This document shows positions 1 to 64,000 of a stretch of DNA of 64,000 bases, piece by piece. Below the pieces are notes generated by a model that was given only the letters and a program-made list of their open reading frames with translations, was not told where the DNA came from and did not search any database. The number at the start of each line of letters is the position of its first letter. Positions within the stretch are counted from its first letter, which is position 1. The stretch lies in contig NC_088295.1 of the NCBI RefSeq assembly GCF_032854445.1, positions 93,923,805 through 93,987,804 of the forward strand. Direction: 5' to 3'. Source of the stretch: Liolophura sinensis. Lineage: Eukaryota > Mollusca > Polyplacophora > Chitonida > Chitonidae. The position numbers and the translations under genes are program-made.

Positions 1-78
1 GCAGAGGCGGACAGCAGGCCCTGAACTCAGCATATGTAAACAGTGGCAAGCTAAAATTAGAAGCTGACGGCAGTTGTG

Positions 79-1173
79 CACATAACAACACACAAGGACA
101 TCTGCATCCACAACTCCTACAAATCTATACATACATACACACAAGGACATCTGTATCCACAGCTCATACAAATCTATTCACACATACACACGTGGACATC
201 TGTATCCACAGCTCATACAAATCTATTCACACATACACACGTGGACATCTGTATCCACAGCTCATACAAATCTATTCACACATACACACGTGGGCATCTG
301 TATCCACAGCTCATATAAATCTATTCACACATACACACGTGGGCATCTGTATCCACAGCTCATACAAATCTATTCACACATACACACAAGGACATCTGTA
401 TCCACAGCTCATACAAATCTATTCACACATACACACTTGGACATCTGTACCCGCAACTCCTACAAATCTATTCACACATACACACGTGGACATCTGTATC
501 CACAGCTCCTACAAATCTATTCACACATACACACGTGGACATCTGTATCCACAGCTCATACAAATCTATTCACACATACACACGTGGACATCTGTATCCA
601 CAGCTCATACAAATCTATTCACACATACACACGTGGGCATCTGTATCCACAGCTCATATAAATCTATTCACACATACACACGTGGGCATCTGTATCCACA
701 GCTCATACAAATCTATTCACACATACACACAAGGACATCTGTATCTACAGCTCATACAAATCTATTCACACATACACACTTGGACATCTGTACCCGCAAC
801 TCCTACAAATCTATTCACACATACACACGTGGACATCTGTATCCACAGCTCCTACAAATCTATTCACACATACACACGTGGACATCTGTATCCACAGCTC
901 ATACAAATCTATTCACACATACACACGTGGGCATCTGTATCCACAGCTCATATAAATCTATTCACACATACACACGTGGACACCTGTATCCACAGCTCAT
1001 ACAAATCTATTCACACATACACACAAGGACATCTGTATCCACAGCTCATACAAATGTATTCACACATACACACGTGGACATCTGTATCCACAGCTCATAC
1101 AAATCTATTCACACATACACACGTGGACATCTGTATCCACAGCTCATACAAATGTATTCACACATACACACAT
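79..1173. repeat. 49-bp minisatellite with 343-bp higher-order period
   Basis: About 22 tandem copies of a 49-bp unit with core CATCTGTATCCACAGCTCAT. The variants recur every seven units (343 bp), so blocks of several units were copied together. It lies in the intron that follows the third Ig exon on the minus strand. Long open frames across it are repeat artefacts. Confidence 0.95.
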
Positions 1174-1382
1174 GTCCGCGTGTGTATATCCAAGGCATAG
1201 TTTACGTGTACTCCACACAGACCTTGGAAATTTACAGAATACTGTACTAAAATATAATTAGAACTTACATGCCATAATTTGTACAATATGTGCCTTGGGA
1301 ATATACGCTTTACTACTAGCCCAGTTAATGTCCACCACCCTCCCGTGGTTCCCACACCAGTGAACATCCCGGTTTAACTCAC

Positions 1383-1511
1383 CGTCTATAGTTTTGTCGT
1401 TGTGGGACCAGGAGACCTCGGGCTGAGGGCTACCACCCACGCGACATTCGATAAGGGCATCTGTGTAGATGGTGGGACGCTGATACTGCTTACCCGTAAA
1501 CGTAATATCCT
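1383..1511 (-). CDS. Ig-protein exon, first half of Ig domain 2
   Basis: The acceptor is TTGGTGCTTGCAG and the donor GTGAGT. The 129 nt encode EDITFTG through KTIDG with the B-strand Cys (IECRV) and the C-strand Trp (VSWSH). It enters and leaves in phase 1, so the second half of Ig2 must be in an exon left of the window. Confidence 0.75.
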
Positions 1512-4500
1512 CTGCAAGCACCAAGAAATCAGTATTAGCTCAGCACAACTGTATGATTCACATTTCTTTCCATTAAAGACGTCAAATTCAAATCAATAAA
1601 TGGAAAGGGACCATCTCACAAACTCTGACCTGTCAGTGTGAGGGACCATCTCACAAACTCTGACCTATCAGTGTGAAGGGCCCATCTCTCAAACTCTGAC
1701 CTGTAAGTGTAAAGGGACCATTTCTCAAACTCTGACCTGTAAGTGTAAAGGGACCATCTCACAAGCTCTAGTTGTAAATGAGCAAAAAGTGGTTGTGAGA
1801 GGAAGCAGAATCATTGCGTGGCTTAATTCGTAACTCAATTGTAACTGGAGGTTGTCTTCAAAACAAAGGCTTGCTGGTGGCAAACGGGTTAAGTAATTTT
1901 CTACACTGTTGGTACCCAAATAACACAGTTGGGTGGTAGAGATCAGTAGATTTGAAACTAAAACAAAATGCGTCTAACGTGGGAGGTAGCTGCTGTATTG
2001 TTTCTGTGTAGCGGATCCCCAGCATGATTTCAATAGACCGCTTTGAAATTCCAACTGCTTGCAGCGATTGGATGGAAAAATACAGTTCAAGGATCTCATT
2101 TTATTCAACGGAAAAATCCTTTTGGAATCGGTAGGATCTCGTAGCTCATGTGGTTCTCTGGGGAACGGGATATTTTGTCAGCTTTCCAAACCACACCTGT
2201 GTCGGCCAGACTGAAAACATCAGGCTGAAAGATCAGAAAATGTTAGTTCGTTTTTCCTGCTCAGTGTACAAACATCACAGCTCACTGTAGCTGGATCAGG
2301 TCTCCACGGGACATATTTCATTAACTGGCAGTTAAGATAGACTTTCCTGGGTGAAAAGCAGATCCTATATCATGAAGTAAATATAACAATTGTATTGCGT
2401 TAACAGCCATCAGCATTATCACCTAGGTTAACTCATCATCGGTATAAACGACTATGTTCACACTTATAGCTCTCAACACTACACGCAGGGATTAATAACT
2501 GTTCTAATCACGCTTGGTACCTAGGTCAAACCACTGAGTTAGCAAGGCTGCCTATAGCAAACGCCTTGCTGGACATCTCTTTTCTGGACATTTTCGAACT
2601 GAATAATATGCATGTATGCATCAATGCTAGTAAAGTAAGACGCTTATGTATCAGATTCAGAAGTGAATTGATGGTATCCATCTCAAAATGATGGTACTCA
2701 ACATGCTTGTAACATTTTGACAAATTCGGTGTCTTTCTGTCTGCCCATTTGGAGAAATATTGGTGACAACTATTCCCCAAATGTATGGTCAGATCTCACA
2801 AAGGGCATTTTTACCAAGAGTTTCTCAATCTAATGACAAACAAGCTCTTTTTCATTCTCGATAAACCGATTTCGCTTGGGGGCATAAACCTGATTAGGTA
2901 TTATTTATTTGTAATTTATATAAATGCATTTATATGTAATAGTACTGAGCTCACATTTTACTGTGACAACAAGCCAGTCTAAGGCTTTTTACGGGTTGCT
3001 GCTGTTGTTCTGGTTACCTCTACGCCCTCTGTAACCATCCCTGTGTCGGACAGAGTGGCTTAATTCACTGATTTCTTGAACATCACATTTGAACATCACA
3101 TACCCGAAACAGGCAACATTATCTGACAAATATTTTATCGAGCTTTTATTGTATGTCTTTCTCCAAGTGCTGATCCGCCATGTCGACCTCCCAGCCGCCT
3201 CAGTCGGAACTTGTGCCAGTTTCTTTGAGCTACTCCAATTAGAATGTGGCGAACGCTTACCGTTAGAAATGTTGTCGCGGTATTCTGGCGATTTAGAACT
3301 TCTAGTTTTCCTTGTCGTGCTTTCCAGCGCTATAGCAAACGATTCTTGGTTGTCGTGCTTTCCAGCGCTATAGCGAACGATTCTTGGTCGTCGTACTTTC
3401 CAGCGCTATAGCGAACGATTCTTGGTCGTCGTACTTTCCAGCGCTATAGCGAACGATTCTTGGTCGTCGTACTTTCCAGCGCTATAGGGAACGATTCTTG
3501 GTCGTCGTACTTTCCAGCGCTATAGCGAACGATTCTTGGTCGTCGTACTTTCCAGCGCTATAGTGAACGATTCTTGTTCTTGGTCGCCCAGTGCTATAGT
3601 GAACGATTCTTGTTCTTGGTCGCCCAGTGCTATAGTGAACGATTCTTGTTCTTGGTCGCCCAGTGCTATATTGAACGATTCTTGGTCGTCGTGGAGGGCC
3701 AAGGTTGCAGCAGATATCTCTTCCCTGCTAGAAAAAGTTACATACCACGTCTTCTGACTACAACAGTAAATTAGCGCATGTCTACTGGCCAGATCACGCG
3801 CCATCTCATCATGGATCCCAGAGTGAACCACAGCGATTTAGAACTATTATTCACATGACTGGCTTTCATACGGTTTATTAGGTTAAAGTGTAGGTCTGAT
3901 TAGACTTATAATATTTTAAGTTTTGAATATTTGTGTGCAAGAACAAACAAATGTCTGTCCACTTGACCTTTTCTATAACTGTAGGACTGCAGAGTGTGCA
4001 ACTAATGTAGCAAAAGTCCAAAGCCAATTGATGACCGTTGCCAATAACTCTAGGTTGATCGCTGTTGCCTGTGTGGCCTGGATATGTAACTTAAGTAAAG
4101 AGGTAAGCCTACATGTGCAGGTATAAGCATATTGTACAGGACTTGAAACACACCCAGCTGTACAGGGGGTGGCACTGATACGTACCCCACACATCAAACA
4201 TGACGGCCATGGTCTGTTTCTGCCCGTTAAGCACCCCTGTGCAGGTCCATTTGCCGGTATGTTCCTCTTGCACAGAGGGGATCCGCAGCTTCAGGCTCTG
4301 GGGGCCCTTCCTCTGAACATACACCCTGCGTGAGAGTGAGACGTGGGTTAACACGAACATCTAAACTGACTTTTATACAGTGTACAACTGAGTCCAAGTA
4401 CACCGAAATCACAACAACATAAGTTTTTTGAATGATCTGAAACTTTTATGATGCTTTCGTCAGGTACTGTATTAATCAAGATCATCGATCAAACACTGTC

Positions 4501-4783
4501 ATATGAAATGCAATACCTAAATGCAGTGCAGAATTCAAATAACACAAGTAAATTCTTAAAAGTTAAACTTGGAAAACAATTCTCATTGAGAAACCTTATT
4601 ACAGGTGAACTCACGGGTCATTAGAGTTGGTGGAGGTGATAACATTGCCCTGAGCACTTGTCCACGTGAGCTGAGGGTCTTCCCAGGGTCCTAGTCCTGT
4701 GGCATCACACTTTATGATCAACCCAAAGCCTTTCTTCTTAGGTTGTATTTTGTCGCCTGGTACCAACACCAGCGACTGTGCCC
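1383..4783 (-). CDS. Fasciclin-2/NCAM-like Ig cell-adhesion protein, partial (3 exons: 4783-4615, 4325-4186, 1511-1383)
   Basis: Partial gene read right to left. Three exons join without breaking frame: the first starts in phase 1 and ends in phase 2, the second ends in phase 1, and the third ends in phase 1. The joined protein has one complete Ig domain (B-strand Cys in IIKCDATG, C-strand Trp in LTWTS, F-strand HTGKWTC) and the start of a second (LIECRVGGSPQPEVSW). The linker DVWEDITFTGKQYQRP resembles the Ig1-Ig2 junction of Drosophila Fas2 and of NCAM as I remember them, which suggests the N-terminal Ig domains of a homophilic adhesion receptor. The signal-peptide exon is not identified and should lie to the right; the remaining Ig and FN3 exons should lie left of base 1. 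Family level is fairly sure, orthology is not. Confidence 0.72.
1603..1775. repeat. 36-37-bp minisatellite, about 4.5 copies
   Basis: Tandem copies with core ACTCTGACCTGTAAGTGTAA, in the Ig-gene intron about 90 bp upstream of the acceptor of the Ig2 exon. Confidence 0.85.
1776..3310. other. Intronic sequence of the Ig gene, nothing recognised
   Basis: AT-rich intron between the Ig1 and Ig2 exons. I see no exon, RNA gene or clear repeat here on either strand. Confidence 0.5.
3311..3690. repeat. 38-bp/36-bp composite minisatellite
   Basis: The left part has 38-bp units (core CCAGCGCTATAGCGAACGAT). The right part has a 36-bp derivative in which TTGTTCTTGGTCGCCC replaces the GTCGTCGTAC end. It lies inside an intron of the Ig gene. 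Confidence 0.92.
4186..4325 (-). CDS. Ig-protein exon, second half of Ig domain 1
   Basis: The acceptor is CTCACGCAG and the donor GTACGT. The 140 nt complete Ig domain 1: LKLRIPSVQEEHTGKWTCTG carries the F-strand Cys, with Trp in place of the usual Tyr. The intron separating it from the previous exon is only 289 bp and splits the Ig domain. Confidence 0.75.
4615..4783 (-). CDS. Ig-protein exon, first half of Ig domain 1
   Basis: The acceptor is a pyrimidine-rich tract ending TTTTCAG, and the donor is GTGAGT after GACCC. The 169 nt encode AQSLVLVPGDKIQ through NSNDP, with the Ig B-strand Cys and the C-strand Trp. Entry is in phase 1, typical of extracellular Ig exons; exit is in phase 2. Confidence 0.75.
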
Positions 4784-7425
4784 CTGAAAACAGAAACAGA
4801 ACCACTGTACAAAAATGGCCACACCTACTCACATACAGAATGACATGTATCAAGCTATACGTTTATTCCGCCACCAACAAATCTGTATTCTATCATGACT
4901 CCCCAGACTCCTGTATTAAAGGATTAGAGTAGGACTTTGGTAATGGTCCTAATTATAAAGAGTATTAAACAAGTCGATCTCCCGCCAGCCGCAGCGGTAC
5001 ACGGCACAACGGGTGACATCACAGCCGACGAACCCACTGATAGTTTGGGCTATATAGCCTGAGATTTCGTATTAAAATTTCGTAAATAAAATCTCCACAG
5101 ACAGTCCGGTCCAAGTCCAAATCAGGACACGTCTCTGAATTAGGACAAAAGTGTTCTAAACAGGAAAACTTCATGAACTTTATATATTTCATTTTCCTCT
5201 GTTTCTGCACCTTGCTGCACAAAGAACTTGTGCAAAAAAGTAGCCAAGTATATACTTGTTATTATATAACACGTGTCTTTGTCGTTTGCCTTCGTTAGCC
5301 TGGGAGATTTAATTTTTTAATGACCGCTTCCTAAACTGGACACATTCATTAAGCACAGACAAGCCTTTCCTCAACAGGAAATATATCGCATGTTACCTGA
5401 ATAGGAAACACACCGTAACGTTTCAGGAAATGTTTCCCAGGCCATCTGGCGGGTATTGCTTTGTACAGGTAGTATCCTCAACTGGAAACATATGTACAAA
5501 TACAAGTACATGTTTCCTGAATGGGAAATATTTAACACTTGACTTCTTGAAATGACAACATTCAAAACTGATATGTCAATATTAGTTTTTACTGTGATAC
5601 TAGTATTTAATTATGCAGTTCAGTGTATGAGATCTACAAATGTGGTTACATAAGCATTTATACAGATTTTCTTTCTTATTAATATATGCACTCATACATA
5701 TATACCTGTACATGCAAAAGTGATATGCTGATAAGTTATAGTCTGACGATTATCGCTTAAGCTGATATGTTATCGTCTGACGATTATCGCTTAAGCTGAT
5801 ATGTTATCGTCTCATGATTATCGCTCATGCTGATATGTTATCGTCTCGTGATTATCGCTCATGCTGATATGTTATCGTCTGACGATAATCGCTTATGCTG
5901 ATTACACGCACTTGTGATAATCAGTTTATCTAACTCTCCTTACGTTTAATGGTCTATAATTTGCAAACTATATCTAGCTATCTGTATCAGACACTCAAGC
6001 TCTAAAGCACATTTATACGGTTGTACTTATAAGTATACAATGTTTTGCCTTCCCAAACATTAAATACTTCTCGAAAATTTATCTGTAAACTGCAGAAATT
6101 TGGCTAAAGTCATTTAGTGTATATAACATAAGCAGCTATTAACATTTTCAAAATCCTTTTGTTAAAAAAATTATTTTATACTGAAATAATTCCATATGCC
6201 GATCTAGGATATGCTTTTAAAATGCCATGAAAGTTTATAAGTCTTAAAATATTACACACAGATGTAACCGATGTGACAGATGTGACAGATGATTTTCATG
6301 AAGCACAGTGGGTTGGCTTATTAGTATCTAGTGGTCCTCAAACTCAACACACAATATATCACCACCTAGTAAGTTAATGAGCTTTTAACTGTGGACATGT
6401 GGACGCTAAGTGGCTGTTCCAGCATGACATAATGGCTATTCTTACTTACATGTAAATAATGTCATGCGGCTAAGACTATGATTAAGTGTAGGCCATAACG
6501 TACTGAAAATCTTCAAAATTTTCAATCACTAAAGCACTTTTTACAGTGGAATTTATGTATATAATTATTACGAATACGAAGCTAAAAATGATTTGTTGTC
6601 TCATTAAAGGCTTCATAAAACTACATATGCAAATTGTTACTCTACACCTCATAGTTCAATGTTTTAAAATATCGGTTGCAGAGGCGGTTGTAAAAGTTGA
6701 AGAATTTGGGGTATGTCAGCATGGAAATGCGGTACCTGGCTTTCCCCTATATATCACTTTCAATCAAAGTGACAGATAATGCAAGTTTCTCATTTTGTAA
6801 GATACGTATGACTTCCAAATTTTATAACACATTAAATATAAATTATACATAATGAAAACTGTTATCTAATCTATTCGTCAAAAGAGACATTCGTAAACCA
6901 GTCATCAACCAAAATGAACGTTCTGGTTAATGTGGTATAATCCATGAAATTGTTAATTACCTTTTCCCCAAATAAACTTAGATATGAGCTATCCTGACAT
7001 TCTAATACCTACTGCCTCAGAAAATCATCACCAAACAGGTGTCTACATATCTTTGATCTATTAACAGGAATGACATTTCATCAGAATCCACTCAAATTTC
7101 TTCCACTAGAGGACCCCTATGAAGGTAAGATTTGACCATATTGGTCAAAGAGTAGACAAAACGAAAACCTACAACATTCTGTGAAATATGTTCATATGAT
7201 ATAATCTTTGACGAATAGCTGAGGATCAAATCTAATCTTCTGACTCAGGTGGGTCAGACAGTATTAAAAAAATTCAGCTAGTTTTGATGGAAAATATTCT
7301 CTCCCCTGTGTTATTTGTTCCCATTTTCAGCACATACAAGTTTTATAGACCTTATATACGCTGACTGTGCAAGATTGGAGAGGCAGTGATGTCAGGTAAT
7401 ACCATTTCAGACTGATGTTATATCG
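4784..7425. other. Non-coding stretch upstream of the Ig exons, apart from the 34-bp array at 5728-5903
   Basis: AT-rich DNA with only short open frames. Outside the small array I see no supported exon. Bases 5340-5530 contain a few diverged pieces resembling TGTTTCCTGAATAGGAAA, too few to call an array. The first exon (signal peptide) of the Ig gene may be here or further right; I could not find it. Confidence 0.45.
5728..5903. repeat. 34-bp minisatellite, about 5 copies
   Basis: Units with core GCTGATATGTTATCGTCTGA repeated in tandem, with small changes (ACGATTATCGCTTAA or CATGATTATCGCTCA ends). Confidence 0.88.
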
Positions 7426-7466
7426 CAACAGCCACTATATATATATACTATATATAGTGGCTGTTG
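7426..7466. repeat. Near-perfect palindrome with 18-bp arms
   Basis: The left arm CAACAGCCACTATATATA (7426-7443) is the reverse complement of the right arm at 7449-7466, with a 5-base spacer. It could extrude as a cruciform and sits 30 bp from a long (TA)n tract. Confidence 0.85.
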
Positions 7467-7496
7467 TACACTATATATGTATGGTATATGGTATAT

Positions 7497-7590
<94 letters not shown>
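7497..7590. repeat. (TA)n microsatellite, about 47 repeats
   Basis: Uninterrupted TA dinucleotide tract. Open frames of alternating Ile-Tyr across it are artefacts. Confidence 0.97.
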
Positions 7591-7592
<2 letters not shown>

Positions 7593-8285
7593 GAGATTTG
7601 CAATTGTTCATTCGTGACGACTTGTAAGTCTCATGTTTATTACAACCACTGGTAATGGTTGTATCCAAAGAAGAACTGCATGTACTGAGTTAAGGGTTTG
7701 CATACATATACTTAGAAGAGGATGAAGGAGATATTCCTTATCTTGAGCTGTTTGTATTAGGTTTAAGATGGATTTAAGTTTAAATATGGACAGCTAGAGT
7801 GCGCAGAATCTCTGGCGCAGCGCTCTGCTTCATACCTGTGTTTAATCCTGCTTAACGTCTGTCTATGGACCACATGCAGATCGCCACCTTGGATATGTAT
7901 GAAAAGTTGCAATCAAAGCACTTAGATACGTATTTCGATTATTGAGAACTGTTGAGACGATTTGGATACTGATTTCATTCATTTACCTAAAACATTTCTT
8001 GCATTTTTTCAACATCCTCGAAAACTGCTGACTTCTTTTCTTTTCATGAATGCATGAGGTGATTTCTTCCTTTAAAAACTTCCTTGGTTCTCTTTTGGTG
8101 TATGTTAAACATCCTTTTTCGGACTTGGGGTTATTGATCAGGGTGTGTGCCGGTGATAGTAATTACAAAATTAATGACCTTCACATCTGCGGTACGCGTA
8201 AAATACAAGTACATCTTGTAGTGAGCTGCAGTTTTACTTTCCTGTGTCTCCTACATGTCTCCTAATCCGTTTCAGTTTCAATCTA
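7591..8285. other. Unannotated stretch, nothing recognised
   Basis: Unique-looking DNA with short open frames only; no family resemblance seen. Confidence 0.4.
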
Positions 8286-9893
8286 TTGTGCTACCAGTCA
8301 AAGGACTTGGTGTCACCAGTTTCACAATTTAGTGTTACCAGTCACAGGACTTCGTGTTACCAGTCACACGACTTGGTGTTACCAGTCACATGACTTGGTG
8401 TTATCAGTCACAGGGCTTCGTGTTACCAGTCCCAGAACTTGGTGTTACCAGTCACAGAACTTGGTGTTACCAGTTACAGAATTTGGTGTTACCAGTTTCC
8501 AAATTTAGTGTTACCAGTCACAGGATTTAGTGTTACCAGTCACAGGGCTTGGTGTTACCAGTTACATAACTTGGTATTACCAGTTACAAAATGTTAGTGT
8601 AACCAGTCACAGGAATTGGCGTTACCAGTCACAGGACTTGGTGTCACCAGTTTCAAAATTTAGTGTTACCAGTCACAGGACTTAGTGTTACCAGTAACAG
8701 GACTTGATGTTACCAGTCACAGGACTAGGTGTTACCAGTAACAGGGCTTGGTGTTATCATTCACAGGACTTGGTGTTATCAGTCACAGGGCTTCGTGTTA
8801 CCAGTCACAGAACTTGGTGTTACCAGTCACAGGACTTGGTGTTACCAGTTTCCAAATTTAGTGTTACCAGTTTCAAAATTTAGTGTTACCAGTCACGGGG
8901 ATTGGTGTTACCAGTTACAGAACTTGGTATTACCAGTTACAAAATGTTAGTGTTACCAGTCACAGGACTTGGCGTTACCAGTCACAGGACTTGGTGTCAC
9001 CAGTTTCAAAATTTAGTGTTACCAGTCACAGGACTTGGCGTTACCAGTCAAAGGACTTAGTGTTACCAGTAACAGGACTTGGTGTTACCAGTCACATGAC
9101 TAGGTGTTACCAGTAACAAGGCTTGGTGTTACCGGTCCCAGAACTTGGTGTTACCAGTCAGAGGACTTGGTGTTACCAGTCACAGAACTTGGTGTTACCA
9201 GTTTCCAAATTTAGTGTTACCAGTCACAGGATTTGGTGTTACCACTCACAGGGCTTGGTGTTACCAGTTACATTACTTGATGTTACCAGTTACAAAATGT
9301 TAGTGTTACCAGTCACAGGACTTGGTGTTACCAGTTACAAAATTTAGTGTTACCAGTAACAGAACTTTGTGTTACCTGTCACAGGACTAGGTATTGCCAA
9401 TCACAGGACTTGGTGTTACCAGTCACAAGACTAGGTATTACCAGTCACAGGACTCGGTGTTACCAGTCACAAGACTAGGTATTACAAGTCACAGGACTCG
9501 GTGTTACCAGTAACAGGACTAGGTATTACTAGTCCCAGGACTTGGTGTTACCAGTTACAGAATTTGGTGTTACCAGTTTCCAAATTTAGTGTTACCAGTA
9601 ACAGGGTTTGGTGTTAGCTGTCACAGGGCTTCGTGTTACCAGTCACAGGAAATGGTGTTAACAGTTTCAAAATTTAGTGTTACCAGTCACAGGACTTGGT
9701 GTTACCAGTCACAGGGCTTGGTGTTACCAGTTACAGAATTTTGTATTACCAGTCACAGGAATTGGTTTTACCAGTCACAGGGCTTCTTGTTACCAATCAC
9801 AGAACTTGGTGTTACCTGTTACAAAATGTTAGTGTTACCAGTCAGAGGACTTGGTGTTACCAGTTACAAAATTTGGTGTTGCCAGGTAACAAA
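8286..9893. repeat. 22-25-bp minisatellite, about 70 copies
   Basis: Long array of GTGTTACCAGTCACAGGACT-type units. Variant sub-types (AACTTGG, AAATTTA, AAAATGTTA ends) recur in an ordered way, suggesting block duplication. It reads open in several frames, but the composition shows no protein signal. Confidence 0.95.
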
Positions 9894-11764
9894 ACTCTAG
9901 ATTAATACTTTTTCACAAAGCTTTACTGTACTGACTTATAAGCTTTTAAGCGTTTTTTTTTTGTTTTGAGCCTTGTTTTGATGTTTTCAGTTTAAAAGCC
10001 GACAGAGAACTTTTTGGGACGAATGATTGCTGATTTTCGGAGATAAACTATAAGTACACGTATTTGTATGTGAAGCTCTACAGGCCAACTTGAGGTCACT
10101 GTATATATTGATGAGAATGCATGTCATTACATATGAAACCCAAGGCTACCAGGCATAATGACACCTCGTAGCGTCCATTCCTAACTTATTATTTTGTTCA
10201 GTGTAACAGTAGCACATGGATAGATTGTTAACTGATATGCAGATTAAACTTCTCAATCTAGACTGGCCATCTTCCCCTGACGGAACTGTGCTGGAGGGAG
10301 GTAATTACATAGTGATTCCTATTAAAGACTAGAAACACCTGAGATACCTAAAGAGCTTTAAAAGTGTTAAAACGGGTGGATTTAAAATTGGGAATGGCAA
10401 AGCCTTCTTTAGTGCTGAAATCTAACAACAGAGCTGAATTTATCCTAACATAAGATAGAGCCTGTGATAACACCAGGAGAAATGTGCAGAGTGTGTATGC
10501 GTGAGTATGTTTGTGTATGTCTTTGTAGTGATCAGTATGAAGTGCATCCAGTTTTATCTTCCCTGTTTCCCGGATAGGTGCAAAAACCGGATAAGAGCGT
10601 AACGAGGCAGTTATAAATGCCGTTTGCAGGAAAACAATCCTATAAATCGAGCCAAACTCAAAAGGATCGGAAAGAATACACTGTTAGTCATCGACACGTA
10701 CTAAATTGGTGTCATTAAGCATTTATTTTAGTACATTTATCTTCACCAGACGAGAGTTCATGGAAGAGTACTCGAGGCAAAAATTGCTGTTAAAAAGAGG
10801 GTGCCGAAGCAGCTTTTATAGACCTCAATTAGAAGTTTACAAGTTTAACTTGTAACTTCAAATCAGAATAGATAAATTAATTCTAGTTCATTCAAGTTCA
10901 TTTAAGTTACAACTATGTACTTGTAAGTACTAACTAAAGGTCTTTATTATAAATGCCGATTGCAGGAAAATTAACACACCACAATGGCTTTTTGACGGAA
11001 CCATCGAAAATGACTAACTGGGTCTTCTTCACCCTAAACAACCAAAAAGCCCTGATTAGAACTGGGTATTTAGGGCTACAGGAGTCAGTAATGTATAGAA
11101 GAGAGAGAGGGAGGGGGGGAGGTGAAACAGTGTAATAGCGGCTGTGTTAACGTATCAGCCGTGTGGGTCCCCGTTCGCTACCGTACTTACTTACCTGAAT
11201 ACTTCACTAGACACAAGGATATTATGCTTAAGATAAGCACAGTCGCCATTTTCTTCTCTTCCCGTGACAAAACGTAATGACCAAATGATCGCCCGTCCTC
11301 CCGATACGCAGCGCCGAAAGCGTACAGTCGCCCAGCTCTGTTTGCATTAGAGGGCATCTGGATATCACATGTTTTCCTCTTTGTTCGTTCACAATGACCA
11401 TACCAATGAACTCACTTCATAAGCCGGGATATAATCCCTGCTCAGCAAGAATGTGCGCTCCAGATGTAGGCAGAATGCGGGCACATTAAGCAGACAAACA
11501 CTCACGGAACTAATTTGACGTTACCCCAAACAGGATACAGACGTTTGGCGTAGGCATCGGCTTGCCAACTGAACGTTGGCCCAGTGTTGATACACAGTAC
11601 ATATGCCGTTTTCCTATACAACATACTAGTTGACCCACATTGGTTCAAGAGCCACTCATAACTCCAAAGGTGTACTCGACAACGATGGTGTAATATTAGC
11701 TTTGTTGATTTAGTTTGACTGAATGGGCTTAATGTAATAATGACAAAGCTTTATCATGCCGATT
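9894..11764. other. Unannotated stretch, nothing recognised
   Basis: No exon, RNA gene or array that I can support. A short GA-rich run lies near 11100. Confidence 0.4.
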
Positions 11765-11880
11765 AATTAATTAATTAATTTATTTATTTGTGTTTTACGC
11801 CCTACTCAAGAATATTTCAATTATATATTGGCGGGCAGCATTATGGTGGGAGAAAACCGTGTATAGGCTGGGGAAATTGA
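11765..11880 (-). mobile_element. SINE family A fragment (3' part)
   Basis: The plus strand shows the reversed tail (TTTATTTATTTG) followed by GTTTTACGCCCTACTCAAGA and GGCAGCATTATGGTGGGAGA. The tRNA-like head is missing, so the copy is truncated. Confidence 0.7.
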
Positions 11881-12299
11881 CAACATTGGCTTGATTTTGG
11901 TTTGATAGCATCGGTTTGATGTTGGTTTGACAACATTGACTTAATGTTGGTAAAACATCATCCTGCCGCTCAGCCATGAATGCATTTGCCTTTGCTGGCT
12001 GGGAAGGCCATTGGGATTTCAGCTTTATGACAGCATCAATTAATCTGTATTGGCCATACATCACTCACTGAGATGTACATTTGCTAGTGTCGGTCTGGGT
12101 TGAACCAGTGAAGGACTGCTTCTAACTGGAATGTAAGTTTGATGCTGGCAAGACAGCATTCTGCCTCTCAGCTATTAGAAATGCATTTGCTGCAGTCTAG
12201 TCTCCAGAGTCATCATCAGCAACAGCTAGTACATTACCCAGTATGCCAAGAAACAGGATCATCAGAACAGCTAGTACATTATCCAGTATGCCAAGTACT

Positions 12300-12805
12300 A
12301 ATTGGAAACTGGTTATATACAAGATATGTACTGAATAGAAAACTGACTATATACAGCGTGTGTACTGAATGGAAACTGATTTGTCCTTACGTTTTACTAA
12401 TTTAATTGCAGTTGTGGTGTTGCTGATTTGGAAACTCATCATGTACAGCGTGTGTACGGAATGGAAACTGATAACATACGAGACATGTACTGAATGGAAA
12501 ACTGATTATATACAAGATATGTACTGAATGGAAAACTGATTATATACAAGATATGTACTGAATGGAAAACTGATTATATACAAGATATGTACTGAATGGA
12601 AAACTGATTATATACAGCGTGCGTAGTGAATGGAAACTGATTATATACAAGATATGTACTGAATGGAAAACTGATTATATACAAGATATGTACTGAATGG
12701 AAAAGCTGATTATATACAGCGTGCGTAGTGAATGGAAACTGATTATATACAGCGTGCGTAGTGAATGGAAACTGATTATATACAAGATATGTACTGAATG
12801 GAAGC
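12300..12805. repeat. 33-34-bp minisatellite, about 15 copies
   Basis: Units of the form TGAATGGAAACTGATTATAT followed by ACAAGATATGTAC or ACAGCGTGCGTAG; the two sub-types are interspersed. Looser copies of a related sequence extend left to about 12230. Confidence 0.93.
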
Positions 12806-13924
12806 TGTACAGGAAATCGCCCCCTCTTCGGTGCAGCAGTGAGTTGTCGTTTTTTCACGCAGAAAAACAAGTAAAACTTATTTTAATACGAAGTACAATG
12901 ACTGAAGAACATGTGTGTGAAAATTGGAGTTATGGAATTTATATATTTTGTTTTATCGAAAAGCAAAAGTAGGGTCAATTGTAGATTTTGCTATATGTAT
13001 TTTAAGGCGTTGCCCTGAGGGAATTCCCTTCATAATAAAAATATGATTGCGTGAAACAAGGTCATTTCCACATATCTGGTGTCTAGTTAGAGGGTAGTAA
13101 GCTATAACGAAGTATCGTGTAGATTTATGCAACCATATTTTTATAAATCGAAAAAAAAAATAATTTGGAAGTTCAGAGGAACTCTACATAATATTCCATG
13201 GCTTATAGGCTGTTGCCCATATTGGTCCAGTGGTAACATGTATGCATTTAAACCCTTGCGTCGACTAGGATCACCAGTTCGATTCCTATAATTTGGTACT
13301 TTGTTTTTTCGTGCTTAACAAAATGAGGTAATGGATCGAGGAGAAGAATTTTAACCTCTCAAGGACTTTTTTATGTTTCTTTATTCATATGTTAAATAAG
13401 GTATATGTTAAATAAGTTTAAATGTATTATTGTAAATCTATACAGATTATATACAGTGTTCTTAAAATGAAAGCTCAACACAATTTACTTCAGCTAACAG
13501 CATATCCTATTACACTGAGAACGGGGGCACCTGTTTATCAGTTTAGCTTGGTTATAAATGTCCATTAAAGGCACTGTTATATATTCACTGTATAAGTTGT
13601 AAGACAAATCTTGTTTCGAATACCAACATTAGACGGAGAAGGGTATTATCTTACGCATTTAACGGCATATAGTAGACTGATGCTTACCAACGATGATTTC
13701 GCAGATATTCTGTCACTGTGAGCACGTTATCATATCGATCTGAGCGACACATTTTGACCTTGCTACACACGGTTTCGTTTTGTCCGTACGTTTTACTAGT
13801 TTAATTGCAGTTGTGGTGTTGCTGATTTCACGGGACACTGTTTCGATATTTCAAAATAAAGAGGTAAAACACCAATCTGCTTAAGGTGCTTGCCTATCAA
13901 TCGATAGCATATCAGCACCACAGG
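12806..13924. other. Unannotated stretch with one tRNA-derived element (13210-13300)
   Basis: AT-rich DNA without a supported gene. A short segment at 13782-13830 (GTACGTTTTACTAGTTTAAT) repeats sequence also seen at 12390-12430, a dispersed duplicate of about 45 bp. Confidence 0.45.
13210..13300 (+). mobile_element. tRNA-derived SINE head or tRNA pseudogene
   Basis: Good RNA polymerase III boxes: A box TGGTCCAGTGG at 13223-13233 and B box AGTTCGATTCC at 13276-13286. The ends (GCCCATA and TATAATTTGG) do not pair as an acceptor stem, so this is not an intact tRNA. A SINE head is the better reading. Confidence 0.5.
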
Positions 13925-14415
13925 CAGAACACGCGAAAATGCGGTATTAGCTGCACAGATTGTACACGCAAAATGCGATATCACCTGCACAGATAGAACA
14001 TGCGAAAATGTGATATGAACTCTACAGAAAGAACACGCGAGAATGCGATATTAACACTACAGATAGAATACGCGAGAAAGCGATATTAGCTGTGCAGATA
14101 GAACACGCGAGCACATGTGATATTAACTCTACAGATAGAACAGGCGAGATTGCAGTATTAACTCTACAGTATTTTATTCATTTATTTATTTGATTAATGT
14201 TTTACGCCGTACACAAGAATAGTTCACTTATACCACGGCGGTCAGCATTATGGTGGGTGGAAACCGATCAGAGCCCGGGGAAAACCCACAACCATCCGCA
14301 GGTTGCTGGCAGACCTTCTCACGTACGGCCGGAGATTAACTCTACAGATAAAACGTGCGAGAATGCGATATTAACTGTACAGATTGAACACGCGAGAATG
14401 CGATATTAGCTGTGT
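13925..14415. repeat. 35-bp minisatellite interrupted by a SINE
   Basis: Units with core AACACGCGAGAATGCGATAT run from 13925 to 14168 and resume at 14336-14415. A family A SINE fragment sits between the halves, so the array is older than that insertion. Confidence 0.9.
14169..14335 (-). mobile_element. SINE family A, 5'-truncated, inserted in the 35-bp array
   Basis: Reversed tail TTTATTTATTTGATTAATG, then TTTTACGCCGTACACAAGAA, GGTCAGCATTATGGTGGGTG and GCAGGTTGCTGGCAGACC up to CGTACGGCCGGAG. ATTAACTCTACAG flanks both sides and may be a target duplication, but it is also part of the host repeat unit. Confidence 0.8.
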
Positions 14416-14697
14416 ATACAGCAACTCGGCCTTCTACACCGAGATATTACATACTCCAGGGCTAGATACTTTTTAATAATTTAATGCAGATTATTCCTCG
14501 ATTATATATATATGCAGTATGGTTTAATTGGGACAATAAATCAAAGCAGAAAAACCAGTGTATGCGTTTTATAAAAAAATTTATTCTGAGACTAACAGGC
14601 AAATAACTTTCGATCAAACATGTAAACAGACACATCTGGGATTTCATTAACAAGATCTGATATTATTAACAATGGGTTTATTACAATGCACGTATAT

Positions 14698-14862
14698 GCT
14701 GGCTTCCTCTCCCGCCGTACGTGGGAAGGTCTGTCAGCAGTCTGTTGATGGTCGTTGGTTTCCCCCGGGCTCGACCCGGTTTCCTCCCTCCATAATGCTG
14801 GCCGCCGTCGTATAAGTGAAATATTGTTGAGTACGGCGTTAAACACCAAATAAATAAATAAA
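14698..14862 (+). mobile_element. SINE family A, 5'-truncated, with a likely target-site duplication
   Basis: Same element in the opposite orientation, ending in GTTAAACACC(AAATA)n. TACAATGCACGT on the left and TACAATGTACGT on the right look like a 12-bp target duplication with one mismatch, consistent with LINE-driven insertion. Confidence 0.8.
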
Positions 14863-14988
14863 TTTGTACAATGTACGTGGGACTTCAATGAAATAGACAA
14901 TTATAAAAAGTGCAATATATATGTCTGTATAACACAAAATAGAATTTGCACTTTTACGAGAATGACATAAAATAATACAAACGGACGG

Positions 14989-16419
14989 TTAGCAGCTGTA
15001 GACTATAGCTGGATCTCTCTTAGCTCTGAAGAAACATTGGATGTTTCTTAAGATGCTTTCGTTTTTGCAAGCCAGTCTGGCTTTTCTGAGGATCACTCTA
15101 AAGCTACATTTATATTCTCTGGGCTCCCGGAGTGGAACTCCACGTTTTAGATACGACTGTTCGCCCACGTAAAAGCGGTAGATTCGGTAGTTAGGACCCC
15201 GCCTTCCTGTAAAGTCGAGACCACCGCCCTCCGTGTCCAGGAAGGTAAGAAGTCGGTTTGTGGTCAGCCAGAGGAAGCCACTGTCGTCCCAGCCAAACGT
15301 GTCCTGGAACTGAAGCGTTTCGGTGTCCTGAACTAGTTCCAGTTGTGTTTCCATCCTAACGCTGTGCTCAGGTCTACCTTGGCGTCGCTGGTCATCAGTT
15401 TTCGGCCAGTAATACACGGCGTTTCTGGGAAGGACACCATAGTACAAGTTGTTCTCACCGTGTGTGATTCCTCCACTCTGACCCAACTTCCTGCCAACGC
15501 TTCGCACGGCGTTGCCGATGTCAGCGTTTGGATCTCGGGCCAGGCTGGTGGGCAGCTGGAACAGGTCGAAGCCTGTGAGCACGCAGTAGTACAGGAAGTT
15601 GTAATCTGAAGACATAGCGATTCCGTCCATAGGAACGTCAAAGAAATAGGTCTCGTTGCTGTAACCAGTGTTTGTTGGGAAGGTTCTGGCTGCCGGGTCC
15701 GTGTCTACGTCCATGGAGGGATGCTCGTGACGATGAGAACGGTCTCTTCTGGAATCGTACACCACGAGTCCGCCATTGCCCCCAGCGTCGGAGACAAACA
15801 CATATCCTTGGTCGTCAATGACAACGTCGTTAAGGAAAGTGCTCGTGGCCCGGGCCACGGATTCGGGAAAGGTGTGGTTCTGGACGAAGCAGTCCCGCTC
15901 AAGGTCGTAGATGAAGATCTGGTGAGGGCAGAGGTTGAGTGTCTCAGTGCCCGGGGGTGCAAACGTGTTGATGCGGCCAGTGTCCACCATGTACATCAGT
16001 CCCGTCTTCGGATCCACTTCCATACTCATCACATACTGGAAGGCGGCACAGTTGTTCAGATTCTGCATCTCCCAGCTGGGGAAAGGTTTAAGAACCGGGC
16101 GGCCATTTTTGACAATCACCTCGCTCAACGTTGCCGGGACGCCGAGCCTCCATCTCGGCACGGTGACGAAAATACGACCCTTGTAGACTTTTATACCAGT
16201 GAAGACATTGTTCTCTGGGATGTATCTGCCGCTGGCTATTGCTCTCTGTTTCTCAGCCTCAGAGGGCCAGTCGTATTCTAGCTGGACCCAGTCATGAACC
16301 AGAGTCGTGTGTCCAAACGGCAGGTTGGGTGCCCAGGGGCGAGGTCTACGATGAAGGAAGAAGGACTGAACACTACAGATGCTCAGTCCGAGGGCAAATA
16401 TCATCAACAGTCGGTTCAT
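14989..16419 (-). CDS. Secreted yellow/MRJP-family protein, copy 1
   Basis: Intronless gene for 476 residues. I chose the Met at 16419 over the in-frame Met at 16518. It begins a clear signal peptide (MNRLLMIFALGLSICSVQSF), and a TATA box lies inside the longer frame. Landmarks of the family: FVTVPRWRLGVPATLSEV (84-101), MSMEVDPKTGLMYMVDTG (131-148), LNDVVIDDQGYVFVSDAGG (196-214), DGIAMSSDYNFLYYCVLTG (265-283), PTSLARDPNADIGNAV (290-305), DTFGWDDSGFLWLTTNRL (373-390). This is the beta-propeller of insect Yellow proteins. N-glycosylation sites are NHT (181) and NET (255). A Cys-containing basic tail (C438, C451, C462, C476) follows the propeller. In insects the family acts in pigmentation and secreted fluids; the role here is unknown. 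Close paralogue at 31638-33077. Confidence 0.9.
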   Translation of the reverse strand: MNRLLMIFALGLSICSVQSFFLHRRPRPWAPNLPFGHTTLVHDWVQLEYDWPSEAEKQRAIASGRYIPENNVFTGIKVYKGRIFVTVPRWRLGVPATLSEVIVKNGRPVLKPFPSWEMQNLNNCAAFQYVMSMEVDPKTGLMYMVDTGRINTFAPPGTETLNLCPHQIFIYDLERDCFVQNHTFPESVARATSTFLNDVVIDDQGYVFVSDAGGNGGLVVYDSRRDRSHRHEHPSMDVDTDPAARTFPTNTGYSNETYFFDVPMDGIAMSSDYNFLYYCVLTGFDLFQLPTSLARDPNADIGNAVRSVGRKLGQSGGITHGENNLYYGVLPRNAVYYWPKTDDQRRQGRPEHSVRMETQLELVQDTETLQFQDTFGWDDSGFLWLTTNRLLTFLDTEGGGLDFTGRRGPNYRIYRFYVGEQSYLKRGVPLREPREYKCSFRVILRKARLACKNESILRNIQCFFRAKRDPAIVYSC

Positions 16420-16487
16420 CGTGGGCAAGGTGGTAGTATGGCTGAGCGAAATCTTCAGCTGTGTTGGGGAACAGTCTGCAGCGGCTT

Positions 16488-16495
16488 TATTTATA
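16488..16495 (-). promoter_or_regulatory. TATA box of MRJP-like copy 1
   Basis: TATAAATA on the minus strand, about 70 bp before the chosen start codon. That would place initiation near 16460 with a 5' UTR of about 40 nt. The same box and flank (AAAGNCGCTGC) stand before the second copy, which supports it as the true core promoter. Confidence 0.75.
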
Positions 16496-16519
16496 CAAAA
16501 ATCCATCAGAAACGTCACA

Positions 16520-17819
16520 TCGACAATCTATAGACAACAAAAGAAGCGGAATTTGACGTCAGACTAGGATGCAGGATATCCCGGACACTTGTCAGAGGGG
16601 AATCCCCCAGGCCGTCCAGAGATCCGGCTTTAACGACGCAGTGAACCTATTGACTAGTTAAGGTCTATATATCTATTGTTCACATGCAACAAAACACGCG
16701 CACGAAATTATGCTAGAAGTTTTAGTTACACTGAGGTCTGTCCTGCTGTATAGGCGTTGGTATGGTTGTACTGTAGACTAGTCGAATGGAAATGGTCGAA
16801 CAAAGGAAACATGAAAAACTTTTTTCCATCTAAACTAAAGTCATTTCAAGGTTTACACATTTTAATTTTGCTGCATTCTTATAGCTGTAATATTAAAGGC
16901 ATCTTATAAACGTGATATTATGTTTATTAAATGCTATGTTTCCATGTAATACATAGCTTACTGTATGTTATTTTTGTTCTGATTTCCAATCCTCCCTTAC
17001 ACATGCTCTTACAGATTTCGTTTAAACCATCTATTTACTTCATCGGTTTTTAACACCGTTTTAAAGATTTTTTCACATAGGCCTATACACGTCATATTGA
17101 ATTATTACGTTATCCGGTGGACCAGAAATACAAACAGTGCCATTTTTAAAGCCGTTGTTTTTACGTCTTATCTGACCAGCAGATAAATAGATGTCTCTAT
17201 TATTGTCACTGCTCATAACAATTAATTATCTAATCAGCTGGGAAAAGACAAATTCTTGTAAACGTATGTTCATGTTTATGTAGTAACACCCGCAGAAAGA
17301 GGGAACTGTGTTACGCACACAAACACATACAGTGGGGTTACCTTTTGAAGATGTCCAAACAGGAAAAGTACTTTACAATACACGTATATGCATAGGAGTT
17401 TCCATTAATGCAAGCGTCAGTGCAAATGAAAGTTTGTAGGTAATACTTTCGGATGAGAGTTACAGACCGATGTAAAAATGGCCGATGTAAATATGACCCA
17501 TGTGAAAATGACCGATAATGAAACGGGTGGATCTAAGATAATCCAGAAGGGACGGTTCAATCCCGGAAAGAGTTACATGCAATAAATATCCAAAAACTTC
17601 GAATGAAATTGCATGACACTAATAAGCCACCGGATGGCGCTGTGGATTTTAGATTATACAGATTCCTACACTACAAACACTGCGTCTCAAATATAGGAGA
17701 TACCTTGATCTAACTCAGAGTGCTCGAAATTTCTGTGTATGAGTAAATTATGTGCACGGTGTTATTGACATGAGCTTTCCAGAAAAACTGCTCCCATCAT
17801 CAGCTATATCATAGACACA

Positions 17820-17820
<1 letters not shown>
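16520..17820. other. Upstream region of MRJP-like copy 1, nothing else recognised
   Basis: AT-rich, no exon or array seen. It presumably holds the distal regulatory sequence of copy 1, but I see no specific motif. Confidence 0.4.

Positions 17821-17899
<79 letters not shown>
17821..17899. repeat. (TA)n microsatellite, about 39 repeats
   Basis: Uninterrupted TA dinucleotide tract. Confidence 0.97.
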
Positions 17900-17903
<4 letters not shown>

Positions 17904-19495
17904 AGTGCATTCTGCTCAAAGCTATGTACAATAACTGTACAATGAATATGGAAAGTATATAATAGGTGTGTAATACTAAATCCTGTACAGCACTTGCGAT
18001 TAGTTGAACAGTTTTAAAGGTACAGAGCTGCCTGGTATGTTCTGAGAGGGAGACGGTCGCTTTATATGGAGTGAATCGTTCTGCGAGACCGATATAAGAG
18101 ACGGATATAAGAGGCCATGCATCGTCCGCATTTAGCATTATTGATCATATTGCTCCCAAGAGCTTCATCCTCTTTGTCCTTAAATTTAAAATATGAGCCA
18201 GTAGTACATGCTGTATATACACAGATAAATTCTACTGCTGGTATAACTCCCCTTTACAAGGGATTTCAATTGTCTTAAGGTAGTGTGTTAAAGATAAGGT
18301 AAAATAAGATAGTTTGATAAACATTTTGTCTCTAGGCTGTCCGGAGTACTTAGGTTTCGTGTTGTTTTGAAATAATGCGAGAACTATGAAAGGGCTTGTG
18401 AAGATATGTCATCGCTAGACGTGCTAGATATGTACATGTACAATATGAATCTAGGCTAGAGGGCATACAGGCAGGCCACACTCGGTGTATTCCTGATGGG
18501 TACTTAGACGGGCCTTCCTGTCCTGCAAAGTCATCTGGCCGTCACGTGACTGACTCAACCGTGACATATACGCATACATTTGTAAATCTATCACGCCTAC
18601 AGCTAGGCTGTTTGAACGTAGACATGTCTTTAAAGATTCGCTTTTCTTTAAATTGGACTTTTTAAATTGAAACTTTTATTTCTGATTTTTATTACACTGT
18701 ACCATGGATCGGAAATGCATAACTGCTTTGTAGTCTCTGTTTTAATTGCGTTTGGTTGAGACCAGTCACCTCTGACCGACACCGGGAATACTGAATGGCC
18801 CTCGTTATTGTATTAATCTCTGTGAGTTATCAGTCGAGACCCTGTGGTTGGGTTCTGACGTGAATCATCACGAAGGGACATTCCGTGGAATTCTCAATAT
18901 GCACCTGTTCCTATCTCAACGCATCTTCGTGCTGTCCGTACACGGCTGACAAAGTTCCGGGACGACACAGGAGGCCTGTAACACATCAATTATACCCAGT
19001 GAACATATTAGTGTTCCAAGTTCTAAACCCACGCAAGTTTGAATGAGGGCCAGGACGTGTGTCATACGCCAGCTACACAAACTCTACTGACTTGACACTC
19101 AACCATCATTTTAGGTCAAGGAGTCACAGATATTTCACGCGCAGTATATGAAACTTCACATAGGTCTACATCCGGCAAAGTCCTTATTCTGTCAGATTAC
19201 ATTTGCAGTTGAAACATGTAGAGATATATGTAGGGTTCATCGAGCACTTATCCCTCCCAGGAGTTCGCCTGATGAATTACTTTTAATTTCATCCTTATGA
19301 TAGTTTTAATAAACTATACTCTTTTAATGCCAGAGATTTAGGGTATAATGTGTATAACATTCACTTAGTTGTTTCTAAATAATGTCGTCAGAGGCCTACC
19401 GATAAGTTAGCCAATATAACCAGGAAATGATCTATGGTTTTGTATGTATCTACGGTGTTCCGTGAATACAGAGGACGACACAATGATGTGTCGCG
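17900..19495. other. Unannotated stretch, nothing recognised
   Basis: Unique-looking DNA with no open frame of interest. Confidence 0.4.
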
Positions 19496-20600
19496 TTGAT
19501 TTATATCAGTCAGTGACAACAGACTGTGACGCTTGCATGGATGTATACCATTGTTCATGACCATAGATTGTGGTGTTTGTGTGATTGTGTAGACCTGTTA
19601 TTTCATGACAAGAGACTGTGATGTTTGTGTGATTGTGTAGACCTGTTATTTCATGACAAAAGACTGTGATGTTTGTGTCATTATGTAGGCCTGTTAGTTC
19701 ATGACAACAGACTTTGATGTTTGTGTCAGTATGTAGACCTGTTAGTTCATGACAACAGACTGTGGTGTTTCTCTGGATGTGTAGACCTGATAGTTTATTG
19801 ACAACAGACTGTTATCTTTGTGTGATTGTGTGGACCTGTTAGTTCTTGACAACAGACTGTGATGTTTGTGCGGATGTGTAGACCTGTAAGTTCAGGACAA
19901 CAGACTGTGGTATTTCTCTGGATGTGTAGACCTGATAGTTTATTGACAACAGACTGTTATTTTTGTGTGATTGTGTGGACCTGTTAGTTCTTGACAACAG
20001 ACTGTGATGTTTGTGTGGATGTGTAGACCTGTTAGCTCATGTCAACAGACTGTGATGTTTGTATCATTATGCAGACCTGTTAGTTTATGACAACAGACTG
20101 TGATGTTTGTGTCATTATGCAGACCTGTTAGCTCATGTCAACAGACTGTGATGTTTGTGTCATTATGCAGACCTGTTAGTTTATGACAACAGACTGTGAT
20201 GTTTGTATCATTATGCAGACCTGTTAGTTCATGACAACAGACTGTGATGTTTGTATCATTATGCAGACCTGTTAGTTCATGACAACAGACTGTGATGTTT
20301 GTGTCAGTATGTAGACCTGTTAGTTCATGACAACAGACTTTGATGTTTGTGTCAGTATGTAGACCTGTTAGTTCATGACAACAGACTGTGGTGTTTGTGT
20401 GATTGTGTGGACCTGTTAGTTCTTGACAACAGACTGTGATGTTTGTGCATATGTGTAGGCCTGTAAGTTCATGACAACAAACTGTGGTATTTCTCTGGAT
20501 GTGTAGACCTGATAGTTTATTGACAACAGACTGTTATTTTTGTGTGATTGTGCAGACCTGTTAGCTCATGACAACAGACTGTGATGTTTCTGTTTTCATT
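19496..20600. repeat. 48-bp minisatellite, about 23 copies
   Basis: Units with core ACAGACTGTGATGTTTGTGT followed by CATTATGCAGACCTGTTAG. Several sub-types (GGATGTGTAGACC, GATTGTGTGGACC, CAGTATGTAGACC) occur in repeating order. It abuts an unrelated 45-bp array on the right. Confidence 0.93.
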
Positions 20601-20614
20601 GTGTTGATGTCTCC

Positions 20615-21875
20615 TACACGCTTGCATATTAGCAAGTGTCTGATCTACATCGTCACCCCTACACGCCGGTTTGTCTCCAGGTATCTGATCTATCTCCTGA
20701 CTTCTACACGCCTGCATGTTAACAGGTATTTAATCTATCTCCTGATTTCTACACGCCTGCATATCCGCGTGTGTCTGATCTAAATCCTCACACCTACACA
20801 CCGGCTTGTCTCCAGGTATCTGATCTATCTCCTGACTTCTACACGCCTGTGTGTTAACAGGTATTTAATCTATCTCCTGACTTCTACACTCCAGCATATC
20901 AGCGTGTGTCTGATCTACATCGTCACTCCTACACACCGGCTTGTCTCCAGGTATCTGATCTATCGCCTGACTTCTACACGCCTGCATGTCAACAGGTATT
21001 TAATCTATCTCCTGACTTCTACACTCCAGCATATCAGCGTGTGTCTGATCTACATCGTCACTCCTACACACCGGCTTGTCTCCAGGTATCTGATCTATCT
21101 CCTGACTTCTACACGCCTGTGTGTTAACAGGTATTTAATCTATCTCCTGACTTCTACACTCCAGCATATCAGCGTGTGTCTGATCTACATCGTCACTCCT
21201 ACACACCGGCTTGTCTCCAGGTATCTGATCTATCGCCTGACTTCTACACGCCTGCATGTCAACAGGTATTTAATCTATCTCCTGACTTCTACACTCCAGC
21301 ATATCAGCGTGTGTCTGATCTACATCGTCACTCCTATACACCGGCTTGTCTCCAGGTATCTGATCTATCTCCTGACTTCTACACGCCTGTGTGTTAACAG
21401 GTATTTAATCTATCTCCTGACTTCTACACTCCAGCATATCAGCGTGTGTCTGATCTACATCGTCACCCCTACACACCGGCTTGTCTCCAGGTATCTGATC
21501 TATCTCCTGACTTCTACACGCCTGCATGTCAACAGGTATTTAATCTATCTCCTGACTTCTACACTCCAGCATATCAGCGTGTGTCTGATCTAAATCCTCA
21601 CACCTACACACCGGCTTGTCCCCAGGTATCTGATCTATCGCCTGACTTCTACACGCCTGCATGTCAGTGTGTGTCTGATCTACATCGCCACCTCTACACA
21701 CCGGCTTGTCTCCAGGTATCTGATCTATCGCCTGACTTCTACACTCCAGCATATCAGCGTGTGTCTGATCTACATCGTCACTCCTACACACCGGCTTGTC
21801 TCCAGGTATTTAATCTATCTCCTGAATCTGATACGCCCGCATGCCAACAAGTGTCTGATCTACCTCCTGACTCCC
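20615..21875. repeat. 45-bp minisatellite with 270-bp higher-order repeat
   Basis: Units with core GTCTCCAGGTATCTGATCTA, 45 bp each. Six distinct units form a 270-bp block that recurs at about 20906, 21176 and 21446 with very few changes. Because 45 is a multiple of 3 the array stays open (229 codons), but the periodicity is of DNA, not of a gene. Confidence 0.95.
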
Positions 21876-21892
21876 CCTTGTCTGTATAAAAG

Positions 21893-21960
21893 TGTATGAT
21901 TGTATAAGTGAAATATTCTTGAGTATAACGTAACACACCAATCAAACAAATAAAGAATTA
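21893..21960 (+). mobile_element. SINE family A tail fragment
   Basis: TGTATAAGTGAAATATTCTT, then GAGTATAACGTAACACACC and an AAATAAAG-type tail. Only the last 70 bp of the element are present, directly after the 45-bp array. Confidence 0.7.
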
Positions 21961-22820
21961 AAGAAATAAAGTGTATGGACGACACATCAGCAATATGAAT
22001 TGATTATTTATTATCTTGTCAAAAACTGAAACCTCCGTATATCACTAGCCTTAAGCCTACTTGTTGAGGCATCAATTTCGTGGTGTATTTGTGTAGAATT
22101 AAGTGGATAATGATCCGGATGCATTTTCAAAAGTCACTATGTCTTAGTGTGAAATCTATTTCTGCTCAGTGAAGAGGTATATACAGAATCAGTGACTCAG
22201 CGCAGTGTAAATAGAAGAGTGTCCAGTCTTTGTCTCGGTAGCTCATATTTGAGAACACTATGTCATATCCGGTCAAGTGAGCACACTATTGTTGTTCACG
22301 ATGAAAATCGTAATACATTCAAAAATATTTTTGTAACAGGATTTTGGTCTAAATCAGTGTTGTAGATGGAGTAACTTCCGAGTGTGGTTTACACTGTACT
22401 GACACCAGTATCGGCTATCTACTCGTTCTTCGCTGATTCAGTTCTGCTCTTTACGCCACTCTTCACAGCGGATGTGTCGTAATCTTCTTGGTTATTGGGC
22501 TTATATGCTGTGGAGATAAATCTTAAATATAGAATATACGGCATTAAACTTCAATAGAATGAATAAATAAGTATATAAAGTAATTTAATAAATTGCATAA
22601 ATGTTGGTAGGGAATGTCACGGCGTTCTGATTAGACATCCTATCGATTGTTTAATAACAGCATTTGTTGGTACATATAGTCGCAACCAAAACAAACTTGT
22701 ATAAAAAATTTGTATATATTAATGATAGACGTTTGATGTATTTTAAATCTTTATTTGAAGAAGCTTATAAATGTCATTCATCAGCATACATTTTCTTTAC
22801 CTAATCCTGCTTAAGTCATT
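21961..22820. other. Unannotated stretch, possible SINE tail near 22530
   Basis: No gene seen. TACGGCATTAAACTTCAATA followed by GAATGAATAAATAAG at 22537-22571 resembles the end of another SINE family; weak. Confidence 0.35.
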
Positions 22821-22890
22821 GTGTGCGTGTGTGAGTGTGTGTGTGCGTGTGTGCGTGCATGCGTGTGCGTGCGTATGCGTGTGCGCGTGC
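22821..22890. repeat. GT/GC-rich simple repeat
   Basis: Alternating purine-pyrimidine tract of GTGTGTGCGTGCATGC type, a candidate Z-DNA former. Confidence 0.9.
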
Positions 22891-23234
22891 GTTGGAAGGG
22901 AGACGGGGGGGTAACTTGCTACTCCTAACTGAGGCAAACTGGCAAGAGGCAGTATGTTTTATCATTTATGTGTGACCATTTGCTAGCTGTCACACTGTGG
23001 TAGCTGCTCTGCTGTCACTCTCTGTGCTGTAACTCTTTTGTAATCATACAAGTTTTACTGCCAGCATTTAAGTAGACGCCTAAAAAAGTTAAAAGATTTA
23101 TAAATCTCGTCTTATTTATATTCCGGTATTGCATTTTATATGCCCTATCTGTCAGTTGATGGAATAACCGTACTGATACCTGTAGCTGAAATGCTATGGG
23201 CTGCATGTCAGTAAACCTCTTAAACCGTAATCGT

Positions 23235-23425
23235 CACCGTGAGCGTCACTGTGTGAACGCCACTGTACAAAAGTCACGGTATGAATGCCACCATATAAAT
23301 GTCACTATATGAACACCCCCATATAAATGTCACTATAAGAACGCCCTTATATAAATGTCACTGTATGAACGCCCCTATATAAAAGTTACTATTCGTCGTA
23401 ATTATACTATATGACCACCATTATA
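23235..23425. repeat. 28-bp minisatellite, about 6 copies
   Basis: Diverged units with core AATGTCACTATATGAACGCC. Confidence 0.8.
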
Positions 23426-23429
23426 TAAA

Positions 23430-23665
23430 TAAATAAATGGATGTTTGGGGTGTAAAGTCGTACTTAGCAATTTTTTAATCATGTGACGGAGTCAGTAAGA
23501 GTGGGTACATATACTGTGTCTTCTTTGGTAGAGCGAGTCCATGCCGCCAAAGTGTTGCCGCCATTGAAGTATTATGCCGAAGACACCAAACATGACACAC
23601 CAACTAGTCGCATTAAGTACACTGACACCGGGGCCAACCCGTCCCGTTTCCTTGCTCTAGCCATC
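23430..23665. mobile_element. SINE-like element (third family), fragment
   Basis: Begins GGGGTGTAAAGTCGTACTTA, then AGAGTGGGTACATATACTGT, AGTGTTGCCGCCATTGAAGT and ATGCCGAAGACACCAAACAT. I recognise this as a dispersed mollusc-type repeat from memory. No pol III boxes remain, so it is truncated. A loose run of CACAATGTTGCC-like pieces follows to about 23870. Confidence 0.5.
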
Positions 23666-24159
23666 TCCTTTTGACATGTGTATACAACATTGTCCTTTTG
23701 TGCATGTGTACACAATGTTGCCTTTTGGCATGCATATGTGAACACAAACATAGTTCATGTATGTGTGTACACAGCTTTGTATTGTTTGTGTGTGTACACA
23801 GCATTGTCCATGTGCATATATATGGGCAGTGTTGTATTTTTGTACGCGTGTACAGAATTGTGTCCTTTGTGAACATCAGTTCCCAATGGAATATAAAAGA
23901 AAGGATTTATAAATTGCAAACAGAGCCGGCAACAATTAAGAGAGTTTGATGCTTCACTGATGCAGGGAGGGCAGTCGACATTTCAGGCATGGTATCCAAT
24001 TCAAATTTCCACCTTGTAGTCCGTGAATAAATTGGAATTCGAATACAAAAGCAAGTTTTGTAATATTTCTCTTTCAAATCCGTATTCCATCAAGCTTAGA
24101 ACAAACCCATGTCCTGGGAAAACCTGTCAAGCCACGGTCTGTCACATGACTGTATGCCA

Positions 24160-24845
24160 ATTATCACACTTTCGTCGATGTTTGGCTTATGTGTGGCCAT
24201 GAGCTAATTATTACCCTGTCGTCGATGTTTGGCTTGTTATGTGTGGCCATGTGCTAATTATTACCCTGTCGTTGATGTTTGGCTTGTTATGTGTGGCCAT
24301 GTGCTAATTATTACCCTTTCGTCGATGTTTGGCTTATGTGTGGCCATGTGCTAATTATTACCCTGTCGTTGATGTTTGGCTTGTTATGTGTGGCCATGTG
24401 CTAATTATTACCCTGTCGTTGATGTTTGGCTTGTTATGTGTGGCCATGTGCTAATTATTACCCTGTCGTTGATGTTTCTCTTGTTATGTGTGGCCATGTG
24501 CTAATTATTACCCTGTCGTTGATGTTTGGCTTGTTATGTGTGGCCATGTGCTAATTATTACCCTGTCGTTGATGTTTGGCTTGTTATGTGTGGCCATGTG
24601 CTAATTATTACCCTGTCGTTGATGTTTCTCTTGTTATGTGTGGCCATGTGCTAATTATTACCCTGTCGTTGATGTTTCTCTTGTTATGTGTTGCCATGTG
24701 CTAATTATTACCCTGTCGTCGATGTTTGGCTTGTTATGTGTGGCCATGTGCTAATTATTACCCTGTCGTTGATGTTTCTCTTGTTATGTGTGGCCATGTG
24801 CTAATTATTACCCTGTCGTTGATGTTTCTCTTGTTATGTGTGGCA
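24160..24845. repeat. 50-bp minisatellite, about 13 copies
   Basis: Units with core CCATGTGCTAATTATTACCC followed by TGTCGTTGATGTTTGGCTTG. Two sub-types (TTTGGC and TTTCTC) alternate. Confidence 0.95.
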
Positions 24846-24989
24846 ATGCGCTGAATATCATAATGTCAACGTTATTTGCCTTATTCCGTGTGCTAATTAT
24901 CCCACTATCATCCCTATTTCACCTGTTTAGTGTAACACTGTTTGGGAGCTTGCCTGTGGCGAAGTGGGGGTGGGGTGAGGGTGCGGGTG

Positions 24990-25175
24990 CTGGTCGGTCA
25001 CAGCGAGGGTGTTTAACACCGCACTCAAACGTGTGTTGCTTAAATCACAGCGGTCACATATATCAAGTCTCCCGAGTCAAAGTCGCACGGGGAACTGCAA
25101 CAGCTGGGTTCGAACACGCGGTTTCGCTGGTGAATGGCCTGATAGCGAGCGATCTCTCTAACCATCTGAACCAGC
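24990..25175 (-). mobile_element. tRNA-derived SINE, degraded
   Basis: On the minus strand a good B box GTTCGAACCC (25106-25115) and an A-box-like CAGATGGTTAGAGAG head lie at the right. The left end reads GTGTTTAACACCGCACTCAA, the reversed 3' part of the element. Confidence 0.6.
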
Positions 25176-25189
25176 TTGTACAGTGATTT

Positions 25190-26279
25190 ACAATGTACAC
25201 GCATGTGTGCATGTTTGTGGTTTTACGTCGTACTTAACAGTTTTAGCAATTCATATGAAAACAAACAATGTACATGTAGTTGCCCCTTTGCTGGTATATA
25301 AAGATGATTTAAGAGGGAGACGTCTTGATGGTCTTCAACAATATGAAACGCAAACATTACTTATATTATTTTTCAATTCTCTGAACAACTCTGAACAACT
25401 CTCCGAACAGCAAGTAAGACATGGATTTCTACTGTGTCTGTGAAAATCCAAAACTCAGCCTGTCCTCTAGTGCTGATATGCTTACAGCAGTTATGTCCCT
25501 TGAATCACGCTGCCTCTCACGACGCCAAAACATAGCGTATATGAATTTCCCAAGAAGTCCGTCCGAATGACAAGTCGGTGTCTACCAGTTTGGATTACCC
25601 ACAGCTTGTCTTTGTCATCTATGTGTACGTAATTCCCACAAGTTTAGAATTGTTACTCACGAACAAGTTTATCTGTCTTTTGGTAAAATTCTTAAGATCA
25701 CGGTTACAGATGCAGGGCAGCGTAATTTGAGCTAAATTATGTGGATATCAGTCAGAATTATGCTGCTCTGGCTCTCATTCCACCAGGAAACTTATTCAAC
25801 ACAAATTGTGTAATTGTAATATTAGAGCTAATAGATAATGTACGCATGATGCCAGCTTCTTAGGGTGTAGTCCATATCTTGGATCTTTAGTGTAACCAAC
25901 AGAGTTGGCCAAGGTCGAAATTTGCCCGCTTCATTATATTTTTGTGTTTTTATAAACTCCACAAATCACATTATATGTACGTTAGTTTACACGTATAGTA
26001 CTTCATTCGAAGTGAAAGGGAAGGCGGTGTTTGTAGACTAAGGATGTAATCATGATGTGATACGCCACAAATCCTCCCCTGTGGAAGATTGTGCACCACA
26101 CTAAAATCATACAGCATCAGAACTGGAAATTATATGACAGATTAATGCAGGCATTTCTGAAACTGGATACCAATGTCCTGCGGAATGCATTAGAGGTATA
26201 CAATGACATACGTGTAATGACCAAAACTGTATTTGCACCAACTGTCTAACCTACATATAGCCATCGAAGTATCTACAAA
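25190..26279. other. Unannotated stretch, nothing recognised
   Basis: Short open frames only; no family resemblance. Confidence 0.4.
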
Positions 26280-26820
26280 CATAGCTAAATACCACCACAG
26301 CAAAGAGAAGCCGCTGGATCTACTGTCATAACAGTAGGTCCACGACATCGCAGACAAGCACTGACGCTGGATCTACTGTCATAACAGTAGGTCCACCGCA
26401 ACACAGAGAAGCCGCTGGATCTACTGAAGGAAACACAGAGAAGGTCCACGACAACACAGAGAAGTACAGCCTCTGGCCCTACTGTATGAAACACCAAGCC
26501 CATCACAACACGGAGAAAGCACAGCCGCTGGTTCGTACTGTACTAACCGTAGGTCCACGACATCACAGAGAAGCACAGCAGCTGGATCTACTGAAGGAAA
26601 CAGTAGGTCCACGACAACACAGAGAAGAACATCCGTTGATTCCACGGTAGAAAACAGTAGGACCACGACAGCACACAGAAGCACTGCCGTTGGATTTACT
26701 GTAGGAGAAAGTAGATCCACGACAACACAGACAAGCACAGCCGTTGGTTGCACTGTAGGAAACAGTATGTCCACGACAACACAGAGAAGCACAACAGCTG
26801 GTTCTACTGCAGTTCTTATC
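26280..26820. repeat. About 54-bp minisatellite, 10 copies
   Basis: Units with core AGTAGGTCCACGACAACACA and GAGAAGCACAGCCGCTGGAT. It directly abuts a 24-bp array with no unique sequence between them. Confidence 0.9.
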
Positions 26821-27243
26821 ATCCAGTATCACTGGTTTTACTACATCCAATATGACTGGTTTTACTACATCCAATATCACTGGTTTTACTACATCAATTA
26901 TCAATTGCTTTACTACATCTATTATCACTGGTTTTACTACATCCAATATGACTGGTTTTACTGCATTCATAATGACTGTTTTTTACTACATCCAATATCA
27001 CTGGTTTTACTACATCCAATATCACTGGTTTTACTCTATCAATTATCAATTGTTTTACTACATCTGTTATCACTGGTTTTACTACATCCAATATAACTGG
27101 TTTTACTGCATTCATCAATTATCAGTTGTTTTACTACAGCTTGTACAGCTTGTTTTACTGCATCCATTATCACTGATTTTGCTTCATTTATTATCACCGG
27201 TTTTACTGTATTCATAATTATTTGCTTTACTACATCCACTATT
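26821..27243. repeat. 24-bp minisatellite, about 17 copies
   Basis: Units of the form ATCCAATATCACTGGTTTTA(CTAC), with sub-types ending in CAATTATCAATTG. The 24-bp period keeps frames open on both strands, which explains the long false frames here. Confidence 0.93.
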
Positions 27244-27364
27244 TACATCTGTAATCACTGTTTTTACTAAACGTAACGTAAAATCGGCAGCGTGTACGTC
27301 ATAAAACATTGTCGCTGAAACTTCTAAATCAAAGTCTTACTGTTGGGGCGCTCCATTCAAAGTT

Positions 27365-27925
27365 TCTCACAGGACCGGGCAGTGTAAGGCGGGGAATCGG
27401 CCCCAGAGAGAAAGGGCAAAGAACCTAGCAGTGTAAAGCGGGTATTCGGCCCCAGAGAGAAAGGGCAAAGAACCTGGCAGTGTAAGACGGGTATCGGCCC
27501 CAGGGAGAAATGGCAAAGAACCTGGCGGTGTAGGACGGGGAATCGACCTCAGAGAGAGAGGACAAAGAACTTGGCAGTGTAAGGCGGGGAATCGGCCCCA
27601 GGCGGCGTCTGTGTCATAAAACATTGCCGCTGAAACATGTACTTAAAAGTCCCCAGAGAGAAAGGTCAAAGAACCTGGTAGAGTAAGGCGGAGAATTGGA
27701 AAGAGCAAAGGACCTGGCAGTATGAGGCGGAGAATTGGCTTCATAAAGAAAGGGCAAAGAACCTGGCAGGGTAAGACGGGGAATCGACCCCCATAGAGAA
27801 CTGGCAAAGGATATGGCAGTGTAAGACGGGGAACCGTTCCCAGACAGAAAGGGCATATGACCAGGCGGTGTTAGTCGGGGAATCGACCCGAGAGAGAAAG
27901 GGCAAAGGACCTGGCAGTGTAAGGC
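27365..27925. repeat. About 50-bp minisatellite, 11 copies
   Basis: Units with core AAAGGGCAAAGAACCTGGCA and AATCGGCCCCAGAGAG. A unique segment (CATAAAACATTGCCGCTGAA) inside the array at 27613 also occurs just left of it at 27300, so an early unit included the flank. Confidence 0.92.
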
Positions 27926-29728
27926 AGCATTTTGAGTAATTCTAAATCAGTGACGATTTCTCTTCTCCGAAGAGAACTGATGATGGCAAAATAAAGTGCG
28001 GAAATATCGAGTCAAGATGAGTCTTTCAATACTACTTTATACTAATAAAATAGTGTTACGTAAGGACGTTCACCATTCTGTAATTGTAAATAAATGACGT
28101 CTAATAAATTACAATTAACACCACTGCAAATGTTTATACATGCATAATTCTGTTTGACTCAACCATGGTGAAGTCACAAAGATACAAATAGACAAGTTGT
28201 CCTGCGGCCACTGCGGCCACATCTCATGCGTGACACCTAACAAAAAAGCGCCTAACTTAAATTGACGGAATTTGTATTCGATATTGAGATTATTCGCGGA
28301 CAACGGGTTTGAAATTTGATTTGGATATCATGTCTAAAACATCAACTGTCTGTAATGCATCACTGGACACTGATATCTATTTCTTTCTTACATGTGGACA
28401 GCTTTGTTTACATGCAGAGTTATTTCTATTTTCCACTGGGAACTGGCGTATTGGGTCTTTCAACTAGCCATTTGGCATGTCAGATTTGGCCTACGTTCAC
28501 GAATGTAACTTCATAAATTTACAATTACATTACATTCCTCCGTGCAATTGGCGCAACTTATTTAAACGGTCGAGTGTAAAATCAATAGGGGAGTTTCGAG
28601 TTAGGACTCTTTTGTCGTCAAAGGTAACAGCTGTCCTACTTTGTCATGTGACTTGTGAAATATGTTAGGCAGCCTGTGTTGATATTAATTTACCGATCAC
28701 AGACAGTCTCACTCAGTTCCAGAGGCATAAACGGCATCTCTTTCCTTTAGGAACTTAACAATTTTGCCAACGTTCATCTTCTCTGTTTTTTCCATCATTC
28801 GTCTGGTTTAAATTACTTTTATCAAACTTTGTTTCAGAATCCTGTGTTATTGTAAATGTGATCAAAAATAGTTGTCTAACTTTTTTTGACAGGTCACAAG
28901 ATACAGCAGGACTTTTCCTACCTTTATCGACAAAAGAGTTAGTTCTCGAAACTAACCCATTGCAGGGTCTACAAATGATTGTAGCTACGATATCTTTGTG
29001 CAAGCTGGCTCTATGGGCAGTAATAAGAAATCCACAACCTTGTGTAATACCTCACCTCGAAGCGTAAAGTACTGAAGCCGTGAACTTGGTAATTTACGGT
29101 AATTAATATTTACACAGAGCATCAGTGATGGAACAACCCTCTCGTCCAATTGTGCTTTACATGCAAAAACTTCAGCTCAATATAAGTGTAAGCCATGAAT
29201 TTGGCAAATTACGGTAACTGATATTCACAGAAACCATTAGGTATAAAACTTCCCTATGGAGTCATTGTGCTTTATATACATATAAAAGCCTTAAGTCAAT
29301 ACATGCAGTATTTCTTTGAGATACCGAATCACCAAAAATACACAAAACTCCAAGTCATGAATTTTTGTAATTTACGGTATTTAATATGCTCACAGCGGTG
29401 GGATATTCCCCGGATGTGTGCAAAACCTGACTTCAACACATGCACTACTTTTTAGGAAAACTACTCATTTTGTTTAACATCGCTTTCCTTGTTGTTGGAC
29501 GACGTTCAGGGTACGACGCCGACGCTCAGGGTACGAGCCGTCGCTCAGGGTACGACGCTGACGCACAAACTACGATACAAGTTACATCTGTGCTCTTTAC
29601 AGGCGAACTAAAAACGTTTTTAAGGATTTGCTGGGACATGTTTTCAAAGCATTACACGCGACACTCCAGAAAGTATAACAAAACAAATTTAGTGTTTTCA
29701 AGCAGCCTTGAATTTATGACTTAAAATA
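27926..29728. other. Unannotated stretch, nothing firmly recognised
   Basis: No supported gene. Bases 29060-29400 hold three loose copies of a motif with AATTTACGGTAATTAATATT and a following ACAAAACTTC-like part, about 125 bp apart; a small ACGACGCTCAGGGT repeat lies at 29500-29560. Confidence 0.4.
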
Positions 29729-29936
29729 GGACAGCTAGCAGCTGTAGACAATAGCTGGGTCTCTCTTAGCTCTTTTGAAACATCTGATTTTACGAAAAAT
29801 GTTTTCCTTTTTGCAAGCCGGTTTGGCTTTTTAAGAATCACCAAGAGGCTACATCTGTATTGTGTGGGCTCCCGGAGAGGAGTTCCACGTTTGAGATACG
29901 ACTGCTCGCCCACGTAGACACGGAAGATTCGGAAAT
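29729..29936 (-). pseudogene. MRJP-like copy 3, 3'-terminal fragment
   Basis: Matches only the last part of the paralogue at 31638-33077, from FRIFRVYVGEQSYLKRG through the final Cys and stop. One extra A in the run before ACATTTTTCG shifts the frame, so the tail is no longer read in register. The propeller is gone: upstream of the FRIF motif the sequence changes at once into a 60-bp/125-bp minisatellite. It is a broken duplicate, closer to copy 2 than to copy 1. Confidence 0.85.
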
Positions 29937-29944
29937 ATATATTA

Positions 29945-30335
29945 TATTCCGATATAACTGTGGACAGTGTCACAATCTGCCGATATAGGGAAGAACATCA
30001 CGTAACCATAGAACATCTGTGGTCAGTGTCGCAATCTGCCGACATAGGGAATCACAGGACGAGAACGTACAACATTTGTGGACAGTGTCACAATCTGCCG
30101 ATATAGGGAAGAACATCAGGTAACCATAGAACATCTGTGGTCAGTGTCGCAATCTGCCGACATAGGGAATCACAGGACGTGAACGTACAACACCTGTGGA
30201 CAGTGTCACAGTTTGCCGATATTATGAATCACAGAACGTCAACCTACAGAAACGTCAACATGCGGGGACTGTGGAGCGTGTCACAATCTGCTGATACAGG
30301 GAATCACAGAACGTGAACGTACGTGTACAGGGACG
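29945..30335. repeat. About 62-bp minisatellite with 125-bp period
   Basis: Units with core CAGTGTCACAATCTGCCGAT and TAGGGAATCACAGGACGTGA; two unit types alternate to give a 125-bp period. It starts within about 10 bp of the break of the MRJP-like fragment. Confidence 0.88.
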
Positions 30336-31637
30336 ATGGACAGTGAGTGCTCTGGATTTGCCGACAATCTGTCAAATATATGGCTGTCTGAGATGGACTT
30401 CATTGAACACCGTCTGCTACATTAAGCCCGAGGGTGTGTTCCTTGTGTAGCACTATATCACGAAGTCTCCATCACGCTCTGAGACGTAGCTTTACTATAA
30501 TTTAGCTTGTAAATCTCTGTCAGTATATTTGTCTGTATTTCAAAATAAAATTATATTTGCATGGAGTTAGAAAATGAAACTTGAACACTTGAAGATCATC
30601 ATCCGTTACTCCGGGACTACGGTCTTGTAGACCTACGGCTGCGCTTCTTGGTACCAGAACTTGTAACGGTTCGGTACCTGCATGACGTTTTTCAGTCTAC
30701 AGGGTACGGGTATAGACAAATACACGTGTCTCTACTGACCTCTGGTCATCGAGATATCGTCAGATGAGCCACACAAACCCATACTTCCGATGATGAAGTC
30801 GTTGTATATCTATATGAAAAAAAGCCCTACTTCTTTCCTCACAATGCAGCACAGCCACACATTACTTGATTGTGGATCATGGAAGCCATTGGCTTCCGAG
30901 GAGTTGAGCTTTGTAAGCATTCTCTACATGAACAGTTAGTCTAAGAATGAAACATCTGGCCTAACTGAGGTAAGCTGATTATGTGTGAGAGATCTGCCAT
31001 TTATCACACTCCTGTTGCTGTTCTCATTTTGCCCCATGTGAGACATCTGTCATCTATCACACTTCCGTCGCAAAATCTCATTGTGCCCTATGCTCTCATT
31101 TTGTCCTATGCTCTCATTTTGTCCTATGTTCTCATTTCTAGCATGTTTTATGTATACACATACTATGATGATTTTAATTCAAAACAAACTGAGCTGGATG
31201 CGTCTTTCAACATCTTAAATCTGCAACGACAGTTAGCCTATATTAATTAGCGACGTGGTAACTGATGACAATTTGAAATATTGATATTACATGTACATAT
31301 TGTTTTATTCGTCGTTTGTCATTTTCTTAGCAAATTTCATCATAACAAGACAATACAATAGAAAGTTTGACAAAAGTGATAATCAACGGACAATCTCATA
31401 ATACCTGTCAATCTAAGTTTCAATCAGTCAGTTAGCAGATCATTAGTGCTCGACCGCCCTGACCGGATATTCTTACCGTTATGCTAGCTATAACCATTAC
31501 TCTTCCCACAAAATGTTGACACACAAAGATAAATGTTGCTTATACCGTAACATGAGGGCTTAGTTGGGACTAAAGAGAAAGTGTACAAAATAATGTATAG
31601 TAAAAATCAATCTTTTAAATTAGTCAGAAAAAGACAG
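30336..31637. other. Region 3' of MRJP-like copy 2, small 18-bp repeat only
   Basis: No gene seen. Bases 31075-31135 hold about four copies of CTCATTTTGTCCTATG. Confidence 0.45.
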
Positions 31638-33077
31638 TTAGCAGCTGTAAACAATAGCTGGGTCTCTCTTAGCTCTTATGAAACATCTGATTTTACTAAA
31701 GATGTTTCCGCTTTTGCAAGCCAGTATGGCTTTTTTGAGAATCACCAAGAGGCTACATTTGTATTGCGTGGGCTCCTGGAGAGGAGCTCCACGTTTGAGA
31801 TACGACTGCTCGCCCACGTAGACACGGAAGATTCGGAAATTGGCTCCTCGCCTGCCGGTAAAGTCTAAACCACCGCCTTCGGTGTCCAGATAGGTAAACA
31901 GACGGTTAGTGGTCAGCCAGAGGAAGCCGCTGTCGTCCCAGCCGAACGTGTCCGCTTGCTGGAGAGTCTCCGTGTCTTGAGCCAATTCTAGCTGTATCTC
32001 CAATCGGACAGTTCTCTCGGAGTTACTCTGTCGATGCTCTTCGGCCTTTCTGGGCCAGTAGTATACTGCATTTCGAGGAATAATGCCATAGTACAAGTTG
32101 TTCTCACCGTGTGTGATTCCCCCACTCTGACTCAACTTCCTGCCAACATTTCTCACGGCGTTACCGATGTCAGCGTTTGGGTCACGAACCAGGCTGGTGG
32201 GCACCTGATACAAGTTAAATCCTGTCAGAGCGCAGTAATACAGATAGTCGAAACTCGGAGACATGGCGATTCCGTTTATAGGGCCGTCAAAGAAGTAAGT
32301 TTCGTTACTGTACCCTGTGTTTATGTTGAAGGTCCTAGCTGCGGGGTCGGGGTCCGCACCCATGGACGGGTGCTCGTGACGATGAGAACGATCTCGTCTG
32401 GAGTCGTACACTATTAGACCACCAGCGCCGGAGGCGTCAGAGATGAAAGCATAGCCTTGATCATCAATCATCACATCGTTGAGGTAAGAACTGTTGTAAT
32501 GGGCCACCGAGTCGGGAAAAGTATGCGTCTTGACAAAACGGTTCCTCTCAAGGTCGTATATGTGGATCTGGTGAGGGCACAGGTTCAGCGCCTTTGTGCC
32601 AGGTGTTGCCGCCAAGGTGTTGACTCGTCCATTGTCTATCAAGTACATGAGTCCAGTGTTAGGGTCAATCTCCATACTCATCACATACTGCAAAGCGGAA
32701 CAATTGTGTACGTCCTGTGCCTCCCAACTGGGGAATGGTCGCAAAACGGAGCGCCCATTTTTCACGATAACCTCATTGAAGGTGGAGGGAATGCCCAGTG
32801 CCCATCTCGGAACGGTCACAAAGAGGCGGCCTTTATACAGTTTTATACCGTTGATTACGCTGTTTTCTGGGATGTAGCTGCCGCTGGCGATTGCTCTCTG
32901 TTTCTCAGCCTCGGAGGGCCAGTCATATTCTAGCTGGACCCATTCGTGAACTAGAGTTCTGTGACCAAAAGGCAGGTTGGGCGCCCAGGTGCGAGGTCTA
33001 CGATGATGGAAGAAGGGCCGGACACTACAGACAGTCAGTCCGAGGACAAATATCACCAACAGTCGGCTGGGCATCAT
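31638..33077 (-). CDS. Secreted yellow/MRJP-family protein, copy 2
   Basis: Intronless gene for 479 residues from the first Met of the pair at 33077/33074; either could be used. The signal peptide has the core RLLVIFVLGLTVCSVRPFF. The domain order is as in copy 1: FVTVPRWALGIPSTFNEV, MSMEIDPNTGLMYLIDNG, LNDVMIDDQGYAFISDASG, NGIAMSPSFDYLYYCALTG, DTFGWDDSGFLWLTTNRL, then the Cys-containing basic tail ending IVYSC. About three quarters of residues match copy 1 by eye. Differences cluster in the linker around KAEEHRQSNSERTV. N-glycosylation sites include NCS, NSS and NET. It lies 15 kb from copy 1 in the same orientation, so the pair arose by tandem duplication. A secreted, extracellular role is inferred; substrate and function are unknown. 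Confidence 0.9.
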   Translation of the reverse strand: MMPSRLLVIFVLGLTVCSVRPFFHHRRPRTWAPNLPFGHRTLVHEWVQLEYDWPSEAEKQRAIASGSYIPENSVINGIKLYKGRLFVTVPRWALGIPSTFNEVIVKNGRSVLRPFPSWEAQDVHNCSALQYVMSMEIDPNTGLMYLIDNGRVNTLAATPGTKALNLCPHQIHIYDLERNRFVKTHTFPDSVAHYNSSYLNDVMIDDQGYAFISDASGAGGLIVYDSRRDRSHRHEHPSMGADPDPAARTFNINTGYSNETYFFDGPINGIAMSPSFDYLYYCALTGFNLYQVPTSLVRDPNADIGNAVRNVGRKLSQSGGITHGENNLYYGIIPRNAVYYWPRKAEEHRQSNSERTVRLEIQLELAQDTETLQQADTFGWDDSGFLWLTTNRLFTYLDTEGGGLDFTGRRGANFRIFRVYVGEQSYLKRGAPLQEPTQYKCSLLVILKKAILACKSGNIFSKIRCFIRAKRDPAIVYSC

Positions 33078-33139
33078 GGACAAGATGGTATGACTGAACG
33101 AAATGATCAGCTGTGTTAGGGAACAGTCCGCAGCGTCTT

Positions 33140-33147
33140 TATTTATA
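33140..33147 (-). promoter_or_regulatory. TATA box of MRJP-like copy 2
   Basis: TATAAATA on the minus strand, about 65-70 bp before the start codon. It is followed by AAGACGCTGCGGACTGTTCC, nearly the same as in copy 1. The shared promoter shows that the duplication included upstream DNA. Confidence 0.75.
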
Positions 33148-33159
33148 CCGAGCAATTTG

Positions 33160-34965
33160 CTAAAGTAGGTCAGATCCGCATCTATTTACTGAGTACTGAG
33201 CCGTGAAGGTGAAGTGTTCCGGAAGTCTTAAATACCGCAAATTCTCAATGATTCTGTTGACCATCAACAAAGCAGAGGGGTATTTTAGCATGCGGTCATA
33301 TTTCACGAAAATACGGCTTGGGTATTTCGTTCACGATGTGTCATGATTATCGTAAAAGCGCACGTAATATCGCGCGGTCATTTTGCATGACATGTACGCG
33401 AATTTGGTTCAGCCGCGTGTAGTTAAACTACGACTAAAACTGTCTATGTATCGTTTCCGCCCGAGGATTTTGCTGTTTTTGTCTTTCAGGAAGTACTTTA
33501 TCTGGAGAGCTGTAAGAAAGAGAAACCGCCGCGTCATATAGATCAGCATGAGGGTTATACCTGTTATACTGGTGATGTGAAGTCTGTAAAAACATAGCCA
33601 TGGATACGCATAATCGAACTTCTGGCAATGTTTCGCCGATATCGTTGTTAGGCCTTCACGTTTGCCGCTATGAGGAACTACTCTATTTTCTGGTGTATCG
33701 GTGCCGGATGTATATGAAGGCCTGCAGGAGTACAGCAGTATCCGGTATCACTAAATTATACCGTGTATCTCATCTAGCATCTAGTTTCTGTGTCAAATGT
33801 ACCCTTGGGCCCATGCATGCCATATTTCGGAGAATTATTACTTTAAACGTCATGTTTTGCAATACCGTTACTTCTATTTACCGTAACAGGACAGTTCGCC
33901 GAATACCTTGTGACGTACATTAACAGACACGTCATCACTCACTTCGACTGTTACGAGTAATAACTTTTACGAATTCATTTTATAAAAATCTTTTAGCTGT
34001 AGAAAATGAAGAGCATGTATAATATTACTGATGTTTACCTGTTCTTTGTAAAGTATGTTATTGAAGAGCGAGTATGACAGTTACAGCATTTATTTATTGA
34101 TTTAATTGGTTATCATAATTATATCTAATTGCGAATAAGCCTGGGCAGCGGCTGTATGAACGTTTATGTTTACCACATTAATTTGGTGCTTTTATGAACA
34201 TTTCCAATTGATGCGCGACTTATCGATCAGAGGTGTCGCCTGGAAGGGGTTTGGGGGATGGGTGGTGGATACCCCGCCTGTTTGGGTGAACAGAAATAAA
34301 AACTAAAAAAAGGAGAACACTTGAGAATGAGGACCTATTCATTGATTTGATTGGTGGCTCACGCCTTGCACACGAATCTATAGGGGAGAAAGGAGAGTGT
34401 TTGAGTTATTTCCCCTTGCGCGACCGCGATGTTACATACCTTCACAAGATTTGCCAGATAATGACAGTATTTTTCCATTTTTTATCTGTTATTCAATGTA
34501 ATATGATGGAGAAATTTCGCTGTTTATTTACGGACACAGTTGTCTTGGTCTAATTGACTATTATTTGATTTAACTACTTTTTATATACTAAATTGTGCGT
34601 GCGAAGTGCATTTGATTTAATGCGCGTCACTGTTCTGATATACTGTATTTCTACATTTTACAGAACTTATTTACAGCTGCCGAACTGATTAGCGAACACT
34701 TTGTCTCGTAGTGCACGCTGTATGAACTGTTCCTGAAATATTCTCTGCCTACTGAGCATTTTTATCGGTCATGATTACCCGTCTCATCCAGAGAAAAAAT
34801 AAAGAAACACGCGAGCTATCTATCTTTTAAAAAGCACACGTGATGCGAGTTGAGCAGAACTTCGATTGAGCGATATCCGAGGTTCATTCCAGTTTGTCAC
34901 TTTATGGGATGTGTACGTGTGTACGTGTAGACTGTCGACGTACTTTATGAGAGGTGTACGTTTAT
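33160..34965. other. Upstream region of MRJP-like copy 2, nothing else recognised
   Basis: No supported exon or array on either strand. Confidence 0.4.
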
Positions 34966-35104
34966 TTATTAATTTGATTGGTATTTTACGCCGCACTCAA
35001 GAATATTTCACTTATACGACTGCGGCCAGCCTAATGGTGTGAGGAAACCGGGTAGAGACCCGGAGAACCCACGGCCATCCTCAGGCTGTTGCCAGACCTC
35101 CCAG
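34966..35104 (-). mobile_element. SINE family A, truncated
   Basis: Reversed tail TTTATTTATTAATTTGATTG, then GTATTTTACGCCGCACTCAA, GCGGCCAGCCTAATGGTGTG and CTGTTGCCAGACCTCCCAGA. A 41-bp array starts at its truncated end, and GACGTAC or similar also flanks its left side, so it inserted into or next to that array. Confidence 0.75.
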
Positions 35105-35585
35105 ACGTACTTTATGGACGTGTACGTGTGTAGATGTAGACTGTGGACGTACTTTATGGGAGGTGTACGTGTGCACATGTAGATTGTGGACGTTCTTTAT
35201 GGGACGTGTAAGTGTGTACATGTAGATTGTGGACGTTCTTATGGAGGTGTACGTGTGTAGATGTAGACTGTGGACGTACTTTATGGGAGGTGTACGTGTG
35301 TAGATGTAGACTGTGGACGTACTTTATGGAGGTGTACGTGTGCACATGTATACTGTGGACGTACTTTATGGGACGTGTAAGTGTGTACATGTAGATTGTG
35401 GGACGTTCTTTATGGGAGGTGTACGTGTGTAGATGTAGACTGTGGACGTAATTTATGGGACGCGTAAGTGTGTACATGTAGACTGGACGTACTTTATGGG
35501 AGGTGTACGTGTGTAGGTGTAGACTGTGGACGTACTTTATGGGAGGTGTACGTGTGTAGGTGTAGATTGTGGACGTACATTCCAC
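35100..35585. repeat. About 41-bp minisatellite, 11-12 copies
   Basis: Units with core GTACGTGTGTAGATGTAGAC and TGTGGACGTACTTTATGGGA. One or two copies also lie left of the SINE (34905-34960). Confidence 0.93.
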
Positions 35586-36113
35586 ACCATGGTTCGCTTC
35601 AGTGGTTACATCTCCATAAAACAAGATTCCCAAATATGGAGCTACTGACTTTGAGGAAAGTTCTGATGACTAATAGAGGACAGTGGTCATAATCCACCAG
35701 CATAAAACGCTAAGCAAGCATTATCAATCGTGATGATTAAATAAAGTAATAATAAGAAAAAGGCGAATACCGGTACAGAGTTTATTCCCGCCTCTTCTCA
35801 TACATTTCCTTGCCTGAAATAGCCTAAATTGTGTCTCTGGCTATCTGAAATACTTTATCGTTCGGGGCCTTGGACGGCCCCTGGATTCTTGCCTACTGGG
35901 CTGGGATACATGTAGATAACTGGATTCGAACATATCACCTTATTCCTTAAGGACCTGACTGGTAGTAAGCTAGCGTGTTAACTATGTAGATAGACTTTCG
36001 GTCTGAGGCCCCTTTAAAATTTTGAAAGAACGACAGTGTTTAATGGTGTAACTCGGTTTCAAACATTGCGTGGCCAGTATGCTTTGGTGCATACCTATGA
36101 GAAAGCAGCCATA
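35586..36113. other. Unannotated stretch up to the assembly gap
   Basis: No supported feature. Confidence 0.4.
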
Positions 36114-36313
36114 NNNNNNNNNNNNNNNNNNNNNNNNNNNNNNNNNNNNNNNNNNNNNNNNNNNNNNNNNNNNNNNNNNNNNNNNNNNNNNNNNNNNNNN
36201 NNNNNNNNNNNNNNNNNNNNNNNNNNNNNNNNNNNNNNNNNNNNNNNNNNNNNNNNNNNNNNNNNNNNNNNNNNNNNNNNNNNNNNNNNNNNNNNNNNNN
36301 NNNNNNNNNNNNN
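36114..36313. other. Assembly gap of exactly 200 N
   Basis: A run of 200 undetermined bases, probably a fixed-size placeholder. The right border falls inside a tandem array, so array length is probably what broke the assembly. The order and orientation of the two sides should be treated with caution. Confidence 0.97.
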
Positions 36314-36905
36314 GGGTCTTTATAACTCCAGTTATGGCTTGTGATATGGGTCCTTATAACTCCTGCTATGGCTTGTGATATGGGGTCCCTTATAACTCCT
36401 GTTATGGCTTGTGATATGGGTCCTTATAACTCCCGTTATGGCTTGTGATATGGGTCCTTATAACTCCCGTTATGGCTTGTGATATGGGTCCTTATAACTC
36501 CCGTTATGGCTTGTGATATGGGTCCTTATAACTCCCGTTATGGCTTGTGATATGGGTCCTTATAACTCCCGTTATGGCTTGTGATATGGGTCCTTATAAC
36601 TCCTGTTATGGCTTGTGATATGGGTCCTTATAACTCCCGTTATGGCTTGTGATATGGGTCCTTATAACTCCCGTTATGGCTTGTGATATGGGTCCTTATA
36701 ACTCCTGTTATGGCTCGTGATATGGGGTCCTTATAACTCCTGTTATGGCTTGTGATATGGGTCCTTATAACTCCCGTTATGGCTTGTAATATGGGTCCCT
36801 TATAACTCCTGTTATGGCTTGTAATATGGGTCCTTATGACTCTCGGAATGGCTTGTAATATGGGTCCTTATAACTCCCGTTATGGCTTGTAATATGGGTC
36901 CTTAT
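36314..36905. repeat. 34-bp minisatellite (arm 1 of an inverted pair)
   Basis: Units of the form ATGGGTCCTTATAACTCCCG followed by TTATGGCTTGTGAT, about 17 copies, entering the gap on the left. Two inverted copies of this unit occur at 38140-38190. Confidence 0.95.
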
Positions 36906-37088
36906 ACATGTATGTATTGGTGTAACGTGTGTAACTAATAACACTATCTCAGAACTCTACATGCATATATATATGTACTGGTGTAACATGTGTAACTAAT
37001 AACACTATCTCAAGAAACAGAACTCTACATGCATATATATGTACTGGTGTAAAGTGTGTAACTAATAACACTATCTCAGAACTCTATA

Positions 37089-37135
<47 letters not shown>

Positions 37136-37480
37136 GGGGGTAACGTGTGTAAACTAATAACACTATCTCAAGAAACAGAACTCTAAATGCATATACATGT
37201 ACTGGTGTAACGTGTGTAACTAATAACACTATCTCAGAACTCTAAACGCATATATATGTACTGGTGTAACGTGTGTAACTAATAACACTATCTCAAGAAA
37301 CAGAACTCTACATGCATATACATGTACTGGTGTAACGTGTGTAACTAATAACACTATCTCAAGAAACAGAACTCTACATGCATATACATGTACTGGTGTA
37401 ACGTGTGTAACTAATAACACTATCTCAGAACTCTATATGCATATATATATATACGGGGGGTAACGTGTGTAACTAATAAC
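36906..37480. repeat. About 65-bp minisatellite with TA tract (arm 1 of an inverted pair)
   Basis: Units with core CTGGTGTAACGTGTGTAACT, then AATAACACTATCTCAAGAAA and CAGAACTCTACATGCATATA. A TA run lies at 37094-37132. The same unit recurs in reverse orientation at 38195-39355. Confidence 0.93.
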
Positions 37481-37497
37481 ACCATGTGAAGGAAGAG

Positions 37498-37640
37498 AAT
37501 TTATTTATTTATTTATTAGATTGGTGTTTTACGCCATAATCAAGAGTATTTCACTTAAATGACGTTGGCCAGCTTGTGGTAGGAGGGAATCGAGCAAAGC
37601 CTGGGGAAACCCACTAAACTGTACACATCTAGTGAAGGTC
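37498..37640 (-). mobile_element. SINE family A, diverged, truncated
   Basis: Reversed tail TTTATTTATTTATTTATTAG, then ATTGGTGTTTTACGCCATAA, TTGGCCAGCTTGTGGTAGGA and GCCTGGGGAAACCCAC. It lies in the centre between the two inverted arrays. Confidence 0.7.
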
Positions 37641-38139
37641 TGCCATCATGTATCGCATTTCCCGACGTGCACCAAAATCTATCAATATTTTGATGTTCTA
37701 TTCTAGCTTCATTTTCTACTCCCTGTAGTGCAGCAACCATATTTTATAAACACATATTTGTGTATATTTTCTGTGGTTTGTAGGAATTAAGCATGTGCAA
37801 ATAATTTACATTATAATTCATCAAGTAGTCTGATCAAGTCTAACATATTTCAAAGTACAAATGTAAATGCACCCATTTTCACCTGTACCTGCACAAAACG
37901 TGTCTCCACCCTGTTGTGGTTGAAGCATAATGAAACGTGATAACACATGTCAAATTAATAATAATATAAACATGAGTGTAGGAAGTAATCATATCGCTTC
38001 TGAACTGATTTCCAAAGGTGTCAGTATTTCCTTCAACGGAACCACAAGGGTCAGAACCTATAACTCATCAAAAATATTCTTCCAACTGAAGAGACCTGGG
38101 CATAAAATGTTTCCCATTTTGTGCTTGAACTTGTCATAT
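37641..38139. other. Centre of the inverted-array structure, nothing recognised
   Basis: Unique-looking AT-rich sequence; no MSH2 exon found here. Confidence 0.4.
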
Positions 38140-39355
38140 TACAAGCCATAACGAGAGTTATAAGGACCCATATTACAAGCCATAACGGGAGAGTGACATG
38201 TACATATGCATGTAGAGTTCTGTTTCTTGAGATAGTGTTATTAGTTACACACATTACACCAGTACATACATATGCATGTAGAGCTCTGTTTCTTGAGATA
38301 GTGTTATTAGTTACACACGTTACACCAGTACATACATATGCATGTAGAGTTCTGTTCCTTGAGATAGTGTTATTGGTTACACACTTTACACCAGTACATA
38401 TATACACATGTAGAGTTCTGTTTCTTGAGATAGTGTTTAGTTACACACGTTACACAGTACATATATATATGCATGTAGAGCTCTGTTTCTTGAGATAGTG
38501 TTATTAGTTACACACGTTACACCAGTACATATATATGCATGTAGAGCTCTGTTTCTTGAGATAGTGTTATTAGTTACACACGTTACACCAGTACATATAT
38601 ATGCATGTAGAGCTCTGTTTCTTGAGATAGTGTTATTAGTTACACACGTTACACCAGTACATACATATGCATGTAGAGTTCTGTTTCTTGAGATAGTCTT
38701 ATTAGTTACACACTTTACACCAGTACATATATACACATGTAGAGTTCTGTTTCTTGAGATAGTGTTTAGTTACACACGTTACACCAGTACATATATATAT
38801 GCATGTAGAGCTCTGTTTCTTGAGATAGTGTTATTAGTTACACACGTTACACCAGTACATATATATGCATGTAGAGCTCTGTTTCTTGAGATAGTGTTAT
38901 TAGTTACACACGTTACACCAGTACATATATATGCATGTAGAGCTCTGTTTCTTGAGATAGTGTTGTTAGTTACACACGTTACACCAGTACATACATATGC
39001 ATGTAGAGTTCTGTTTCTTGAGATAGTCTTATTAGTTACACACTTTACACCAGTACATATATACACATGTAGAGTTCTGTTTCTTGAGATAGTGTTTAGT
39101 TACACAAGTTACACCAGTACATACATATGCATGTAGATTTCTGTTTCTTAAGATTGTGTTATTAGTTACACACTTTACACCAGTACACACATATGCATGT
39201 AGAGTTCTGTTCCTTGAGATAGTGTTATTAGTTACACATGTTACACCAGTACATACATATGCGTGTAGAGTTCTGTTCCTTGAGATAGTGTTATTAGTTA
39301 CACACGTTACACCAGTACATGTATATGCATTTAGAGTTCTGTTTCTTGAGATGAA
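38140..39355. repeat. About 65-bp minisatellite (arm 2, inverted relative to 36314-37480)
   Basis: Starts with two copies of the 34-bp unit in reverse (CATAACGGGAG and TTATAAGGACCC), followed by about 17 reverse copies of the 65-bp unit (GAGATAGTGTTATTAGTTAC and ACACGTTACACCAGTACATA). It holds an internal block duplication of about 340 bp. It occupies the intron after MSH2 exon K. Confidence 0.93.
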
Positions 39356-39465
39356 TTTGACTTTGTACTGGGCCACAGTAACCGTATAAAGTTTTTCTGA
39401 GTATGATCTTCCGCAATAATCAAATAACCACACATTTAACACAAACATGGGAGCTATAAACTGAC

Positions 39466-39591
39466 CTTTCTGATGCAGTTTGGGTCTGATGTATGGGACA
39501 GGAGCACCTGCTGCTACATAGGCAAAGCTTACAAGAACGTCCAACTGAGCTATGACATCATTGAGCAGACACATCGGCTCCACATAGCCAC
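39466..39591 (-). CDS. MSH2: MSH2 exon K (last one found)
   Basis: 126 nt encoding (G)[19 protein letters not shown] through YIRPKLHQK, at the lever-ATPase border. The acceptor is TTGTTTCAG and the donor GTCAGT. The next exon should carry the counterpart of GRIILKASRHACVEVQ; it is not found before the assembly gap. Confidence 0.95.
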
Positions 39592-42500
39592 CTGAAACAA
39601 TGTCATAATCAGAATTCTCACCTTAGCTAAGTATGCCTTCCAAAACAGACAAGACATGAGGAGCTGTTCAAACAGGACAAGCTATATACATCTCAACTAC
39701 ATCTCCACTAGAAGCTCAAAGTTCCCTGGCTATCATTAGGTCATGTAACTTACGAAGTATAGGTCTTTACACAAGCCAAAGACAACAAGTCAAAACACCT
39801 GCTTTAGTGGAAACTTCTAAATACTGAAATACATTCTGAAATGTTTTAAAAAGTTTTACTTTAATAGTGAACATGAGGTGTCAACCCTCCGGACGCAGTA
39901 ACGTGTATGCTAACCTCTGCTAGAGAGAACTTCAGTGACAACAGACTTCTGTGACAACAGATTTACGAGGAGAACTGACCAGTGATAGAGAGGATTTCTG
40001 TGACAACAGACTTCTGAGGTGAACTAACGTGTGATAGAGAGGACTCCTGTGACAACAGATTTCCGAGGTGAACTAACCTGTGGTAGAGGGGACCTCTGAG
40101 ACAACAGATTTCTGAGGTGAACTAACCTGTTGTAGAGGGGACCTCTGAGACAACAGATTTCTGAGGTGAACTGACCTGTGGTAGAGGGGACCTCTGAGAC
40201 AACAGATTTCTGAGGTGAACTGACCTGTGGTAGAGGGGACCTCTGAGACAACAGATTTCTGAGGTGAACTGACCTGTGGTAGAGGGGACCTCTGAGACAA
40301 CAGATTTCTGAGGTGAACTAACGTGTGGTAGAGGGGATCTCTGAGACAACAGATTTCTGAGGTGAACTAACCTGTGGTAGAGGGGACCTCTGAGACAACA
40401 GATTTCTGAGGTGAACTGACCTGTGGTAGAGAGGACTTTTGTGACAACAGATTTCTGAGATGAACTAACCTGTGACAGAGAGGACTTCTGACAAGAGACC
40501 TGAGGTGCACTACCCTGTGGTAGAGAGGACTTCTGTGACAACAGATTTCTGAGGAGAAATGTTCAGTGATACAGAGCATTTCTGAGACAACAGATTTCTG
40601 AGGTGAACTGACCTGTGATAGAGAGGATTTCTGTGACAACAGACTTCTGAGATGAACTAACGCGTGGTAGAGAGGACTTTTGTGACAACAGACTTCTGAG
40701 ATGAACTAATCTGTGACAGAGAGGACTTCTGTGACAACAGATTTCTGAGATGCACTAACCTGTGGTAGAGAGGACGTCTGTGACAACAGATTTCTGAGGT
40801 GAACTAACGTGTGGTAGAGAGGACATCTGAAACAACAGACGTCTGAGGTGAACTAGCCTGTGGTAGAGAGGACTTTTGTGACAACAGACTTCTGAGATGA
40901 ACTAACCTGTGACAGAGAGGACTTCTGTGACAACAGATTTCTCAGATGCACTAACCTGTGGTAGAGAGGACTTCTGTGACAACAGACTTCTGAGATGAAC
41001 TAACCTGTGACAGAGGGGACTTCTGTGACAACAGATTTCTGAAGTGAATTGGCCAGTGATAGAGGGGACTTCTGTGACAACAGACTTCTGAGGTGTACTA
41101 AGATGTCATAGAGGGGACTTCTGTGACAACAGATTTCTGAGGTGAATGTGGTAGAGAGGACTTCTGTGATAACAGACTTCTGAGATGAACTAACCTGTGA
41201 CAGAGGGGACTTCTGTGACAACAGTTTCTGAGGTGAATGTGATAGAGAGGACTTCTGTGACAACAGATTTCTGAAGTGAATTGGCCAGTGATAGAGGGGA
41301 CTTCTGTGACAACAGACTTCTGAGGTGTACTAAGATGTCATAGAGGGGACTTCTGTGACAACAGATTTCTGAGGTGAATGTGGTAGAGAGGACTTCTGTG
41401 ATAACAGACTTCTGAGGTGAACTGACATGTGATAGACAGGATTTCTGTGACAAGAGACTTCTGAGGTGAAATGACCTGTGATAGAGAGGATTTCTGTGAC
41501 AAAAGACTTCCAAGGTGTACTAACCTGCAATAGTGATAACTTCTGTAACAACAGATTTCTGCTGTTCGTTGTAATCCTCCTTTATTTGAAGATACTCCTC
41601 ATTTAGCTTCCTCAGGGCACTGTTGTGAAAACGTACTCCGTTTTTATTGGTGTCTATAGTGATGTAGTTTTTGTTGTTTCTCAAACATCTTTCTTCCTAC
41701 AAAATTAAACCAAAAAATAAAATAATACCTAAACAGCTGCTGTCCTAATTATCTTAAATACACAAGTTGATACTCCACTGTTTTGCTCAAGCTCCATTTC
41801 TAGAGCGAACACTACATGAGAACTGTGTGGAGAGCCTGGCAATGTACACAGAAGCTTGTATTAGACTCTAGGGTAAGAGTGTAACTTTCCAGGAGTGGGC
41901 CATTGCTTATGGAATCACAAAGAACTGGTGGCAGAAACATATGGTTCACCAATCACGCTTTCCAAGAATTTACCTTCTGTGGGCAGCAATGCGTTTGAAG
42001 AATGACACAGGGCTGGTGGCAAAAAACCATAGTTCACAAAAGGTGAGGCATTGGTAAGATTGTAGTGCATCAGTGGTGTGTTAGAGATGTTCCAGAGGTA
42101 AGCTACATGTGGTTGTGAATTAGGAGTGTGCCAGACGGGAGCTGACAGTGTGGCATTGGTGAGCCTTTTCATGTGTCAGAGGTGAGATTGTAGCACATCA
42201 GTGGTGTGTTAGAGATGTTCCAGAGGTAAGCTACATGTAGTTGTGAATTAGGAGTGTGCCAGACGTGAGCTGACAGTGTGGCATTGGTGAGATTGTAGCG
42301 CATCAGTGGTGTGTTAGAGATGTTCTGGGGTGAGCCATATGTGAATTGGGAGTGTGCCAATAGTGTGGCATTGGCGAGCTAATGGTGTGCAAGAGGTGAG
42401 TTTGTAGCGCACCAGTAGTGTGGTTGTGATGAGTTTATGGTGTGCTATAATGGTGAACTACTGCAGAACTATTGCCGAGCTAGTGATTAGCTAAATGTAG

Positions 42501-45500
42501 TCAGAAAACCTAAAGTCTTATTGCCCCTGTACAAGACAAAACAAACAAGTACACCATAAAATATAGCTGCTAAAGCAGCGATGCCGGGGTTCAAGCCAGT
42601 ATTGCCAGCTTATGCAGTGTCACTTCGGGTTACCTAAAGGTGTTCATGCCTAGATATATAACCAACCTATATTCTTCTTAGTGCACTGTATGAACACTAT
42701 ACGGCATGTGTACGAAGATTTGCTAAATGTAGTCAATCGACCTGTTGGCCAATATTTGAGGGCTTGCATGTCCCCTGTTTCTTAGTACATATACAGCTCT
42801 TTACACACAGCGATTTTCAGCTTTACAGCTGTAACAGCTTTTTGTCACATGACCTGCAAAAAAGGGAGAAATTACACTTTTTTGTGTTTTGATGGCAGTT
42901 TGCGACAAAACTATACATGGCAGGACAAAACAAACAAAGACCGGATTCGTAAGTAGGACCTCAAACTACCTTGGGTGGCATAATACAATATTTCTACATT
43001 CAGCCTGGACATGAACAGATTACATACATTGGGTGGCATAATACAATATTTCTACATTCAGCCTGGACATAAACAGATTACATACATTGGGTGGCATAAT
43101 ACAATATTTCTACATTCAGCCTGGACATGAACAGATTACATACATTGGGTGGCATAATACAATATTTCTACATTCAGCCTGGACATGAACAGATTACATA
43201 CATTGGGTGGCATAATACAATATTTCTACATTCATGCTAGACATGAAGAGATTACATATGCATCCTATAACATATACGTGTACTTGTCAATGTGCCAAGA
43301 TATAGTAAATCGGCCTCTGGTCAGATTTGGAAGCTCTATGCATCCTGTATTTATTATGATCACTTACAGATTTTCAGCATACATAGAATACATATATAGT
43401 CCCTTCCACTCAGCAATTATGAACTTTACAGCTGATCAGTTTTCTATCATGTGATCTACAAATATATGAGGAAATTTTCGATTTTTGATTGCAATTTGCC
43501 ACCTAAGTACATCTTACAGAGAAATAATAAGATCTTGTTTGTGATCAGGACATTAAACTAGGTCAGGTAGCACTGATAATATTGAAATTCAACAAATAAA
43601 AAAAAATCATGTAACATCACTTTCACCGTATCGGCTAAAACTTAATTTGCATAAACATTGCATTCTTTCTTCCAAATAATCTCCAGGGAATGTTTGTAAC
43701 GTGTGCTAAATTTCATGTCAATCAGACATTTGGTTTTGAAGAAAATAACTGTTAAATGTTTTAACTTCAACCCCAAATTGCCGCCAGATCGTGTGATTAA
43801 GGACAACACAATCTTTACTCATAAGAGCGCATCTTCAGATGTATCATGAACCTAAGTTTCCACGCATTTCTGTTGAGATGCCTCAGTTTTTCAATTTTGA
43901 AAAATGTAAACATGGTGATATTTTTTTGGGTATGTACTACTTCTGGTTTGCTGACGTCACTTCTAGCTATGTAAAAGTTGTCTGCTTGCCTCGGGATGAT
44001 GTTAAACCTTAAGATTGCATCTCTAGCTTCACTTCCAGTTTTGATGATGACACATCCAATTTTGGAAAAACTGCATATTTGAAATCAGTACCTAAAATTG
44101 CATCGGATGAGACTATTTGCTGGGCATCATCTTTGGAAGTTTAGAAATTATTAGCAAACAATGGATTTTTTGGTCACATGACATTTTCACCCAATAGCGA
44201 GCCTGTCCAGTTTTCAACAGAGAAAGTACTCAATCACACCCTGAATGTACCTAAACTTTGTGCAACTGCAGTTAAAATTTCAGCTCATTTGCATTAGCTA
44301 TTCAGGAAAAGATTCTTTAGGTTTTCATCAAAATCCAAGATGGCCGCAAAGTCGAGTGATATCTGCCCAAAAAGTTGCCATGCACAACTTCAAGTCATAC
44401 ACACAAACATATCACAATTTCCTAAACATCTAATAACTACATGTACACATCAGAAGAGTAAGTGAGTGAGTGCTTGGGGTTTAACGTTGTACTTTCAGTC
44501 ATATGACGACGAACGGGTCCTTAGAGTGCATGTACGTGTAATGTGCCTCCTTGTTGCAGAACGGATTTCCACCGCTCTTTCAAAAAGGCAAGTAAGCCGC
44601 CCCATGTGAGCCATTATACTGATACAGATCAACCAGTCATTGCACTATCACCCTAATGCTGAACGTCAACCGAGGAAGTTACAACTTCCTCTTTTAAGGT
44701 TGTAGGTGTGTCCCAGGAATGACTCTGGGTCTATATTTCCCGAAGAGGACCCTCTACCAACTGAACTGTCGATGCCGGTTTCACATCAGAAGAATTAAAA
44801 ACGACAATTTACTACAACCAAAATTCATCCGTAGGCACAGGGTTCCCACTGGGTGTTTACTGGCGTAGGACATTCTTTAATCTGATTGGATAACTCTGTT
44901 ACGTACCTTTCGTGTGACACGGAAGAAATATCCCAGTTGTGCATTAGACTCAAGTTTGAGGGTCTTGTTAGGTTCCAGAGAGAGATCACGAGCAGCCTAC
45001 AACAACAATTCATGATCACATATTAGAAACCTGTTTACAATACATACTCCTTAATACTGCACATGCGCCACTATCTTCCTTTCATTTCCATCACTGCCAC
45101 CGCTAGCAAAATTTGCACGGGAATCTTCAACAATGTCAAGGTCACTGGTGTCATGGCGATGGGGCAAGAAGTGATGTCATAAAACAATAAACACTGTGTC
45201 TCAATCTTTGTTTCTAATACTAAATTGTACAAATACATTATCTTTATCTTAAGTCCATGTATGCACAACATGACTGTAATGGATATGTATGCACAACATG
45301 TCTGTAATGGACATGTATGCACAACATGACTGTAATGGACATGTATGCACAACATGACTGTAATGGACATGTATGCACAACATGTCTGTAATGGACATGT
45401 ATGCACAACATGTCTGTAATGGACATGTATGCACAACATGACTGTAATGGACATGTATGCACAACATGACTGTAATGGACATGTATGCACAACATGTCTG

Positions 45501-48500
45501 TAATGGACATGTATGCACAACATGGCTGTAATGGACATGTATGCACAACATGACTGTAATGGACATGTATGCACAACATGACTGTAATGGACATGTATGC
45601 ACAACATGACTGTAATGGACATGTATGCACAACATGACTGTAATGGACATGTATGCACAACATGACTGTAATGGACATGTATGCACAACATGTCTGTAAT
45701 GGACATGTATGCACAACATGTCTGTAATGGACATGTATGCACAACATGTCTGTAATGGACATGTATGCACAACATGACTTTAATGGACATGTATGCACAA
45801 CATGACTGTTATGGGCATGTAAGCACAACATGTCTGTAATGGACATGTATGCACAACATGTCTGTAATGGACATGTATGCACAACATGACTGTAATGGAC
45901 ATGTATGCACAACATGTCTGTAATGGACATGTATGCACAACATGTCTGTAATGGACATGTATGCACAACATGACTGTAATGGACATGCATGCACAACATG
46001 ACTGTAATGGACATGTATGCACAACATGACTAATGGGCATGTATGTACAATATGACTGTTATGGGCATGTAAGCATAACATGATTGTAATGGGCATGTAT
46101 GCACAACATGGCTGTAATGGACATGTATGCACAACATGACTGTAATGGACATGTATGCACAACATGACTGTAATGGACATGTATGCACAACATGACTGTA
46201 ATGGACATGTATGCACAACATGTCTGTAATGGGCATGTATGCACAACATGTCTGTAATGGACATGTATGCACAACATGACTGTAATGGACATGTATGCAC
46301 AACATGACTGTAATGGACATGCATGCACAACATGACTGTAATGGACATGTATGTACAACATGGCTGTAATGGGCATGTATGCACAACATGACTGTAATGG
46401 GCATGTATGCACAACATGACTGTAATGGACATGTATGTACAAAATGACTGTAATGGACATCTGATAAAGCCTAGATAAAACCAGGCGTGTCCCACAGGCT
46501 CCAAGAGTCAAGCTTGCCTAGTGGAGGCAGTGATTTAAAGTGAGAGTAGAGAGCTCAACATGACCCATAAGGAGTATGACAATTAACCTATTCATTGTTT
46601 CCATCTTTAGCTCACGTTTTCCAATAACAAATGACAATGTGTCCAAAGATATATTCCTGGGGTTGTTAATAAGAGTAATATGACCAGTACTTATTTAGGG
46701 TGGGGCGAGTAAGCTGGTTGAGCTATGTACACCACCCCCAGATGTTTGTGTTGACTCACCTGGCCAGTGTTTATTCCAGGTGGGGCGAGGAAGCTGGTTG
46801 AGCTATGTTCACCCCCCAGATGTTTGTGTTGACTCACCTGGCCAGTGTTTATGTAGGGTGGGGCGAGGAAGCTGGTCGATCTATGTACACCCCCAGATGT
46901 TTGTGTTGACTCACCTGGCCAGTGTTTATGTAGGGTGGGGCGAGGAAGCTGGTTGAGCTATGTCCACCCCCCAGATGTTTCTGCCGACTCACCTGACCAG
47001 TATTTATTTACGGTGGGATGAGGAAACTGGTTGAGCTATGTACACCCCCAGATGTTTGTGTTGACTCACCTGACCAGTATTTATGTAGGGTGGGGCGAGG
47101 AAGCTGGTCGATCTATGTACACCCCCAGATGTTTGTGTTGACTCACCTGACAAGTGTTCATTCCAGGTGGGGCGAAGAAGCTGGTTGAGCCATGTACATC
47201 CCCAGATGTTTGTGTTGACTCACCTGACCAGTGTTTATTTAGGGTGGGGCGAGGAAGCTGGTCGATATATGTACACCACCCCCAGATGTTTGTGTTGACT
47301 CACCTGACAAGTGTTCATTCCAGGTGGGGTGAGGAAGCTGGTTGAGCCATGTACACCCCCAGATGTTTGTGTTGACTCACCTGACCAGTGTTCATTCCAG
47401 GTGGGGCGAAGAAGCTGGTCGATCTATGTACACCACCACCAGATGTTTGTGTTGACTCACCTGACAAGTGTTCATTCCAGTTGGGGTGAGGAAGCTGGTC
47501 GAGCCATGTACACCCCAGATGTTTGTGTTGACTCACCTGACCAGTGTTCATTCCAGGTGGCGTGAGGAAGCTGGTCGATCTATGTACACCACCCAAAGAT
47601 GTTTGTGTTGACTCACCTGGCCAGTGTTTATTTACGGTGGGGCAAAGAAGCTGGTTGAGCTATGTACACCACCCCCAGATGTTTGTGTTGACTCACCTGA
47701 CCAGTGTTTACTTAGGGTGGGGCGAGGAAGCTGGTCGAGCCGGGTACACCCCCAGATTTTTGCGTTGACTCACCTGGCCAGTGTTTATTTAGGGTGGGGC
47801 GAGGAAGCTGGTCGATCTATGTACACCACCCCCAGATGTTTGTGTTGACTCACCTGACCAGTGTTTATTTACGGTGGGGCGAAGAAGCTGGTCGATCTAT
47901 GTACACCACCCCCAGATGTTTGTGTTGACTCACCTGACAAGTGTTTATTTACGGTGGGGCGAGGAAGCTGGTCGATCTATGTACACCCCCAGATGTTTGT
48001 GTTGACTCACCTGACAAGTGTTCATTCCAGGTGGGGTGAGGAAGCTGGTCGATCTATGTACACCACCCCCAGGTGTTTGTGTTGACTCACCTGGCCAGTG
48101 TTTATTTACAGTGGGTTGAGGAAGCTGGTCGATCTATGTACACCCCCAGATGTTTGTGTTGACTCACCTGACAAGTGTTCATTCCAGGTGGGGTGAGGAA
48201 GCTGGTCGATCTATGTACACCACCCCCAGATGTTTGTGTTGACTCACCTGGCCAGTGTTTATTCCAGGTGGGGCGAAGAAGCTGGTCGATCTATGTACAC
48301 CACCCCCAGATGTTTGTGTTGATTCGCCTGACAAGTGTTCATTCCAGGTGGCGTGAGGAAGCTGGTCGAGCCATGTACATCCCCAGATGTTTGTGTTGAC
48401 TCACCTGGCCAGTGTTTATTTAGGGTGGGGCGAGGAAGCTGGTCGATCTATGTACACCCCCAGATGTTTGTGTTGACTCACCTGACCAGTGTTTATTTAG

Positions 48501-51500
48501 GGTGGGGCGAAGAAGCTGGTCGATCTATGTACACCACCCCCAGATGTTTGTGTTGACTCACCTGGCCAGTGTTTATTTAGGGTGGGGCGAAGAAGCTGGT
48601 CGATCTATGTACACCACCCCCAGATGTTTGTGTTGATTCGCCTGACAAGTGTTCATTCCAGGTGGCGTGAGGAAGCTGGTCGATCTATGTACACCACCCC
48701 CAGATGTTTGTGTTGATTCGCCTGACAAGTGTTCATTCCAGGTGGGGCGAAGAAGCTGGTCGATCTATGTACACCACCCCCAGGTGTTTGTGTTGACTCA
48801 CCTGGCCAGTGTTTATTTACAGTGGGTTGAGGAAGCTGGTCGATCTATGTACATCCCCAGATGTTTGTGTTGACTCACCTGGCCAGTGTTTATTTAGGGT
48901 GGGGCGAGGAAGCTGGTCGATCTATGTACACCCCCAGATGTTTGTGTTGACTCACCTGGCCAGTGTTTATTTAGGGTGGGGCGATGCTGACTCACCCGGT
49001 TTGTGATTATCAGTCACACTGTGTGATGTTTATGTTGACCTACCTTATTTGTGATTATCAGTCACACTATGTGATGTTGTGTTGACTCACCTTATTTGTG
49101 ATTATCAGTCAGATTGTGATGTTTGTGTTGACTCACCTTATTTGTGATTATCAGTCAGATTGTGATGTTTGTGTTGACTCACCCGGTTTGTGATTATCAG
49201 TCAGATTGTGATGGTTTGTGCTGACTCACCTTATTTGTGATTATCAGTCAGATTGTGATGTTTGTGTTGACTCACCTTATTTGTGATTATCAGTCAGATT
49301 GTGATGTTTATGTTGACTCAACTTGTTTGTGATTATCAGTCACACAGTGATGTTTGTGTTGAATCACCTTGTTTGTGATTATCAGTCAGATTGTGATGTT
49401 TGTGTTGACTCACTTTATTTGTGATTATCAGTCACACTGTGATGTTTGTGCTGACTCACCTTGTTCAACTGAGCCTTGATGCTTTCCTCTAACTCATCCA
49501 TACGTTCACGGAGACCTGAAAGTCAGGACATCAATGCTTGCTTTATCTGACAACATACAATATCATGTCTATATACAGGTGTATACATGCAGGACCAATT
49601 GATGGCATGTGCTTCGTTAGCTCGGAGATCCATTGGCCATGTTCCCAGCTAGCTTTCCCATTAAAACACTCTGAATCAATACATTCACTAATCTGAAATT
49701 CGAAAAAAGTCCCTGTCTCGATGCTGAACGCCACAAAAAGAGGTGCCCGTGCCCTAAAAGTAATTCTGAATTGATATCACCTCATTACGTGGGAATAGTA
49801 AGGACAATAACATCGCAATTAATGCAAAAGTCACCATGCAATCCACAGGACTGCATTAGAACTTCATAAACCTGAATTTTCGAATCACGTCACTTGTCTG
49901 ATCATCTCATTTTCTCATAACAGTGAAAGTTCCTTTCTGTGCATAATTAACTCACAAATTTAAGTTAAGACTTCCACACAATTTGTCAGTTGCCTTTTAG
50001 ATGGTGTACATCTTGTTGTCTCAATTTATTTATTTATTTGATTGATGTTTTATGCTGTACTCAAGAATATTTCACTTATACAACGGCGGCCAGCATTATG
50101 GTGGGAGGAAAGCGGGCAGAGCCCGGGAAAACCCACAACCATCCGCAGGTTGCTGGCAGACCTTCCCACGTACGGCCGGATAAGGAAGCCAGCGTTGGTC
50201 TCAATCAGATCATGCCACGAGTTTATCTTTTTCTGGACAAGTGCAGCCAACTCAAACTGAAAATGCAGTCAGCGAAGTTTGTCCTTACTGCCGATGTGAC
50301 AGGTACATTTGTGTTATATGTGACATTATGGTCTTTAATATGCATGAATAACTAAGTGATACGAAGAATTACAGGAAACCTGCTTTTGTAGTGAAAAGCT
50401 TCAATATATTTCTATATATTTCAGAAATCAACGCTCCAAAGGCATGTAAGCGTTCACACCTGGATATGCAGAAGGGGGATTTTACAAATCCAGTAGATTA
50501 TATGTTAGTGTTTCACACCTGGATATGCAGAAGGGGGATTTTACAAATCCAGTAGATTATATGTAAGTGTTTCAAACCTGGATATGCAGAAGGGGGATTT
50601 TACAAATCCAGTAGATTACATGTAAGTGTTTCACACCTGGATATGCAGAAGGGGGATTTTACAAATCCAGTAGATTATATGTAAGTGTTTCACACCTGGA
50701 TATGCAGAAGGGGGATTTTACAAATCCAGTAGATTATATGTAAGTGTTTCACACCTGGATATGCAGAAGGGGGAATTTACAAATCCAGTAGATTATATGT
50801 AAGTGTTTCAAACCTGGATATGCAGAAGGGGATTTTACAAATCCAGTAGATTACATGTAAGTGTTTCACACCTGGATATGCAGAAGGGGGATTTTACAAA
50901 TCCAGTAGATTATATGTAAGTGTTTCACACCTGGATATGCAGAAGGGGGATTTTACAAATCCAGTAGATTATATGTAAGTGTTTCACACCTGGATATGCA
51001 GAAGGGGGATTTTACAAATCCAGTAGATTATATGTAAGTGTTTCACACCTGGATATGCAGAAGGGGGATTTTACAAATCCAGTAGATTATATGTACTGTA
51101 TACATACAGGGATTCATTATTCATTAATAATGTGCAGCTTAAGTAAGACTACACACATTTACACCAGTTCCTGTTATTGGAGAAACCTTTTTGGTTTTCC
51201 TTATAGGTGGAGTAGATCCTTTTTTTTTGTAAATGATGCTGATACTCCTGCCATATGGAGAATTGAGGTGCATCTCACCGGTCAGTCCTTCATCAAAGTC
51301 TGGCTTTATAAGGTACTCATGGTTTTCCACCTGGGACAGGTCAACTGTTGCCTCTACCATTTCCTGGTACTTACTGAAGTCCATCAACAATTCCTGTAAT
51401 CATGGCAACACAAACTATACAATTCCTGTAATCATGGCAACACAAACTATACAGTACTTATCCATCTAGTGAAGGAAACACTTCCCTGCTTTTCTGTTGT

Positions 51501-54500
51501 TTATTTTTAACAGAACAAATATTCCTCTTTATTCACAGGGCTCCAGATCTGATAAGATCATTTCCAAAGGTTCACACAACAATGTCATTATTGAGGGGTC
51601 AAAGGGTTGACTAAAATGCCACTGTCAGAATTCCACAAAACCTGTTAATGTTGTTAACGACCTAAAATTCCTCTCACCAAAGAGCAATTTTAGAGGCAAT
51701 AAACGTGACCAAATATTACTGTAGGTGATAAAACTTTTCCCAATAGGATATTATTCAGCCTCCTACAAGAAAACACCTTTCTAGGATGAATGGACCTCTC
51801 AGAAACAGGAAAAATGAGCAACATCGTCTTGGATGAAACTTTAGGTCTATCACCATTGTAGTCAAAGCTACTCAGGTTGATAAATACGATGTCCACAGAC
51901 TCTGTGCTATTTCAGCGTGTCCTTTATTTGTATGCCTTTGCCCATTCTCACTACTTGAGGAGCTTTGGTCACAATAATTCACACACCACTTTTGACATAA
52001 TTTCCTGTAGAATGTCCGTCCTCACCAGACATCCTCACCACAATCAGCTATTCTCACCTTCATAGGATTTGTGAAACTTCCATTAGTAAGTTCCTGTGCT
52101 TGCCCCCATGTTTCTCCAAACGCCTCTAACAAATATGGCATTTTGTCCAGGCCTTGATACACTCTATAGCAGTCCTGTCAAGGAGAGATAACAACCATAA
52201 TTGAGACACCAGTGGTGTAACTTAACGCTTTCCTCATCAAAGAGTAGAAAATCTCTCCGGCAACCAACTTTGCCAATGTGCCTGCCCCCACCAGAAAGTG
52301 CATTTCTTTTGCCGATCAGTCCGGTCTAAAGTATCAGAAGTCAGTAATGTTATTCATTGAAACACAAATTCTTCAGCATGGCATTAAGTACAATCAAACA
52401 GGCAACTAAATAAATAAATTTTATTGAAGCAAATCCTCCGCCGAAGCAAAATAAAAACAAACCCTCAAATAAAATGGCTGTCACAACAACCTAGAGAAGG
52501 AGGCTATTTGTACTCTTCACAATCTGGGACGTTTCGTTACACAACTTGCAAGAGTACAACCCTGCGGAATTTCCCCTATCACAGAGAATGTACTTTCATC
52601 CCTGGGTTGACTGCAATGCTTTTACAGTTGTCAAGTGACGATGCATCACTTTTTGACAAATTATAAAGGCCCTCCCGGAAATGCCGATAGAAACTCGTGG
52701 GCTTCAAAATCAGCTACTACAAATGTGGAATACAACCATTACAAGCGACAATGGCAGTCTGTTCGGTCTTGGAAGGTAACGATTCCATGGGCGACTGAAG
52801 TGGAATATGGATGTGGAACCCGGCACACGTAAATACATCGTGTGCTCCATTTGCAGTGAATACACCGACGTCAAGCTTTGCACTGACCCTAATGACAGGA
52901 CTTAAAATGATCCTTTTATTCATGGCTGCAGTTTAGCATGTAACAATGCACTTTCAGAAGTACATTATGAAAAAGGCATTAAAATGATTCTGACATTTTT
53001 TTTTTTTTCTGACAAGAAATTATCACGCTTCACAAGAAACTCTTAACTGGCCCTGGTTGAATCATTGATAATCACATAAAATTTGCCACCTGAAGAATAC
53101 TAAACTTTAGGTGAAATACAGTAATTTACAGAATATTTCACTCATACGACAGCAGACAGCATTATGGTGAGGAAACCAAGACCATCCACGGATTGCTAGC
53201 AGCATTTCCCACATACACAGCGGACAGTAATTATGGTGGGGAAACCCAAGACCATCCACGGATTGCTAGCAGCATTTCCCACATACAACAGCAGACAGTA
53301 TTATGGTGGGGAAACCCAAGACCATCCACGGATTGCTAGCAGCATTTCCCACATACAACAGCAGACAGTATTATGGTGGGAAACCCAAGACCATCCACGG
53401 ATTGCTAGCAGCATTTCCCACATACAACAGCGCACAGTATTATGGTGGGGAAACCCCAAGACCATCCATGGATTGCTAGCAGCATTTCCCACATACAACA
53501 GCGGACAGTATTATGGTGGGGAAACCCAAGACCATCCACGGATTGCTAGCAGCATTTCCCACATACAACAGCAGACAGTATTATGGTGGGGAAACCCAAA
53601 ACCATCCACGGACTGCTAGCAGCATTTCCCACATACAACAGCGGACAGTATTATGGTGGGGAAACCCAAGGCCATCCACGGATTGCTAGCAGTATTCCCC
53701 ACATGCGACAGGCAAGGAAGCCAGCATGAACTGGACCTGAACTCATCACCATCTGAAAGGCGCCAGGGCCACTGCCTTAGTGGCTCCCTAACTCGGCCAT
53801 GGGGGCCCCTACCAGGCATATGACATGTTAAATATTTGTTGCTGGAATCTTACTTCCTGCTAGGTATTTGAACATTAAAATTTCAGGCCAATTGAAAATA
53901 TTTCAGGGCAACCAGGTTTAAGATTTTGGTTGCTCTGATGGCAACCACCTGAAAAAGTAAAGTTAAACCACTGGATAGAGGGGAGAAAATCATAGATGAG
54001 AGGGCGTGCAGCAGAAAGACTCTCAGCAGGGTTGGGATTAAGAGAAGAACGCTTATTTGGGTTACACATGGATCGCCATCCGTCTAATTATGGGGAACGG
54101 TTGCCTTTTCGCCTGGAGCTAAGGCTAAGATTCAAACATTTTAAGTTCACAGAGAAAAGGGCTTTAAAATCTGAACAGCAGGACAAGTTTAAGTCGATTT
54201 ACTCTGGCACTTGTCATCATACTGTCATCATTTTGGACGATGAGCAGTCTGCACTCATAGCAATCTATGGGCATTATATTAATCATTTTGGACATTAAAC
54301 GCGCCTCCACACTAAAGACTTCCACGTAGCCACGCACACTGAAAGTCAGCTAAAATGGTCAGTTGATCTCCGAGAAAATGTCGAAAAAGTAAGGGGACAA
54401 TTTCTGTCACGGAAAAAACACTTCTTTCGTGGGACTTTCACGATGACTTTACATATGAAATGAGTGAAGACAAATGATTGACTAGACTCTAATGTAAAGT

Positions 54501-57500
54501 ATGTTTGGAAAATATTCCCAAGATTCGTGGCGAGGCAAAGATTCGAGGCATCGGTGGACAGTCACTGCAGCCCCTCATAAACCATGTGGACGGTGTAACT
54601 TACGTCCACAAATCCAATGTGACAAGACATGTCAAGTCCGGATCTTTGCATGACTGGGCAAAGCTAAAATTCTGTTTATTTAGGCAATGAGAACCATCGG
54701 CAACAACAACATGCACTGTTTGCAGCACGAGTAGCACACAGGTTACCATCACCGGAGATTAATGCCAACCCTGCTCAGATAGCTTATGAAGAGAACAACG
54801 AGTAACATTACCAGAGCTTGGACGTAACTATAAAACAACTGAGGCCTTCTAGCTACAAATTGCTTGAGCAAGGTATAAACTGAAACTAGACAAAAAGTTG
54901 GCATCAGTAATCATAAACAGAAACTCACCTGCAGGTTGGCTTTCTTTCGCTGAAATTTTTTGGAAAGGCGTTGGAAATCAGGAATTCTTCGCAGCTGATC
55001 TTCCTGTAGAATTTGTCGTAACTCTGTGTCTTCCATGAATGACTCCACAATATTGAGTCGCTCCTCTGGTAGAGCCAGAAATAAAAATATCGTAAGGGTC
55101 AAGCTTCTAGTGTACAGGGCAGACAAAACTACTGCTATGACCAAATGCCAAGCCGAGTCATAAACATGTACATCCGATGTGTATCAGAGTGGGCTGGCAA
55201 TTCATCTCAAACCACATTCTTACTGAAGTTAAAGGCATGTGTATTTGTGGTATTTACAGGTATGTACATGTAAAGGAATGTTACTTGATACATGTACCAA
55301 CCTCCAAAAATTGACCCCAATACAAAGGTCATCTGTTTTATGGGCTCATAAACCTACCCCCTCTGACTAGTCACTGACAAACTTTTCCACATCTAAAATA
55401 TGTAACATGCAGACTTTTTAAAGCTTATAAACCATTCTTGGTGAAGCTTATGTATCATGTTGATATCAACCAAGACTGTGGTATACGGTGGGGAAACCCA
55501 AGACCATCCACGGATTGCTAGCAGCATTTCCCACATACAACAGCAGACAGTATTATGGTGGGGAAACCCAAGACCATCCACGGATTGCTAGCAGCATTTC
55601 CCACATACAACAGCGGACAGTATTATGGTGGGGAAACCCAAGACCATCCACGGATTGCTAGCAGCATTTCCCACATACAACAGCAGACAGTATTATGGTG
55701 GGGAAACCCAAGACCATCCACCGATTGCTAGCAGCATTTCCCACATACAACAGCGGACAGTATTATGGTGGGGGAAACAGAAGACCATCCACATATTGCT
55801 AGCAGCATTTCCCACATACAACAGCGGACAGTATTATGGTGGGGAAACCCAAGACCATCCACGGATTGCTAGCAGCATTTCCCACATACAACAGCGGACA
55901 GTATTATGGTGGGGAAACCCAAGACCATCCACGGATTGCTAGCAGCATTTCCCACATACAACAGCGGACAGCATTATGGTGGGGAAACCCAAAACCATCC
56001 AAGGATTGCTGGCTGACCTTTCCACGTATGGCCAGAGAGGAAGCCACATGAGATGAACTTGAATTCAGAGCAACCAGAGCAGGTCAATACGCTGCGCTAT
56101 CTGGACTTTGAGACAGACACTGTAACCATTAGGCCACCAAAGCAGTCGTATCCTTTTGATATCAACCAATGGCTGCATATCTAACAATGGCTGCATATCA
56201 ACCAATGGCCACATATCAACCACTGGCTGTATATTAACCAATGGCTGCATATCAACAAATGTGTGCATATCTAACAATGGCCCCAAATCAGCCCATGGCT
56301 GCATATCAACCAATGCCTGCATGTCAATCAATGGCTGCATATCAACCTATGACTGAAGATCAACCAATGGCTGCATATCTAACAATGGCTGCATATCAAC
56401 CAATGGCTGCATATCTTACAATGGCTGCATATCTAACAATGGCTGCTTATTAACCTATGGCTGAATATCAACCAATGGCTACATATCTAACAATGGCTGC
56501 ATATCTAACAATGGCTGCATATCTAACAATGGCTGCATATAAACCAATGGCTGCATATCTAACAATGGCTGCATATCAACCAATGGCTGCATATCAACCA
56601 ATGGCTGCATATCAACCAATGGCCGCATATCTAACAATGGCCGCATATCAACCAATGGCCGCATATCTAACAATGGCTGCATATGTTATTTATTTTTATT
56701 TATTTGATTGGTGTTTTATGCCGTACTCAAGAATGTTTCACTTATAAGACAGCGGCCAGCATTATGGTGGGTGGAAATCGGGCAGAGCCCGGGGCAAACC
56801 CACGACCATGCTGGAGAGGAAGCCAGCATGAGCTGGACTTGAACTCACAGCGACCGCATTGGTGAGAGGCTCCTGAGTCCTTACGCTGCGCTAGCGCGTT
56901 AACCAACTGAACCGCGGAGGCCCCCTGCATATCTTACAATGGACGCATATTAACCTATGGCTGCATATCTAATAATGGCTGCATATCAACCAATGGCTGC
57001 ATACCAACCAATGGTGAAGAATAAAATGTCCGAAAGAAAGTTTACCTATCCTATTGATATCAACCAGTGGCTGTTTTACCCACTGTGACAACAGCCTCTG
57101 ACCTTGGGCCGTCCGACATTTATTCAACAGTCCCAGGATGCACTGGTTCTTATTCCCACCTGCATTTGACAAAAGAATAAATGTTGTCATATGAAGTTTA
57201 CATTCTGTTGCTTTTCTATTTTAACACTTCAAGAATACCCAGCTTAATTTGACTAGAAGATGACAGGAATCTCTCTGAAGATCAGTCTATATTTACATTA
57301 TACCAAAAAACCAAATATCACATATAATAATTTACCAGATTTATTCACATCTTGATGTGTACCATCAATAGTGGATCTGCATGTACTTTATGCTCAACTC
57401 ACACTAGTTTTACTCACCCCCCACCCACCACCTCCCTTTGTCCCTGGCCTGACATCCTCACCTCCCTTTGTCCCTGGCCTGACATCCCCACCTCCCTTTG

Positions 57501-60500
57501 TCCCCGGCCTCACACCCCCATCTCCCTTTGTCCCTGGTCTGACATCCCCACCTCCCTTTGTCCCTGGCCTGACATCCCCAATCCCTTTGTCCCTGCCCTC
57601 ACACCCCCACCTCCCTTTGTAACTGGCCTCACACCCCCACCTCCCTTTGTCCCCGGCCTCACACCCCCACCTCCCTTTGTCCCCGGCCTCACAGCCTCAC
57701 CTCCATTGTCCTTGGCCTCACACCCCCACCTCTATTTGTCCCCAGCCTCACACCCCCACCTCCCTTTGTCCCTGGCCTCCCTTTGTCCCTGGCCTCCCTT
57801 TGTCCCCGGCCTCACACCCCCACCTCTCTTTGTCCCTGGCCTCACACCCCCACCTCCCTTTGTCCCCGGCCTCACACCCCCACCTCCCTTTGTCCCCAGC
57901 CTCACACCCTCACCTCCCATTGTCCCTGGCCTCACATCCCCACCTCCCTTAGTCCCCAGCCTCACCTCCCATTGTCCCTAGCCTCACACCCCCACCTCCC
58001 TTTGTCCCCAGCCTCACACCCTCACCTCCCTTTGTCCCTGGCCTCACATCCCCACCTCCCTTGTATTGTTGCTTTTTGTATGTTTGAATGTATGTACCTT
58101 CACTTTCCAAATTACACGATGCTTTATGTTCTTTTATATATGCTGATGTATTTTGATTGAACTCATTTCCTATATATTGTTTTCTCTGTAAGGGCCTTGG
58201 GGAAGAACAGTTTAATTGTAAATTAGCCGAGCTAAATTCAATAATTATTAATTATCCGCCTTTATCCACTGGCTCCATGCCCACCTCCCCAATTATCCCA
58301 TGGACTCACCTTCTAGAGAGTTAGGCAGCAGGTTCAGGGCTCTGACAGCAGCTGCATCTAGCCGTAAATACTGATCCAAATCAAACGATGTCAAGCTGAA
58401 CTGGTTAAAATTATCTTCATCTGATAACAACTGAAGCACAATAAACATACCTCCTGTCAATCAGATAAATGTATGTGTATTGTGCAGGCAATAACAGTCA
58501 TCAAAAATCAATTCATCAACAATGTTTGCAGATAAATATGGCGTTAGTGAGCCAGTGTAGCAGCAACCTTGCAATCCAGGTATTTCATCTTCCCTCCGGG
58601 TATCTCATCTTCCCTCCAGGTATTTGATCTTACCTCCAGCTATCTGGTCTTACCTCCAGGTATTTGATCTTACATCCACATATTTCATCTTACCTCCAGG
58701 TATTTGATCTTACATCCGGGTATTTCATCTTACCTCCACATATTTCATCTTACCTCCAGGTATGTGATCTTACTTCCACATATTTGTTTTTACCTCCAGG
58801 TATTTGATCTTACCTCCACACATTTGTTTTTACCTCCAGGTATTTAATCTTACATCAAGGTATTTGATCTTACATCTACATATTTGTTTTTACCTCCAGG
58901 TATTTGTGTTTACCTCCAGGCATTTGATCTTACATCCAGGTATTTGATCTTACATCCTCAAATTTGTTTTCACCTCGAGGTATTAGATCTTACCTCTAGG
59001 TATTTGATCTTACTTCCACGTATTTGATCCTACCTCCAGGAATTTGATTTTTACCTCCACATATTTGATGTTATCTCCACATATTTGATCTTACCTCCAG
59101 GAATTTGATTTTTACCTCCACGTATTTGATCTCACCTTTAGGTATTTGATCTTACATGTAACCCTTGGTTTTGATCTTTCCAAGCATTTGATTTTACCAA
59201 ATTTGCTCTCAACTCTTAGTTTTGTTCTCACCTGCATCTCATCTCCAGGTATTTGATCTGACCTCCAGGTATTTGGTCTTACATTAAGGTCTTTGTTCAC
59301 AACTTCAGGTATTTGATCACACCTTCAGGTATTTGACACCATCTCCAAGTATTTTACTTCACCCTCAGTTATCTGACCTCACCTCCAGGTATTTGGTTTT
59401 ACATTCTGGTATTTGGTCAGAACTTCAGGTATTTGATCACACCTTCAGGTATTTGACTTCATCCCAAAGTATTTTACCTCACCCTCAGGTATCTGATCTC
59501 ACCACCAGGTATTTGGTCTCACAACTTCAGGTATTTGATCACACCTTCAGGTATTTTACTTCACCCTCAGGTATCTGATCTCACCTCCAGGTATTTGGTT
59601 TTACATTCTGGTATTTGATCAGAACTTCAGGTATTTAATCACACCTTCAGGTATTTGACTTCATCCCAAAGTATTTTACCTCACCCTCAGGTATCTGATC
59701 TCACCACCAGGTATTTGGTCTCACAACTTCAGGTATCTGATCATACCTTCAGGTATTTGATCATACCTGCAGGTATTTGACCACACCTTCAGGTATTTGA
59801 CCACACCTTCAGGTATTTTTCATCTCCAGGTATTTAAGCTTACCTCAAGGTACCTGTATGTTTTTGTATCCCACTTTCAGGTATTTGATCTTACCTCAAG
59901 GTATTTGATGAGACTGGAGATACAGCTCATGGCATGGCATTTGTCCATCTCCGCTGAAATACAGGAATAATCAGAGTCAGGAAATTCAACATTAAAAACA
60001 AGACCACTGATGCTGCTAGAAGATTTTGATACAGACTTGATATTTTCTGTATCATCTATAACTTTCTTATAAACTGATCTCTATCTTTTTTACCATTGAT
60101 ACAGATATAGTGTTTGATGTACATAGCTGGACATTGACACATTAAATAACGAAAACTCCTGGTTCCTGATTCAGATGCACCTTTACAGGAACAATACAAG
60201 GCATCATAGCTGTTATTATACAAAAGGTAATTTAATGACAGCCAAACATGACAGAACACAACGACCCAACAGAACACACCACAACCAAACAGGACAGAAA
60301 ACAACAACCAAACAGAACACACAACAACCAAACAGAACATACCACAACCAAACAAGACAGAAAACAATAACCAAACTAAACATACCACAACCAAACAGGC
60401 CAGAAAACAACAACCAAACAGAACACACAACAACCAAACAGAACACATAACCACCAAACAGAACACATCACCACCAAACAGAACACATCACAACCCAACA

Positions 60501-61400
60501 GAACATGTAACAACCAACAAAGAACATACCACAACCAAACATGACGGAAACAACAACCAAACAGAGAACATAACAACCAAACAGAGCACACCACAACCAA
60601 ACGGGACACACAACAACCAAACTGGACAGACAACAACAACCAAACAGAACACATATCAACCAAACAGAACACACCTGTCACCACAACCAAACCAGACAGA
60701 AAACAATAACTCAACAGAACACACAACAACAAAACAGAACACACCGCAACCAAGCAAATATTGACCAACAAAGTTGACAATTGTTAGCCAGCCCATCTGG
60801 GAATGAAAAGCACAACCGAAGTGTGACCAGAACAAGCAATTACCAGCACAAAGAACAGCCAATCACCACCACACAGAGCAGGCAATCACGAAGATGCAGA
60901 ACAGGCAATCCACCCCACCCCCCCTTCAATAAAGAACAGGCAATCTCCCCCCCCCTCTCCCCGCTAAAGACCAGGCAATTCCCCCACCCCCCCCTGGCCT
61001 CCCATCCGCCCGCCCTCCCAATACAGAACAGGCAATCACCAACATACAGAACAGGCAATCAGCACGATACAGAACAGGCAATCACCTCAATACAGAGCAG
61101 GCAATCACCACCACACAGAGCAGGCAATCAGCACAATACAGAACAGGCAATCACCTCCATACAGAGCAGGCAATCAACATACAGAGCAGGCAAACACCAC
61201 CGTACAGAACAGGCAATCACTTCCATAATGAGTAGGCATTCACCTCCATACAGAGCAGGCAATCACCTCCATACACAACAGGAAATGACAATCAAGCAGA
61301 CTGGTGTACATACGTAGTGCTGAGCTGTTTGGCTGCTCTCCCTTTTTGAACTTCACCAGCCTGTTCAAATCTTGAACATTGTCTTTGGTTGTGAACTCAG
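39466..61400 (-). CDS. MSH2: DNA mismatch repair protein MSH2, internal part (11 exons A-K)
   Basis: Eleven exons read right to left join into 398 codons with every phase compatible and GT-AG borders throughout. The protein follows human MSH2 (from memory) from about residue 240 to 630. It covers the end of the connector ([16 protein letters not shown]), the lever ([20 protein letters not shown] and [13 protein letters not shown]), the clamp ([24 protein letters not shown]), the second lever part ([20 protein letters not shown]) and the approach to the ATPase ([29 protein letters not shown]). MSH2 pairs with MSH6 or MSH3 to recognise mismatches and slipped loops in the nucleus. The mismatch-binding domain and start should lie beyond base 64000. 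Walker A and the rest of the ATPase are not found to the left, where arrays and a gap follow. Arrays fill more than half of the locus. No stop or frameshift seen in the exons. Confidence 0.95.
39910..41524. repeat. 49-bp minisatellite built from the end of MSH2 exon J plus its donor
   Basis: About 33 units. Minus-strand reading: CAGAAGTCTGTTGTCACAGA, then AGTCCTCTCTATCACAG|GTTA and GTTCACCT. This parallels the end of exon J (CAGAAATCTGTTGTTACAGA, then AGTTATCACTATTGCAG) and its donor GTTAGTACACC. The array begins directly at the authentic donor, so each unit is an exon end plus a splice donor. Confidence 0.93.
41525..41696 (-). CDS. MSH2: MSH2 exon J
   Basis: 172 nt encoding [20 protein letters not shown] through [15 protein letters not shown], the return through the lever. 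The acceptor is TTTTGTAG and the donor CAG|GTTAGT. The last part of the exon plus this donor forms the unit of the 49-bp array that follows. Confidence 0.95.
42030..42470. repeat. About 110-120-bp repeat, 3 copies, with degraded extension
   Basis: Repeats of GTGGTGTGTTAGAGATGTTC, then AGAGGTAAGCTACATGT and GAATTAGGAGTGTGCCAGAC, in the MSH2 intron between exons I and J. Shorter GAGCTAATGGTGTG-like pieces extend to 42470. Confidence 0.85.
42471..42960. other. MSH2 intron sequence, nothing recognised
   Basis: No repeat or exon that I can support. Confidence 0.4.
42961..43250. repeat. 58-bp minisatellite, 5 near-identical copies
   Basis: Units with core CATTGGGTGGCATAATACAA and TATTTCTACATTCAGCCTGG. 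Copies are almost identical, so the expansion is recent. Confidence 0.95.
43251..44460. other. MSH2 intron sequence, nothing recognised
   Basis: No repeat, exon or RNA gene that I can support. Confidence 0.4.
44461..44782 (-). mobile_element. SINE family B, near full length
   Basis: The minus strand begins with a tRNA-like head (TCAGTTGGTAGAGGGTCCTC, an A-box-like match). It continues through AGGAAGTTGTAACTTCCTCG and GGCACATTACACGTACATGC and ends AACGTTAAACCCCAAGCACT followed by (CACT)n. The same 3' end is the seed of the array at 61665-63365. Confidence 0.75.
44907..44996 (-). CDS. MSH2: MSH2 exon I
   Basis: 90 nt, phase 0 on both sides, encoding [20 protein letters not shown] and [10 protein letters not shown] (clamp). 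The acceptor is GTTGTTGTAG and the donor GTACGT. Confidence 0.95.
45240..46460. repeat. 28-bp minisatellite, about 43 copies
   Basis: Units of the form ATGGACATGTATGCACAACA followed by TGACTGTA, TGTCTGTA or TGGCTGTA. Since 28 bp is not a multiple of 3, each strand cycles through three frames (period 84), which yields several long overlapping false open frames. Confidence 0.96.
46690..48985. repeat. 74-80-bp minisatellite containing the exon H donor and intron start
   Basis: About 29 units. The minus strand shows CAGGTGAGTCAACACAAACA followed by TCTGGGGGTG, GTCGACCAGCTTCCTCGCCC and AAATAAACACTGGC. The GTGAGTCAACACAAACATC part matches the donor and the first bases of the intron after exon H, 0.5 kb away. 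Confidence 0.93.
48986..49455. repeat. 46-bp minisatellite built from the exon H donor
   Basis: About 10 units. On the minus strand each reads ACAAATAAGGTGAGTCAACA followed by CAAACATCACAATCTGACTG and ATAATC. The authentic exon H border AACAAG|GTGAGTCAGCACAAAC is the first unit in line, so the array starts at the splice site itself. Confidence 0.93.
49460..49515 (-). CDS. MSH2: MSH2 exon H
   Basis: A 56-nt exon encoding (G)[18 protein letters not shown] (clamp coiled-coil). The acceptor is CTGACTTTCAG and the donor AAG|GTGAGTCAGCACAAAC. The donor and the intron start are repeated in two large arrays downstream. Confidence 0.9.
49516..50025. other. MSH2 intron sequence, nothing recognised
   Basis: No repeat or exon that I can support between the exon H acceptor and the SINE. 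Confidence 0.4.
50026..50200 (-). mobile_element. SINE family A, truncated
   Basis: Reversed tail TTATTTATTTATTTGATTG, then GTACTCAAGAATATTTCACT, GGCGGCCAGCATTATGGTGG, CATCCGCAGGTTGCTGGCAG and CCCACGTACGGCCGGAT. This well-kept copy serves as the reference for the SINE-derived arrays in the next introns. Confidence 0.85.
50455..51095. repeat. 59-bp minisatellite, 11 near-identical copies
   Basis: Units of TGTTTCACACCTGGATATGC, AGAAGGGGGATTTTACAAAT and CCAGTAGATTATATGTAAG. Copies differ at only a few positions. No link to the neighbouring exon G is visible. Confidence 0.96.
51279..51393 (-). CDS. MSH2: MSH2 exon G
   Basis: 115 nt encoding [20 protein letters not shown] and [18 protein letters not shown], entering the clamp domain. 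The donor is GTGAGA. The acceptor (GATTACAG) and the first six exon bases are duplicated 32 bp upstream; only the exon-proximal copy keeps the reading frame. Confidence 0.95.
51390..51453 (-). repeat. 32-bp tandem duplication of the MSH2 exon G acceptor
   Basis: Two copies of the segment GTATAGTTTGTGTTGCCATG + ATTACAG|GAATT lie side by side, so the 3' splice site and the first exon bases are present twice. Use of the upstream AG would add 32 nt and bring in a stop after about a dozen codons. Confidence 0.9.
51454..52057. other. Intron between MSH2 exons F and G, nothing recognised
   Basis: The shortest MSH2 intron here and the only one without a sizeable array. Confidence 0.5.
52058..52174 (-). 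CDS. MSH2: MSH2 exon F
   Basis: 117 nt, phase 0 on both sides, encoding [20 protein letters not shown] and [19 protein letters not shown]. The acceptor is CTCCTTGACAG and the donor GTGAGA. Human counterpart starts DCYRLYQGINQLPNVIQAL. Confidence 0.93.
53130..53815 (-). mobile_element. SINE family A with internal 70-bp tandem expansion (first)
   Basis: The left edge is the reversed SINE 3' region (ACAGAATATTTCACTCATAC). The right edge is the tRNA-like head (GGCAAGGAAGCCAGCATGAA through CTCGGCCATGGGGGCCCC). Between them the central SINE segment (CAGTATTATGGTGGGGAAAC, CCATCCACGGATTGCTAGCA, TTTCCCACATACAACAGC) repeats about 8 times. The unit is thus the middle of the SINE. Confidence 0.9.
54430..54830 (+). 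pseudogene. Decayed BED/TTF-type zinc-finger fragment, transposon-like
   Basis: Plus-strand translation gives [16 protein letters not shown], then [20 protein letters not shown] and DWAKLKF. The spacing C-x2-C ... H-x4-5-H (RHVKSGSLH) is that of BED/TTF zinc fingers found in hAT transposases and domesticated ZNF862-like genes. In-frame stops upstream and a +1 shift after LFRQ (continuing as [20 protein letters not shown]) show it is broken. It lies antisense in the MSH2 intron after exon E. Confidence 0.4.
54929..55065 (-). CDS. MSH2: MSH2 exon E
   Basis: 137 nt encoding [20 protein letters not shown] through [11 protein letters not shown] (lever helices). The acceptor is TGGCTCTACCAG and the donor GTGAGT. 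The flanking introns both carry the same SINE-derived 70-bp array. Confidence 0.96.
55480..56135 (-). mobile_element. SINE family A with internal 70-bp tandem expansion (second)
   Basis: Again about 7-8 copies of the 70-bp central SINE segment (TATTATGGTGGGGAAACCCA, CATCCACGGATTGCTAGCAG). They are followed at the right by the tRNA-like head, with the minus-strand A-box region TGGCCTAATGGTTACAGTGT near 56130. The unit is nearly the same as at 53130-53815, on the other side of exon E. Confidence 0.9.
56140..57018. repeat. 18-bp in-frame minisatellite copied from MSH2 exon D (QPLVDM)
   Basis: Minus-strand unit CAGCCATTGGTTGATATG, matching exon D bases CAGCCACTGGTTGATATC. The outermost copy (56140-56175) extends to GATATCAAAAGGATACG, matching the exon end GATATCAATAGGATAGG with the donor lost. 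The array restarts 27 bp inside the intron. Being 6 codons long, it encodes [12 protein letters not shown] repeats on the gene strand. A SINE splits it at 56688-56925. Confidence 0.92.
56688..56925 (-). mobile_element. SINE family A, full length
   Basis: On the minus strand: head GGGGCCTCCGCGGTTCAGTT followed by GGTTAACGCGCTAGCGCAGC (A box), B-box-like TGAGTTCAAGTCC, body GGCCGCTGTCTTATAAGTGA, tail AAATAAATAAAAATAAATAA. Length is about 240 bp. It interrupts the 18-bp array, so the array already existed at insertion. CTGCATATSTTA-like sequence flanks both sides but belongs to the array. Confidence 0.9.
57046..57159 (-). CDS. MSH2: MSH2 exon D
   Basis: 114 nt encoding [20 protein letters not shown] and [18 protein letters not shown]. 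The LLNKC-T-QGQRL-QW-KQPL core is highly conserved in MutS proteins. The donor is GTAAAC. The QPLVDI codons are the source of the 18-bp array that follows. Confidence 0.95.
57415..58065. repeat. 30-bp minisatellite, CT-rich, about 21 copies
   Basis: Units of CCTCACACCCCCACCTCCCT followed by TTGTCCCTGG. On the gene strand the unit AGGGAGGTGGGGATGTGAGG resembles a single copy (GGGGAGGTGGGCATGGAGCC) at 58262-58292, about 20-50 bp after the exon C donor, which may be the founder. Pro-rich open frames here are artefacts. The purine-rich strand could form triplex or G-rich structures. Confidence 0.92.
58066..58260. other. MSH2 intron sequence after exon C
   Basis: Short unique spacer between the exon C donor region and the CT-rich array. 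Confidence 0.4.
58310..58430 (-). CDS. MSH2: MSH2 exon C
   Basis: 121 nt encoding [20 protein letters not shown] and [20 protein letters not shown], the start of the lever domain. The acceptor is TGTGCTTCAG and the donor GTGAGT; phase 0 in, phase 1 out. Confidence 0.95.
58575..59894. repeat. 20-bp minisatellite made of MSH2 exon B end plus its donor
   Basis: More than 60 units. On the gene strand the unit is ATCAAATACCTGGAGGTAAG. The exon B border is ATCAAATACCTTGAG|GTAAG, i.e. the last five codons (IKYLE) plus the first five intron bases. The array runs directly on from the authentic splice site. By eye about 19 further copies keep an intact GTAAG; others carry GTGAG, GTAAA or decayed forms. 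Confidence 0.95.
59895..59953 (-). CDS. MSH2: MSH2 exon B
   Basis: A 59-nt exon: acceptor CTGTATTTCAG, coding (P)[19 protein letters not shown], donor GTAAGATC. Human MSH2 has [20 protein letters not shown] here. Its last 15 bases seed the 20-bp array that fills the following intron. Confidence 0.93.
60250..60770. repeat. About 20-bp minisatellite, CAACCAAACAGAACACA type
   Basis: Degenerate units with core CAACCAAACAGAACACACAA and variants with GGACAGAAAACAA. Strong A/C strand bias. Not linked to exon sequence. Confidence 0.9.
60835..61275. repeat. 23-bp minisatellite after MSH2 exon A
   Basis: Units with core CAGGCAATCACCTCCATACA(GAG), about 15 copies plus longer CCCCC-rich variants at 60900-61020. 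The array ends within about 40 bp of the exon A donor. The gene-strand unit has CTGTATGGAGGTGA, only weakly like the donor region CTACGTATGTACACC. Confidence 0.88.
61314..61400 (-). CDS. MSH2: MSH2 exon A
   Basis: The acceptor is CATCAATTTCAG and the donor GTATGT after GCACTAC. The 87 nt encode (A)[20 protein letters not shown] and EQPNSSAL, the end of the connector domain. It enters and leaves in phase 1. Confidence 0.93.
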
Positions 61401-61664
61401 CTGAAATTGATGAAGTATCAGAGTTTTCAATAATAAATGTACAAACCCTATGTACTACAAGTCTAGCTCCAGATATCTGACCAATAACAGACTCTTTCTC
61501 ATTTACCAGCGTAAGCAATTCATAACTTTAATTGAACTAAATACAGGGAAAGTAACTTCACGAGACTCATCATCATTTTGGACTGAACGCAATCTGGCTA
61601 CTGGTAGCTTAACATGCTCGGTCAGGTATACTTCCACACTAATGACATCTCCAGCTGGTCAGTG
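61401..61664. other. MSH2 intron upstream of exon A, nothing recognised
   Basis: No exon found on the minus strand that resembles the preceding part of MSH2. Confidence 0.45.
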
Positions 61665-63365
61665 AGCTGGACATTAACCCCAAGCACTCACTCACTCCAG
61701 CGGGTCAAAGAGCAGGATGTTAAACCCCAAGCACTCGCTCATTCCAGCTTGTCAGTGAGCAGGACGTTAAACCCCAAGCACTCACTCACTCCAGCGGGTC
61801 AGTAAGCAGGATGTTAAACCCCAAGCACTCACTCACTCCAGCTGGTCAGTGAACAGGATGTTAACCCCAAGCACTTGCTCACTCCAGCTGGTCAGTGAGC
61901 AGGACGTTAAACCTCAAGCACTCACTCACTCCAGCTGGTCAGTGAGCAGGACGTTAAACCCCAAGCACGCACTCACTCACTTACTCCAGCTGATCAGTGA
62001 GAAAGATGTTAAACCCCAAGCACTCGCTCACTCCAGCTGATCAGTGAGCAGGACGTTAAACCCAAGCATTCACTCGCTCCAGCTGGTCAGTAAGCAGGAA
62101 GTTTACCCCAAGCACTCACTCACTCCAGCTGGTCAGTGAACTGGACGTTAAACCCCAAGCACTCACTCACTCCAGCTGATCAGTGAGCAGGACTTTAACC
62201 CCAAGCACTCACTCGCTCCAGCTGGTCAGTGAGCAGGACGTTAACCCCAAGCACTCACTCACTCCAGCTGGTCAGTGAACTGGACGTTAAACCCCAAGCA
62301 CTCACTCACTCCAGCTGGTCAGTGAGCAGGACATTAACCCCAAGCACTCACTCGCTCCAGCTGGTCAGTGAGCAGGACGTTAACCCCAAGCACTCACTCA
62401 CTCCAGCTGGTCAGTGAAAGGACGTTAAACCCCAAGCACTCACTCACTCCAGCTGGTCAGTGAGCAGGACATTAACCACAAGCACTCACTCACTCCAGCT
62501 GGTCAGTGAGCAGGACATTAACCCCAAGCACTCACTCACTCACTCCAGCTGGTCAGTGAGCAGGACGTTAACCCCAAGCACTCACTCACTCCAGCTGATC
62601 AGTGAGCAGGACATTATCCCCAAGCACTCACTCACTCCAACTGGTCAGTGAGCAGGACGTTAACCCCAAGCACTCACTCACTCCAGCGGGTCAGTGAGCA
62701 GGGTGTTAACCCCAAGCACTCACTCACTCACTCCAGCTGGTCAGTGAGAAGGACATTAACCCCAAGCACTCACTCACTCACTCCAGCTGATCAGTGAGCT
62801 GGACGTTAACCCCAAGCACTAACTCACTCCAGCTGGTCAGTGAGCAGGACGTTAACCCCAAGCACTCACTCACTCCAGCTGGTCAGTGAGCAGGACATTA
62901 ACCCCAAGCACTCACTCACTCATTCCAGCTGGTCAGTGAGAAGGACATTAACCCCAAGCACTCACTCACTCAATCCAGCTGGTCAGTGAGCAGGACGTTA
63001 ACCCCAAGCACTCACTCACTCCAGCTGGTCAGTGAACTGGACGTTTAAACCCCAAGCACTCACTCACTCCAGCAGGTCAGTGAGCGGGACATTAACCACA
63101 AGCACTCACTCACTCCAGCTGGTCAGTCAGCAGGACGTTAACCCCAAGCACTCACTCATTCACTCCAGCTGATCAGTGAGCAGGACATTAACCCCAAGCA
63201 CTCACTCGCTCCAGCTGGTCAGTGAACAGGACGTTAACCCAAAGCACTCACTCACTCACTCCAGCTGGTCAGTGAGCAGGATGTTAAACCCCAAGCACTC
63301 ACTCACTCCAGCTGGTCAGTGAACAGGATGTTAACCCCAAGCACCTACTTACTCCAGCTGGTCAG
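61665..63365. repeat. About 42-46-bp minisatellite related to the 3' tail of SINE family B
   Basis: About 40 units of CCAGCTGGTCAGTGAGCAGG, ACGTTAACCCCAAGCACTCA and CTCACT. The second half equals the SINE B 3' end (AACGTTAAACCCCAAGCACT followed by CACT repeats) seen reversed at 44461-44490. Unit length varies with the number of CACT motifs. Confidence 0.92.
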
Positions 63366-64000
63366 TGTTCATCCCTGGGCTTATGCCTGAACTATCAAAC
63401 TAAGAGCTTGATCTTTATTTATGAACACAGCTGTAAGCCGGAGAAAGCCCTCCAAAGTCAATGGTTGTTATGTCAGTAAAAGCTACAAGTTCTAGCATGC
63501 CCAAGCATTATATATTTAGAACTGGAGCCCAAGTGAAATGGGTCTATCACTCTTCTTCTGTTTTTATTTTTGTCGTAACTAATGACCAATTGTCTTCTAG
63601 TACAATTCAGCAGCCTTCTCCAGCCAGAAAGGGCCTATCAGTTATTCTGTCTGTAATGGAGGACCTGGGCCCCACCTCAGAACGTTAAATAATGATATAT
63701 TGTAAGATTATACACATTTTCCCCAAAAAGTTTTGGGCAACTCAGTTGTTACCTTTTCTATTTGTTCAGTGCCACTGCTGTATGTGGTAACAGATCAAGG
63801 CAACATATCGTAATACATGTTTTGGTCCTTACATCGTAAAGTTGTATCTCAACAGTACACATACAGGCAAGGACACAAAAATACATGTACAATCTGTCCA
63901 CCTCTTTTTTCTCAATCTTTTCAGGATTCTATCCAAAAGTTCATCACACATAGCAAACGTAATTAACACCTCATTCCACAAAGTAACAGGTAATATCTTG
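63366..64000. other. Right end of window, presumably MSH2 intron
   Basis: Unique-looking sequence; no exon matching the N-terminal half of MSH2 is seen, so the next exons should lie further right. Confidence 0.45.

What the first reader, a model, noticed from the sequence alone, without database searches (positions are those of the whole stretch)
58575..59953. A 1.3-kb minisatellite whose 20-bp unit is the MSH2 exon B end plus its splice donor
The exon B/intron border reads ATCAAATACCTTGAG|GTAAG and the array directly behind it repeats ATCAAATACCTGGAG|GTAAG more than 60 times. The unit is thus 15 coding bases plus the 5' splice site. About 19 extra copies still carry a perfect GTAAG. This gives a long row of competing donors, or a U1 snRNA decoy, right behind an authentic exon in an essential repair gene. 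I know of no described class of repeats named for this.
Basis: partly seen in the sequence, partly recalled or inferred. Interest (0 to 1): 0.93.

Follow-up and report, generated by a model that had tools for sequence, protein, structure and literature searches.

The report
Repeated splice donors behind chiton exon
In a chiton (a mollusc), the end of one exon of the DNA-repair gene MSH2, together with the signal that marks where the exon stops, has been copied head-to-tail into a long row of look-alikes; this kind of repeat was known from lancelets, and here it recurs in several exons of the gene and beside exons of other genes.

Summary
Behind MSH2 exon B (minus strand, 59895-59953) about 67 further copies of a 20-bp unit, 15 exon bases plus GTAAG, fill 90% of a 1,464-bp intron; 19 carry GTAAG besides the authentic donor. 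The exon end is protein-conserved and the array DNA was found nowhere else, so the exon is the source. The genome is the chiton Liolophura sinensis (published as L. japonica). The claim of no described class is wrong: these are "mirages", exon-intron-boundary minisatellites reported in amphioxus. New here: a mollusc, 68 copies, and recurrence. Five multi-copy arrays span donor junctions in this gene against 0.4-0.6 expected under uniform seeding, and arrays begin at annexin and RRP7 exons elsewhere (a polycystin-like and an unnamed exon are less certain). Clathrin has none in 27 exons; 4 of 18 myosin exons pass the threshold, two as neighbouring exon copies and two weakly. Conservation of the GT columns gives no consistent sign of selection on the decoys. 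An in-frame stop precedes them, so their use should give a nonsense message. Most likely: neutral expansion by slippage or unequal exchange, with splicing keeping to the first donor (inferred; no RNA data).

The parts
59895..59953 (-). MSH2 exon B (59 nt, human residues ~259-278, ends SSLIKYLE); its last 15 nt are the exonic part of the repeat unit
58431..59894 (-). Intron after exon B, 1,464 bp, GT-AG, phase 0; at human nt 834, where human MSH2 has no intron (nearest human borders 792 and 942, recalled)
58575..59894 (-). The array: about 67 copies of a 20-bp unit [exon end 15 nt + GTAAG]; 19 extra GTAAG; 202-bp higher-order repeat at 59306-59799
59839..59843 (-). Nearest extra GTAAG, 51 nt downstream of the authentic one, in a copy reading TACCTTGAG|GTAAG as in the exon; a CAG|GTACCT site of equal consensus score lies 41 nt downstream
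58310..58430 (-). MSH2 exon C (LLSDEDNF...), next exon; B+C align without gap to human MSH2
39944..41561 (-). Second donor mirage: 49-bp unit, 33.5 copies, last 37 nt of exon I + GTTAGT.CACCT; TRF counts the true exon end (41525-41561) as a copy
41525..41696 (-). MSH2 exon I, source of the 49-bp array
48988..49465 (-). Third donor mirage: 46-bp unit, 10.2 copies, running into the last 6 nt of exon 14 (49460-49515; donor AAG|GTGAGTCA)
46681..48984 (-). 80-bp array (29.4 copies) that carries the same exon-14 donor; with the previous array 27 copies of GTGAGTCA[AG]CACAAACATC
56159..57014 (-). 18-bp arrays (56159-56684 and 56925-57014) behind exon D that resemble the exon end CAGCCACTGGTTGATAT without the donor; 25 places with 3 or fewer mismatches in the 946 bp after the exon; best copy (25 of 27 nt) near the far end
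51387..51453 (-). 32-bp x 2.1 duplication across the ACCEPTOR of exon G (CCATGATTACAG|GAATTGT)

Best explanation
The array is a mirage: a minisatellite seeded by a tandem duplication of the 3' end of MSH2 exon B with its 5' splice site, then expanded and partly homogenised by slippage or unequal exchange inside the intron (shown: sequence origin, orientation, register, no second locus found; inferred: the expansion process). It has no selected function; it is tolerated because every added copy lies downstream of the authentic donor, splicing keeps to the first, exon-proximal donor (inferred), and the intron gives an in-frame stop at +16, ahead of the first strong decoys 41 and 51 nt downstream, so any use of a decoy should give a nonsense message (computed; its decay inferred). 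It is one of several donor-junction arrays in this gene and in this chiton genome.
For: Border/unit identity 19/20 and adjacency. The exon end is protein-conserved and the array was found only here, so exon to array. Of 52 window arrays, 50 (units of 10 bp or more) were compared with 10 MSH2 exons on both strands (1,000 pairs, the top 25 shuffled): four pairs score 24 or more and beat all 300 of their shuffles, and each is an array beside its own exon on the gene strand; two other pairs also score 24 and are each reached by 1 of 300. 26 MSH2 exons against their own introns: 8 downstream and 1 upstream match at or above 28, against a null 99th percentile of 27-28. Five arrays spanning donor junctions versus 0.38-0.58 expected under uniform seeding over an assumed 25 junctions, P 5e-5 to 3e-4. 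Same anatomy at annexin and RRP7 exons elsewhere. GT columns 0.85/0.90 against 0.81 (sd 0.10) for the others. In-frame stop at +16.
Against: No transcripts, so use of the first donor is inferred; 15 of 126 downstream GT sites within 2 kb score as high as the authentic donor, which makes perfect fidelity surprising. The enrichment rests on one gene found because of one of its arrays (without exon B: P 6e-4 to 3e-3). Genome-wide the raw excess of AGGTAAG triplets (1,840 against 901, 734 and 585 for other words) largely disappears when divided by how common each word is outside arrays in the sequence held (38, 25, 14, 18). Clathrin (27 exons) shows none; 4 of 18 myosin exons pass the threshold, but two match neighbouring copies of one exon and two score 30-31, under the null maximum of 38 for downstream matches and not above the 31 for upstream ones. 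Two MSH2 hits (exon 14: 35; e22: 30) also lie under that maximum; exon 14 is carried by its array, e22 is only two copies. In the exon-5 and exon-2 arrays the GT columns are a little better kept than the rest.
Confidence: 0.8

Rival explanations
1. Functional donor cluster: repeated 5' splice sites bind U1 snRNP to hold, delay or protect this transcript (a decoy or telescripting-like row) and are kept by selection.
For: 19 extra GTAAG and 10 GTGAG in one intron; donor-containing arrays recur in the gene; GT columns somewhat better kept than the rest in the exon-5 array (0.93/0.97 against 0.844, sd 0.124) and in the ten copies behind exon 2 (1.00/1.00 against 0.955, sd 0.098).
Against: GT columns are not clearly better kept in exon B's array (0.85/0.90 against 0.81, sd 0.10) and are worse kept in exon I's (0.79/0.76 against 0.895, sd 0.134); none of the four departs from the rest by more than about one sd. 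Only 9 of 67 added copies keep AG|GTAAG. The arrays differ in unit, length and donor from exon to exon.
Confidence: 0.07
2. Birth or relocation of the intron: the array is not only inside an intron but made it, a tandem duplication of a coding segment with AG|GT having turned the repeats into intron.
For: The intron at human nt 834 has no human counterpart and is 90% array. Only 4 of 21 mapped chiton MSH2 introns sit exactly at human positions and 2 more within 3 nt (human positions partly seen, partly recalled). The amphioxus authors proposed this route (passages).
Against: Arrays also sit on introns shared or nearly shared with human: exon 2 (nt 211) and exon I (nt 1756 against 1759). The start of exon C does not look like the unit: exon C against the intron before it scores 18, background level.
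Confidence: 0.15
3. Chance or reverse origin: a pre-existing satellite whose unit happens to match, or exon B as the derived copy.
For: The exon-2 border (GTGATCAAGTACCTGGG) resembles the same unit by coding similarity (VIKYL/LIKYL), so such a match can arise between unrelated places.
Against: 0 of 195,555 random 20-mers match as well; no other locus in a 609-Mb search (common words skipped); the exon end codes for conserved MSH2 residues.
Confidence: 0.02
4. Assembly artefact.
For: The assembly has errors here: one contig seems mis-oriented, and exons 12 and 19 show frame breaks; HiFi depth is only 14X.
Against: The array is 1.3 kb, much shorter than the mean HiFi read of 8,347 bp, and its copies differ from one another.
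Confidence: 0.01

Closest known systems
Mirages of amphioxus (Adh3; globins BflGb6 and BflGb9; TnC; PGBD5)
   Same: Minisatellite-like tandem copies of an exon-intron boundary, on donor or acceptor side, many copies with splice signals; Adh3 units 10-72 bp (PMC3087553, passages; PMC3902484, passages).
   Different: Mollusc, not lancelet; 68 copies of 20 bp here (globin BflGb6: 6 and 3 units of 150-160 bp); several arrays in one gene. The amphioxus papers report that splicing is not disturbed; no transcripts here.
Intron gain by tandem duplication of AGGT (Rogers model, named; potato RdRp gene, PMC4974935, listing and start of abstract only)
   Same: Tandem duplication of a segment with a splice site.
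   Different: Many copies and an already working intron; no proof that the intron is new.
Ordinary intronic minisatellites
   Same: Short unit, many copies, higher-order repeat; 66% of the MSH2 body examined is tandem array.
   Different: The seed spans an exon end and its donor.

Membership tests
Mirage (exon-intron-boundary minisatellite) | Head-to-tail tandem repeats of minisatellite unit size | tested here: met
   20 bp x 63.4; 68 copies by cyclic alignment
Mirage (exon-intron-boundary minisatellite) | Unit spans an authentic exon-intron boundary and lies next to it | tested here: met
   19/20 identity, array abuts exon B
Mirage (exon-intron-boundary minisatellite) | Many copies keep splice signals | tested here: met
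   19 extra GTAAG, 10 GTGAG
Mirage (exon-intron-boundary minisatellite) | Messenger RNA is spliced normally in spite of the copies | not testable with these tools
   No RNA; only that 16 exons joined at the predicted sites give one open 585-aa frame at 61% identity to human
Mirage (exon-intron-boundary minisatellite) | Length instability between alleles or cells | not testable with these tools
   One assembly, no second haplotype
Intron newly gained by tandem duplication | Intron absent in close outgroups and exon sequence duplicated on both sides | tested here: inconclusive
   Not at a human position; no repeat of the unit at exon C's start; no outgroup molluscs available
Selected donor/U1 decoy array | Donor bases kept better than the rest of the unit | tested here: not met
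   This array: 0.85/0.90 against 0.81, sd 0.10; other arrays of the gene vary on both sides of their mean

The most novel reading that the evidence does not exclude
In this chiton 5' splice junctions are preferred birth sites of minisatellites, so that hundreds of genes carry rows of decoy donors behind working exons, kept harmless by first-donor choice and early in-frame stops; the same process feeds the lineage's turnover of intron length and position.
Probability: 0.25. Interest if true: 0.75.

Novelty: new member of a known kind. Interest (0 to 1): 0.55.

Why it matters
In the papers I found, mirages were a lancelet oddity. A mollusc with a single gene carrying five or more of them, one with 67 spare copies of the real donor context, makes two old questions testable in one genome: how the spliceosome keeps to the right donor among near-identical ones, and whether tandem duplication of AG|GT borders feeds intron gain and sliding. 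It also warns gene-prediction pipelines: such rows of GTAAG sites invite false exon ends.

Tried and rejected
Chance match and reverse origin: rejected. Selection on decoy donors: no consistent sign. Genome-wide word test as proof of donor preference: raw excess 1,840 AGGTAAG triplets against 901/734/585; by distinct arrays counted from the listings, 13 in the first 16.2 Mb of C1 against 13 for AGGATAG over all 96.4 Mb of C1; but AGGTAAG is also commoner outside arrays in the (gene-rich) sequence held (38 against 14-25), so triplet counts per site show no clear excess; I do not rest on it. Association of mirages with introns not shared with human: none (2 of 7 mirage introns shared or nearly so, 6 of 21 mapped introns overall). 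A post hoc hint: in-frame stops come earlier in 6 mirage introns (+3 to +43) than in 13 others (Mann-Whitney p 0.018); exon D's array, with a stop at +75, was left out of the six, and e1, e19, e20, e25 and e26 were in neither group; not corrected for looking. Rfam: 0 matches in the window at gathering scores. Of 81 myosin matches 18 were examined; of 13 AGGTAAG arrays listed in the first 16.2 Mb 12 were fetched; of 12 control arrays asked for only 6 were had (361 bp each, against 721-801 bp for the test set), so the 0 of 6 there is weak, and both sets were judged by eye. In one search two arrays with units under 10 bp were left out. Exon 14 was entered one base off (true limits). The RRP7 exon peptide was typed with one serine too few. 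Exon 18 of MSH2 was not located apart from exon 19.

Full report
WHAT IS THERE. On the minus strand the window holds much of the MSH2 gene. Exon B (59895-59953) ends ATCAAATACCTTGAG|GTAAG, and the 1,464-bp intron behind it (58431-59894) is 90% a 20-bp tandem array (87% by TRF's limits). A cyclic alignment gives 68 copies counting the exon's own; the others average 78.8% identity to the exon-border unit; 20 GTAAG lie in the intron, one of them authentic, and 10 are AG|GTAAG, again counting the authentic one. The array consensus matches the border at 19 of 20 bases, which 0 of 195,555 random 20-mers of the window do, and with up to 3 mismatches 21 border-like 20-mers occur, all in the exon end and array, where shuffles give none. 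Of 11 added copies with 18 or 19 matching bases, 9 lie in the half far from the exon, so similarity does not fall off with distance; the middle holds a 202-bp higher-order repeat.

WHICH CAME FIRST. Exons B and C together align without gap to human MSH2 residues 265-318 (E 1.2e-15), so the exon end is old coding sequence. A 161-bp piece of the array searched against the 609-Mb genome returns 11 matches, all inside this array (the tool skips very common words). No second MSH2 was seen: the other matches, on four other contigs at 36-51% identity, look like paralogues (only best candidates are scored). The array is therefore derived from the exon.

THE SPECIES. Contig C1 is 96,433,062 bases, C2 28,395,274, C3 27,489,247, in 632 contigs and 609.46 Mb; the Liolophura japonica assembly paper gives longest scaffold 96,433,062, 632 scaffolds, scaffold_10 28,395,274, scaffold_11 27,489,247 and 609.50 Mb (PMC11068029, passages). 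A correction renames the species Liolophura sinensis (PMC12441733, whole text). It is a chiton. Mitochondrial COX1 from C632 looks molluscan by recall.

NOT ALONE IN THIS GENE. Of the window's 52 tandem arrays, 50 were compared with ten MSH2 exons on both strands (1,000 pairs; the top 25 against 300 shuffles each). Four pairs score 24 or more and beat all their shuffles: exon I end with a 49-bp, 33-copy array (40 of 49 bases, including GTTAGT; the array runs into the exon), exon B with its array, exon G's acceptor with a 32-bp duplication, exon D's end with an 18-bp array. Two further pairs also score 24, each reached by 1 of 300 shuffles. After fetching 200 kb of flank, 26 MSH2 exons were compared with up to 2 kb of their own flanking introns: downstream matches at or above 28 for exons 2 (74), 5 (91), B (50), D (44), 14 (35), I (53), e22 (30) and the last exon (115, a duplication across the stop codon), upstream for G (44); the null of 1,669 and 1,673 mismatched pairs has its 99th percentile at 27 and 28 and maxima of 38 and 31. 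Exons 2 and 5 have 53-bp arrays of about 10 and about 29 copies. The donor of exon 14 recurs 27 times in the 46- and 80-bp arrays behind it.

HOW SURPRISING. The MSH2 body examined (75 kb) holds 44 arrays, 33 with at least five copies, and is 66% tandem array. If array seeds fell anywhere, 0.58 (all arrays) or 0.38 (five or more copies) would span one of 25 donor junctions by 5 nt each side; five do (exons 2, 5, B, 14, I), P 3e-4 or 5e-5; leaving out exon B, which brought me here, P 3e-3 or 6e-4. At acceptors there is one two-copy case.

OTHER GENES. Clathrin heavy chain: 0 of 27 exons; only 2.2% of that stretch is tandem array. Myosin: 4 of 18 exons pass 28, in two of four stretches; two match neighbouring copies of one exon, as in mutually exclusive exons, two are weak (30, 31). 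A genome pattern search for three AGGTAAG within short spacing lists 13 arrays in the first 16.2 Mb of C1. Of the 12 whose upstream end was read, four begin at what looks like an exon's donor: annexin (E 1.9e-19), RRP7A (E 3.7e-10), a polycystin-like exon (only E 0.039, no Pfam match; its donor reads GC) and an unnamed exon in L047 (no Pfam match); a fifth has an open frame 130 nt off, not the source; in seven no exon was in reach. Six control arrays of AGGATAG showed none, on shorter stretches. Both readings were by eye.

HOW IT WORKS. Shown: origin from the exon border, register, adjacency. Inferred: growth by slippage or unequal exchange. The GT columns are about as conserved as the rest of the unit (exon B 0.85/0.90 against 0.81, sd 0.10; exon I 0.79/0.76 against 0.895, sd 0.134; exon 5 0.93/0.97 against 0.844, sd 0.124; exon 2, ten copies, 1.00/1.00 against 0.955, sd 0.098), so I see no consistent selection for or against the decoys. 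15 of 126 GT sites within 2 kb match the donor consensus as well as the authentic site (7 of 9 bases); the first lies 41 nt downstream (CAG|GTACCT), the first GTAAG 51 nt downstream. Reading into the intron meets a stop at +16, so decoy use would give a nonsense message, never a longer protein. That the first donor wins is inferred; sixteen exons (2-17) joined at the predicted sites give one 585-aa open frame, 61% identical to human.

KNOWN OR NEW. [quoted passage not shown] the Adh3 and globin data suggested undisturbed splicing, and the globin authors proposed them as a source of introns (PMC3087553 and PMC3902484, passages; the identifier that I tried for the Adh3 paper, recalled, is not held). 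So the class exists. In the listings of my searches (9 of 9 shown; 10 of 11; 10 of 83) I recognised no exon-border minisatellite in a mollusc, within an open-access library and mostly from titles; an earthworm metallothionein paper describes intronic tandem repeats (PMC12783039, passages) but does not tie them to exon borders in what I saw. The chiton assembly paper's main text has no occurrence of 'tandem', and a comparative chiton paper none of 'tandem repeat' or 'minisatellite' (PMC12005716, passages). The chiton case extends the class to another phylum and shows it several times in one gene. Intron positions: of 21 mapped chiton MSH2 introns 4 are at human positions and 2 within 3 nt (human borders 211, 1076, 1276, 1386, 1510, 1661, 1759, 2005, 2210 and 2634 follow from names in PMC2788582, passages; 366, 645, 792, 942 and 2458 are recalled). 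That makes the intron-turnover reading worth testing, though mirage introns are not specially the unshared ones.

Noticed in passing
window 36314-95504 (between 200-N runs at 36114-36313 and 95505-95704): MSH2 residues 1-628 lie on the minus strand here while the ATPase exons lie on the plus strand at window 97.9-135.5k; flipping the contig between the two N runs would give one gene in order, so the scaffold probably has this contig in the wrong orientation.
   Followed up: partly
window 52058-52174 (exon 12) and L017 3919-4004 (window 97919-98004, exon 19): Frame breaks against human MSH2 in two otherwise conserved exons of the only MSH2 copy seen; perhaps base errors of a 14X HiFi assembly, or in exon 12 two changes that compensate.
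   Followed up: partly
L014 8891-9424 and 4624-6118 (window 72891-73424 and 68624-70118): Donor mirages of MSH2 exons 2 and 5, 53-bp units, outside the window; several copies behind exon 5 still read like ...DN[DE]QFSNL in translation.
   Followed up: yes
L021 1369-1530 (window 135369-135530): About the last 80 coding bases of MSH2 with the stop codon match (score 115) a stretch 22 nt into the 3' side: a duplication across the stop codon.
   Followed up: no
window 14992-16527 and 31641-33185, minus: Two open frames of 512 and 515 aa with a major royal jelly protein (yellow) domain (Pfam E 1.6e-24 and 2.5e-28), each in one piece.
   Followed up: no
L035: A myosin heavy chain exon ([22 protein letters not shown]...) present in neighbouring diverged copies, as in mutually exclusive exons.
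   Followed up: no
G000:C99: Contig C99 carries seven COX1 matches about 15.5 kb apart: probably an unresolved mitochondrial concatemer.
   Followed up: no
MSH2 gene body, window 39466-77103 and 97919-135530: 66% of the gene body is tandem array, against 2% in the clathrin heavy chain stretch: array load differs strongly between genes.
   Followed up: partly
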